A DNA stretch of 33,304 bases from a virus. The stretch lies in IMG/VR virus record IMGVR_UViG_3300044701_001399, positions 1-33,304 of that record; one strand, 5' to 3'. Positions 1-33,304 of the stretch are shown piece after piece. The position numbers and the translations under genes are program-made. The stretch's first letter is position 1. Every line of letters starts with the position of its first letter. The notes beneath the pieces are model-generated. The model had not been told where the DNA came from. It worked only from the letters and a program-made list of their open reading frames with translations, and made no database searches.

Positions 1-1
1 T

Positions 2-979
2 CCTCTGCAGCACATTGATGATATTAATGGTGAGATTGCCCTGTGCATTCTGTCTGCTGTTAACGTAGGTAAGATTAAGCACCTAGACGACCTAGAAGAA
101 CTCTGTGACCTCTCTGTGAGGGCGCTAGATGAGTTGATTGACTACCAGGAGTATCCTGTGGTTGCTGCTGAAGCATCCACACGCAATCGCCGCTCACTAG
201 GTATTGGTTACATTGGTCTCGCTCACTGGTTAGCAAGAAATCAAGTTAAGTATTCTGATTCTGCTGCTACACAACTAGTTCATGATCTTACTGAAGCATT
301 CCAGTTTTATCTATTGAAAGCTTCTAATCAACTTGCTATCGAAAAGGGAGCATGTGGTTATTTTGATCGCACTAAATACGCTGATGGGATTCTTCCCATT
401 GACACATACAAGAAAGATGTAGACGAAATCGTATCAAATATTCTCCACTATGATTGGGAAACTCTTAGAGCATCCATCTTGGCTCACGGTCTCAGGAACT
501 CAACATTGTCTGCACAAATGCCATCGGAGAGCAGTTCCGTTGTGTCAAATGAGACAAACGGAATCGAACCTCCCCGTGCCTTCCTGTCCGTTAAGAAGTC
601 GAAGAAAGGTGTTCTTAAGCAGATTGTTCCCCAGTATCAAGCACTTAAGAATCACTACACGCTTCTTTGGGATATGCCTGGGAATACTGGTTATATTAAT
701 ATTGTTGCAGTTATGCAGAAGTTCTTCGATCAAGCGATTTCTGGAAACTGGTCATATAATCCAGAGCATTACGAAGATGCTGAAGTTCCTGTTAGTGTGA
801 TGGCACAAGATCTTCTCAACACATACAAGTATGGTTGGAAGACATCTTATTATCAGAATACATATGATATCAAGAAAGACGAAGATGACGAGGAGAAGAA
901 AAAGTCAGTAGAAAGTTTACTCAATTCAATTCTAGAAGGATCCCAGGAGGAAGAAGATTGTGACAGTTGCAAAATTTAA
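2..979 (+). CDS. nrdA: Ribonucleotide reductase class Ia, large (alpha) subunit, C-terminal part; 5' end outside the window
   Basis: The frame is open from base 2, so only the last 325 residues are present and the true start lies upstream. The enzyme reduces ribonucleoside diphosphates to deoxy forms in the cytoplasm with NrdB. Visible family marks are GEIALC (the second active-site cysteine region, bases 29-46), the MPSESSS and NGIEPPR blocks, the KTSYYQNT pair of radical-transfer tyrosines, and the C-terminal CDSCKI redox cysteine pair that is re-reduced by glutaredoxin or thioredoxin. It overlaps nrdB by 20 bases, which indicates one operon. The GTG at 116 is an internal valine and not a start. 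Confidence 0.97.
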   Translation, partial: PLQHIDDINGEIALCILSAVNVGKIKHLDDLEELCDLSVRALDELIDYQEYPVVAAEASTRNRRSLGIGYIGLAHWLARNQVKYSDSAATQLVHDLTEAFQFYLLKASNQLAIEKGACGYFDRTKYADGILPIDTYKKDVDEIVSNILHYDWETLRASILAHGLRNSTLSAQMPSESSSVVSNETNGIEPPRAFLSVKKSKKGVLKQIVPQYQALKNHYTLLWDMPGNTGYINIVAVMQKFFDQAISGNWSYNPEHYEDAEVPVSVMAQDLLNTYKYGWKTSYYQNTYDIKKDEDDEEKKKSVESLLNSILEGSQEEEDCDSCKI

Positions 980-2141
980 ATTAACCGAGACCACCCCATC
1001 AGTTGATGGGATGACAGTTTTTAATACAAAACATGTGGATGTAAAGAAGCAACCGATGTTCTTCGGTGCTCCACTGGGAGTTCAAAGATATGATACCTTC
1101 AAGTATCCTATCTTTGATAAACTAACTCAACAGCAACTTGGATACTTCTGGAGACCTGAAGAGGTCTCTCTTCAAAAAGACCGTGCTGACTATGCTACGC
1201 TTCGCCCAGAACAAAAGCATATCTATACTTCTAATCTGAAGTATCAGATTATGCTTGACTCTGTGCAGGGTCGTGGTCCTGGTATGGCATTCATTCCCTA
1301 TTGCTCTCTTCCAGAACTAGAGTCAGCGATGACTATCTGGGAGACAATGGAGATGATTCACTCTCGCTCTTATACATACATTATTAAGAATATCTATTCT
1401 GACCCATCAGAAGTATTTGATACTATCCTTGATGATCAGAATATCCTTGATAGGGCGAAGAGTGTAACTGAAGCATATGATGATTTCATTCAAGCAGCAC
1501 AAGAATACTCATCTGGTAATCAATGGCAACATCAACTTGAAGGTGTGCCTGCTGCCAAAGAAACTCTCTATGATTTAAAACGTAAACTCTATCGCGCTGT
1601 AGTTAATGTAAACATTCTAGAGGGGATTAGGTTTTATGTTTCGTTCGCATGTTCGTTCGCTTTTGGTGAACTTAAACTTATGGAGGGATCCGCTAAAATT
1701 ATCTCTCTCATCGCAAGAGACGAAAGCCAACATCTTGTTCTTACACAGAACATTATCAAAAACTGGCTTAATGGAGATGACCCAGACATGCTTCAGATTG
1801 CTAAAGAAGAAGAAGCATGGACAGTAGAGCAGTTTAAAAAGACTGTTGATGAAGAGAAAGCATGGGCGCAGTATCTATTCAAGGATGGCAGCATCATTGG
1901 ATTGAATGATAAGTTGCTCAACTCCTACGTTGAGTATATTGCTAACCGTCGTATGAGAGCGATTGGGTTGAAGCCTGTGTTTGATACTCCTATGTCAAAC
2001 AATCCACTGCCTTGGACTCAGCACTGGTTGTCTTCTAAGGGTCTACAAGTTGCACCACAGGAGACTGAGGTGGAGAGTTATGTCATTGGCGGTATTAAAC
2101 AAGATGTTAAGAAAGATACTTTCGCTGGTTTTAAACTGTGA
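960..2141 (+). CDS. nrdB: Ribonucleotide reductase class Ia, small (beta) subunit
   Basis: This 393-residue protein houses the di-iron/tyrosyl radical cofactor. The motif E131-x2-H134-x3-Y138 (EMIHSRSY) gives two iron ligands and the radical tyrosine; FYVSFACSFAFGE and IARDESQHL supply further ligands. The GTG start at 960 is chosen because GGAGG lies at 946-950, nine bases upstream, inside the end of nrdA. An in-frame ATG at 1011 matches where I recall the T4 protein beginning but has no good ribosome-binding site. It partners with the nrdA product upstream. Confidence 0.96.
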   Translation: MTVAKFKLTETTPSVDGMTVFNTKHVDVKKQPMFFGAPLGVQRYDTFKYPIFDKLTQQQLGYFWRPEEVSLQKDRADYATLRPEQKHIYTSNLKYQIMLDSVQGRGPGMAFIPYCSLPELESAMTIWETMEMIHSRSYTYIIKNIYSDPSEVFDTILDDQNILDRAKSVTEAYDDFIQAAQEYSSGNQWQHQLEGVPAAKETLYDLKRKLYRAVVNVNILEGIRFYVSFACSFAFGELKLMEGSAKIISLIARDESQHLVLTQNIIKNWLNGDDPDMLQIAKEEEAWTVEQFKKTVDEEKAWAQYLFKDGSIIGLNDKLLNSYVEYIANRRMRAIGLKPVFDTPMSNNPLPWTQHWLSSKGLQVAPQETEVESYVIGGIKQDVKKDTFAGFKL

Positions 2142-2260
2142 GAAAAAGAGAGATAGAAAAACTGGAGAAACTCCTAAAGGAGGGACCGAAAAGTCTATCA
2201 CAAGCGTGGATACTCGCAGCACTCAAACGAAAATTCCAGACCCCTGGTTCAACTGAATAG
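2138..2260 (+). CDS. Small translationally coupled ORF after nrdB (40 aa)
   Basis: The start GTG overlaps the nrdB stop as GTGA (2138-2141), a typical coupling arrangement. The product is basic and helix-like (begins MRKREIEKLEKLLKEG, ends TPGSTE) with no membrane segment. There is no separate ribosome-binding site, so it would depend on nrdB translation. It ends just before a late promoter and hairpin. I do not recognise the family; the reading is supported by the exact overlap and by the absence of any other gene here. Confidence 0.5.
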   Translation: MRKREIEKLEKLLKEGPKSLSQAWILAALKRKFQTPGSTE

Positions 2261-2267
2261 ATAAATA
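2260..2267 (+). promoter_or_regulatory. T4-type late promoter box
   Basis: GATAAATA matches the NATAAATA late consensus of T4-like cyanophages. It lies 25 bases upstream of the gene at 2292 and precedes the nuclease/lysis module, which would be expected late in infection. Predicted transcription would begin within the hairpin that follows. Confidence 0.55.
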
Positions 2268-2288
2268 CCTCCATCATGGAGGTTTTTT
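2268..2288 (+). terminator. Hairpin plus T-run; its right arm also serves as ribosome-binding site
   Basis: CCTCC, five-base loop, GGAGG (2278-2282), then six T. The form is that of a small rho-independent terminator for the nrd operon. The right arm GGAGG also sits nine bases before the ATG at 2292, so the same bases look like the Shine-Dalgarno of the next gene. Confidence 0.6.
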
Positions 2289-2291
2289 ATT

Positions 2292-2645
2292 ATGAATCCA
2301 AGTTCAGCAAAAGCGAAAGGTCGCCGTCTGCAACAGTGGGTAAGAGATAGACTAATCGAAGCACTTGATATTCATCCAGAAGATATTGAATCACGCTCTA
2401 TGGGTGCTGGTGGTGAAGACCTTATCATGGCTCGTGCTGCTAGGTTAAAGTTTCCACATAGCATTGAATGTAAAAATGTGGAGAAGCTAAATATATGGGA
2501 TGCCTATGAACAGGCGTCTGCTAATTCGGGTGACTATGAACCTCTCGTTGTTATTAAAAAGAATGGTAAGAAGCCACTAGCAGTGGTAGACGCAGAGTAT
2601 TTCATTAGTTTATTCGGAGAGAAAAATGACTCTAGATCTTCATAA
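2292..2645 (+). CDS. Putative PD-(D/E)XK-type endonuclease
   Basis: A 117-residue protein with a basic helical N-terminus (SSAKAKGRRLQQWVRDRL), a GAGGEDLIM block and then HSIECKN, which fits the D...E-x-K catalytic core of PD-(D/E)XK nucleases such as Holliday-junction-resolvase-like and VRR-NUC-like enzymes. It would act on DNA as a small dimeric nuclease. GGAGG at 2278-2282 fixes the start. It overlaps the next gene by 20 bases. Family assignment is by motif only; substrate is unknown. Confidence 0.6.
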   Translation: MNPSSAKAKGRRLQQWVRDRLIEALDIHPEDIESRSMGAGGEDLIMARAARLKFPHSIECKNVEKLNIWDAYEQASANSGDYEPLVVIKKNGKKPLAVVDAEYFISLFGEKNDSRSS

Positions 2646-3297
2646 CTTTTTTAAATTTTATGATGATGGTAATTCAAACCATGTGGCGGCAGTTCAATGG
2701 TTAGAAGATAACCTACCTGCTAATTTTTTAGATGACTCAGAGAGCGATTGGATTGGTATCTTTAGAACGAAACCACCAACTCCAGAAGTTCTTGCAGTTC
2801 CATACTTCAATCAAGTAGATAACTACAGAGATGCACATAGAACTTGTAACAGTTCATCGTGCGCTATGTGTCTTGCTTTCCTCAAGCCTGGCAGCATCAA
2901 GGGCGACGATGAGTATGTCAAGAAAGTATTTGCGATTGGCGACACGACTGACCATGCGGTTCAGACGAAAGTTCTGGCAGGTTATGGCATTAAGTCACAC
3001 TTTAGCTATAATCTTTCTTTCGCTGACATTGATAAGAGCCTTGATAGAGGCAAACCCGTTGTTATTGGTATTCTCCACAGGGGTTCTTTATCTGCTCCTA
3101 CTGGTGGGCACATGTGTGTAGTCATCGGCAAGACACCAGATGGCAAGGGATACTATGTCAACGATCCATATGGTTCACTCAACGATAACTATACTGGTCC
3201 AGTTACGAATGGTAAGAAGACCATTTACACCAAAGCAGTTCTCAAGCATCGCTGGTGCCCAGGTGGCAACGATGGTTGGGGTAGAATTTTCGACTGA
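2626..3297 (+). CDS. C39-like papain-fold cysteine peptidase with shared N-terminal domain
   Basis: 223 residues. Residues 1-35 (LDLHNFFKFYDDGNSNHV, then a QWLEDNLP block) are nearly the same as the start of the next gene's product. Residues about 57-223 form a C39-type peptidase: probable nucleophile C74 in RTCNSSSCAM, H162 in TGGHMCVVIG, and D180 in YVNDPYG. Such domains cleave peptides, including cell-wall cross-links. With a GH24 lysozyme and a holin-like gene immediately downstream, cell-wall degradation is the likely role, either at lysis or in the virion. There is no signal peptide. Catalytic assignment is inferred from motif order. Confidence 0.7.
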   Translation: MTLDLHNFFKFYDDGNSNHVAAVQWLEDNLPANFLDDSESDWIGIFRTKPPTPEVLAVPYFNQVDNYRDAHRTCNSSSCAMCLAFLKPGSIKGDDEYVKKVFAIGDTTDHAVQTKVLAGYGIKSHFSYNLSFADIDKSLDRGKPVVIGILHRGSLSAPTGGHMCVVIGKTPDGKGYYVNDPYGSLNDNYTGPVTNGKKTIYTKAVLKHRWCPGGNDGWGRIFD

Positions 3298-3308
3298 GGA
3301 TAAAAACA

Positions 3309-3977
3309 ATGGCAAGAATCGACTTACACAACTTCTTCAAGTTTTATGACGAGAAGAATCCTAACCACGTTAAAGCAGTTCAGTGGTTAGAAGACAACCT
3401 ACCAGTCAAATATCTAGAAGATAATATTGATTGGGCGGAGATTTACAGAGGAAAAAAGGGTAGTGCTGCAGCTCCTGCTGCTGCAGCTTCTGCTCCTGTA
3501 GCAGGTGGTGATGATGTTCCACAGATGGGCATCAAACTAGTAAAAGAGTTTGAAGGATGTAGATTAAATGCTTATCCTGATCCTCTTTCTGGTGGTCTAC
3601 CAATCACTATTGGTTGGGGTTCAACCAGAGATAAAAATGGCAAACCATTCCAAATGGGTGACAAGATTACTCAAGCAGAAGCAGATGAGCTACTGATTGA
3701 AGAAGCAAAGCATCACTTCCTTCCAGCACTTCGTAAAATTCCACACTGGAATGAAATGTCTGATGGCAAAAGAGGTGCTCTATTATCTTTCGCCTATAAT
3801 CTGGGCGCTGGTTTTTATGGTGGTGATAATTTTAATACTATTACTCGTGTTCTAAAAAATAAAGAATGGGATAAGGTGCCCGATGCGCTTTACCTCTACA
3901 GAAATCCTGGTTCAAATGTAGAAGCAGGACTTGCTCGTAGAAGAAAAGCAGAAGGTGAGGCTTGGAAAAAAGGTTAA
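3309..3977 (+). CDS. GH24 (T4-type) lysozyme with shared N-terminal domain
   Basis: 222 residues. Residues 1-35 duplicate the N-terminal domain of the upstream peptidase; residues 50-66 are an Ala/Pro-rich linker; residues 73-222 are a GH24 muramidase. The catalytic triad can be placed as E82 (KEFEGCR), D91 (AYPDPL) and T100 (PITIGWG), with three extra residues between D and T compared with T4 lysozyme. It would hydrolyse the MurNAc-GlcNAc bond of peptidoglycan. The gene begins 11 bases after the peptidase gene. It lacks a signal peptide, so export would need the holin-like product or the virion. Confidence 0.88.
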   Translation: MARIDLHNFFKFYDEKNPNHVKAVQWLEDNLPVKYLEDNIDWAEIYRGKKGSAAAPAAAASAPVAGGDDVPQMGIKLVKEFEGCRLNAYPDPLSGGLPITIGWGSTRDKNGKPFQMGDKITQAEADELLIEEAKHHFLPALRKIPHWNEMSDGKRGALLSFAYNLGAGFYGGDNFNTITRVLKNKEWDKVPDALYLYRNPGSNVEAGLARRRKAEGEAWKKG

Positions 3978-3995
3978 TCACATTCAACAGGAACA

Positions 3996-4361
3996 ATGGC
4001 AGAACCACAGAAAAAGGAAAAATGTATGAGCACTATTGTTAGAATTACTGTATTGAGTTGGAGTGCTGCTCTACTTACTGCATCGTATGCTGGTCTACTC
4101 GCTAAGATGGATCCAACATTTATTGCTACAGTATTTACAGCCGCTGCTGCAACCTTTGGAGTAGACACTCTAAAGAAAGGAGATAAAGAAGATGGAGATC
4201 AACCTCGTAGAGAACCTGCAATCACCGCAGTTGAACCAACTCCAGAACCAGAACCTCCAGCAGAACTCGTTGCCGACGCTTCAGCAACCACAGGTTGCCC
4301 AAACTGCGATCCAGGGGATACCCCAGACTACAGTAGAGCGTCTGCCCGCCCCGAAGTTTGA
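3996..4361 (+). CDS. Holin-like two-helix membrane protein with possible dual start
   Basis: 121 residues: two hydrophobic stretches (about residues 14-36 and 41-57) around a short turn, then a charged KKGDKEDGD segment and a Pro/Glu-rich tail. Size, topology and position right after the lysozyme suggest a holin. An in-frame ATG at 4026 has the better ribosome-binding site (AAGGAAA at 4014-4020) and would remove a lysine-bearing ten-residue extension, reminiscent of the dual-start logic of lambda S. The last 170 bases are shared out of frame with the next gene. No sequence family recognised. Confidence 0.6.
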   Translation: MAEPQKKEKCMSTIVRITVLSWSAALLTASYAGLLAKMDPTFIATVFTAAAATFGVDTLKKGDKEDGDQPRREPAITAVEPTPEPEPPAELVADASATTGCPNCDPGDTPDYSRASARPEV

Positions 4362-5079
4362 GGCTCCTCCTATAACACAAGGTCTGGCACTTCCTGTCTT
4401 CAGGATGCCAGACCCTTCTCTAAAATATCCTGTGATCAATGTTCCGACACAGGAGGAGTTTGATGCAGCTGTAAAAGCAGAGCAACAGAAACAACAAGAG
4501 GAAACACAAAAGAATCGTGGATTGCCTGATAGCAAACCACCTGAGTTACCGCCTGCACTGCAGGCAATACAACCACCTACTCCAATAGCAGAAATTCCAG
4601 CAGACAAACCTAGCGTTACTATTGCTGGATTGAATATAGACTTACCAGACCCCTCTCTTGTCGCCACGGCTGGTGCTGTGGCAGTTGTAACGACTGCTGC
4701 TACTATGGCATCATCAGCGGTGCTCAACGTGCTTAAGAACGCTGCTGAACCTATGATACGAGAGGCAACAAAGAACAAGTTTAAAATCAAAATCAAACAA
4801 GTTAAACCTGTTCTGCATTATGTTATGTCAGAAGGTGGGCATGTTGATATATTTGAATATTCATCAGAAGGAACTCGTTTGGTGGCACAGACAGATAACG
4901 TAGAGCAGTATATCCGTGACCAAATAGATACCAATACTCTCTACGAAATAGAGAACAAAGTTATTATTGATGATGTGATGAGCGATAAGTTCACAAAAGA
5001 AGGCAGGGAAAGATTCAAAGGTCTCTTTGCCCCACCTAAAAAAATTGCTAAAAAGTTATCAGCTCGCCTTTCTTTTTGA
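4192..5079 (+). CDS. Gln/Pro-rich protein with one membrane segment, nested start
   Basis: 295 residues. The start has a strong site (AAAGGAGA at 4176-4183, 8-9 bases before ATG) although it lies inside the holin-like gene in another frame. The N-terminus is Gln/Asn/Leu-rich, followed by a Pro-rich stretch with KAEQQKQQEETQ, an Ala/Val-rich membrane segment (about 157-180), and a basic then mixed C-terminal domain (VLHYVMSEGGHVDIFEY). The layout of a long periplasm-like arm and a membrane anchor next to a holin would suit a spanin-like or virion role, but this is inference. The 3' end overlaps the convergent nuclease gene. Confidence 0.75.
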   Translation: MEINLVENLQSPQLNQLQNQNLQQNSLPTLQQPQVAQTAIQGIPQTTVERLPAPKFEAPPITQGLALPVFRMPDPSLKYPVINVPTQEEFDAAVKAEQQKQQEETQKNRGLPDSKPPELPPALQAIQPPTPIAEIPADKPSVTIAGLNIDLPDPSLVATAGAVAVVTTAATMASSAVLNVLKNAAEPMIREATKNKFKIKIKQVKPVLHYVMSEGGHVDIFEYSSEGTRLVAQTDNVEQYIRDQIDTNTLYEIENKVIIDDVMSDKFTKEGRERFKGLFAPPKKIAKKLSARLSF

Positions 5080-5475
5080 TTCTAGTAAAGCAAAATCTTT
5101 CTTCTTTGTGCCGCCATCATATTCCCAAGCATATCCTTCAGCAATCATTTGATTGTTGATTGATGTGGTCTCGCCATTGACATACAGATGACCGATGATA
5201 CGACCATACTTTTCGGTGCTATCTGGTAGTTCTGTTTTGATTAGAATATCTTTAGCAAACTCTAATCTATCTTTGAGCCATGCTTTAACTTCGAGACCAA
5301 GTTTCTTTTCATACGCATCAGTTGTTCTGCTCTCTGGGGTATCGATACCAGCAAGACGAATTCGCTTAGTAAGGGAGATATCAAAACCGAGATCAATATC
5401 AGCGTCAATAGTGTCGCCATCTACCACCTTATGAACTGAACGTATTCTATAGATATATGGATCTTTGTCAACCAT
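5059..5475 (-). CDS. Thermonuclease (staphylococcal-nuclease fold)
   Basis: 138 residues matching the SNase family. Calcium and catalytic residues are visible: D19/D21 in VVDGDTID, R40 and D45/E48 in RIRLAGIDTPES, and R92 in KYGRIIGHLYV. It hydrolyses DNA or RNA phosphodiester bonds. No signal peptide is seen, so it would act inside the cell, perhaps on host nucleic acid. It is tail-to-tail with the plus-strand gene, overlapping by 21 bases with no terminator between them. Confidence 0.85.
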   Translation of the reverse strand: MVDKDPYIYRIRSVHKVVDGDTIDADIDLGFDISLTKRIRLAGIDTPESRTTDAYEKKLGLEVKAWLKDRLEFAKDILIKTELPDSTEKYGRIIGHLYVNGETTSINNQMIAEGYAWEYDGGTKKKDFALLESKRKAS

Positions 5476-5477
5476 GT

Positions 5478-5687
5478 TTAGAAAAGTTTAAACTTCTCAG
5501 TATTTAGTTTAGGAATGGGTAGTTTTTCAAATGCTTTTGACACTTGCTTTTCTACAACAGCACCTACAAATGCTTCAGGATTGTCTAGAATCTTTTGCGC
5601 TTTTTGATATGTGATGTAAGCTCCAACGCCAATAGCAGCACTGACCGCTAAACTTGTTACTGATAATGCTAGAGTTAAGTATTTCAT
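5478..5687 (-). CDS. Small N-terminally anchored membrane protein (69 aa)
   Basis: An N-terminal hydrophobic helix (residues 4-28, LTLALSVTSLAVSAAIGVGA) is followed by a cytoplasm- or periplasm-facing amphipathic segment with KQVSKAFEKLPIPK. It overlaps the upstream gene's stop by four bases (ATGA at 5687-5684), showing translational coupling. Function is not recognised. Confidence 0.7.
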   Translation of the reverse strand: MKYLTLALSVTSLAVSAAIGVGAYITYQKAQKILDNPEAFVGAVVEKQVSKAFEKLPIPKLNTEKFKLF

Positions 5688-5890
5688 TCTGATACCTCTA
5701 TTGCTGTAATAGCGTCTATGTATATGCCAGTTTTATCTGATTTTGTAACTGCTTCTTCTGCAGTTTCAAATCTCATTGCTTTAGATTTTATACTAGTCCA
5801 CTTGGGAGAATCATTTTCGTTGTCTTGAAAGTAAATATAATCTCCACCAAATGCTTCTCTTGCTGCTATGTATTTCATTCGTTCCACCAT
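5684..5890 (-). CDS. Small soluble hypothetical protein (68 aa)
   Basis: No membrane segment; a mix of aromatic and acidic residues (AFGGDYIYFQDNENDSPKW) and a C-terminal IYIDAITAIEV. The start could be M1 or M5. It overlaps both neighbours by a few bases, so it belongs to the same minus-strand operon. The function is unknown. Confidence 0.65.
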   Translation of the reverse strand: MVERMKYIAAREAFGGDYIYFQDNENDSPKWTSIKSKAMRFETAEEAVTKSDKTGIYIDAITAIEVSE

Positions 5891-6075
5891 CCTTCTTCTT
5901 TATGTATCCAAACTTTTAAATCTTTTACATACTTTCTTAATATTTGTGCTTGTTCTTCATGCCACATATCACCCGTTTCGATGCGAAGACGGGTGTGATT
6001 ATCTATGGCTTTGAGTATTTGGTGGATTGGAGCATTCCAACGTTCCCTCTTAGGGGTGTTCCATTCTCTTGGCAT
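5875..6075 (-). CDS. Small charged hypothetical protein (66 aa)
   Basis: A charged protein with tryptophans (MPREWNTPKRERWNAPIHQI ... WIHKEEGWWNE), probably helical. No ribosome-binding site is evident before the ATG, and the region also carries another minus-strand frame (6003-6182), so its translation may be coupled. Overlaps the next gene by 16 bases. Function unknown. Confidence 0.6.
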   Translation of the reverse strand: MPREWNTPKRERWNAPIHQILKAIDNHTRLRIETGDMWHEEQAQILRKYVKDLKVWIHKEEGWWNE

Positions 6076-6182
6076 GGGATAACAAGTGAGTGTATATCAT
6101 TATAGCGAAGATATTCAAGTTGACATTGCCCAGGGCTAATCTCAACATAACCAACAATCATGAAAGCAATAAATTCCATCAT
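6003..6182 (-). CDS. Possible small membrane ORF (59 aa)
   Basis: Begins ATGATGGAA, directly overlapping the stop of the basic ORF upstream, and opens with a hydrophobic segment (MMEFIAFMIVGYVEI), then CQLEYLRYNDIHSLVIPCQ. It overlaps the start of the 66-residue gene by 73 bases in another frame; the last third may be non-functional. Support is the exact junction and the membrane segment only. Confidence 0.42.
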   Translation of the reverse strand: MMEFIAFMIVGYVEISPGQCQLEYLRYNDIHSLVIPCQENGTPLRGNVGMLQSTKYSKP

Positions 6183-6280
6183 TTCTTTTTACCACCGTTC
6201 TTTGCTTTCTTCGCGGTAGCATTACCAGAGTTCTGCTTGGCATTAGCAGACTTGCCTTTTTTATTTTTTGGCTTGCCCAT
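6179..6280 (-). CDS. Lysine-rich mini-protein (33 aa)
   Basis: Low-complexity, strongly basic product (MGKPKNKKGKSANAK ... NGGKKK) with about a dozen lysines and almost no hydrophobic residues, as in nucleic-acid-binding tails. Its start lies 20 bases inside the end of the upstream gene. No good ribosome-binding site is seen, so confidence is limited. Confidence 0.42.
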   Translation of the reverse strand: MGKPKNKKGKSANAKQNSGNATAKKAKNGGKKK

Positions 6281-6860
6281 TGTTTTGAGGAGCAGGTAAC
6301 ATACTATTTATCTGTGGATACCTCACAACTACATCAGAACATATTTTAGCGTAAGGGCTTTGTGGGTGAAAGCTGACACCAGATTTCATTGCCTCACCAC
6401 ACTTCAATAATCTTACTAGTTCAAAATCTAAACGTGCTTTATCTGCTTCTGCTTTTTGTCTTTGAATCTCTACGTTTGCTCTTTCTTTACACAGCTCAAG
6501 TAGACCACTATCTAAAGGAATGTTGATCCCAGCAGAGATGCCCCAGTTGTTATTGCGCGAAGCAAATGTTTCTGGATCATCACTTTCATTACCACTCTTT
6601 AAAAGAAATGGAGACACTGAGAGTGTCGCTCCCTGGCAACTGGTCCCTGATCCGTAGGTATTAACTGCGTATGGTCCTTGCAATACCTGAACCGCCTGGT
6701 TAGTGACGTTTCCAGTAGCACTAGCACTAGGACCAGCAATGTTAGTATTAGAAGGCGCTGGAGCAGATTGTGCATATGCTACACCTCCTAATGAGACTAC
6801 TGTGTAAAGACAGAAATTGATGTAGTGGTTGATTGAGTTTCTGTGGTGCGATCTATCCAT
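6261..6860 (-). CDS. Secreted or virion protein with signal-like N-terminus (199 aa)
   Basis: Residues 13-31 are hydrophobic and end in GGVAYA|Q, consistent with a signal peptide. The middle is Ser/Asn/Gly-rich; the C-terminal half has a charged helical region (ERANVEIQRQKAEADKARLDFE) and several cysteines (CQGATL, LCKER, KCGEAM, ICSD). The start lies 64 bases inside the upstream gene. It is the third gene of a late-promoter operon of secreted proteins. Family unknown. Confidence 0.72.
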   Translation of the reverse strand: MDRSHHRNSINHYINFCLYTVVSLGGVAYAQSAPAPSNTNIAGPSASATGNVTNQAVQVLQGPYAVNTYGSGTSCQGATLSVSPFLLKSGNESDDPETFASRNNNWGISAGINIPLDSGLLELCKERANVEIQRQKAEADKARLDFELVRLLKCGEAMKSGVSFHPQSPYAKICSDVVVRYPQINSMLPAPQNNGQAKK

Positions 6861-7156
6861 GTTTCTTTTGCCAATCCAGGACCGAGATAGGTTTCACTGA
6901 ACTGAAATGGAGCACCCTGAGTCATGATACTATAATTCGCTCCCTGTTGAGGAGTTCCAGGGATGTTGATATTAGTTCCAGTTACAGTGTATGATTCGCC
7001 AGTTGTATATTCAACTACACGAATTGATTCTATTATTTTTGATGTTGATTCTGTGGTTGCATTAATTGTGCCCCTAGTAAAATTAGGCACAACACTTTCC
7101 GCTAGGGCAGCATTATGAAACCCTAGCAGGAGCAACCCTGCTAGGATTCTTTTCAT
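6797..7156 (-). CDS. Secreted protein, paralogue of its upstream neighbour (119 aa)
   Basis: Signal peptide MKRILAGLLLLGFHNAALA|E. The body resembles the neighbouring 7153-7638 product: SYTVTGTNINIPG matches SYSMSGTNVQFSG, and MTQGAPFQFSETY matches NTQGQAFSFTESF. It is rich in Thr/Ser and lacks cysteine. Overlap of four bases with the upstream gene indicates co-translation. A virion or cell-surface role is likely; the biochemical role is unknown. Confidence 0.75.
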   Translation of the reverse strand: MKRILAGLLLLGFHNAALAESVVPNFTRGTINATTESTSKIIESIRVVEYTTGESYTVTGTNINIPGTPQQGANYSIMTQGAPFQFSETYLGPGLAKETWIDRTTETQSTTTSISVFTQ

Positions 7157-7638
7157 TTGAATACGCTCAACTCAATGCTACGTTGTGCAGTTGCTGTAGT
7201 TCCAGCACCACCAGCAGTTACAGTAGGAATACCAGTTGCTGATAATGTGCCAGCAAGAGTTCCTTTGTCTCCTGCTAACTGTGTAACACTATCACCATAA
7301 AGGTTAGGAGAAGCAATAACTCCAGCATTAACTGACTGAGATGTGACTGCTGTATCAGCAGCATTAAAACTTTCTGTGAAACTAAATGCTTGACCTTGAG
7401 TATTTAAAGTGGGGTTTGCATCGCTGTAAGCTCCAGTTTGACTTAAACCGAAACTAGTATTAGCACCACTAAATTGAACATTTGTTCCAGACATCGAATA
7501 CGATGCCCCAATTCTTGTTGATTGAACCGCTGCGCCCTGTACACCCAATTGAACGGAATCAGTAATTCTTGATGTAATTTCAGCAGCACTTACAGGAGTG
7601 ATAAAGAATAACGAAGAGATTAGAAGTAATCTTTTCAT
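7153..7638 (-). CDS. Secreted protein, first gene of a late operon (161 aa)
   Basis: The ATG at 7638 is chosen over an in-frame ATG at 7665. The late promoter box at 7669-7676 would start transcripts near 7662, leaving the upstream ATG outside the mRNA, and 7638 gives a clean signal peptide (MKRLLLISSLFFITPVSA|AE). The mature part is Gly/Ser/Thr/Ala-rich with repeated beta-like segments, as in secreted or virion surface proteins. Paralogous to the next gene. Confidence 0.78.
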   Translation of the reverse strand: MKRLLLISSLFFITPVSAAEITSRITDSVQLGVQGAAVQSTRIGASYSMSGTNVQFSGANTSFGLSQTGAYSDANPTLNTQGQAFSFTESFNAADTAVTSQSVNAGVIASPNLYGDSVTQLAGDKGTLAGTLSATGIPTVTAGGAGTTATAQRSIELSVFK

Positions 7639-7668
7639 TGTTCTTTTGGTATTAAAAACGACCATCTC

Positions 7669-7676
7669 TATTTATC
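7669..7676 (-). promoter_or_regulatory. T4-type late promoter box
   Basis: GATAAATA read on the minus strand, 31 bases upstream of the chosen ATG at 7638. It would drive the leftward operon of secreted proteins, small ORFs and thermonuclease. Confidence 0.65.
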
Positions 7677-7680
7677 AAAC

Positions 7681-7709
7681 TTGACACCCAGCTAAATATG
7701 TGATATTAT
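7681..7709 (+). promoter_or_regulatory. Sigma70-type (early) promoter TTGACA-17-TATTAT
   Basis: Exact -35 hexamer at 7681-7686, 17-base spacer, TATTAT at 7704-7709. It reads rightward, back to back with the late promoter at 7669-7676, and leaves a leader of about 125 bases before the gene at 7844. Confidence 0.75.
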
Positions 7710-7783
7710 GTTTTGACCCGATACCAAAAGTGTCGAGTTTCACATTATGAGAAGGTGATGTGACAATTAGAGCCCAGGAAGGT

Positions 7784-7799
7784 GCCCCCCGAGAGGGGC
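7784..7799 (+). other. G+C-rich hairpin in the leader of the tail-lysozyme-like gene
   Basis: GCCCC, six-base loop, GGGGC, followed by a C-run at 7805-7811. It lies in the untranslated leader 45 bases before the ATG at 7844. No T-run follows, so it is not a normal terminator; it could attenuate or shield the leader. Confidence 0.4.
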
Positions 7800-7843
7800 G
7801 GTATACCCCCCTTCTATTGGGATGTAGAGTTCAATCGATTTAA

Positions 7844-8467
7844 ATGCAAACTATCTTTACAGTAGCCCTGCCCCTTTTGGCAACGGTTACAACCATTTCG
7901 GCAACACTGCCATCATCTGCTAGTGCTCCTTCGTATTCTATTATTAAGGAGTTTGAACCAGAGAAGACAGCGATCCTAGAGGTTGCTCCCGAAAAGCCAA
8001 AAGAGAAAAGGCTAATTTGTAAAGGGTGTTCAGAACATGAGAACCTTGCCTTGGATTATTTCCAAGATCAAGGAATTAAAGACAGAAACGCCCTTGCTAC
8101 TATCTTAGGTAATATTAAGCAGGAATCTATGTTCGTGCCTAATATTTGTGAAGGTGGTAGTAGGACTCAGTACCATCACTGCGGACGTGGCTATGGTCTG
8201 ATCCAATGGACATCTGCCGATCGTTATTATGGATTGGGTGATTTTGCTAAGAAGTATGGTGGTTCTCCATCAACACTTCCTACGCAACTTCGTTATCTAA
8301 CGACTGAAGTTCAGTGGAAACGAATTTCCGATAGAATGAAAACTCCTGGTAAGTCTATCGATCGTTACATGAACTATGCGTACAGTTGGATTGGTTGGGG
8401 TATTCATGGTGCCCGTACAAATTATGCCTATGAGTATGCCAACAAACTGATTACGGTAGAAGTTTAA
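7844..8467 (+). CDS. Secreted phage tail-lysozyme-like protein
   Basis: 207 residues: signal peptide (hydrophobic 3-20, cleavage near SASA), a Lys/Pro/Glu linker, then a lysozyme-like domain from about residue 65. The pattern ILGNIKQESMF (E94 as probable catalytic acid) followed by GYGLIQWTSADR is characteristic of the phage tail lysozyme family (Phage_lysozyme2 type), which cuts glycan strands during entry. Cysteines C59, C62, C102 and C113 may form disulfides outside the cell. No ribosome-binding site is visible before the ATG, which is odd after a strong promoter. Confidence 0.78.
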   Translation: MQTIFTVALPLLATVTTISATLPSSASAPSYSIIKEFEPEKTAILEVAPEKPKEKRLICKGCSEHENLALDYFQDQGIKDRNALATILGNIKQESMFVPNICEGGSRTQYHHCGRGYGLIQWTSADRYYGLGDFAKKYGGSPSTLPTQLRYLTTEVQWKRISDRMKTPGKSIDRYMNYAYSWIGWGIHGARTNYAYEYANKLITVEV

Positions 8468-8473
8468 CAACTG

Positions 8474-8481
8474 AATAAATA
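8474..8481 (+). promoter_or_regulatory. Late promoter box before the 135-residue gene
   Basis: AATAAATA fits the NATAAATA consensus, 27 bases before the ATG at 8509. A stem GGGGAG / CTCCCC follows at once (about 8484-8505), so the transcript would begin with a hairpin. Confidence 0.5.
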
Positions 8482-8508
8482 TGGGGGAGTGCTGCAGACC
8501 TCCCCTAT

Positions 8509-8916
8509 ATGCCTCAGTTTAACTTTCAGTTTGGAAACAAACGACCAGATAAAAAACAAATTATTGTATTAAGTATTGTAGTATCATCTATTATTGCAGC
8601 ACTCTCCCAATGCACAGGAATCTCAGATGACAAGTGGTGGGATTTAATAGATGAGATAAGTAGAAAGTATCCTTCAGTATTAAAAGAGTTAATACTCTTA
8701 GACCCCAAGAAAGTAGAGAGAAGAGTAGAGCGTGACGTAGGTAAAGCAGTAGATGATTACTGGAAACAAACAGGATACAAAAAAGCAGAAGTATACAAAC
8801 CTCGCTATATAGAAGAGAAGAACGATGAAACATTATGTTATAGTGATGAGTGCAAGGCACTCGCCCCACCCATGAGACTCTGTGCTTCATGGCTTGACAC
8901 CTGCCCAAAGAACTGA
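8509..8916 (+). CDS. Membrane-anchored hypothetical protein (135 aa)
   Basis: One membrane segment at residues 18-36 (IIVLSIVVSSIIAALSQC) is preceded by a basic stretch (NKRPDKKQ), so the C-terminal domain would face outward. That domain has charged helices and three C-terminal cysteines (CYSDECKALAPP, CASW). A sigma70 promoter for the tRNAs lies inside its last codons. Function unknown. Confidence 0.72.
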   Translation: MPQFNFQFGNKRPDKKQIIVLSIVVSSIIAALSQCTGISDDKWWDLIDEISRKYPSVLKELILLDPKKVERRVERDVGKAVDDYWKQTGYKKAEVYKPRYIEEKNDETLCYSDECKALAPPMRLCASWLDTCPKN

Positions 8917-8922
8917 TATAAT
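8894..8922 (+). promoter_or_regulatory. Consensus sigma70 promoter TTGACA-17-TATAAT for the first tRNA group
   Basis: Both hexamers are perfect with a 17-base spacer. The -35 is inside the end of the 8509-8916 gene. Transcription should begin about 50 bases before tRNA-Arg. Confidence 0.88.
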
Positions 8923-8981
8923 ACTATGGAAGGCACGGGTAACAGGGGTCCAAACTCTGTGTAATTCCTACCCTTCACCTT

Positions 8982-9055
8982 GGGTTAGTAGCTCAGATGG
9001 ATAGAGCAATTCACTTCTAATGAATTGGTCGGGGGTTCGAGTCCCTCCTAACCCG
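8982..9055 (+). tRNA. tRNA-Arg (anticodon TCT)
   Basis: Acceptor GGGTTAG/CTAACCC, D-arm GCTC..GAGC, anticodon arm ATTCA-CTTCTAA-TGAAT, T-arm with TTCGAGT. Reads AGA. CCA is not encoded. Confidence 0.95.
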
Positions 9056-9058
9056 CTC

Positions 9059-9130
9059 GGGAGATTGGCGCAGCGGTAGCGCAGCTGCTTTACACGCAGA
9101 CGGTCATTGGTTCGAATCCGATATTTCCCA
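9059..9130 (+). tRNA. tRNA-Val (anticodon TAC)
   Basis: Acceptor GGGAGAT/ATTTCCC with one G-U pair, D-arm GCGC..GCGC, anticodon loop TTTACAC, T-arm ATTGG-TTCGAAT-CCGAT. Reads GTA. It follows tRNA-Arg by three bases. CCA is not encoded. Confidence 0.94.
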
Positions 9131-9139
9131 TATAAGATT

Positions 9140-9370
9140 ATGAATACATACTATATCTCTTTAATATTAATCTGTGCGTTGGTGTATATCATCTGGCAAG
9201 ATCCAAATGTGCCAGAATATATCAACCTCAGAATAAAACTATTCCACATCAACTTTATTCGGTGGAACATGGCAAGAAATATGAAGCGACAACTTGATAG
9301 AGAATCTAAAAAAATGCAAAAAGAAATGGCAGAGTGGTTAAAAGAAAAAAATGGCAAAGATAAGATGTAA
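9140..9370 (+). CDS. Small membrane protein with charged tail (76 aa)
   Basis: The ATG at 9140 is chosen because earlier in-frame codons lie inside tRNA-Val. An N-terminal hydrophobic helix (YYISLILICALVYIIW) is followed by a basic amphipathic tail (RQLDRESKKMQKEMAEWLKE). It overlaps the next gene by 20 bases. Function unknown. Confidence 0.65.
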   Translation: MNTYYISLILICALVYIIWQDPNVPEYINLRIKLFHINFIRWNMARNMKRQLDRESKKMQKEMAEWLKEKNGKDKM

Positions 9371-9608
9371 TGCTTGTGGAACTGAGTTAGAAGTATACCA
9401 AGCAAATAAAAGTAAAGCGTGTGGTTGTGACAATCATACTATGATAAGATTAGATAGAAATGGTCTTCCCATAATCACTGGGAATGATCTCTCTGTGGTT
9501 ACTGGTATCGAAGGAGTCAGCAAACCTAAAGAGAAAAAGCTTGACACTCAACCAGTAACCGAGTATACTAAGAGAATACCAAGAAAGTTGGAGTTTGAAA
9601 TCCGATAG
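9351..9608 (+). CDS. Zinc-ribbon-like small protein (85 aa)
   Basis: N-terminal RCNACGTELE and KACGCDN provide a C-x2-C ... C-x-C set typical of the short zinc-ribbon proteins common in cyanophages; the rest is basic and probably unstructured. A sigma70 promoter for tRNA-Ser lies inside its 3' part (9541-9569). Its stop codon TAG shares a base with the first base of tRNA-Ser. Confidence 0.7.
   Translation: MAKIRCNACGTELEVYQANKSKACGCDNHTMIRLDRNGLPIITGNDLSVVTGIEGVSKPKEKKLDTQPVTEYTKRIPRKLEFEIR
9541..9569 (+). promoter_or_regulatory. Intragenic sigma70 promoter TTGACA-17-TATACT
   Basis: Exact -35 and a five-of-six -10 at 17-base spacing, within the zinc-ribbon gene and about 38 bases upstream of tRNA-Ser(GCT). 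Confidence 0.68.
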
Positions 9609-9696
9609 GAAGTGTGGCTGAGAGGTCTAAAGCAGCGGTTTGCTAAACCGCCGATGTCTTTATGGGCATCCGTTGGTTCGAATCCAACCACTTCCG
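9608..9696 (+). tRNA. tRNA-Ser (anticodon GCT)
   Basis: Type II tRNA: acceptor GGAAGTG/CACTTCC, anticodon arm GCGGT-TTGCTAA-ACCGC, long variable arm GATGTC..GGCATC, T-arm TTCGAAT. Reads AGC/AGT. Discriminator G as usual for Ser. Confidence 0.95.
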
Positions 9697-9697
9697 T

Positions 9698-9715
9698 TGC
9701 CCTTATGGGCATTTT
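9698..9715 (+). terminator. Short terminator-like hairpin after tRNA-Ser
   Basis: TGCCC, loop TTAT, GGGCA, then TTTT, one base after the tRNA. Likely ends the tRNA transcript. Confidence 0.6.
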
Positions 9716-9738
9716 GTAAACTGATACATTAAAAAAGT

Positions 9739-10101
9739 ATGAAACAACTGATTGCTCTTGCTGCTCTCCCCCTGATGGCAGCACCTGCTATGGCAGCTCC
9801 TTATGTAGAGTCAAAGACCACTACCGCTCTGGTTGATGGTGATTATACTGGCGCTCAAACTGAACTTCGTGTTGGTTATCAACAAGAAGTTGGAACTGGT
9901 GTAACCGTGTTCGGTGAAATCGGTCCTGGTTACGAGTGGCGTAATGGCGAAGATGGTCAAGGCGTTGCCGTTGGTGAAGTTGGTATCAACTTCCCTATCG
10001 CTAATCAACTCTCTGGTAAATTCAAAGTTGCTGGTGAGTATGGTTTCGATTCCGAAGTGTTCGGTCTCGGTGGCGAACTGAAAGTTCGTTATATCTTCTG
10101 A
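9739..10101 (+). CDS. Secreted small beta-barrel-like protein (120 aa)
   Basis: Signal peptide MKQLIALAALPLMAAPAMA|A. The mature part alternates polar and hydrophobic residues with Gly-rich turns (VGYQQEVGTGVTVFGEIGPG, GEYGFDSEVFGLGGELKVRYIF) and ends in an aromatic residue, the pattern of an outer-membrane barrel. G+C and codon use look higher and more host-like than those of the A+T-rich accessory genes to its right. It could modify the host surface during infection. Exact family not recognised. Confidence 0.75.
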   Translation: MKQLIALAALPLMAAPAMAAPYVESKTTTALVDGDYTGAQTELRVGYQQEVGTGVTVFGEIGPGYEWRNGEDGQGVAVGEVGINFPIANQLSGKFKVAGEYGFDSEVFGLGGELKVRYIF

Positions 10102-10108
10102 TAAACAC

Positions 10109-10151
10109 GGGGGTTGACAGACCCCCAGACCTCCTATATAATATGGAGGTC
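10109..10151 (+). repeat. Two adjacent inverted repeats around the -35 and -10 boxes
   Basis: GGGGGT (10109-10114) and ACCCCC (10121-10126) bracket most of the -35 hexamer. GACCTCC (10128-10134) and GGAGGTC (10145-10151) bracket the -10 hexamer with a ten-base loop. The first may end the upstream transcript; the second puts the -10 box in the loop of a perfect 7-bp dyad. Confidence 0.7.
10114..10142 (+). promoter_or_regulatory. Consensus sigma70 promoter TTGACA-17-TATAAT for tRNA-Ser/tRNA-Pro
   Basis: Perfect hexamers at 10114-10119 and 10137-10142 with a 17-base spacer. The start point should lie almost at the 5' end of tRNA-Ser(TGA), giving a very short leader. Confidence 0.88.
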
Positions 10152-10155
10152 ACTT

Positions 10156-10241
10156 GGAAGTGTGGCCGAGTGGTTTATGGCAGTTGTCTTGAAAACAACC
10201 AACGTTAATAGCGTTCGTGGGTTCAAATCCTACCACTTCCG
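10156..10241 (+). tRNA. tRNA-Ser (anticodon TGA)
   Basis: Type II: acceptor GGAAGTG/CACTTCC (same as the other Ser tRNA), anticodon arm GTTGT-CTTGAAA-ACAAC, variable arm AACGTTAATAGCGTT, T-arm TTCAAAT. Reads TCA. Confidence 0.95.
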
Positions 10242-10244
10242 TTT

Positions 10245-10318
10245 CGGAATGTAGCTCAGTTTGGTAGAGCACTCGCTTTGGGAGCGAGATGTCGCAGGTT
10301 CGAATCCTGTCATTCCGA
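10245..10318 (+). tRNA. tRNA-Pro (anticodon TGG)
   Basis: Acceptor CGGAATG/CATTCCG, anticodon arm CTCGC-TTTGGGA-GCGAG, T-arm GCAGG-TTCGAAT-CCTGT. Reads CCA. Three bases after tRNA-Ser. Confidence 0.95.
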
Positions 10319-10341
10319 TTGTAAAATAATTTTACAAACAT

Positions 10342-10788
10342 ATGGAAAACAAAACAGATCTAAATGAATTATCTACATTAAATTTGGATGAGTTTATTGA
10401 TCGTGTTGAAGAACTATTAGGTGATGAAAATAATCTAGAAGAAATTCCTGCTTATAGATTAGACTATCTCGGTAGGATGTTTAATCCAGATGGCAATGGT
10501 ATAAACAAAGAAGCAATAATTGGTGATGATTGCTGTGGTATTGATTTAGATATTCTAGAATCTCTAGAAAAAGATTTTCGAGAAGCAGATCTTATTTTAA
10601 ATTTACATCAATCAAAATGTAATTATCTTTCTTACTTAATTCAAAAATATGAATCTGTTAAAGATGAATATTTTAAAGTATGGGATGAGAAAAAAATTGC
10701 ATTAGAAGGTTTCATGAACTTACCAAGAACTGAAAGTGGAAAATCTATTGAACAACATTCTTTATTTGACGTAGAAGATTATGAATAG
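10342..10788 (+). CDS. Acidic hypothetical protein (148 aa)
   Basis: Strongly acidic (LNLDEFIDRVEELLGDENN, GDDCCGIDLDILESLEKDF), helix-rich, with no membrane segment. The DNA is A+T-rich with many A- or T-ending codons, unlike the gene at 9739, which suggests a separate origin. It overlaps the downstream glutaredoxin by eight bases. Not recognised. Confidence 0.65.
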   Translation: MENKTDLNELSTLNLDEFIDRVEELLGDENNLEEIPAYRLDYLGRMFNPDGNGINKEAIIGDDCCGIDLDILESLEKDFREADLILNLHQSKCNYLSYLIQKYESVKDEYFKVWDEKKIALEGFMNLPRTESGKSIEQHSLFDVEDYE

Positions 10789-11050
10789 TATTGTAATTTA
10801 CACTCGTGATAACTGCCCATATTGTGCTAAACTTGAAATAATTTTAGAATCATTTAACATAGACTTTACTCTTTATGAATTGGATGTAGATTTTGATAGA
10901 AATCAATTCTATGCTGAATTTGGTGAGGGTTCTACATTTCCTCGTGTGACTCTTGATGGTCAATTAATAGGTGGTTGCACTGAAACTATTGAATATCTAA
11001 CCAGCATTGGTTGCCTACAAGAAGAAAAAGACATGGAGTGTATGGTATGA
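10781..11050 (+). CDS. Glutaredoxin (CPYC type)
   Basis: 89 residues with the dithiol active site C12-P-Y-C15, the cis-proline block TFPRV and the GG glutathione-binding turn (LIGGCTETIEYL). It would use glutathione to reduce disulfides, most relevantly the C-terminal cysteines of the phage NrdA. Coupled to its neighbours by overlaps on both sides (ATGA at 11047-11050). Confidence 0.9.
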   Translation: MNSIVIYTRDNCPYCAKLEIILESFNIDFTLYELDVDFDRNQFYAEFGEGSTFPRVTLDGQLIGGCTETIEYLTSIGCLQEEKDMECMV

Positions 11051-11220
11051 AAACTATTACAGAAGAAACTTTTTGCCACGACTTTGATGAAATCATGGAA
11101 AATGTGATGCTAAACAAAGAAAGTTTTATCATTACTACTTCAGATGGTAGTGATGTTCTTCTGATGCCATATGAAAACTATGAGCGAATACAAGGGGAAT
11201 TAACTCAGTTGGTAGAGTAG
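11047..11220 (+). CDS. Phd/YefM-like antitoxin homologue (57 aa), no toxin gene beside it
   Basis: The ATG at 11047 overlaps the glutaredoxin stop. The layout MKTITEETFCHDFDEIMENV then SFIITTSDGSDVLLMPYENYERI matches the N-terminal dimerisation/DNA-binding fold of Phd/YefM antitoxins, but the toxin-binding tail is very short. The next genes are tRNAs, so no cognate toxin follows. The last nine codons lie inside tRNA-Ala. It may be a stand-alone regulator or may counter a host toxin; family membership is by pattern only. Confidence 0.6.
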   Translation: MKTITEETFCHDFDEIMENVMLNKESFIITTSDGSDVLLMPYENYERIQGELTQLVE

Positions 11221-11266
11221 CGCCTTTGCAAGGCGAATGTCAGCGGTTCGAGTCCGCTATTCTCCA
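11194..11266 (+). tRNA. tRNA-Ala (anticodon TGC)
   Basis: Acceptor GGGGAAT/ATTCTCC with one G-U pair, D-arm ACTC..GAGT, anticodon loop TTTGCAA with a four-pair stem, T-arm AGCGG-TTCGAGT-CCGCT. Reads GCA. Its first 27 bases are also the end of the antitoxin-like gene, so processing would destroy that mRNA's 3' end. Confidence 0.93.
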
Positions 11267-11269
11267 TAA

Positions 11270-11362
11270 GGGGGTGTAGCTCAATTGGCAGAGCGAGAAG
11301 CTTATACCTTCTGTATGCACCAGATTAGTGCGCGGTTGGGGGTTCGACTCCCTCCACCCCTA
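11270..11362 (+). tRNA. tRNA-Ile (anticodon TAT) with an unusually long variable region
   Basis: Acceptor GGGGGTG/CACCCCT (G1-U72), D-arm GCTC..GAGC, perfect anticodon arm AGAAG-CTTATAC-CTTCT, T-arm GGGGG-TTCGACT-CCCTC. Between anticodon and T arms there are 25 bases (11313-11337) with a TGCAC/GTGCG stem, a length normal for Leu, Ser or Tyr tRNAs but not Ile. U33 supports this choice of anticodon arm; the second hairpin loop has A at that place. Reads ATA. Confidence 0.82.
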
Positions 11363-11386
11363 TATACTAAAAACAAAGGAGGTAAC

Positions 11387-11599
11387 ATGTACGAAAATCA
11401 AACAGATTTTGAGTATCACTTATTTGACTTTGGAAAAAAAGTAGAGTATATTATTGCTGCTGAGATGGCAGGTAAACAAGATGCTAACGAAGCATATAAA
11501 AAAATCAAACATTTGTTTGAAGATCTCAAAAAGTTTCGTAAGCAAGAAAAGAAACAAGACCATCCATTAGATTACGATCAAATTCCTGAGCGTTATTAA
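11387..11599 (+). CDS. Small charged hypothetical protein (70 aa)
   Basis: The ATG at 11387 has an excellent ribosome-binding site (AAAGGAGGT, 11376-11383), which decides the start over an upstream frame running through the tRNA. Helical and lysine-rich toward the C-terminus (DLKKFRKQEKKQDHPLDYDQ). Probably conserved in cyanophages; function unknown. Confidence 0.75.
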   Translation: MYENQTDFEYHLFDFGKKVEYIIAAEMAGKQDANEAYKKIKHLFEDLKKFRKQEKKQDHPLDYDQIPERY

Positions 11600-11601
11600 T
11601 T

Positions 11602-12174
11602 ATGTTGTCACAAGGATTAGTTGAAACTGAATACGAAGATCCTGGATTTAAGATTACTCATCTCTCATTCAGAAAGAAAAAATCCAACAACATGTATGGT
11701 GGTCCAGTAGATTACTACATTGGTAACATTGTATTTCGTTTGACTAACGAAGATGCGAAAGGTCGCATGGAATACATTATGAGAGAGAATGAAAGAGTTC
11801 GTGTAGCACCAGATGAAGAGTTACACAACAAATATTACGATGGTCTTCACTTTAAGTTTGATACAAAAGAAGAAAGAGATGAAGATGGAGAAAAGTTTTA
11901 TCCGTTAGATATCATCAACAAACATGGTATCAAAGATGAAGATGTATTCATCTATGGGTATCGTCGCAACATGGATCCCCTACATGATTTTGTAGAATAC
12001 ATTGAGAAGTTCGATTGTTATCGAATGCACGAATACTTCCAAGACACCCCAGTAGTTCGTGGTATAATACAGTATCTCCAAGACATGAAAGATGGTAAAC
12101 CTAATCCAAGTCGCACGGTCTATCATGAGCAGTTCCTCAACACGCTCACAAACCTCTGTTGGTGGTGGGACTAG
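11602..12174 (+). CDS. Hypothetical protein (190 aa)
   Basis: A soluble, mixed alpha/beta protein with many charged and aromatic residues (GGPVDYYIGNIVFRLTNEDAK, YDGLHFKFDTKEERDEDGEKF) ending NLCWWWD. It starts two bases after the previous stop and overlaps the zinc-ribbon gene by 50 bases. No known motif recognised. Confidence 0.68.
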   Translation: MLSQGLVETEYEDPGFKITHLSFRKKKSNNMYGGPVDYYIGNIVFRLTNEDAKGRMEYIMRENERVRVAPDEELHNKYYDGLHFKFDTKEERDEDGEKFYPLDIINKHGIKDEDVFIYGYRRNMDPLHDFVEYIEKFDCYRMHEYFQDTPVVRGIIQYLQDMKDGKPNPSRTVYHEQFLNTLTNLCWWWD

Positions 12175-12307
12175 AACCTGTTCCAAGTGCCACACCGAGC
12201 AACCCCTTGACAGCGACCACTACCAAGTGGTAAAATACTTTCGTACAGGATTCTCCTACTACTGCAATGAGTGTAACAAACCTAAGCCGCGTGAAGACAA
12301 TCGTTGA
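12125..12307 (+). CDS. Zinc-ribbon protein (60 aa)
   Basis: Two knuckles, TCSKCHTEQP and YYCNECNKPK, give a four-cysteine zinc site spaced about 30 residues apart, as in small phage zinc-ribbon/HNH-associated proteins. The Ser/Thr-rich N-terminus is disordered-looking. It overlaps both neighbouring genes in other frames. A TTGACA-18-TAAAAT promoter-like pair lies inside it (12207-12236). Confidence 0.65.
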   Translation: MSSSSTRSQTSVGGGTRTCSKCHTEQPLDSDHYQVVKYFRTGFSYYCNECNKPKPREDNR

Positions 12308-12536
12308 GCGTTTCCCGTATCGTTATGTGACAGCAGGCACCCTTGAAATCAATGGTATGCCAGACTATCGCATTCAAAAAATGTGCTCTTACACGAGTCG
12401 TTACCGTGATATGTATCTCTGTGATAACGAAATGCAGTTTATGACAGCGATTGAAGATTTTGAATACACCAAATGGCTTGACCCAGACACAGTTCCATGC
12501 TATATTAAAGGAGACGATGATGAAGAAGATGAATGA
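12267..12536 (+). CDS. Hypothetical protein with acidic tail (89 aa)
   Basis: Aromatic- and cysteine-containing body (FPYRYVTAGTLEINGMPDYR, MCSYTSRYRDMYLCDNEMQF) and a tail of acidic residues (GDDDEEDE). The start is 41 bases inside the previous gene. No ribosome-binding site is obvious, so coupling is likely. Not recognised. Confidence 0.62.
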   Translation: MSVTNLSRVKTIVERFPYRYVTAGTLEINGMPDYRIQKMCSYTSRYRDMYLCDNEMQFMTAIEDFEYTKWLDPDTVPCYIKGDDDEEDE

Positions 12537-12723
12537 CTCGGTAAAATATCAACTTGAGCGAGCAGAAGATGCTCTACGCACAGCACTTAAGTTTGCTGAT
12601 AAAGAAAATGTCTATGTAATTTCTGCTATTTCTAAAGCATTGATTGAGATTGACAATACAATGTTTGCTGAGCGTATTGAAGCAGCTGCTAAAGAAGGTA
12701 ATACTTCAGCACAAGGTCTATGA
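12520..12723 (+). CDS. Small helical hypothetical protein (67 aa)
   Basis: AAAGGAG at 12507-12513 lies six bases before the ATG at 12520, which is preferred over the adjacent ATG at 12517. The product is helical (YQLERAEDALRTALKFADKE) and soluble. It overlaps both neighbours (ATGA at 12720). Function unknown. Confidence 0.65.
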   Translation: MKKMNDSVKYQLERAEDALRTALKFADKENVYVISAISKALIEIDNTMFAERIEAAAKEGNTSAQGL

Positions 12724-13310
12724 TATATTTGTCTGATTACATTAAAATATTTAAAGCATTCACTGATAAAGAATGTGATTATATTCTGGAATGTATTCAT
12801 AACAACTTACACATTGATGGATTCTTAGAATCTCGTACTGGATTAGATGATGATTTAATAGTTTCTAAAGCTAGAACTAGTTTTAGCACTAATGTAGAAC
12901 CAAATACTGAACTTGACAAATTAATATATGAACGAGTTTCAAAGTCATACCATAAATGGTTGCAATTAATCCCAGAACAAATGGCATGTGTTTGGTCAGG
13001 TTATTACAGTGATGTGATAGATTCTGGATATCAAATAAATCGATATACAAAATCACAGTATTATGATTTTCATTTGGATTTAACAAAGGATAATTCTAGA
13101 ATATTATCTTTATGTTTTTATATCAATGATGATTATCAAGGAGGAGAATTGCAATTTCCTTTTATGAATTACAAACCAAAGAAAGGAGATGTTGTAGTAT
13201 TTCCATCCACATGGTTTTATCCTCATCGTTCTGCCCCTGTAATATCGGGAACTAAATATTCCATAGTTACATGGTTCTTAGAGAACGATATCGTCATGGA
13301 GAGACGTTAA
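12720..13310 (+). CDS. 2-oxoglutarate/Fe(II) dioxygenase, prolyl-4-hydroxylase-like
   Basis: 196 residues. Iron ligands H118-x-D120 (YYDFHLDLT) and H169 (YPHRSAP), with K179 in GTKYSIVTW as probable 2-oxoglutarate anchor; YQGGELQFPF and KKGDVVVFPS complete the jelly-roll pattern. These enzymes couple oxidative decarboxylation of 2-oxoglutarate to hydroxylation of a protein or small molecule. The substrate cannot be read from the sequence. It overlaps the preceding gene (ATGA). Confidence 0.85.
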   Translation: MIYLSDYIKIFKAFTDKECDYILECIHNNLHIDGFLESRTGLDDDLIVSKARTSFSTNVEPNTELDKLIYERVSKSYHKWLQLIPEQMACVWSGYYSDVIDSGYQINRYTKSQYYDFHLDLTKDNSRILSLCFYINDDYQGGELQFPFMNYKPKKGDVVVFPSTWFYPHRSAPVISGTKYSIVTWFLENDIVMERR

Positions 13311-13497
13311 AAATACTGGTGGAGTCAGTGACCCTACTTGTCTCGGGATGACATAAAAAGCGCCCTGGTCGGGAACCCCCTCACTGCCCTCGTCGGATGG
13401 GCAATATAAATGCCGACTGGTGCGGATGGAGGTTACTCCCGCCTGGTTTCTTGCCTCCAGTCAAAGGGCAAGTGGCGAGCCTGGAAGGAGTCTATTC
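13311..13497 (+). other. G+C-rich structured non-coding stretch
   Basis: 187 bases between A+T-rich genes, visibly richer in G+C. Local stems include GGCA/TGCC around 13397-13411 and TTGCC/GGCAA at about 13451-13472. No convincing gene: the best frame (ATG at 13410, 32 residues) has no ribosome-binding site. It could be a structured RNA or a long 5' leader. The final bases carry the AGGAG (13486-13490) of the next gene. Confidence 0.5.
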
Positions 13498-13941
13498 ATG
13501 GAATTTAAAGAAATTGTAGGTGAGTATTCAAACAAAAAACAAGCCTTTATGTATCCATGCAATTATGCTATGATACGTTTGGTATGGAAAGAACTTGAAG
13601 ACAACAAATTACACTCTCAAAGTTTTTATGAGTATGATTATCCTCATACCAAACCCTACAGAGAATCATATCATACATATGATATAATCTCTAGAGATGA
13701 AGTTCTACTTCATAGTTTTGATATGGATTGGAATCCAACATGTGATCATAACATTTATTGGAATGGTGCTTTTTGGATTGCCAAAACTTGTGGAGAATGT
13801 ATTGTAAAAGACATTCGTATTGAAAGTGAATTTAAATTCAATCAAGAAAAATGTTTTTCCAGGGATGCTGGATACAATGCAGATGGTAAACTAGTGTGGG
13901 GAAAAGAAGGTGGTTTGTTCGAATTCGATAAAATCACTTGA
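13498..13941 (+). CDS. Hypothetical protein (147 aa)
   Basis: The start is set by AGGAG seven bases upstream. A soluble protein rich in aromatic residues and cysteine/histidine (DMDWNPTCDHNIYWNGAFWI, KTCGECIVKDIRIE). Its stop TGA lies inside the -35 box of the next promoter. Not recognised. Confidence 0.68.
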   Translation: MEFKEIVGEYSNKKQAFMYPCNYAMIRLVWKELEDNKLHSQSFYEYDYPHTKPYRESYHTYDIISRDEVLLHSFDMDWNPTCDHNIYWNGAFWIAKTCGECIVKDIRIESEFKFNQEKCFSRDAGYNADGKLVWGKEGGLFEFDKIT

Positions 13942-13966
13942 CATTCCCCTCCCACTCATATATAAT
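13938..13966 (+). promoter_or_regulatory. Consensus sigma70 promoter TTGACA-17-TATAAT for tRNA-Met/tRNA-Leu
   Basis: Perfect hexamers at 13938-13943 and 13961-13966. The -10 lies within an inverted repeat CTCCCA (13949-13954) / TGGGAG (13968-13973). The upstream gene's stop codon is part of TTGACA. Confidence 0.88.
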
Positions 13967-13977
13967 ATGGGAGTCAA

Positions 13978-14051
13978 CGCGGGATGGAACAGTCTGGTAG
14001 TTCAGCGGTCTCATAAGCCGCAGGTCGTGGGTTCAAATCCCACTCCCGCCC
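13978..14051 (+). tRNA. tRNA-Met (anticodon CAT), initiator-like first pair
   Basis: Acceptor CGCGGGA/TCCCGCC with an unpaired C1-C72, D-arm GAAC..GTTC, anticodon arm GCGGT-CTCATAA-GCCGC, T-arm GTGGG-TTCAAAT-CCCAC. An unpaired 1-72 position is an initiator feature, but the three G-C pairs at the base of the anticodon stem are absent, so elongator or initiator use is unclear. CCA follows at 14052-14054 and may be encoded. Confidence 0.9.
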
Positions 14052-14055
14052 CCAC

Positions 14056-14138
14056 GTCGCTGTGGCGGAATTGGTAGACGCGCTGGGTTTAGGTTCCAGT
14101 GTCTTTATGACGTGGAGGTTCAATTCCTCTCAGCGACA
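14056..14138 (+). tRNA. tRNA-Leu (anticodon TAG)
   Basis: Type II: acceptor GTCGCTG/CAGCGAC, D-arm with GGCGGAATTGGTAGACGC, anticodon arm CTGGG-TTTAGGT-TCCAG, variable arm, T-arm GGAGG-TTCAATT-CCTCT, discriminator A. Reads CTA. Confidence 0.95.
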
Positions 14139-14310
14139 TCGGTGCTCGTTATGCAGATAGCATAGAAGGAGACCGACCTTCTACTACGGGTATCTTCCGT
14201 AGAGTCGTAGATAGAGGGTAAGCCTCTGTTATACTCTTGAGGTATATTACGCTTACTCCATCAACAACACCCCTCAAGCCTATCAACGATGCTCAAACAG
14301 AGGGGTCACT
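14139..14310 (+). ncRNA. Candidate structured RNA between tRNA-Leu and tRNA-Gly
   Basis: No ORF. Nested inverted repeats are visible: CCTCTGTT (14223-14230) with AACAGAGG (14296-14303) encloses CTTGAGG (14236-14242) with CCTCAAG (14272-14278). Upstream there is CTACGG/CCGTAG (about 14182-14200). It lies in the same transcript as the tRNAs. It may be an independent RNA or a processed spacer; homology was not tested. Confidence 0.5.
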
Positions 14311-14382
14311 GCGGGGTTAGTTCAGCGGTAGAACGCTATCCTTCCAAGTTAGATGTCGTCGGTTCGATTCCGATACCCCGCT
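14311..14382 (+). tRNA. tRNA-Gly (anticodon TCC)
   Basis: Acceptor GCGGGGT/ACCCCGC, D-arm GTTC..GAAC, anticodon loop CTTCCAA on a stem with one T-T mismatch, T-arm GTCGG-TTCGATT-CCGAT. Reads GGA. Confidence 0.94.
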
Positions 14383-14398
14383 TCCCTAAAATAGTTTT

Positions 14399-15106
14399 AT
14401 GGATTTAGATCATTTTTATTCAGATGAAATTGAAATTTGGGAAACTATTTTAGGTGAGAAAATGCATTATCACTATGCAATTTCTAGCAAAGATAATGAT
14501 CCATTTGATCAAGCAATTATAAATCTCTTTCCTTATCTAGAAGATAAACTAAAGATTTTAGATTGTGGATGTGGTTGGGGAGGTCCTGGTAAATTAATTA
14601 AAGAAAAATTTAATTGTGATGTTACTGGAGTTACTATTTCAAAAACACAATCACAATACATTAAATCTTTTCCAGTTATCCATCAAGATCTGAATGATTT
14701 TATTCCACCAGAAAAATATGATATTGCTATTTTCATAGAAAGTTTCACTCATGTTTTTGATTCGGCATCAATGCTCAAACGTTTTTATAATAATGTAGAT
14801 TCTATTCTTATAAAAGATTATGTTTCTGATTATTGGAAAGCAATACCAGAGTGGGGAATGCAAGTAAGATCGAAGAATACTTTCATTAATGAATTGGAGC
14901 AAGCGGGATATGTAGTAAAAGATTACTACGAGATTGAAAATTTCTTTCAACCTGCTATAGATTTCTGGATGAAAAATCTAATGAAATTAGATCCATCACT
15001 TATCAAAGGTCACATCAAACATTTGTTTGATCTTTGTTTTTGGTATAAGTATAAAAAACATAGAGTTCCTTCTATGAATCAATGTGTAATTTACGCCACT
15101 AAATAG
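14399..15106 (+). CDS. Class I SAM-dependent methyltransferase
   Basis: 235 residues. The SAM-binding motif I is ILDCGCGWGGPG (about residues 53-64), followed by VTGVTISKTQSQYIK and FIESFTHVFDS, the pattern of small-molecule or lipid methyltransferases near the cyclopropane-synthase/sterol group. The target is unknown. The gene is markedly A+T-rich (many AAA, GAT, TTA codons), as are the oxygenases, hinting at acquisition as a cargo gene. Confidence 0.82.
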   Translation: MDLDHFYSDEIEIWETILGEKMHYHYAISSKDNDPFDQAIINLFPYLEDKLKILDCGCGWGGPGKLIKEKFNCDVTGVTISKTQSQYIKSFPVIHQDLNDFIPPEKYDIAIFIESFTHVFDSASMLKRFYNNVDSILIKDYVSDYWKAIPEWGMQVRSKNTFINELEQAGYVVKDYYEIENFFQPAIDFWMKNLMKLDPSLIKGHIKHLFDLCFWYKYKKHRVPSMNQCVIYATK

Positions 15107-15107
15107 C

Positions 15108-15269
15108 ATGTCACTTATTTCCACCCAAGACCGAGAGATGGTCATTGAAGCATTAGAACATTATGTTCTATCTTTGAAAACATATCATACACCAAATGAA
15201 GACAAAATCTTTCAATACAATGCCCTTCTCAACTGGATTAAATTGGAACGTTTCAAACATGAAAATTAA
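15108..15269 (+). CDS. Small hypothetical protein (53 aa)
   Basis: ATG at 15108, one base after the methyltransferase stop. Soluble and helical (DREMVIEALEHYVLSLKTYH ... LLNWIKLERFKHEN). Overlaps the following ORF by 11 bases in another frame. Function unknown. Confidence 0.6.
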   Translation: MSLISTQDREMVIEALEHYVLSLKTYHTPNEDKIFQYNALLNWIKLERFKHEN

Positions 15270-15429
15270 TCTGTGGTATTGCACCCACATGAATCAATGG
15301 CGTTGGTCTCTTACTGATGATCACCGCCCAGTAGTCAGACAAGAAAGTGGTCAACAACCACACTTGCGTGATGCGATGAATGATATTGCAAACACAGTAG
15401 AATACATGATGGATTGTAAGCAATCCTGA
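15259..15429 (+). CDS. Small hypothetical protein (56 aa)
   Basis: The ATG at 15259 gives MKINLWYCTHMNQWRWSLTD then a polar segment and DAMNDIANTVEYMMD. The tryptophan/tyrosine-rich N-terminus looks like a compact beta fold. Upstream in-frame codons belong to the previous ORF's region, so this start is preferred. Function unknown. Confidence 0.68.
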   Translation: MKINLWYCTHMNQWRWSLTDDHRPVVRQESGQQPHLRDAMNDIANTVEYMMDCKQS

Positions 15430-15436
15430 TTTTTAT

Positions 15437-15508
15437 TGGAGTGTAGTTCAGCGGTAGAACGCTTGACTGTTAATCAAGTTGTCGCAGGTTCGATCCCTGC
15501 CACTCCAG
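15437..15508 (+). tRNA. tRNA-Asn (anticodon GTT)
   Basis: Acceptor TGGAGTG/CACTCCA, D-arm GTTC..GAAC, anticodon arm CTTGA-CTGTTAA-TCAAG, T-arm GCAGG-TTCGATC-CCTGC. Reads AAC/AAT. Confidence 0.95.
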
Positions 15509-15511
15509 TTT

Positions 15512-15583
15512 GGGAGCATAGCTCAGTGGTAGAGCAACGTGCTGATAACGCGGAGGTCGATAGTTCAAATCTATCTGTTCCCA
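15512..15583 (+). tRNA. tRNA-Ile (anticodon GAT)
   Basis: Acceptor GGGAGCA/TGTTCCC, D-arm GCTC..GAGC, anticodon loop CTGATAA, T-arm GATAG-TTCAAAT-CTATC. Reads ATC/ATT, complementing the ATA-reading tRNA at 11270. A TTTGGTA/TACCAAA hairpin follows immediately (15584-15604). Confidence 0.94.
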
Positions 15584-15608
15584 TTTGGTATTCAATGTTA
15601 CCAAATTA

Positions 15609-15624
15609 AATAAATATATATAAT
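15609..15624 (+). promoter_or_regulatory. Late box and TATAAT just before the riboswitch-like element
   Basis: AATAAATA at 15609-15616 fits the late consensus and TATAAT at 15619-15624 fits a -10 box without a clear -35. Both would start RNA at or within the structured element that begins at 15626. Confidence 0.5.
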
Positions 15625-15625
15625 A

Positions 15626-15665
15626 CGTTCATCCCTATGGGACGGAAGTAAGCCGACTCGGAACG
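15626..15665 (+). promoter_or_regulatory. Glutamine-riboswitch-like (glnA / Downstream-peptide class) element
   Basis: CGTTC (15626-15630) pairs with GAACG (15661-15665). Inside are ATCCC/GGGA with a TAT loop, the conserved-looking CGGAAGTA and a short CCG/CGG stem, matching the three-stem layout of glutamine-binding glnA/Downstream-peptide RNAs known from cyanobacteria and their phages. The usual GAAGGAACG 3' strand is degenerate here; TGAAGGAACGC occurs instead at 15828-15838, just after the downstream peptide. A short peptide ORF follows at 15678, as expected for the class. Confidence 0.6.
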
Positions 15666-15677
15666 GATCGTTCATCT

Positions 15678-15830
15678 ATGGAAGCACTCATTCTAACCTG
15701 TCTTCAGGCGCAGTTGATTGCAGGGAGAATCTATAAGACTGATATTCCTGCTCAAGCAAAGAATGATTTAATCTGGGAGTTAAAACAAATCTCCCCGAAA
15801 GAGTGTAAGATAGACGCAAAAGCCGACTGA
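15678..15830 (+). CDS. Small peptide downstream of the riboswitch-like element (50 aa)
   Basis: MEALILTCLQAQLIAGRIYK then a charged tail ending KIDAKAD. The N-terminus is hydrophobic enough for a weak membrane association. Its position, 13 bases after the RNA element, fits the small peptides that give the Downstream-peptide class its name. Expression would then respond to glutamine, a nitrogen-status signal. Confidence 0.65.
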   Translation: MEALILTCLQAQLIAGRIYKTDIPAQAKNDLIWELKQISPKECKIDAKAD

Positions 15831-15869
15831 AGGAACGCTCTTTAACCTAAACCATTAAGGAGAAACCTA

Positions 15870-16028
15870 ATGTCACAAGCAACCTATAGAGGGTGTAAGT
15901 ATAATACTGACACACCTAAGCAAGAATATCAGCACTGGTATTCACAAACACATGCACCAGCACATCCTACCAACACCTATCGTGGTGTTGCCTACCGCCC
16001 CTGCAAAAATCAGGAGGTAGGAAAATGA
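15870..16028 (+). CDS. DUF4278-like small protein (52 aa)
   Basis: AAGGAG (15857-15862) sets the start. Two copies of a TYRG-x-x-Y motif are seen (ATYRGCKYN near residue 5 and NTYRGVAYRP near residue 36), the hallmark of the DUF4278 family of cyanobacterial and phage proteins. Function unknown. The stop overlaps the next start (ATGA at 16025-16028). Confidence 0.68.
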   Translation: MSQATYRGCKYNTDTPKQEYQHWYSQTHAPAHPTNTYRGVAYRPCKNQEVGK

Positions 16029-16111
16029 ACTGGTTGAATCTAATCCGTAAACAGATTGAAAAACAAAAGAGACTAGAGATTGCCCAATATCATATGGCAA
16101 CTCTTGGATAA
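16025..16111 (+). CDS. Mini-protein (28 aa)
   Basis: Excellent ribosome-binding site (AGGAGG at 16012-16017) and overlap with the upstream stop. The peptide MNWLNLIRKQIEKQKRLEI followed by AQYHMATLG is an amphipathic basic helix that could lie on a membrane or bind RNA. It is the last gene before a strong terminator. Confidence 0.65.
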   Translation: MNWLNLIRKQIEKQKRLEIAQYHMATLG

Positions 16112-16115
16112 AGCA

Positions 16116-16139
16116 AAGGGGGCATATGCCCCCTTTTTT
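16116..16139. terminator. Strong bidirectional rho-independent terminator
   Basis: GGGGGCATATGCCCCC, a perfect palindrome, flanked by AAA and TTTTTT so it works on both strands. It ends the rightward riboswitch operon and the convergent leftward micro-ORF operon. Confidence 0.92.
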
Positions 16140-16305
16140 ATTTCCTTAGGGTATGTAAGTATTCAATCATTGCTTCCCTGATATACATTAGCTCATGGTA
16201 GCATTTCTGGTTGTGAGCACACTGCCTAAGTTCGTGGTCTGGTTTATGTACACTCTCAATAAACAAATCTAATCCTCTGTTCCATTTTTCGTTGTCTTCA
16301 GTCAC
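16138..16305 (-). CDS. Small hypothetical protein with GTG start (55 aa)
   Basis: GTG at 16305-16303 overlaps the upstream gene's stop by eight bases and has GGAGG four bases before it. The product begins TEDNEKWNRGLDLFIESVHK and is soluble, with HELRQCAHNQKCYHEL in the middle. There is no earlier ATG in frame. The stop lies inside the terminator. Function unknown. Confidence 0.58.
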   Translation of the reverse strand: MTEDNEKWNRGLDLFIESVHKPDHELRQCAHNQKCYHELMYIREAMIEYLHTLRK

Positions 16306-16618
16306 GTTGCCTCCAGTCTTCGGGTTTATCTCCAGTAAAGAAATCTACAATATCATCAACGCTTTCAAATCTTCCGATACCTTTTGCTTCGTGTCCGATG
16401 CCACCGATATCAAGTTGATTTAAAAAATCATCCATATCTCCTTCTTGCATGTCTGGGTTAGCAGCAGTTCGTCTTGCTTGCCTTAGCATGGTGGCAGCAG
16501 AACGATTTGCTTTTGCCAACTTCTCTGCCCAAATCATGTCTGATAGATCTACAGCTTCTCCTTTTACAATCTTATCACAAATAGCCTGTAATCTCAGGCG
16601 ATACTGAGTAGAGAGCAT
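16298..16618 (-). CDS. Hypothetical protein (106 aa)
   Basis: A soluble protein with a basic helical N-terminal half (RLRLQAICDKIVKGEAVDL, AATMLRQARRTAAN) and an acidic C-terminal half (MQEGDMDDFLNQLDIGG, VDDIVDFFTGDKPEDW). The longest gene of the leftward micro-ORF operon. Looks conserved among cyanophages; function unknown. Confidence 0.75.
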   Translation of the reverse strand: MLSTQYRLRLQAICDKIVKGEAVDLSDMIWAEKLAKANRSAATMLRQARRTAANPDMQEGDMDDFLNQLDIGGIGHEAKGIGRFESVDDIVDFFTGDKPEDWRQRD

Positions 16619-16643
16619 AGTATGTATAGCAGTAATACTATAT

Positions 16644-16733
16644 TTAGTGTGGGTATGCGTTGTTTAATCCCCAGTAAATAAACAATCCTATTGCTCCAAA
16701 CAAAGAGATACTAGTGAGAGCTAGGTGGTTCAT
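16644..16733 (-). CDS. Membrane mini-protein (29 aa)
   Basis: MNHLALTSISLFGAIGLF then IYWGLNNAYPH: essentially one transmembrane helix. It starts 22 bases inside the preceding ORF, after GAGGAAA. Support is the hydrophobic helix and the tight chain of overlaps. Confidence 0.5.
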   Translation of the reverse strand: MNHLALTSISLFGAIGLFIYWGLNNAYPH

Positions 16734-16845
16734 CTTTCATTTCCTCGTATGCTAGTTTTAAGATGTAATAGATGACATAGGCAGTGCCTGCTAATCCTAC
16801 TCCTAGAATAGTAAACACCCCCCAAGGTAAGTTACTCATACTCAT
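16711..16845 (-). CDS. Membrane mini-protein (44 aa)
   Basis: One membrane helix (VFTILGVGLAGTAYVIYYIL) with a charged tail (YEEMKDEPPSSH). GAGG precedes ATG at 16845; an alternative ATG is at 16839. Overlaps the previous and following ORFs. Confidence 0.52.
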   Translation of the reverse strand: MSMSNLPWGVFTILGVGLAGTAYVIYYILKLAYEEMKDEPPSSH

Positions 16846-16942
16846 CCTCGTATGTAGATGGCTCTTCAAATAACTCATCCATTTTTTGTTGGAATACTTT
16901 CTCTTGTAGCTCTTGTAAGTCTTCTTCGGTAAGAGTTATCAT
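16832..16942 (-). CDS. Acidic mini-protein (36 aa)
   Basis: MITLTEEDLQELQEKVFQQK then an acidic tail (STYEDEYE). Starts by ATGA overlap with the upstream stop and has AAGGA just before. No membrane segment. A short acidic helix of this type could bind a host protein, but nothing identifies a target. Confidence 0.52.
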   Translation of the reverse strand: MITLTEEDLQELQEKVFQQKMDELFEEPSTYEDEYE

Positions 16943-17118
16943 TTGTCCTTAAGTAATTCTTCTATTCTTTTACGCATGTTTGTGCTATCCTGCTTGAGAT
17001 AATCTCTCAAAGAATAACCACGCTGCCCTTTCATAATACATGTTCCTTGGTAGAACATGGTGGCAGCAAACACTAGCAGGAAAACTATTCCTATTATTTC
17101 AGGGTAATGTTGAGCCAT
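16939..17118 (-). CDS. Small membrane protein (59 aa)
   Basis: An N-terminal membrane helix (EIIGIVFLLVFAATMFYQG) then a basic cytoplasmic tail (RDYLKQDSTNMRKRIEELLK). Start 25 bases inside the upstream gene. Composition and layout are those of a real small membrane protein. Confidence 0.6.
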   Translation of the reverse strand: MAQHYPEIIGIVFLLVFAATMFYQGTCIMKGQRGYSLRDYLKQDSTNMRKRIEELLKDK

Positions 17119-17312
17119 GGTAGTAGAGGTGGTATTACTCCAACGAGTCGAAGAAGACCCTCAGCAAAAAGTGAAAGAACAACCCAACCAACACACATTG
17201 AAATAATCGAAGCATTACGATTGTGTCTTCGTATGGCATCATCGATCATCTCCTGACACTGTTTCTGTGTCACTAGATGGTCTGGATCTATTTGATTCAT
17301 TCGGTGGCTCAT
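17094..17312 (-). CDS. Small membrane protein (72 aa)
   Basis: A soluble N-terminal part (PDHLVTQKQCQEMIDDAIRR) and a C-terminal membrane segment (ISMCVGWVVLSLFAEGLLRL and beyond). Start may be M1 (17312) or M5 (17300); neither has a clear ribosome-binding site. Function unknown. Confidence 0.6.
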   Translation of the reverse strand: MSHRMNQIDPDHLVTQKQCQEMIDDAIRRHNRNASIISMCVGWVVLSLFAEGLLRLVGVIPPLLPWLNITLK

Positions 17313-17412
17313 GGATTTTAGCGATACCTATGATGGGAAACATAACAAGGGCAAAGCAAAGGATGCCCAAACTGACTGGATTATTTAAGATTTCAACTAT
17401 CAGATGAGTCAT
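17239..17412 (-). CDS. Possible small membrane protein (57 aa)
   Basis: MTHLIVEILNNPVSLGIL continues into a membrane helix (CFALVMFPIIGIAKI), then a hydrophilic Ser/Glu-rich tail. It starts 20 bases inside the upstream gene and shares 74 bases with the next gene in another frame, so the tail is the less certain part. Confidence 0.45.
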   Translation of the reverse strand: MTHLIVEILNNPVSLGILCFALVMFPIIGIAKIHEPPNESNRSRPSSDTETVSGDDR

Positions 17413-17605
17413 TTTTCTTTACATGGATGTAACATTCAAGTGGTTTCTGAGTTTCACTATCAAAGTTTTGGTCTAGATAGACACAAAGTTTTTGAATGAT
17501 TTTGATGTATTCGTCATGCATCCATTCACTACCAGTTTCGTGATAAGCATAATGCTTACATGCTGTGATGATGCGATTGACATCTCTGCTTGATAGGTTA
17601 TACAT
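17393..17605 (-). CDS. Hypothetical protein (70 aa)
   Basis: Soluble, with LSSRDVNRIITACKHYAYHE and a polar C-terminal half (DQNFDSETQKPLECYIHVKK). Overlaps the next ORF by 20 bases. Function unknown. Confidence 0.62.
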   Translation of the reverse strand: MYNLSSRDVNRIITACKHYAYHETGSEWMHDEYIKIIQKLCVYLDQNFDSETQKPLECYIHVKKNDSSDS

Positions 17606-17609
17606 AAGT

Positions 17610-17780
17610 TTACTCTTTATACATTATTATGTCGCCGTGTTTTCTATGAAAATCGAGGTGTTTTTTACCCCAAGGTATCACCCTCCATTCAGTTTTTCCA
17701 TTCCAAAGTAAAAGGCAGATATGGATGTATCTCATACACCTGTAGTATAACGAGCTATTTAGATGGGTGCAAATACTCAT
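17610..17780 (-). CDS. Possible first gene of the leftward operon (56 aa)
   Basis: Starts at ATG 17780 after AGGAAA. Sequence includes YYRCMRYIHICLLLWNGKTE and VIPWGKKHLDFHRKHGD, rich in Trp/His/Cys. It ends four bases before the next start. No membrane segment is clear. It sits back to back with the hli promoter. No homology is known to me. Confidence 0.42.
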   Translation of the reverse strand: MSICTHLNSSLYYRCMRYIHICLLLWNGKTEWRVIPWGKKHLDFHRKHGDIIMYKE

Positions 17781-17804
17781 CAGAGTTTCCTGACAAACAG
17801 GGGC

Positions 17805-17833
17805 TTGACAGGATGCTTGAGATGCTATATACT
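17805..17833 (+). promoter_or_regulatory. Sigma70 promoter TTGACA-17-TATACT for hli
   Basis: Perfect -35 (17805-17810), 17-base spacer, TATACT (17828-17833). Leader to the hli ATG is about 20 bases. Confidence 0.8.
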
Positions 17834-17860
17834 ATGTAAAGATTTACAACAGAATGTAAC

Positions 17861-18064
17861 ATGACTGTAACAAGCAATGAGTTTGGTCAACAGAATATGT
17901 GGGCAAAAGAGCCTGCTATGGTTTACCAAGAATACAATCGGAAAGGTCTTCTGACCCCTATGCAAATGACGGAGATGTACAATGGACGCTGGGCAATGGT
18001 CGGCATTATTGCTGGTCTTATTTCTTATGTCAGCACTGGCAAACTCTTCTTCGGAATCTTCTGA
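17861..18064 (+). CDS. hli: High-light-inducible (Hli/Scp) protein
   Basis: 67 residues with the chlorophyll-binding motif E38-x2-N41-G-R-W-A-M (TEMYNGRWAMVGIIAGLISY) on a single transmembrane helix, as in phage Hli proteins. It would sit in the thylakoid membrane and protect photosystems by binding chlorophyll and dissipating excess energy during infection. It follows its own strong promoter. No ribosome-binding site is evident beyond an A-rich leader. Confidence 0.93.
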   Translation: MTVTSNEFGQQNMWAKEPAMVYQEYNRKGLLTPMQMTEMYNGRWAMVGIIAGLISYVSTGKLFFGIF

Positions 18065-18072
18065 CTGAGGGC

Positions 18073-18101
18073 TTGACAATGACTTCGCTTTTGTTTACAA
18101 T
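18073..18101 (+). promoter_or_regulatory. Sigma70-type promoter TTGACA-17-TACAAT before petF
   Basis: -35 at 18073-18078 and TACAAT at 18096-18101, 17 bases apart. A start near 18108 would give petF a leader of about 57 bases. It overlaps the 28-residue ORF, so the two readings compete. Confidence 0.6.
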
Positions 18102-18165
18102 GACTTCCGTTGCCTTCTTCGTATTGCTGGCAATCTCTGTAGAAAAACTTTGTGAGACTTATTGA
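18079..18165 (+). CDS. Possible single-helix membrane peptide between hli and petF (28 aa)
   Basis: [20 protein letters not shown] then VEKLCETY. A single membrane helix, the size of small photosystem or cytochrome b6f subunits, with its stop overlapping petF (TGATG). Against it, the start sits inside a promoter-like sequence; only transcripts from the hli promoter would carry it. No specific photosystem family matched. Confidence 0.38.
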
Positions 18166-18458
18166 TGGCTACCTATTCCATTACCCTTCAATCCCCTGAC
18201 GGCACTGAGCAAACTATTCAGTGCCCTGATGACCAATACATTCTTGAAGCTGCTGAAGAGGCAGGTGTAGACCTTCCTTCGTCATGTAAAGCTGGTGCTT
18301 GCTCTGCTTGTGCTGGCAAACTTGTTAGCGGCACAGTTGATAATGAGGAACAATCTTTCCTTGATGATGATCAACTTGCTGATGGTTGGGTGCTTACTTG
18401 CGTAGCATATCCAACTAGCGACTGTGTAATCCTCACTGAACAGGAAGAAAACCTGTGA
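18165..18458 (+). CDS. petF: Plant-type [2Fe-2S] ferredoxin
   Basis: 97 residues with the canonical cluster ligands C41, C46, C49 ([13 protein letters not shown]) and C79 (VLTCVAYP). It accepts electrons from photosystem I and can donate them to bilin or nucleotide reduction and other reactions. The ATG at 18165 is preferred over the TTG before it. Overlaps the following ORF by four bases (GTGA). Clearly host-derived. Confidence 0.96.
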
Positions 18459-18619
18459 GTGCTGGTATGCTTGGGCAACTTAGTCTTGCCCTTCAACAAC
18501 TTGTAGATGATGGTGTCTGGTCTAACGATGACGAACTTAAAGTCTGTGTTGCAGGCACTCTACCCAAAGACAAATTTATTGTTATTCAAAACATTACTAA
18601 ACGAGGAGAAAACAAATGA
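18455..18619 (+). CDS. Small hypothetical protein coupled to petF (54 aa)
   Basis: GTG start overlapping the petF stop; stop overlapping the next ATG. Soluble, with [19 protein letters not shown] and [24 protein letters not shown] and ATGA junctions on both sides argue strongly for translation. Function unknown; the context suggests a redox or photosynthetic link. Confidence 0.62.
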
Positions 18620-18735
18620 AATTCGGATTCACCCCTGAGGCAGAGATCCTCAACGCTCGTCTTGCTATGCTTGGTTTTGTGATTGCTGTTGGCACTTACA
18701 TGACTACTGGGCAAATTATCCCAGGTATTTGGTGA
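18616..18735 (+). CDS. hli: Very short Hli protein (39 aa)
   Basis: [20 protein letters not shown] carries E10-x2-N13-x-R15-x-A-M-x-G, the Hli chlorophyll-binding pattern, on one membrane helix (FVIAVGTYM). It resembles the HliC/ScpB-type short Hli proteins that pair with other Hlips. GGAG at 18605-18608 sets the start. Followed by a strong terminator. Confidence 0.87.
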   Translation: MKFGFTPEAEILNARLAMLGFVIAVGTYMTTGQIIPGIW

Positions 18736-18741
18736 TACTTT

Positions 18742-18768
18742 AAAGGGGGTCTTTCGACCCCCTTTTTT
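18742..18768. terminator. Strong rho-independent terminator between convergent genes
   Basis: AAAGGGGGTC, loop TTTC, GACCCCC, TTTTTT. The A- and T-rich flanks allow use in both directions, ending the hli-petF operon and the leftward 84-residue gene. Confidence 0.93.
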
Positions 18769-18769
18769 A

Positions 18770-19024
18770 TTACTCTGGTTGTGTTATAGACGCTTGATAA
18801 GATTGATAAGCAGCAACAACTTCTTTCGTCCAAGTAACAGAAGCGATAGCAGCAACTCTTGGGTCTTCATTACTTACATCATCACCAGGATTAACCACAT
18901 GACGATGGTAAGTAGCAGCAACTTCTACACCATCTTTTAGGATTTGATCTCTTCTTCTTACTTGAATAGATCCGTTGAGTAGAACTTCAATCTTATCTAC
19001 TACTGAAATTTCTTCTAATGCCAT
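18770..19024 (-). CDS. Hypothetical protein downstream of the fibre gene (84 aa)
   Basis: Soluble, beta-rich: EEISVVDKIEVLLNGSIQVR, GVEVAATYHRHVVNPGDD and SVTWTKEVVAAYQSYQ. The pattern of a small virion-associated protein. It has GGAG before the ATG and its own late promoter. Function unknown. Confidence 0.75.
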   Translation of the reverse strand: MALEEISVVDKIEVLLNGSIQVRRRDQILKDGVEVAATYHRHVVNPGDDVSNEDPRVAAIASVTWTKEVVAAYQSYQASITQPE

Positions 19025-19062
19025 TAGGGTTATTCTCCGAACAAGACAGGTTTAGGCAGAGT

Positions 19063-19070
19063 TATTTATC
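19063..19070 (-). promoter_or_regulatory. Late promoter box for the 84-residue gene
   Basis: GATAAATA on the minus strand, overlapping the fibre gene's stop codon and 38 bases before the ATG at 19024. Confidence 0.6.
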
Positions 19071-22000
19071 AAGTAGAAGTAATATAAGAACCAGTAAATA
19101 CAAAACTATTTGTAGGTTCCCATCCAGTATTTGGTGTCCAATAATTAATATATTGTGTTCCATCATCAAATCTTATTAACACAGTTCCAGATGTGTATGC
19201 TGTTAATTGAATTGATCTAAAATTGTTTCCACTTGAGACATAACCATTAAAGATATGTGTATTAGATGAATCGGCAACAAATGGAAGGTCAATAACAGCA
19301 ATTGTTCCACTTCCTTCTGCCGAAAATGTAATACTTGCTTGTATCACACAAGTTCTTCCTATTTTAACATACTTACAAGTTTGTGATGATATTGTGTAGT
19401 TACTTCCACTTTCAGTTGCTATTGTTGGCGTCCAAGTTCCTTCTTCATAATCATTCAACAACTCAGAAGTCATGCCAGATGCGTTGGCATTAGCAGAGAA
19501 GTCAATACCTTTACCAGCAGCAAATGCTATATTACCAACCTCATCAATACGTAATGCTTCTGTTACAGATCCTCCAGTTGGTCTGGTATAGAATACAATA
19601 TCACCACCTTCTGCCAAGCTAGCAATTACAGATGAAGCACCGCTGTTTCCAGCATGAATAACTAGATCTCCCTGAGATGCTGTATCAGATGTAATCCTCA
19701 AACATGGAGCAGAAGAACCACCAATATGAAGAGTTCTTTGTGACCCACCAAATACTCCAGAATAAGATGGTGACCTTCCAATACCTGTATTTCCATCTGG
19801 ATTTATGATAAGTTTGGAATTACTAAACCCAGATTGTAAAGTGGAAGTAGAAATATGGAATGCATTATTTGTGTCTAGGTATCCCATACCCAAACTCCAT
19901 TTCACAGTTCCTCCTCTTGCCAGATCAAGAACAACTGGTCTGCTTTCTCCATCAGAAGGAGAATCAATAATTACTTGAGCACTATTTGAAGCGTTACCTT
20001 GTCTAAATTCTGCAATATAACCAGAAGCTTCATTACCAACTACATCTAATGTTGCTGTTGCGGATGTTGTGCCAACACCAACTCTATTATTTGTAGAATC
20101 AACAAATAACGTATTGGTATCAAACGTAGCATTACCAGATACTGTGAGTGATGTGAGGGTGCCTACGCTAGTCAAACTAGAAGCAGTAACACCAGAACCA
20201 AGTGTGGTTGCGTTTAATACACTAGTTCCGTTGATAGAATATCCTTGACCAGTTGGAACACTAACTGTTCCGTTATCATCGATTGTTGTGAGAGAGGTTT
20301 GAATGATTTTACCAGTCGCTAAATCAAATCTAGCAATAGCATTATCAGTTGATGTGCCAGCATTAGTTACTGTGTTGGGGTCAGCAAGTGTATTGAGACC
20401 TTTCCATTCAACACCACCACCAGCTTTTCTAGCAAGAACTTGGTTAGTAGTTCCAGTGCTAGCATTAGCATCCGAGATATTGTTAAGAACATATAGAGTT
20501 CCATCATTACCAATCTTAAATGCTGTGGTATCTGATGCTTCATCATTAACAACTAAACAATCTCCAGTTCCTGTATTGGTAATTGTTAGACCAACCGATG
20601 TTCCACTGCTAGCAATGGTGAGACTAGATAGAGTTCCTAGCGATGTGAGTGAAGAGTTAACTACACTGGATCCTAGGGTTGTGGAACTTAGAACGCTGAC
20701 GTTATTGATCTTGTATGTGAATCCTGTATCAACATTGAAGTGTTGGTTTGCGGTCCAGGCAGTAGCAGTATTGCTCCATGTTAGAGTCTTATCTGTTGTT
20801 CCTTTCAAACGAAGACCACCACCATCAGCTGATGTGTTTGATGGTCCAGTTGCTTGGAATGTAGCACTACCAGTTCCCAAGCTAGGAGCAGCAGATAAAA
20901 CAGCAGTTGAGTTTACATAATCAATCGATGTGATTGTTGTTCCTACTGGAACTGTCACTCCACCAGTTTGTGATACAACAACCATACCAGGGATTAGACC
21001 ATCTCCCCATGAGGTGATAGTAATGCTGGTGTTTCCTTGGGTTACGGTAGCAGTAAAGTTTGTAGTTACTACGTCACCAATGGTGATTTCTTTATCTGCA
21101 ATAGATACTTGCTGAGCGCCAATGTTTAGAATTCTACTATCTAATGTGGTGTATGTTCCTGCAGTGATAAAGTCTCCACTTGATGTTAAACCATTAGGAA
21201 TAATAACTTCATAGGAACTGTTTCCTCTTAACCACATCCCTCCACCAGAACCAATTACTAGTTGATTGCTTCCTGTTTGTGAGGGTGGTTGATATGTTAC
21301 ATCACTACTATTTTCGTTGAACGCTGGGCCGATTAGAACGTTGCCACTACCAGTTAAACCATATCCAGCATAGTGACCAATACAAACGTTATAATTTCCT
21401 TGAATGTTTGTGTATAAAGCACCAGAACCAACTGCAACGTTTTTTGAACCTACTGTATTACTGAATAGTGAACTGGTCCCCAGAGCAGTATTATCACTAC
21501 CAGTGCTGACTGAGTATCCAGATTTAAATCCTACTACAGTATTTTCGTTACCAGAGTTATTAAAGTATAATGTTTCATAACCAATAGCAGTATTGGATGT
21601 TCCTGCTCCAACACCAACAATTAGTCTTAGAGCATCTTTACCAAATGCTGTGCTATTTGTATCTCCAGATCCACCTCTACCAACACGAATGCCGCGAATT
21701 GTTACGTCTTCGTTGTTGAATGTGGTTGTTCCATTTACTGTAACTGTGTCTGCAATATTATCACATAATGTTACAGTTCCTTTGACATCAATATTATTTC
21801 TAATCGTTGTGGTTCCAGTTGTAGCACCAATTTGAACAGTAGTAGCAGCACCAAAAGCATTAATTGTTGTTGCTGTTGTGTTGAATACGTTGAATGAAGT
21901 GCTAGTAGTTAATACAGATGTTAAAAATTCTGGGCTGGTTGCAAATGTTAACTTACCAGTTCCAGTTTCATCACTAATTACGCCTCTCAATTCGTCAGAA

Positions 22001-23991
22001 GTTGTTGATGATAGAGCACTGATTTTATTGCTAGCATAAATTACAGTTCCACCAGCACCAAAAGAAATAGTAGAGTTATCAGTTCCAGAAAGAGTTACAC
22101 TGTTAGATACTGTTAGTGATTTTCCTTCTCCAATTGTTAATGTTGCTCCACTTGTAGGAGCGGTAATAGTAACTTTGTTGATAGTAAATGCTGTAGCATT
22201 TCCTAACGAGGGGTTTGTTAGTGTTGGTGAAGTTAAAGTTTTGTTAGTTAAAGTTTGAGTTTCGTTTTCTGTTACAAAACGATTAGTGGTTGTGCCATCG
22301 TATGATCTCCAGTATCCACCAGATTCGAACCATTGGAGAGCACGATATGAAGTAACAGCTCCTGTTCCGTCAGTTGTTCTATTGACTTGAATACCACCAT
22401 TTCCAGCAAGAACATTAGTTCCAGATCTTAGTTCTATTTCTGAATCTGAAATGGTTACTACCGTGCTATTTACGGTTGTTGTCGTTCCAGTAACTGCTAA
22501 GTTACCACCGATGGTTACAGTGCTGCCATCATCAGTGATGATTGAATTTACTAACTGACCATTTGTTAGATTCCATTTTAGAACTTTATTGTCAGATAAA
22601 GAACCACTATTTTTTAAAGAAACAGTTCCTGTATACGTTGTTGGATTTGTTATGGTAACGCCAGTTCCAGCACTGTAAATAGTATCTGTGTCGATAGAAT
22701 CAATATTAATAACACCACCAGATTGACTTACCGATGCTGCTCCAGTCGCAGTAAATTCAAAATCTCCAGGAGCATATGCATTTCCGCCAACTTTTAATCT
22801 GGTGATAGTATCTTGGTCGCTTGATGAAATGGTAATGGTGTTGCCAGATTGAGTTACTTGAACATCATCAGCACCAACAAAAGTAAAGTCTCCTGCAGCA
22901 TATGATCCACCAGCAGTTCCTCTAATTCTTGTGATGGTATCTAGTGATGATAAAGTAATATCGTTACCAACTTGAGTTGAAGTAACATTTGTTCCACCTA
23001 ATATTCTAACGGCACCTGTTACTGGGTTGCCGTTGACACTACCTTCTAATGTTGTAACGGTGTTAGTGCTATCTACAGTAATAACGCTGCTTGCCTGAGT
23101 TACACTGGTAGCACCAGATCCAATGATGCTAATATCTCCCGATAAAAATGTTCCAGCAGCACCACCTTTGACTCTAGTAATAGTATCTTGAGATGATACT
23201 GTAATAAGATTTCCTGATTGACTGATTGTAGTTGCACCACTCTGCAAGAAAGTTACATCTCCAGAAACAAAAGAACCTGCACTTTCTCCTTTTAATCTGG
23301 TAATAGTATTTTCATAATAAAAATCAAAACTAATAGTATTTAAATTTTGTGTAACAACAGCAGGGCAACTTAGGAAGTTTACTCCTGATGGAGATGAACC
23401 AGATACATCTAATACGACATCTCCTGTTACTGGTGTTCCTGAAACTCCCCCTTGAACTCTGGTGATAGTATCTACATAACTGCTATTGAATGTAATAGTA
23501 TCAGTGGTTCTTGCTAGAGTTACGTTTGTTCCTGCTTTTAAAATAACTTCATCTGTAGATGAAGGATTTGCACCTGTTAATACTATCTTTTGTTCTTGTG
23601 AAGCAATCGTTCCATCTTGTGCCGAAATACTGTATGTTGTATTTTCATCGGCAAAATTATATGTTCCCCCTAGACTAACGACAGTTCCGTTAAAAGTAAT
23701 TGATGGATTTTGTAAAGCAGAATTTGGTAGGTCGTAAATGTTATTACTTGAACCAGAAATATTTGAGTTCAAAAACGTCTTATTACTTAGAGTCTGAACT
23801 AGGTTTAAGTAAACATCTCCTGGTGTATCCCATACTACTTGAGCACCGTTTGATTTTAAATATTGACCAGCAACACCTGCACTACCGTTAGCGATTATAT
23901 TATTATTAGTCAGATCTAAGTTATCATTAGATCCTAACTCCTCAATTTTAGATGTGGATGGATTGACTATTAGGGGGAAGCGATTTGCCAT
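19069..23991 (-). CDS. Very long repetitive tail-fibre-like virion protein (1640 aa)
   Basis: Order of parts: a compact N-terminus (MANRFPLIVNPSTSKIEEL); a tandem-repeat stalk (residues about 174-436) built on DTITR...GD...GA..V.QSG..IT; further beta-solenoid-like segments (TTTVNSTVVTISDSEIELRS); a YadA-head-like segment around residues 776-889 (NTAIGYETLYFNNSGNENTVVG and related repeats); and a C-terminal domain beginning NDYEEGTWTPT near residue 1505, found on many phage fibres. It lacks cysteine-rich or enzymatic motifs. Likely a trimeric fibre or whisker that contacts the host. Transcribed leftward from late promoters. Confidence 0.88.
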   Translation of the reverse strand: MANRFPLIVNPSTSKIEELGSNDNLDLTNNNIIANGSAGVAGQYLKSNGAQVVWDTPGDVYLNLVQTLSNKTFLNSNISGSSNNIYDLPNSALQNPSITFNGTVVSLGGTYNFADENTTYSISAQDGTIASQEQKIVLTGANPSSTDEVILKAGTNVTLARTTDTITFNSSYVDTITRVQGGVSGTPVTGDVVLDVSGSSPSGVNFLSCPAVVTQNLNTISFDFYYENTITRLKGESAGSFVSGDVTFLQSGATTISQSGNLITVSSQDTITRVKGGAAGTFLSGDISIIGSGATSVTQASSVITVDSTNTVTTLEGSVNGNPVTGAVRILGGTNVTSTQVGNDITLSSLDTITRIRGTAGGSYAAGDFTFVGADDVQVTQSGNTITISSSDQDTITRLKVGGNAYAPGDFEFTATGAASVSQSGGVINIDSIDTDTIYSAGTGVTITNPTTYTGTVSLKNSGSLSDNKVLKWNLTNGQLVNSIITDDGSTVTIGGNLAVTGTTTTVNSTVVTISDSEIELRSGTNVLAGNGGIQVNRTTDGTGAVTSYRALQWFESGGYWRSYDGTTTNRFVTENETQTLTNKTLTSPTLTNPSLGNATAFTINKVTITAPTSGATLTIGEGKSLTVSNSVTLSGTDNSTISFGAGGTVIYASNKISALSSTTSDELRGVISDETGTGKLTFATSPEFLTSVLTTSTSFNVFNTTATTINAFGAATTVQIGATTGTTTIRNNIDVKGTVTLCDNIADTVTVNGTTTFNNEDVTIRGIRVGRGGSGDTNSTAFGKDALRLIVGVGAGTSNTAIGYETLYFNNSGNENTVVGFKSGYSVSTGSDNTALGTSSLFSNTVGSKNVAVGSGALYTNIQGNYNVCIGHYAGYGLTGSGNVLIGPAFNENSSDVTYQPPSQTGSNQLVIGSGGGMWLRGNSSYEVIIPNGLTSSGDFITAGTYTTLDSRILNIGAQQVSIADKEITIGDVVTTNFTATVTQGNTSITITSWGDGLIPGMVVVSQTGGVTVPVGTTITSIDYVNSTAVLSAAPSLGTGSATFQATGPSNTSADGGGLRLKGTTDKTLTWSNTATAWTANQHFNVDTGFTYKINNVSVLSSTTLGSSVVNSSLTSLGTLSSLTIASSGTSVGLTITNTGTGDCLVVNDEASDTTAFKIGNDGTLYVLNNISDANASTGTTNQVLARKAGGGVEWKGLNTLADPNTVTNAGTSTDNAIARFDLATGKIIQTSLTTIDDNGTVSVPTGQGYSINGTSVLNATTLGSGVTASSLTSVGTLTSLTVSGNATFDTNTLFVDSTNNRVGVGTTSATATLDVVGNEASGYIAEFRQGNASNSAQVIIDSPSDGESRPVVLDLARGGTVKWSLGMGYLDTNNAFHISTSTLQSGFSNSKLIINPDGNTGIGRSPSYSGVFGGSQRTLHIGGSSAPCLRITSDTASQGDLVIHAGNSGASSVIASLAEGGDIVFYTRPTGGSVTEALRIDEVGNIAFAAGKGIDFSANANASGMTSELLNDYEEGTWTPTIATESGSNYTISSQTCKYVKIGRTCVIQASITFSAEGSGTIAVIDLPFVADSSNTHIFNGYVSSGNNFRSIQLTAYTSGTVLIRFDDGTQYINYWTPNTGWEPTNSFVFTGSYITST
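22683..23472 (-). repeat. Tandem protein repeats in the fibre stalk
   Basis: Seven imperfect units of about 41-54 residues, each starting with (D/N)TITR or a variant. At DNA level the start recurs as GGTGATAGTATCT-like strings on the plus strand, so the repeat is still recognisable and could recombine. Confidence 0.8.
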
Positions 23992-24016
23992 TACACGAAA
24001 TCCGTGAAAAGTTGTC

Positions 24017-24037
24017 TATTTATCTGATTTATTTATA
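24017..24037 (-). promoter_or_regulatory. Tandem late promoter boxes for the fibre gene
   Basis: TATAAATA (24030-24037, the exact T4 late consensus) and GATAAATA (24017-24024) both read leftward, 26-46 bases upstream of the fibre start. Confidence 0.75.
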
Positions 24038-24044
24038 AGGGGGC

Positions 24045-24078
24045 TTGACAGACCTGGCGACCTGTGCTACTATAAATA
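24045..24078 (+). promoter_or_regulatory. Overlapping early and late promoters of psbA
   Basis: TTGACA (24045-24050), 17 bases, TACTAT (24068-24073) forms a sigma70 promoter; TATAAATA (24071-24078) is a perfect late box overlapping that -10. psbA could thus be transcribed both early and late. Confidence 0.75.
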
Positions 24079-24081
24079 AAT

Positions 24082-24135
24082 GTTAAGGAACCGAAACATT
24101 CCTTAACAATACTTACCTCAACTACTCGGAGTATT
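24082..24135 (+). promoter_or_regulatory. Two hairpins in the psbA 5' leader (PhotoRC-like candidate)
   Basis: GTTAAGGAA (24082-24090) and TTCCTTAAC (24099-24107) form a perfect 9-bp stem; AATACT (24108-24113) and AGTATT (24130-24135) form a second stem covering the GGAG ribosome-binding site (24128-24131). This resembles the structured leaders described for psbA of marine cyanobacteria and cyanophages (PhotoRC motifs); identity with them was not tested. Confidence 0.6.
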
Positions 24136-24139
24136 TTCA

Positions 24140-25222
24140 ATGACTGCAACTATCGCACAACAACGCGGTGGTGAAAACATTTGGGAAAGCTTCTGCGAGT
24201 GGGTTACCTCTACCAACAATCGTCTTTATGTTGGGTGGTTCGGAACTCTTATGATTCCTACCCTGCTTGCAGCAACCATCTGCTTCATCGTCGCTTTCAT
24301 CGCTGCCCCTCCCGTCGATATCGACGGCATTCGTGAACCTGTTGCTGGTTCACTCATGTATGGAAACAACATCATCTCTGGTGCCGTTGTTCCTTCTTCA
24401 AATGCTATTGGTCTGCATTTTTATCCTATCTGGAATGCAATGTCACTCGATGAGTGGCTATATAATGGTGGTCCTTATCAACTGGTGGTCTTCCACTTCC
24501 TTATCGGTGTCTTCTCTTACATGGGTCGTGAATGGGAACTTTCTTACCGACTGGGTATGCGTCCTTGGATTTGTGTTGCCTACAGCGCACCCGTTGCTGC
24601 TGCTACTGCAGTTTTCCTCGTCTATCCCTTTGGGCAAGGTTCCTTCTCTGATGGTATGCCGCTCGGCATTAGTGGAACATTTAACTACATGCTTGTTTTT
24701 CAGGCGGAGCATAACATCCTCATGCACCCCTTCCATATGCTTGGGGTGGCTGGTGTATTTGGCGGTTCTCTTTTCTCTGCTATGCATGGATCTTTGGTCA
24801 CTTCTTCCCTCGTTCGTGAAACGACAGAAGTAGAATCACAGAACTATGGTTACAAGTTCGGTCAAGAAGAAGAGACCTACAACATTGTAGCTGCTCACGG
24901 TTATTTTGGTCGCCTTATTTTCCAATATGCTTCCTTCAATAACTCACGCTCACTGCACTTCTTCCTTGCTGCTTGGCCTGTAGTTGGTATCTGGTTTGCT
25001 GCTCTTGGTGTTAGCACCATGGCATTCAATCTCAACGGTTTCAACTTCAACCAGTCGCTGCTTGACAACAAGGGTCATGTGATCAACACTTGGGCAGACA
25101 TTCTCAACCGCGCCAACCTTGGATTTGAGGTAATGCACGAGCGTAACGCTCACAACTTCCCTCTTGACCTCGCTGCTGCTGAGATGACCCCTGTGGCACT
25201 CACAGCACCTGCTATCGGTTGA
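24140..25222 (+). CDS. psbA: Photosystem II reaction-centre protein D1
   Basis: 360 residues, full length and without an intron. Key residues are present with a one-residue offset from the usual numbering: Y162 (redox tyrosine), D171, E190 and H191 near the manganese cluster, H199 (chlorophyll ligand), and E131 in GREWELSYR, the glutamate form typical of high-light D1. The C-terminal [11 protein letters not shown] contains the processing site. It replaces damaged host D1 so that photosynthesis continues during infection. Clearly host-derived. Confidence 0.98.
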
Positions 25223-25247
25223 CATTCAAAGTAAAACCTGATACACT
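25219..25247 (+). promoter_or_regulatory. Possible sigma70 promoter across the psbA stop codon
   Basis: TTGACA (25219-25224) contains the psbA TGA stop; 17 bases on is TACACT (25242-25247), four of six matches. It would read into the terminator hairpin and the oxygenase gene, so its activity is doubtful. Confidence 0.38.
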
Positions 25248-25270
25248 AGGAGGGGCAACCCTCCTTTTTT
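25248..25270 (+). terminator. Rho-independent terminator after psbA
   Basis: AGGAGGG, loop GCAA, CCCTCCT, then a T-run. The right arm lies only five bases before the next ATG, leaving that gene without an obvious ribosome-binding site. Confidence 0.88.
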
Positions 25271-25274
25271 ATTG

Positions 25275-25841
25275 ATGAATATTTTTTCGATACCATTTTA
25301 TAAATTTTCTATAGAAGATTGGGAAGATGTAAAACCACACATAATTAATGAGTATCTTAAAGCAGATTTAAAATGTATCAATTCTAATTTATTGAGTGAT
25401 AATCAATTATATACAGATTATTATGATATCTTTCAACACAAATTTATGCCAGAATATCTTAGTAATACTCTGAAAATACTTTCTCCTCAGATAGAAAAAT
25501 TTTTTGAACAAGTTTCTGAATTTTGTGATAAATCTTTGATTGAAAAGTCGAGAGTAACCTCTGCTTGGTATGAAAGATTAGAAAAGAATATGAACCATCC
25601 TATTCATAATCATGGTGCGATTGGTTTTAGTGCGGTTTGTTATATTAATTTTGATAAAAACATACACCTCCCCACCATTTTTCTAGCACCATTCAATAGT
25701 TTTTTGAATGGTCAAACATTACATTATCAACCAGATGTTGATGAAGGAGACATAGTTTTTTTCCCTAGTTTTCTGCAACATTATGCTCCTACAAATACTA
25801 CAGACAACAATAGATTGATTTTTTCCTTTAATATAAGGTAA
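25275..25841 (+). CDS. Putative 2OG-Fe(II) oxygenase (2OG-FeII_Oxy_5 type)
   Basis: 188 residues from ATG 25275. The pattern SAWYERLEKNMNHPIHNHGA, GFSAVCYINF, then GDIVFFPSFLQHYAPTN and NNRLIFSFNI matches the phage-abundant 2OG-FeII_Oxy_5 family. H111/H113 and H169 are candidate iron ligands and R180 the 2-oxoglutarate anchor. The substrate is unknown. A+T-rich compared with psbA, so it appears to be a separately acquired cargo gene. Confidence 0.78.
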   Translation: MNIFSIPFYKFSIEDWEDVKPHIINEYLKADLKCINSNLLSDNQLYTDYYDIFQHKFMPEYLSNTLKILSPQIEKFFEQVSEFCDKSLIEKSRVTSAWYERLEKNMNHPIHNHGAIGFSAVCYINFDKNIHLPTIFLAPFNSFLNGQTLHYQPDVDEGDIVFFPSFLQHYAPTNTTDNNRLIFSFNIR

Positions 25842-25871
25842 CCTAAATACTCAAAAATTGGAGATACATGA

Positions 25872-26219
25872 ATGGAAGAAGTGCTTGGTGTGCATCACAT
25901 TGCAGAGTTGTGTGAGTGTAATGCAGACCTTTTAAATGACTCAGCGTTTATCAGCACTTCCCTTAGGCAAGCAGTAGAACATGCTAACGCAACCTTGTTG
26001 GAAGAAGTTAAGTATGAGTTCACGCCACAGGGAATCACTGCTGTTTGCTTGCTATCAGAAAGTCATATTAGTATTCATACGTGGCCTGAGAAAAGATATG
26101 CTGCTGTGGATATCTTTACCTGTGGCGACCATACCATGCCTGAGAGGGCTTGCGAATATATGGTGCAGATGCTAGAATGTATGAAACCAAACATTCAAGT
26201 CTATACGAGAGGTATTTGA
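25872..26219 (+). CDS. speD: S-adenosylmethionine decarboxylase proenzyme
   Basis: 115 residues. The self-cleavage site is E63-S64 in SESHISIHTWPE, with H69 and C84 as the other catalytic residues, in the same order as bacterial SpeD. The enzyme makes decarboxylated SAM for spermidine synthesis, a pathway commonly carried by cyanophages. GGAG precedes the ATG by eight bases. Its stop overlaps the glutaredoxin start (TGATG). Confidence 0.94.
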   Translation: MEEVLGVHHIAELCECNADLLNDSAFISTSLRQAVEHANATLLEEVKYEFTPQGITAVCLLSESHISIHTWPEKRYAAVDIFTCGDHTMPERACEYMVQMLECMKPNIQVYTRGI

Positions 26220-26476
26220 TGGATATCATTGCTTATACTTTGCCTGGTTGCAGTCATTGTAAAAGTTTGAGAGAGTTATTTGCTAGAGCAAATAAAGAAT
26301 ACACAGAAATTGTGGTTAAAAAAGACATCGAAGTAGAAACATTTCAACAATCTTTTCCTGGCATAAGACAGTTTCCTTATGTTGTTATTGATAATAAACC
26401 AGTTGGAGGATTGATGGAGACTGTAGTTCTCTTTGTTAAAGAAGGATTAGTAAGTAGTTCAAAGAAAAATGAATGA
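26219..26476 (+). CDS. Glutaredoxin-like protein (CSHC active site)
   Basis: 85 residues with C11-S-H-C14, cis-proline block QFPYVV, and GG in PVGGLMETVV. A second, divergent glutaredoxin in the window; the unusual CSHC centre may shift its redox potential. It may reduce ribonucleotide reductase or another target. Translationally coupled to speD. Confidence 0.85.
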   Translation: MDIIAYTLPGCSHCKSLRELFARANKEYTEIVVKKDIEVETFQQSFPGIRQFPYVVIDNKPVGGLMETVVLFVKEGLVSSSKKNE

Positions 26477-26822
26477 TCTGGATAACATAAACAGAACAAT
26501 TAATAACGCAGTTACTAATGCTTTTCACTCAGAAGATTATTCTTTTGATCTTGAATCTTATTTGACCACTAATAAAGTAACATTAAGTGTTCTAAAACAA
26601 ATTAAAAAATCTTCTATTATGATTGCGATAAACGATCAGATAGATGAGTTAGAAATTTATTTGAATAATAGAACTTTTAAAAACACATATTCTTGGATGA
26701 GTCGTGATAGAGTCATCACACTAATAAGTTATCTCAAATCATTTATTGAAGGTGTTGAATATTATGAGCGGTCGAGAAAAAGATCCAAACCAAAAAAACA
26801 AACAGCAACCGCAAATAAATAA
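26469..26822 (+). CDS. Hypothetical protein (117 aa)
   Basis: Helical and polar, with NNAVTNAFHSEDYSFDLESY in the N-terminal part and a basic Lys/Arg tail (ERSRKRSKPKKQTATANK) that could contact nucleic acid. Overlaps both neighbours. Not recognised. Confidence 0.68.
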   Translation: MNDLDNINRTINNAVTNAFHSEDYSFDLESYLTTNKVTLSVLKQIKKSSIMIAINDQIDELEIYLNNRTFKNTYSWMSRDRVITLISYLKSFIEGVEYYERSRKRSKPKKQTATANK

Positions 26823-26970
26823 GGGTATAGAATTCATGCTGCGTAGGAGGGTTGATAAAGTCAAACCTAGACATGGATTAACACTGAGTAAAACATTCAG
26901 CCTCCTACGCAGAACATTCCATTTCAATCTGGAGTTCTGTTGGGAGGTTGACAAACCAACAAGGGAGTAG
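26764..26970 (+). CDS. Small basic protein containing a 12-bp inverted repeat (68 aa)
   Basis: ATG at 26764 lies within the 3' end of the previous gene in another frame. The product MSGREKDPNQKNKQQ ... GIEFMLRRRVDKVKPRHG, then LLRRTFHFNLEFCWEVD, is basic. Both RR-containing parts are encoded by the arms of an inverted repeat. Probably conserved in cyanophages; function unknown. Confidence 0.62.
   Translation: MSGREKDPNQKNKQQPQINKGIEFMLRRRVDKVKPRHGLTLSKTFSLLRRTFHFNLEFCWEVDKPTRE
26839..26912 (+). repeat. Perfect 12-bp inverted repeat with a 50-base loop
   Basis: CTGCGTAGGAGG (26839-26850) and CCTCCTACGCAG (26901-26912). It lies wholly within a coding region. The left arm contains a Shine-Dalgarno-like AGGAGG. 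Confidence 0.85.
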
Positions 26971-26974
26971 TAAG

Positions 26975-27217
26975 ATGGAATCAGCAACACCATACATCCT
27001 GTTCTTCAGCGGGATAGGTATCGTAGGATCTTTTATGATCGGTCTGATGATTGGATGGTTCGGTAACGATATCGTCTATGCATTTTTAAACAAAAACAGG
27101 ATTCAACCAATGCATCCCGAAATGTTTGATGAGAACGGTCAACTGATTCCTGACGAAATCGTAGCAGTTCGCTTCGAGAATTCTGAAGATTTTGAGGATT
27201 ACGACGACGAGGATTAA
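26975..27217 (+). CDS. Membrane protein with acidic tail (80 aa)
   Basis: The ATG at 26975 is preferred to an upstream TTG because it follows GGGAG at 26963-26967. One or two membrane segments (YILFFSGIGIVGSFMIGLMI) and an acidic tail (SEDFEDYDDED). It precedes rnh directly. Function unknown. Confidence 0.72.
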   Translation: MESATPYILFFSGIGIVGSFMIGLMIGWFGNDIVYAFLNKNRIQPMHPEMFDENGQLIPDEIVAVRFENSEDFEDYDDED

Positions 27218-28108
27218 ATGATTCTAATTGATATGAATCAGATTATGATTAGTAATCTGATGATGCAACTGAAGGGCGATGCTCTAAATGAAAATCTTGT
27301 TCGTCATATGGTGCTTACTGCCCTTCGTGCATTTGAAAAACAATACTCTCCTAAGTATGGTGAGGTTGTTTTAGCCTACGACAGTAAGCACTACTGGCGC
27401 AAAGAAGAATTTCCGTATTACAAACAGAATAGAAAGAAAGATCGAGAAGCATCCGACTTAGATTGGAATGCTATCTTTGAGGTCTTGAATAAGATACGCG
27501 ATGAGATTAAAACATTCTTCCCCTACAAGGTGGTTGAAGTGTATGGTGCTGAGGCAGATGATGTTATCAGCACACTCACTACTTATCAAGCGTATCGCAA
27601 CATTAAACTTCAAAAGGAAGGTAAAGATGCTGAAGAGGTATTGATTCTTTCGGGAGACAAAGACTTCATTCAACTACAGAAGTATCCATTTGTAAAGCAA
27701 TACAATCCGATTCTTAAGAAGGAGATTAAACATGCAGACCCTAAAGCATACGCCCGAGAGCATATCATTAAGGGAGATAAGTCAGATGGCATACCTAACT
27801 TCCTATCTGATGCTGATACATTTGTGGTAGGCAAGAGACAGAAACCTATAAGTAAGAAAAACTTAGAAAAGTGGGTTAAGTTAGATCCATCTGCATTCTG
27901 TCTGACCGAAGAAACTGCTCAAAATTATGAGCGTAATCGGAAATTAATCGATCTTACCTGTATTCCTGAACATCTTGCCACTGAGATTGTATCTAACTAC
28001 AAAGCACTAAATAGCAACGAAAGGAAAGTTCCACTAGAATACTTTCAACAACATCAACTTACAAAGTTGATGGAAGAGTATGTATTTCGTAACACACAAC
28101 CATTTTGA
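27218..28108 (+). CDS. rnh: RNase H / 5'-3' exonuclease (T4 Rnh, FEN family)
   Basis: 296 residues, close to T4 RNase H in length. FEN-family acidic blocks are visible: LAYDSKHYWRKEEFPYYK, GAEADDVIS, LSGDKDFIQLQ and KGDKSDGIPNFL. It removes RNA primers and flaps from lagging-strand fragments, acting with gp32. It starts one base after the preceding gene. Placed ahead of gp33 and gp32, as in T4-like phages. Confidence 0.94.
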   Translation: MILIDMNQIMISNLMMQLKGDALNENLVRHMVLTALRAFEKQYSPKYGEVVLAYDSKHYWRKEEFPYYKQNRKKDREASDLDWNAIFEVLNKIRDEIKTFFPYKVVEVYGAEADDVISTLTTYQAYRNIKLQKEGKDAEEVLILSGDKDFIQLQKYPFVKQYNPILKKEIKHADPKAYAREHIIKGDKSDGIPNFLSDADTFVVGKRQKPISKKNLEKWVKLDPSAFCLTEETAQNYERNRKLIDLTCIPEHLATEIVSNYKALNSNERKVPLEYFQQHQLTKLMEEYVFRNTQPF

Positions 28109-28114
28109 ACTGAC

Positions 28115-28564
28115 ATGGCATCTAAAACATATCGCCCTCTAATCTCAGAGGTGCTGCGTAAAGCTAACAACGCAAAAACAAAAGAAGAAAAGAGAAAGAT
28201 TCTTTTAGAAAATAACTCACAAGTTCTTCGTTCACTGTTTATCTGGAACTATGATGATAGTGTAATTTCTATGCTACCAGAAGGTGAAGTTCCTTATACT
28301 CCTAATCCTGCACCAGAAGGAACAGACCATCTGCTGTTGGAAAATGAAGGTAAGAAAATGTTCCACTTCGTTAAGGGTGGATCAGGTATTACTCAAAGCA
28401 AGCGTGAGCAAATCTTTCTGGGTATGCTAGAGCAACTTCATCCTGATGAAGCAGAAGTTCTTTGTTTAGTCAAGGATAAAAAACTTCAGAAGAAGTATAC
28501 TCGTATTTCCAAAGCTCTTATCGAAGAAACTTTCCCTCAAATTCAGTGGGGAGGTCGCTCTTGA
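28115..28564 (+). CDS. DUF6433-like conserved phage protein (149 aa)
   Basis: Starts with a helical, lysine-rich part (RKANNAKTKEEKRKILLENN), followed by the recognisable blocks PEGEVPYTPNPAPEGTDH, FHFVKGG, and EQLHPDEAEVLCLVKDKKLQ, matching my recollection of the DUF6433 family widespread in T4-like phages. Its function is unknown; its position next to rnh suggests replication or virion assembly. The stop overlaps the next start (TTGA). Confidence 0.8.
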   Translation: MASKTYRPLISEVLRKANNAKTKEEKRKILLENNSQVLRSLFIWNYDDSVISMLPEGEVPYTPNPAPEGTDHLLLENEGKKMFHFVKGGSGITQSKREQIFLGMLEQLHPDEAEVLCLVKDKKLQKKYTRISKALIEETFPQIQWGGRS

Positions 28565-28821
28565 GTATTAGGATCCTTCATCAAAATTGTGATCCAGAAC
28601 TAGCAAACGATCGCACTTTACCATATACTGCTTATATTGTTACATATAATATTGATGGTGCGAATGCATATGATATTGTTATTTGTAACAAACAAACTGA
28701 CATTTTTGATCATTATTGGGATAAATATCGTGAAGATCTAATATCATTCAAGCAGACTGAAGGTAGAGTAAATCCTAAACTGTGGGGATCCAAAACAAAA
28801 GAATCTAAAAAAGGAAAGTAA
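28561..28821 (+). CDS. Hypothetical protein with TTG start (86 aa)
   Basis: TTG at 28561 overlaps the previous stop as TTGA and has GGAGG at 28549-28553, seven bases upstream; no in-frame ATG fits. Product: SIRILHQNCDPELAND, then VTYNIDGANAYDIVICNKQT and a basic C-terminus. A compact soluble protein of unknown function. Confidence 0.7.
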   Translation: MSIRILHQNCDPELANDRTLPYTAYIVTYNIDGANAYDIVICNKQTDIFDHYWDKYREDLISFKQTEGRVNPKLWGSKTKESKKGK

Positions 28822-28822
28822 G

Positions 28823-29221
28823 ATGAGTATTGTAGTAACAAATGCTGGTAAAGCACAAGCGTTGTCTTATCTAGTTGGTAAAGACAATACAGTAGAGACT
28901 TTGTATCTGAAATTGTATAGTAATGATGTAACTCCAGCAAATACTAGTGCTGCCACATCATTTACTGAAGTTGCTAGTGCAAATGGATATGCTTCTATCG
29001 AACTTGATCCTGCAGATTGGACTGTGGTAGAAGGTCAGGCTGCATATCCAGAGATCACTTGGGATTTTACAGGAGCAGCTGGAAATATCTATGGATATTA
29101 TGTTGTGACAGGAACATCAAACACAGTAATTCTTGCTGAACGATTTTCTAATTCTCCATACAATGTTGCGAACGATGGAGATGAATTAAAATTAACGGTT
29201 GTTCTAAATCTAACAAACTAA
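28823..29221 (+). CDS. Probable virion protein, beta-rich (132 aa)
   Basis: Begins MSIVVTNAGKAQALSYLVGK and continues with alternating beta segments (ITWDFTGAAGNIYGYYVVTG, DELKLTVVLNLTN). This start and composition are typical of small structural proteins of marine myoviruses. No membrane or catalytic motif. Its presence among replication genes is unusual for a structural protein, so the role is uncertain. Confidence 0.7.
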   Translation: MSIVVTNAGKAQALSYLVGKDNTVETLYLKLYSNDVTPANTSAATSFTEVASANGYASIELDPADWTVVEGQAAYPEITWDFTGAAGNIYGYYVVTGTSNTVILAERFSNSPYNVANDGDELKLTVVLNLTN

Positions 29222-29222
29222 A

Positions 29223-29483
29223 ATGTCTAAATTGCCGCAAGGAGATTGGGTAGTTCAATATTGCACTCCTGATAATTTAAAAAAACAAATGATATTTGCT
29301 GGGTATAAGGATACTGATGTTCCAAAGTATGCAGTAAAATATGATAATATGATGTTTTTTAGATCTTCTAAACTGGCAATGGAGACTGCTATACAACTTC
29401 AAAAGAGTGGAAAGTATTTTGCAAACGTTTGTAAGATACATTCATTAGAAAATGGTAAATATTATTTAACAAGAGGTTATTAA
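29223..29483 (+). CDS. Small hypothetical protein (86 aa)
   Basis: Soluble, with PQGDWVVQYCTPDNLKKQMI, MMFFRSSKLAMETAIQLQKS and a C-terminal NGKYYLTRGY. Starts one base after the preceding stop and shares a base with the next start. Function unknown. Confidence 0.68.
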   Translation: MSKLPQGDWVVQYCTPDNLKKQMIFAGYKDTDVPKYAVKYDNMMFFRSSKLAMETAIQLQKSGKYFANVCKIHSLENGKYYLTRGY

Positions 29484-29677
29484 TGACTGAACAAACAATT
29501 GACATTGATGCACAAGAGGTGGTAGAATCACCAGAGGTAGAGCAACCTTTGATTAATGCAAAGATTAATCAAAAGGAATTGAGAAAGATTATGAAAGAGT
29601 ATAATCGTTATCGTAAATCTACCCTTGCTGAAATTCGTCGTCTCGATGGTGCCACACAATATGACAATCCATTCTAA
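29483..29677 (+). CDS. Small acidic-to-basic hypothetical protein (64 aa)
   Basis: Acidic N-terminus (MTEQTIDIDAQEVVESPEVE) and a basic helical C-terminus (QKELRKIMKEYNRYRKSTLA). Overlaps thyX by 17 bases. Function unknown. Confidence 0.68.
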   Translation: MTEQTIDIDAQEVVESPEVEQPLINAKINQKELRKIMKEYNRYRKSTLAEIRRLDGATQYDNPF

Positions 29678-30305
29678 AGTTAAACTGATTTCCGTTACTC
29701 CTGATGCAGAAAAGACAATGGCATATGTTGCTAGAGTGTCTAACCCTAGTAACCAAGATAACGAAAACTATGCAGGGCTATTGCGTTATTGCATTAAGCA
29801 TAATCATTGGTCTGTGTTTGAACAATCTCATATGACACTTGAGATTGAAACGAATCGTGGTATTGCTGCTCAGATTCTGAGGCATCGCTCGTTTACATTT
29901 CAAGAGTTTTCTCAGCGTTATGCTGATACTAACCTTCTTGCCAATGATATTCCTGTGCCAGATCTTCGCCGCCAGGATGAGAAGAATCGTCAGAATTCTA
30001 CTGATGATCTTGAGGGATACCTAAAACTGATTCTTGAGACAGAGATTCAGGAGCATTTCATCCGTGCCAATGCTCTCTATAAGCGCCTGCTAGAGGCAGG
30101 AGTTGCCAAGGAGTGTGCCCGCTTCGTGCTGCCCCTAGCAACCCCCACACGCATCTACATGACGGGATCATGCAGGTCATGGTTGCACTACATCGATCTG
30201 CGGTCTGCACATGGCACTCAGAAAGAACACATGGTCATCGCTGAGCAGTGTAGAGAAGTGTTTAAGGAACAGTTTCCAGCGGTTGCGGAAGCCATGGAAT
30301 GGTGA
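29661..30305 (+). CDS. thyX: Flavin-dependent thymidylate synthase
   Basis: 214 residues from the ATG at 29661. The ThyX signature R74-H-R-x7-E-x-S-x-R-Y87 is present as RHRSFTFQEFSQRY. The enzyme makes dTMP from dUMP with methylenetetrahydrofolate, FAD and NADPH. Together with nrdA/nrdB it supplies DNA precursors. Codon use shifts to more G+C in its second half. The stop TGA lies next to the TATAAT at 30306. Confidence 0.95.
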   Translation: MTIHSKVKLISVTPDAEKTMAYVARVSNPSNQDNENYAGLLRYCIKHNHWSVFEQSHMTLEIETNRGIAAQILRHRSFTFQEFSQRYADTNLLANDIPVPDLRRQDEKNRQNSTDDLEGYLKLILETEIQEHFIRANALYKRLLEAGVAKECARFVLPLATPTRIYMTGSCRSWLHYIDLRSAHGTQKEHMVIAEQCREVFKEQFPAVAEAMEW

Positions 30306-30311
30306 TATAAT
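30283..30311 (+). promoter_or_regulatory. Promoter with perfect -10, weak -35
   Basis: TATAAT at 30306-30311 is perfect; 17 bases upstream is TTGCGG (half match). GGGTC (30313-30317) and GACCC (30327-30331) form a hairpin that ends two bases before the ATG at 30333, so the leader is almost entirely a stem-loop. Confidence 0.5.
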
Positions 30312-30332
30312 AGGGTCACTGACACAGACCCC

Positions 30333-30896
30333 ATGAATATTTTCTATCTCAGTTACGATCCTCGTACGTGTGCCGCCGAGCACTGCGATAAGCATGTTGT
30401 GAAAATGATTCTTGAGTATGCTCAGCTTCTTTCCACTGCTCATCGTGTGCTCGACGGCATTCCTTATACTCAAAAATCTCCTAAGGGTAAGACAGTCAAA
30501 CGTTTTCGACTAGACTATCCGAGAGAAGATATTCTATACAAAGCAGCTCACATCAACCATCCATCTGCTGTATGGGTGAGGCAATCCTCCTCTCACTATC
30601 GCTGGTTGTTTGATCTGTTTCAACATTGTTGCATAGAATACACTCGCCGTTATGGCAAGTTTCATGCTAGTGAAAGTCTAATCAGTTATCTATGGCGAGC
30701 ACCACAAAATTCTAAAAATATGGGATGGTCAGATCCTCCTCCTGCGATGCCAGATAAATACAAAGTGCCTGGAGATTCTATCCAGTCATACCGTAACTAT
30801 TATATCGGAGACAAAGTTGCTTTTGCTACTTGGAAGTCTCCATCTACACCCCCATTATGGTTTATTGAAGATGCCAACTTACAAGTTCAAGGATAA
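30333..30896 (+). CDS. Conserved phage protein of unknown function (187 aa)
   Basis: Begins MNIFYLSYDPRTCAAEHCDK then HVVKMILEYAQLLSTAHRVL; later INHPSAVWVRQSSSHYRWL, PPAMPDKYKVPGDSIQSYRN and WKSPSTPPLWF. The H-x-D-K-H-V-V-K-M block and other conserved His/Trp residues suggest an enzyme or nucleic-acid-binding fold that I have seen in many marine phages but cannot name. No ribosome-binding site is visible in the hairpin leader. Confidence 0.75.
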   Translation: MNIFYLSYDPRTCAAEHCDKHVVKMILEYAQLLSTAHRVLDGIPYTQKSPKGKTVKRFRLDYPREDILYKAAHINHPSAVWVRQSSSHYRWLFDLFQHCCIEYTRRYGKFHASESLISYLWRAPQNSKNMGWSDPPPAMPDKYKVPGDSIQSYRNYYIGDKVAFATWKSPSTPPLWFIEDANLQVQG

Positions 30897-31101
30897 TAAT
30901 ACTGGTGAAGAGTTTGAGAAGTGGATGTTGATGGCAGAAAGGGAACCTTATCTAGCAGAGAATCCTCATCTGACTCAGATGCCTACCATACTACATGCAG
31001 TCTCTGAAGTAGGAAACTGGCAGAATAAAACATCAAGCGATTGGAAACATATCATCAATCGTGCCGCTGATACCCCTGGATCCACTGTTAATCGTATTTA
31101 A
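30871..31101 (+). CDS. FmdB-like small protein without zinc cysteines (76 aa)
   Basis: MPTYKFKDNNTGEEFEKWM followed by ENPHLTQMPTILHAVSEVGN matches the phage relatives of the FmdB putative regulators, but the four zinc-binding cysteines of that family are absent. Starts 26 bases inside the preceding gene. Commonly found in T4-like cyanophages; role unknown. Confidence 0.65.
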   Translation: MPTYKFKDNNTGEEFEKWMLMAEREPYLAENPHLTQMPTILHAVSEVGNWQNKTSSDWKHIINRAADTPGSTVNRI

Positions 31102-31102
31102 T

Positions 31103-31861
31103 ATGCCTGTAAGAAATCGTAAGACCAAACAAGCCGTTCCAAACGGAATGAGCGTGAAGCAAATGAAGCGTAAGAAGCCATTGAATGCTGAATACTTTGC
31201 CAAAGACATCGAACCTCTTACGGATTCACAACGTAAGATGTTCGAAGAGTGGGAGAACGATAAGCATTTGTTTGCTTATGGTGCTGCTGGAACTGGCAAA
31301 ACTTTTGTCGGTTTGTATCTAGCACTGAAGGATGTTCTCAATGAGAATACTCCTTATGAAAAAGTATATATTGTTCGTTCACTTGTAGCGACACGCGAGA
31401 TTGGTTTCCTTCCTGGCGACCATGAAGATAAGTCATCGCTCTACCAGATTCCATATAAGAATATGGTAAAGTATATGTTTGAACTGTCTACTGATGAAGA
31501 GTTTGAACTACTGTATGGCAATCTGAAAACACAAGGAACGATTAGCTTCTGGTCTACGTCATTCCTTCGTGGCACCACCATGGATAACTGCATCATTCTT
31601 GTGGATGAAATGCAGAACCTGAACTTCCATGAACTTGATTCAATCATCACCCGTGTCGGTCAAGATTGTAAGATCATGTTCTGTGGTGACGTTCAACAAA
31701 CTGACTTAATCAAAACCAACGAACGCAATGGTATCCTTGACTTCCAAAAAATTATTGGAACGATGGATGAGTTTGCATCAATTGAGTTCGGTGTGCAAGA
31801 CATCGTTCGTTCTGGTTTAGTTCGTTCTTATCTCATTAGTAAAATCAATCTGGGATTCTGA
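31103..31861 (+). CDS. phoH: PhoH-like ATPase
   Basis: 252 residues from the ATG at 31103. Walker A G60-A-A-G-T-G-K-T67, Walker B CIILVDEMQN (about residues 158-167) and a sensor-like MFCGDVQQTD are clear. PhoH proteins are RNA-associated P-loop ATPases frequent in marine phages; their exact role in infection is unsettled. The stop overlaps the next start (TGATG). Confidence 0.93.
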   Translation: MPVRNRKTKQAVPNGMSVKQMKRKKPLNAEYFAKDIEPLTDSQRKMFEEWENDKHLFAYGAAGTGKTFVGLYLALKDVLNENTPYEKVYIVRSLVATREIGFLPGDHEDKSSLYQIPYKNMVKYMFELSTDEEFELLYGNLKTQGTISFWSTSFLRGTTMDNCIILVDEMQNLNFHELDSIITRVGQDCKIMFCGDVQQTDLIKTNERNGILDFQKIIGTMDEFASIEFGVQDIVRSGLVRSYLISKINLGF

Positions 31862-32535
31862 TGTTTATTCATTCTTCGTTATTCACTCCTATTGAACTGG
31901 AACCTATCATGGTAGATGGTCGTAGGCTCTATCCAACACCTTCGGGTGGTAAGTATCCTTCGATCACCACAGTTCTAGGTGTGTGCCCGAAGAAAAAAAA
32001 GAAACTGAATGAATGGAAACAGCGTGTTGGTCATGATAAAGCACAAGCAATCTCAACCCGTGCTGCCACTCGCGGCACAAACTTTCACAAAATGGTTGAA
32101 GATTTGCTCAATAACTGCTATAATGAGAACAACTTCAAAGGGCAACCCCTCCCCCTTATGATGTTTAAAAATGCTGTTCCAACTCTTAATAGAATCACAC
32201 AAGTCTATTTACAAGAAGCAGCATTATACTCAGATCACCTGGAAGTAGCTGGGCGAGTCGATTGTATCGGTGAGTTTGATGGTGTTCCATCTATCATTGA
32301 CTTCAAAACCTCAAAGGAAGAGAAGCGCGAAGACTGGATGGAAGACTATTATATTCAAGAGACTGCATATGGGTGTATGTTTTATGAACTATATAATACA
32401 CGCATTAAACAACTTGTGACTATCGTTGCCTGTGAGGATGGCAATACTCAAGTTGTTATTAAGCAACCTAAAAAAGAATATCTCGATAGACTAATCGAAC
32501 TACGCTCACTCTACCAGGAAATCTATGGAGGATAA
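31861..32535 (+). CDS. RecB/MGME1-like PD-(D/E)XK exonuclease
   Basis: 224 residues. The nuclease core shows H76 in RGTNFHKMVEDLL, D134 in VAGRVDCIGEF, D147-x-K149 in IIDFKTSK and Q166 in IQETAYGCMF, the RecB-family order. It would degrade or process DNA ends. It lies in the replication cluster after phoH, overlapping the gp33-like gene by 11 bases. Confidence 0.85.
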   Translation: MFIHSSLFTPIELEPIMVDGRRLYPTPSGGKYPSITTVLGVCPKKKKKLNEWKQRVGHDKAQAISTRAATRGTNFHKMVEDLLNNCYNENNFKGQPLPLMMFKNAVPTLNRITQVYLQEAALYSDHLEVAGRVDCIGEFDGVPSIIDFKTSKEEKREDWMEDYYIQETAYGCMFYELYNTRIKQLVTIVACEDGNTQVVIKQPKKEYLDRLIELRSLYQEIYGG

Positions 32536-32773
32536 TATATTTGAGGATAAATTTATGACAGTTGCAAGATTCTCATCGGAAGTTGAGACGCTTGTGAACA
32601 GTGATTCAATGAGTTATATTGATGCTATCATTCATTATTGTGATACCAACGATATTGAGTTGGAGACTGTGCCCAAGTTGATTTCAAAACCTTTAAAAGA
32701 AAAACTAAGACATGAAGCTCAGCAGTTGAACTTCATTAAAAAAACATCCCGCGCAAAACTAATGCTAGTATGA
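32525..32773 (+). CDS. 33: Late-promoter transcription coactivator, gp33-like
   Basis: 82 residues. The segment MSYIDAIIHYCDTNDIELET followed by KLISKPLKEKLRHEAQQLNF is the pattern of cyanophage gp33 proteins, which bridge RNA polymerase and the sliding clamp for late transcription. It would act at the NATAAATA promoters of this window. The start could be 32525 or 32555 (ATG with GAGG eight bases before). Overlaps both neighbours. Confidence 0.78.
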   Translation: MEDNIFEDKFMTVARFSSEVETLVNSDSMSYIDAIIHYCDTNDIELETVPKLISKPLKEKLRHEAQQLNFIKKTSRAKLMLV

Positions 32774-33114
32774 GCGACTTCTTTGATTCAGATATTGTTC
32801 GCAACGAAGCGAAAGAGATGGAGTTCCTGCAAATGAAAGCAATGGAACTCACTCTTGCTGCTCCTATGAGGGGCACCAAGGAAGATCAACTTGAATATAT
32901 TAATACTGTTCGTGCTCTCGTTGAGAAGCAACAAGTATTTTACATGCGTTTGAAACTTTCTGATGACCCTCGTGCTGTTGATATGTGTCAGCAGATCGAA
33001 GAGGGTGCTAAGATGCTCTATGGTTGGTGGGAAACTGAAGATGTTATGTCACTCATGCGTAACATGCTTGAGAAACTCGACCAATTTGAAAAAGAAATCG
33101 AGGCAGAGGGTTGA
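32770..33114 (+). CDS. DUF1825-like protein (114 aa)
   Basis: Starts by ATGA overlap. SDFFDSDIVRNEAKEMEFLQ followed by long helices (INTVRALVEKQQVFYMRLKL) resembles the cyanobacterial DUF1825 family, suggesting host exchange. Soluble and helical. Its stop TGA is inside the -35 box of the gp32 promoter. Function unknown. Confidence 0.7.
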   Translation: MSDFFDSDIVRNEAKEMEFLQMKAMELTLAAPMRGTKEDQLEYINTVRALVEKQQVFYMRLKLSDDPRAVDMCQQIEEGAKMLYGWWETEDVMSLMRNMLEKLDQFEKEIEAEG

Positions 33115-33139
33115 CACCGACCTCTGCCCATGGTATGAT
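33111..33139 (+). promoter_or_regulatory. Sigma70 promoter TTGACA-17-TATGAT for gp32
   Basis: Exact -35 (33111-33116), 17-base spacer, TATGAT (33134-33139). GGCAGAGG (33102-33109) and CCTCTGCC (33121-33128) form an 8-bp dyad around the -35. Leader to gp32 is about 50 bases. Confidence 0.8.
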
Positions 33140-33194
33140 GACTAAGTGATCAGGTGTCACACAGACCAAATCTAAACAAATCCGAGGTAATCCT

Positions 33195-33304
33195 ATGTCT
33201 TTCGCTGATCTTAAGCGTAAATCTCAAAACTCCTTTGCTTCTCTGACTAAGGAACTTGAGAAAGCAAACTCTACTTCCACTGGCGATGATCGCTTCTGGA
33301 AACC
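33195..33304 (+). CDS. 32: Single-stranded DNA-binding protein gp32, N-terminal fragment
   Basis: Truncated by the window's right edge after 36 codons. The start has GAGG seven bases upstream. MSFADLKRKSQNSFASLTKE and DDRFWKP match the N-terminus of T4-like cyanophage gp32, which coats single-stranded DNA in replication and recombination. The core binding domain is not visible here. Confidence 0.9.
   Translation, partial: MSFADLKRKSQNSFASLTKELEKANSTSTGDDRFWK

Follow-up and report, generated by a model that had tools for sequence, protein, structure and literature searches.

In this cyanophage locus, a peptidase gene and a lysozyme gene lie in tandem and begin with nearly the same N-terminal stretch, which raises the question of why two different wall-cutting enzymes share one end. 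The window (the whole stretch of DNA analysed, a virus record of 33.3 kb) is a fragment of a Kyanoviridae-like cyanophage. Its closest named relatives at the locus are the Synechococcus phages DSL-LC02 and DSL-LC03 (about 81% over 46–47% of the 2.9-kb query), with S-PM2 as a further near named relative; all three are listed as Kyanoviridae. The gene order is nrdB, a RusA-like gene, gene A (the peptidase), gene B (the lysozyme) and a DUF6450 gene, and the features that matter here are as follows.

960–2141: nrdB (PF00268, 1.7e-55)
2292–2645, plus strand: RusA-like resolvase (phrog_244, 1.2e-21), overlapping gene A by 20 bases
2626–3297, plus strand: gene A, N-module followed by a C39-like (papain-fold) peptidase, 223 aa (PF13529, 5.8e-14; phrog_3617, 1.3e-76)
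2626–2772, plus strand: N-module of gene A, residues 1–49 (from BLASTP against gene B and an alignment of 51 modules)
3309–3977, plus strand: gene B, N-module, Ala/Pro linker and GH24 lysozyme, 222 aa, the frame-0 product (PF00959, 1.3e-22)
3309–3463, plus strand: predicted -1 product of gene B, the N-module alone, 51 aa (from the heptamer and the -1 codons GGG TAG)
3452–3458, plus strand: slippery heptamer A AAA AAG, codons G48-K49-K50
3465–3487, plus strand: candidate stimulatory hairpin, 8-bp stem GCTGCAGC/GCTGCAGC with a 7-nt loop, 6 nt past the heptamer
3996–4361, plus strand: DUF6450 protein, downstream of gene B (PF20048, 5e-18)

In S-PM2 and S-H34, a RusA-like gene likewise precedes the N-C39 gene. 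The DUF6450 protein shows no clear membrane segment (top 19-residue hydropathy 1.5), and a role as holin is not supported.

Both enzyme assignments of the first-pass annotation were borne out by Pfam. Peptidase_C39_2 covers residues 56–182 of gene A with 53.3 bits (cut-off 24), the structure predicted with AF2 (pLDDT 79.5) has a C39-like peptidase, 3erv, as its best PDB match (E 1.9e-5), and C74, C79, H162 and D180 are invariant in 36 homologues. Judged by its domain, its modelled papain-like fold and its Cys-His-Asp residues, gene A is a C39-like peptidase, with C74 or C79 as the putative catalytic cysteine. In gene B, Phage_lysozyme (GH24) covers residues 79–215 with 80.8 bits (cut-off 22.3), and PDB lysozymes and endolysins are matched by sequence (best 2.2e-13). 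The catalytic motif of GH24 enzymes is E-x8-D-x5-T; by eye, the E and D of gene B are correctly spaced (EGCRLNAYPD), and the T lies three residues too far on.

The similarity of the two N-termini is real, with 31 of 47 residues identical (residues 3–49 and 4–49; BLASTP E 6e-19), and it extends over about 47–48 residues, longer than the 30–35 originally proposed. The catalytic domains are unrelated, as claimed: every remaining BLASTP piece between genes A and B has an E value of at least 5.6. The Ala/Pro linker is present in gene B, and neither protein has a strongly hydrophobic stretch of the kind a signal peptide would contain, the top 19-residue Kyte-Doolittle means being 0.80 and 0.63 on what is a simple scale and not a signal-peptide predictor. 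Modelled alone, residues 1–50 of the window module form three helices (pLDDT 90.6). The PDB holds no match to this module in a fold search, and a profile search of PDB sequences gave a best E value of 0.24. Within the 28-residue core, the modules of genes A and B share 24 amino acids and 62 of 84 bases, and 12 of the 24 shared residues use the same codon; the module is therefore an old shared one and not a recent copy, and we rejected recent duplication on the codon count.

Neither is the module confined to this phage, as the refuting condition named in the first-pass annotation would require. A search with 50 residues against phage proteins returned 67 phage records at E <= 1, all of them Synechococcus phages, and in six complete Kyanoviridae genomes it matched endolysin genes only (1, 1, 2, 2, 1 and 1; E up to 10). 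A profile search of 12 proteins found it outside the T4-like phages, in PSS2 (7.9e-9) and S-CRES2 (2e-4), and it also occurs in two contigs of cyanobacterial assemblies. For S-CBS2 and S-CBP2, the tblastn match to the S-PM2 N-C39 protein begins at residues 15 and 6, respectively (among the 60 of 106 records listed); they are not among the matches of the N-module profile. The idea of an independently folding module shared by a two-enzyme unit is thus supported, the module being joined across cyanophages to four catalytic families (C39, GH24, GH19 and glucosaminidase) in the following architectures.

N-C39 plus N-GH24: window type
N-C39, then GH24 in another frame: S-PM2, S-SRM01, S-CAM7
N-C39-GH24 in one frame: ACG-2014f
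GH24-N-C39: S-CREM1
N-C39-GH19: S-H34
C39-N-GH19: S-B68 (GH19 by eye)
C39 plus N-GH19: S-CREM2 (GH19 by eye)
N-GH19: L272–L277
N, then GH19 in the -1 frame: L395, L436
Glucosaminidase-N-C39: PSS2, S-CRES2 (glucosaminidase of S-CRES2 by eye)
N-N-C39: L371 (with a lone GH24 gene upstream), L372, L414, L415

The GH19 labels rest on PHROGs and PDB sequence matches, Pfam giving no hit for L272 and L395. The family phrog_3617 itself covers N-C39-GH24, that is, relatives with both enzymes as one polypeptide.

The larger result lies beyond the first-pass annotation, at the end of the module in gene B. Exactly there, the gene reads GGA AAA AAG, which contains the in-frame heptamer A AAA AAG. After a slip of one base, the -1 frame reads GGG TAG and stops one codon on, at 3461–3463; the predicted -1 product is therefore the module alone, 51 residues long. 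The site is under constraint. In 147 nonredundant window-type genes, codons G48, K49 and K50 show zero synonymous differences and are the sole zeros among 193 scored codons. The heptamer is present in 144 of the 147, and a -1 stop follows within one codon in 129 of these 144, against 42.4 expected if the same amino acids were encoded by random synonymous codons. The 129 near stops are encoded by 11 different 16-mers, and the other 15 genes stop after 9–15 codons. As a background we took 978 other ORFs of the same loci (mechanical stop-to-stop frames of at least 180 codons): an in-frame A AAA AAG occurs there at 48 of 1815 Lys-Lys pairs, and five of these 48 have an equally near -1 stop.

The wider comparison covered 215 nonredundant GH24 loci, comprising 140 with N-GH24 in frame, 11 with N-C39-GH24 in frame and 64 in which GH24 is out of frame. 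They come from loci L001–L477 and the window, later loci not being included, and removal of near-copies more than 97% identical reduced 396 rows to 215. Left out were GH24 matches shorter than 130 residues, including broken copies such as L337; GH24 ORFs such as L371, for which no C39 or N ORF has its end in the 450 bases upstream; and L171 and L172, which are the window itself. Each scan contributed its best 80 loci, out of 596, 590, 424 and 373 confirmed ones, so kin of the queries are favoured. One scan used a DNA pattern in the C39 end; the heptamer lies outside this pattern, which nevertheless selects for loci with that C39 end. The 80 loci listed by the scan and 40 further ones are in the final count. 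Because homologues share ancestry, none of the counts are of independent events.

An in-frame X XXY YYZ heptamer was found in 137 of the 140 in-frame N-GH24 loci and in 63 of the 64 split loci. In the former, the -1 stop follows within one codon in 124 and further on in 13, the remaining three lacking the heptamer. In the latter, GH24 lies in the -1 frame relative to the upstream C39 or N domain, with overlapping ORFs, in every case (64/64), and the heptamer sits near the frame-0 stop: A AAA AAG in 52, G GGA AAG in five, C CCA AAG in three, T TTT TTT in two and A AAA AAA in one. The exception is L240, a split locus that lacks a heptamer but in which a GTG start is present. An earlier count that included near-copies gave 71 pairs, 68 of them overlapping and all of these in the -1 frame; the other three have a gap of more than 250 bases, which in two of them contains an N ORF, and the third is a broken copy. 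Sequencing error as the origin of the split genes was rejected, as two separate S-PM2 records have identical bases and all 64 loci are split in the same frame.

Could the heptamers be incidental, with the split genes translated by reinitiation or from a start of their own and gene B making N-GH24 only? We think this improbable. It would suit the 30 of 64 split loci with an ATG, GTG or TTG near the junction in the -1 frame, among them S-SRM01 with its overlapping stop and start, and the seven of 11 in-frame N-C39-GH24 fusions that have neither an A-type nor a T-type heptamer between the two catalytic domains. However, in the other 34 split loci the frame of GH24 offers no such start ahead of the domain, and it would be left unexplained why genes that are in frame show no synonymous change in the heptamer and more -1 stops than expected. 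Moreover, this one place is occupied by different heptamers of high efficiency: the three most efficient motifs in E. coli are given as C CCA AAG, G GGA AAG and A AAA AAG (PMC4066793).

Frameshifting would not be needed by every relative. Of the 11 in-frame fusions, two have A AAA AAG followed within one codon by a -1 stop, and two have A7; ACG-2014f, an in-frame fusion, retains A AAA AAG, an 8-bp hairpin and a stop one codon on in the -1 frame. The motif A AAA AAG was not found in S-CREM1, S-H34, MA01, S-CREM2 or the in-frame N-GH19 loci L272–L277. It is present in S-B68, but there the -1 frame stays open for 29 codons. The heptamer-free fusions and relatives therefore make the signal dispensable, and not essential in all phages.

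The same arrangement was found before a second kind of enzyme. In L395 and L436, the last bases of the N-module ORF of the second gene are A AAA AAG TAG, and the -1 frame leads through an Ala-rich linker into GH19, which in L395 matches the PWe2 endolysin in the PDB (7.6e-31) and phrog_181 (1.4e-41). Both loci have a stem 6 nt past the heptamer, with fold z-scores of -3.19 and -2.98. Together with the GH24 loci they thus place module and signal ahead of two different catalytic domains.

Stem-loops follow the heptamer in many relatives. In the window, positions 3452–3540 fold with a z-score of -2.47 against dinucleotide shuffles, four of 200 shuffles being as stable. The best stem begins 2–8 nt past the heptamer in 44 of 58 -1 N-C39 loci and in all five -1 N loci, and at 6 nt in 80 of 137 window-type genes (counts made without a shuffle control); in the other 14 of the 58, the best short-loop stem is elsewhere or there is none. 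Single-fold z-scores are -5.97, -5.28, -2.49 and -2.53 for L210, L233, L423 and L292, and -5.30, -3.45 and -2.33 for S-CAM7, S-PM2 and ACG-2014f. The stems of the -1 loci are of several unrelated sequences. Covariation was seen in one -1 family of 16 loci with a 14-bp stem at 2-nt spacing. Pairing holds in 99.1% of its cells, and sliding the stem leaves 48.7% at most; both sides change in four of its 14 pairs, and shuffles match it in 0 of 500 cases on four of five measures and in 32 of 500 on the fifth. For the window-type linkers, alignment folding gave no consensus RNA structure, and they are somewhat more stable than controls (mean z -1.6, n = 39, vs. -0.70, n = 120).

The stems also bear on whether the second product might arise from slippage of RNA polymerase on base runs instead of from ribosomes. 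Runs do exist, such as T8 in S-CAM7 and A7 in L230 and L252. A6, however, is a short run for polymerase slippage, no base is repeated more than three times in a row at the G GGA AAG and C CCA AAG sites, and stem-loops a few bases downstream suit the ribosome; we regard this origin as very improbable.

No conserved Shine-Dalgarno-like stimulator was seen upstream, codons 43 and 44 being unconstrained in the 147 genes. By approximate counts, GGAG, AGGA or GAGG precedes the heptamer in 72 of 137 window-type genes and nine of 58 -1 N-C39 loci, the last heptamer-like string before GH24 being used in the split loci. Such a stimulator does not accompany every known case, cso2 being an example (PMC5009743). 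The same source attributes the slip in E. coli to its sole tRNA-Lys, which pairs weakly with AAG. A draft genome of the freshwater Synechococcus S. lacustris, which may not be the host, has one tRNA-Lys (UUU) among 40 tRNA matches.

Taken together, the constraint, the -1 stops, the split relatives and the GH19 loci make it very probable, as far as sequences can tell, that dnaX-like -1 frameshifting yields isoforms with and without the second enzyme. We consider it likely that genes A and B are an endolysin pair built on one helical module and derived from a frameshifting ancestor, gene B carrying a dnaX-like signal. The peptidase of the window (N-C39) would be made from gene A. Ribosomes staying in frame on gene B would make N-GH24, and those slipping back one base at A AAA AAG, presumably at a useful rate, would meet the stop one codon on and release the N-module alone. 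Such a signal would fix the ratio of lysozyme-bearing to lysozyme-free polypeptides, and the isoforms would be expected to act together.

A tree of 82 GH24 domains (midpoint root, bootstrap not settled) suggests how this arrangement arose. The type with N-C39 and GH24 in the -1 frame is scattered widely over it. A supported group of 24 (98/81) contains the window type along with two C CCA AAG loci and a frameshift locus of the N-N-C39 kind. Three changes on the tree, two of them forced by starred branches, are required for N-GH24 whose long product is in the -1 frame, and two for the A7 in-frame fusion; the frame of the long product has therefore flipped several times. We infer that the ancestor was an N-C39-GH24 protein made by frameshift and that, in the window lineage, a second N-module was inserted before GH24 with the slip site directly behind it.

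The N-module is most likely a part for wall docking, for assembly or for both, common to the two enzymes, and the short form may supply extra docking subunits or act as a brake on the dose of lysozyme. It is possible, though we would not favour it, that the frameshift is real and serves only to reduce how much of the second enzyme is made, with the short form as a functionless by-product. The existence of signal-free fusions and the flips in the frame of the long product agree with such a role. Against it, a weaker ribosome-binding site would, we would argue, be a simpler means to that end, the window-type short form is precisely the module predicted to fold, and module and signal also stand ahead of GH19 in L395 and L436.

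As to where the module might dock, the first-pass annotation had named the virion, a holin-like protein or peptidoglycan. Docking on the virion was not supported: because the module occurs outside T4-like phages, docking on T4-type virion parts is unlikely. Peptidoglycan is by position the likeliest of the three sites, and putative docking on the cell wall is our guess because a Myxococcota homologue has two PG_binding_1 stretches ahead of its C39 and because, in Pseudanabaena FACHB-1998, the N-N-C39 gene is preceded by a gene that by eye resembles a peptidoglycan-binding plus GH19 enzyme. That the module instead anchors the enzymes to the virion or to a phage membrane protein would agree with its helical nature and with its matching no known wall-binding domain in sequence or fold searches. 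We hold this to be unlikely, given its presence in non-T4-like phages and the two cyanobacterial contigs, the Myxococcota domain order, and its restriction to endolysin genes in the six complete phages. Extending the preferred reading of a frameshifted pair to a whole group is more tentative: cyanophages may have a family of multi-subunit endolysins, with four catalytic domains on one module, in which frameshifting, in place of internal starts or separate genes, sets the stoichiometry of docking subunits (N, N-N, N-C39) to those bearing lysozyme or GH19.

In phages, the best-known cases of programmed frameshifting are in tail and capsid genes. The closest likeness to the predicted signal of gene B is dnaX (tau/gamma), with A AAA AAG, a close -1 stop and a hairpin a few bases on, the last being a candidate in gene B. 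In both systems the long product is in frame 0 in one lineage and shifted in another, the reversal in dnaX being described in PMC5009743. Unlike dnaX, the genes here are cyanophage endolysins, several heptamers are used, and no conserved Shine-Dalgarno stimulator was seen. Among endolysins, the single genes of Lys170, LysIME-EF1, CTP1L and LysP7951 are likewise predicted to yield both the complete enzyme and a form that carries the shared non-catalytic module (PMC9430671). These two-polypeptide endolysins of the Lys170 type use an in-frame internal start that gives a C-terminal wall-binding fragment, in complexes of, for example, 1:3 or 1:5 (PMC9430671), whereas the cyanophage frameshift would give an N-terminal fragment or the N-C39 enzyme. 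The predicted short form of gene B keeps the start and not the stop of the gene, and so differs from an internal-start product. The word "frameshift" does not occur in the main text of PMC9430671. The PRFect paper counts lysins among the genes known to hold a frameshift, citing a Lactococcus phage lysin from 1994, and a paper on mycobacteriophage Ms6 mentions, as speculation, frameshifting at a GTGA overlap before lysA. In the open-licence titles and abstract openings listed, and in main texts searched by word, we found no report of frameshifting in a cyanophage endolysin.

If frameshifting is in conserved use in lysis enzymes, the annotation of an abundant group of viruses would change, and cyanobacterial phages would have two-product lysis enzymes. 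The exact peptides are predicted and can be checked in any cyanophage proteome, and the many heptamers, stem-loops and frame flips would form a natural experiment in the evolution of such signals. The endolysins of phrog_3617 and phrog_10051 (S-PM2, ACG-2014f, S-CREM1), which have the same N-module and C39, carry labels such as hypothetical protein, endolysin, lysozyme or "putative lysin". The "lysin" annotations of S-PM2 and S-CAM7 start within the GH24 domain, and only part of the lysozyme is annotated there.

In the Synechococcus phages S-PM2 and S-CAM7, the genes annotated as "lysin" (comparison loci L003, L008 and L485) have their annotated starts within the GH24 domain, 3' of the predicted frameshift, the domain positions having been computed for L003 and L008 and inferred for L485. 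The deposited proteins therefore cover just part of the GH24 domain.

Features annotated as "lysin":
L003, 5396-5614
L008, 4942-5214
L485, 2502-2720

The heptamer is also found with a GH19 enzyme: in two loci, A AAA AAG TAG closes the N-module ORF and the enzyme lies in the -1 frame.

N-module ORF with GH19 in the -1 frame:
L395, 6098-6664
L436, 8476-9045, minus strand (minus-strand count)

In L292, L301, L376 and L379, a short N-module ORF ends at its C terminus in CPHCGKPLGK, immediately followed by G GGA AAG TAG. This tail is zinc-ribbon-like, and it would be present on both predicted products.

The N-module is doubled (N-N-C39) in L371, L372, L414, L415, L488 and L489, which come from phage contigs and two contigs from cyanobacterial assemblies; in L489, the gene adjoins one reading like PG-binding plus GH19. 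The window-type pair itself occurs, at 95% identity, in L487, a MAG contig labelled Euryarchaeota that is probably mistakenly binned cyanophage DNA.

Other features of the window include a possible further wall-cutting enzyme, with a hydrophobic N-terminus, and twelve tRNA genes, none of them for lysine.

7844-8467, possible wall-cutting enzyme, Phage_lysozyme2 (PF18013, 3.9e-16; phrog_512)
8982-15584, the tRNA genes
19069-23991, minus strand, ORF of 1640 aa

Follow-up and report, generated by a model that had tools for sequence, protein, structure and literature searches.

A leftward micro-gene operon of a cyanophage encodes a predicted viral counterpart of the one-helix NDH-1L subunit NdhQ

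What does a virus gain from a row of ten minute leftward frames, and are frames this short genes at all? The original prediction regarded them as one set acting on the host envelope or membranes, possibly in superinfection exclusion or in modification of the photosynthetic membrane. The stretch of DNA analysed here (the window, 33,304 bases) carries nrdA/nrdB, cpeT, hli, petF, psbA, phoH, a gene for a large virion protein, and 12 tRNAs. Its closest isolates are the freshwater Synechococcus phages DSL-LC03 and DSL-LC02 (Kyanoviridae), so that the window is very likely part of a freshwater cyanomyovirus genome. The features of the operon and its surroundings are as follows.

17744..17773, minus strand: sigma-70-like promoter of the operon, TTTGCA-18-TATACT
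17610..17735, minus strand: o1, soluble 41-aa protein; no PHROG or Pfam match
17393..17605, minus strand: o2, soluble 70-aa protein; phrog_5190
17239..17412, minus strand: o3, 57-aa single-helix membrane protein; phrog_1184, family in 296 cyanophage records
17094..17312, minus strand: o4, 72-aa membrane protein; phrog_1096 / T4-GC 246
16939..17118, minus strand: o5, 59-aa single-helix membrane protein with a charged C-terminal tail; phrog_1953
16832..16942, minus strand: o6, acidic soluble 36-aa peptide; phrog_2505 (weak)
16711..16845, minus strand: o7, 44-aa single-helix membrane protein; phrog_25130/814
16644..16733, minus strand: o8, 29-aa single-helix protein, NdhQ homologue according to profile comparisons
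16298..16618, minus strand: o9, soluble 106-aa protein, N-terminal half predicted helical; phrog_507 / T4-GC 49
16138..16305, minus strand: o10, soluble 55-aa protein with a GTG start; phrog_495, homologue of phage Syn9 gp58
16115..16137, no strand assigned: hairpin terminator, common to the operon and converging plus-strand micro-genes
17861..18064, plus strand: hli, high-light-inducible protein, divergent neighbour of the operon
18162..18458, plus strand: petF, ferredoxin, on the divergent side past hli

All ten micro-ORFs were found on the minus strand where they had been placed, with two starts corrected. The start of o1 is ATG 17735 (41 aa), not 17780, because divergent relatives also begin at the equivalent of 17735, some with GTG, and a promoter-like sequence conserved in close relatives, TTATACTA, lies directly upstream; o7 starts at 16845 or 16839, not at 16878. 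On the coding (leftward) strand, 98.2% of the length is occupied by ORFs of at least 29 aa, versus 47% on the opposite strand, and in 300 dinucleotide shuffles such ORFs covered 34 ± 12% (maximum 67%). Conservation of each frame in cyanophages, one of the checks that had been proposed, was found throughout, as tblastn recovered homologues of all ten in other cyanophages or viral contigs. The pooled pN/pS values of o1 to o10 were 0.20, 0.13, 0.43, 0.24, 0.17, 0.13, 0.33, 0.36, 0.23, and 0.16, computed with homologues chosen by tblastn and protein similarity, which biases toward low pN. Codon comparison with distinct homologues also revealed a third-position excess in all ten frames, a signal that, at pS near 0.5, this selection bias does not account for. 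The random substitution patterns named beforehand as counter-evidence were not seen, pN/pS staying between 0.13 and 0.43. Moreover, the two other frames contained stops in nearly all homologues and the coding frame almost none. Taken together, these results show that each of the ten is a protein-coding gene.

Clear hydrophobic helices (Kyte-Doolittle maximum over 19 residues, 1.7–2.5) are present in o3, o4, o5, o7, and o8, in agreement with the expectation of at least five membrane proteins, and o1, o2, o6, o9, and o10 are without such a helix. The expected overlaps of 4–25 nt were found for most pairs, but o3 and o4 overlap by 74 nt, and o1/o2 and o8/o9 are separated by gaps of 4 and 25 nt. 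The common terminator was likewise only partly as anticipated: the hairpin is present, but its U-run is on the plus strand and it also serves converging genes. Three conserved plus-strand micro-genes (15678-15830, 15870-16028, and 16025-16111; 50, 52, and 28 aa), detected in 52–65 loci each, run toward the operon and end at this hairpin. Past its other end, hli and petF are transcribed away from the operon. Between these two genes lies a 28-aa single-helix ORF (18079-18165, plus strand) with 16 distinct variants in the fetched phage loci at identities up to 100%; profile searches gave it no host match and no PDB match. Going by the sigma-70-like promoter only, the operon would be of early type.

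The ten genes do not always occur as a complete set. Two related contigs (L053 and L054) carry all ten in the same order with one insertion, and other contigs have nine of them or subsets such as o1-o7-o8-o9, o4-o5-o6, and o4-o7-o8-o3. The gene set is a modular cassette whose members are gained and lost singly, not one fixed unit.

Scans of Pfam, NCBIfam, and PHROG gave no named family for any of the ten proteins, all PHROG matches being to families of unknown function. The profiles of o3, o4, o5, and o7 yielded only implausible matches among PDB sequences and none in Pfam or NCBIfam, so that homology to known photosynthesis subunits was not found for these four in the three collections; nor did profile searches of cyanobacterial genomes detect a host counterpart for o3 or o5. 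Two identities considered for o7 were rejected, NdhP because neither o7 nor its host relatives match any NDH chain, and NdhQ at an HHalign probability of 9%. The AlphaFold model of o9 is of low confidence (pLDDT 70).

The one protein with a recognisable counterpart of known role is o8 (MNHLALTSISLFGAIGLFIYWGLNNAYPH), whose family of 28–33 aa has invariant F12, F18, WGL, and AYP. The only PDB match of its profile (E ≤10) was NdhQ of Thermosynechococcus elongatus NDH-1 (E 2.9), in an ungapped alignment of 24 residues that reaches the NdhQ C-terminus. Since an E value of 2.9 is not significant alone, the identity was tested independently by searching the same 194 cyanobacterial genomes separately with the T. 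elongatus NdhQ fragment and with the o8 profile. Six genome places were common to both searches, including canonical NdhQ genes with MSDLNRGIMKF starts. The o8 profile reached E values down to 5.8e-9; in searches of the same kind, control profiles of o3 and o5 gave essentially nothing below E ~1e-3, and that of the 28-aa ORF gave none. HHalign aligned o8 with NdhQ, represented by 16 non-picocyanobacterial sequences found solely via the T. elongatus fragment, at a probability of 94.2% (E 1.2e-7), versus 0.4%, 9.1%, and 0.9% for o3, o7, and o5.

Picocyanobacterial NdhQ, of ~30–40 aa, terminates in WGLxNAYP and is bridged to T. elongatus NdhQ by a gene that both queries matched; an example, MNVLIWGVVLLGGIGVFIVWGLTNAYPTPA, agrees with o8 in length and ending. 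The order ribF-ndhQ-thiE occurs in three host loci (flanking gene names by inspection). Residues I15, W21, L23, A26, and Y27 are invariant across phage and host sequences, and o8 has the single helix and the C-terminal W-x-L-x-x-A-Y. The N-terminal segment MSDLNRGIMKFxGADxP is absent from o8 and from picocyanobacterial NdhQ too, and so cannot serve as a phylum-wide mark of the family. Single-sequence similarity over these 29 aa is weak, and it is on profiles and intermediate sequences that o8 is judged to be a homologue of NdhQ, the single-helix NDH-1L subunit. PetN (29 aa, WG motif) was considered and rejected, as the profile search gave NdhQ and no PetN. As a host-gene homologue whose contig also carries psbA, hli, petF, cpeT, and genes for phage structural proteins, o8 qualifies as a photosynthesis auxiliary metabolic gene.

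Among complete phage genomes, ndhQ was found in 4 of 26 isolates, namely DSL-LC02 and DSL-LC03 (Dishui Lake), S-SRM01 (Serangoon Reservoir), and the sponge-derived Sf-FP1, and in 10 of 14 long IMG/VR contigs; it was not found in the marine water-column isolates covered. The gene order is psbA-psbD-o4-o5-o6-ndhQ in DSL-LC02, where ndhQ lies inside an unannotated gap, o4-o5-o6-ndhQ in DSL-LC03, and o4-o6-ndhQ in S-SRM01. Within 1.5 kb of o8, o4 was present in 55, o5 in 52, and o6 in 55 of 62 distinct loci, fractions that are inflated because loci were fetched partly via these same three genes. The o8 gene is usually linked to o4-o5-o6.

The o4 family was found in 267 phage records, which are without exception from cyanophages or of uncultured marine origin. 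Inspection of 24 isolates (mostly, not all, picked blind to context) placed o4 within ~1 kb of petE, PTOX, or psbD in ten: S-RIM8, S-E7, S-RIM2, P-HM2, DSL-LC02, S-CAM3, ACG-2014d, S-CAM22, S-TIM61, and S-CAM1, several of which share the same g16-g17 position and are therefore not independent. Other phages have o4 near gp32/gp53, the major capsid gene, tRNAs, or pstS, so the link to photosynthesis genes is not universal. Among IMG/VR loci, psbA, psbD, petE, or PTOX was within 2 kb in 8 of 69 anchored on o4/o5 versus 0 of 91 anchored on o9/o10. Several cyanophage records label o4 homologues as 'gp7' or 'baseplate wedge initiator' (L164:4007-4225, L357:1489-1719, L363:1465-1689); for a 72-aa membrane protein identity with T4 gp7 is most unlikely, and the name looks like a propagated error.

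Conserved single-helix homologues of o4 (56 aa) and o7 (33–38 aa) reside on the chromosomes of six or seven picocyanobacterial genomes, that of o4 on Prochlorococcus-like chromosomes, and these host proteins match the same PHROGs as the phage proteins. In two of the host loci each (among L446-L450, L452, and L453-L458), the o4-like gene is ~1 kb from a peroxiredoxin gene and the o7-like gene is near a TM2-domain gene. True chromosomal homologues of o4 appeared only in the search of the cyanobacterial phylum; a scan of genome contigs returned mostly marine MAG contigs resembling misbinned phage. The o4-family contigs assigned to Nonlabens, Euryarchaeota, Rhodopirellula, Gammaproteobacteria, and Microbacteriaceae (L369-L373, L375-L380) are probably misbinned or contaminating cyanophage contigs. 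In a contig (L374) of the Prochlorococcus single-cell genome AG-418-C09, o4, o9, petE, and heme oxygenase occur together, which is phage DNA in the SAG.

Given that o8 is a predicted NdhQ homologue, at least part of the gene row probably acts on the photosynthetic membrane. In NDH-1L, NdhP and NdhQ lie on either side of NdhD in the distal membrane arm, touch both NdhD and NdhF, and stabilise the complex (PMC6992706, PMC12038448); ferredoxin is the electron donor of NDH-1 (PMC6992706), and infection data from P-HM2 led to the proposal that electrons are rerouted into cyclic flow, passing through NDH or straight to plastoquinone (PMC5082946). The reading that we favour, and hold to be reasonably probable, is an early-type auxiliary micro-gene operon of a freshwater Synechococcus cyanomyovirus, from which at least o8, probably o4 and o5, and possibly o7 would insert into the host thylakoid membrane. 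Phage NdhQ would join the distal membrane arm of host NDH-1L, at the NdhD/NdhF junction clamped by NdhP and NdhQ, and would keep the complex assembled during infection, sustaining cyclic electron flow and ATP supply. The position of ndhQ, divergent beside petF and hli, fits such upkeep of NDH-1L for ATP supply. The membrane site of o8, its part in NDH-1 assembly, and the physiological effect are here predicted from sequence. The other membrane proteins, o3, o4, o5, and o7, would likewise serve thylakoid complexes, as additional one-helix subunits or as regulators, a thylakoid role being the most economical guess for them, and the soluble o1, o2, o6, o9, and o10 would be co-transcribed passengers. 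Of the earlier idea of photosynthetic-membrane modification, the part concerning o8 gains support from its homology, and the part on o4 and o5 becomes plausible through their repeated placement near petE, PTOX, psbA, and psbD. A bolder version would make o4-o5-o6-o8 (with o7) a set of one-helix subunits that the phage carries for NDH-1 or for a thylakoid supercomplex associated with it, some of them not yet recognised in picocyanobacteria, with o4 and o7 as the viral forms of two picocyanobacterial thylakoid proteins still to be described; this is speculative and in our judgement unlikely.

The ten genes may instead share a transcript and nothing more, as a hyperplastic ORFan region of unrelated niche genes in which o8 is the sole photosynthesis gene. 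The single gain and loss of members between relatives speaks for this, as do the S-PM2 ORFan region, whose loss as a whole in culture brought a fitness gain and whose ORFs shuffle with little synteny (PMC4503421), and the known hyper-variable g15-g18 region of cyanomyoviruses (PMC2984593). However, o4, o5, and o6 accompany most of the 62 o8 loci, a sample partly anchored on these genes, and o4 occurs with o8 in three isolates independently; we regard the explanation as possible, though on the unlikely side. A different function for o8 itself would be that of a decoy, which fills the NdhQ site without a needed part, destabilises NDH-1L, shuts down respiration or the carbon-concentrating NDH-1 forms, and favours linear flow and PTOX. 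That o8 lacks the cytosolic MSDLNRGIMKFxGADxP segment found at the N-terminus of most NdhQ, and that PTOX is present within 1.5 kb in 13 of 62 o8 loci, would suit a decoy; but host picocyanobacterial NdhQ is equally short and lacks the same segment, so o8 resembles a normal picocyanobacterial NdhQ, and we consider a decoy highly improbable.

Small early-type membrane proteins of T4-like phages are commonly of the anti-competitor or envelope type, and the modular, shuffled cassette would agree with single-helix plasma-membrane proteins that block DNA entry by superinfecting phages or delay lysis, like T4 Imm. Against this stand the homology of o8 to a thylakoid subunit, the picocyanobacterial chromosomal homologues of o4 and o7, and the lack of any described family: the proteins match unknown-function PHROGs only and nothing in Pfam or NCBIfam, although the diversity of exclusion proteins often defeats searches by sequence. 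The superinfection exclusion or general envelope effect that had been envisaged thus found no support and seems to us quite doubtful. An operon in which phage NdhQ keeps NDH-1L assembled remains our preferred reading.

Photosynthesis is reprogrammed by cyanophages, and as to the electron route that they favour, a phage NdhQ would point directly to NDH-1L-dependent cyclic flow. Genes as short as o8 escape annotation and are not represented by models in Pfam, NCBIfam, or PHROG, so the photosynthesis genes of phages are probably undercounted. For o4, a widespread unnamed cyanophage protein, the tie to the ndhQ module and to a conserved Prochlorococcus gene offers a handle on both.

Compared with known systems, the cassette recalls the S-PM2 ORFanage (PMC4503421) and the g15-g18 hyperplastic region (PMC2984593), likewise made of shuffled small unknown genes, and in several marine phages o4/o5 sit between g16 and g17 of the latter region. 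The S-PM2 ORFan genes had no database orthologues at the time, whereas most genes of the present operon fall in existing PHROGs. Cyanophage psbA, psbD, petE, petF, PTOX, and hli occur in the same cassettes, o4/o5 adjoining petE, PTOX, and psbA-psbD and hli/petF adjoining the operon, but these are recognisable host genes and o3 and o5 are without a detectable host counterpart. The putative phage NdhQ shares with cyanobacterial NdhQ (PDB 6khi/6l7o/6hum chain Q) one membrane helix followed by a W-x-L-x-x-A-Y C-terminus, and is as short as picocyanobacterial NdhQ; it differs from most cyanobacterial NdhQ in lacking the N-terminal MSDLNRGIMKF segment and in a phage-specific F-x5-F pattern. No mention of a phage ndhQ was found in the open-access papers searched. 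The closest precedents are phage ndhI, ndhD, and ndhP, already reported from metagenomes and P-TIM40 (PMC10452541), which are likewise phage-borne NDH-1 subunits, proposed to alter NDH-1 electron flow; those are known from other phages or metagenomes, whereas the predicted ndhQ belongs to an operon of micro-genes that has petF and hli as neighbours.
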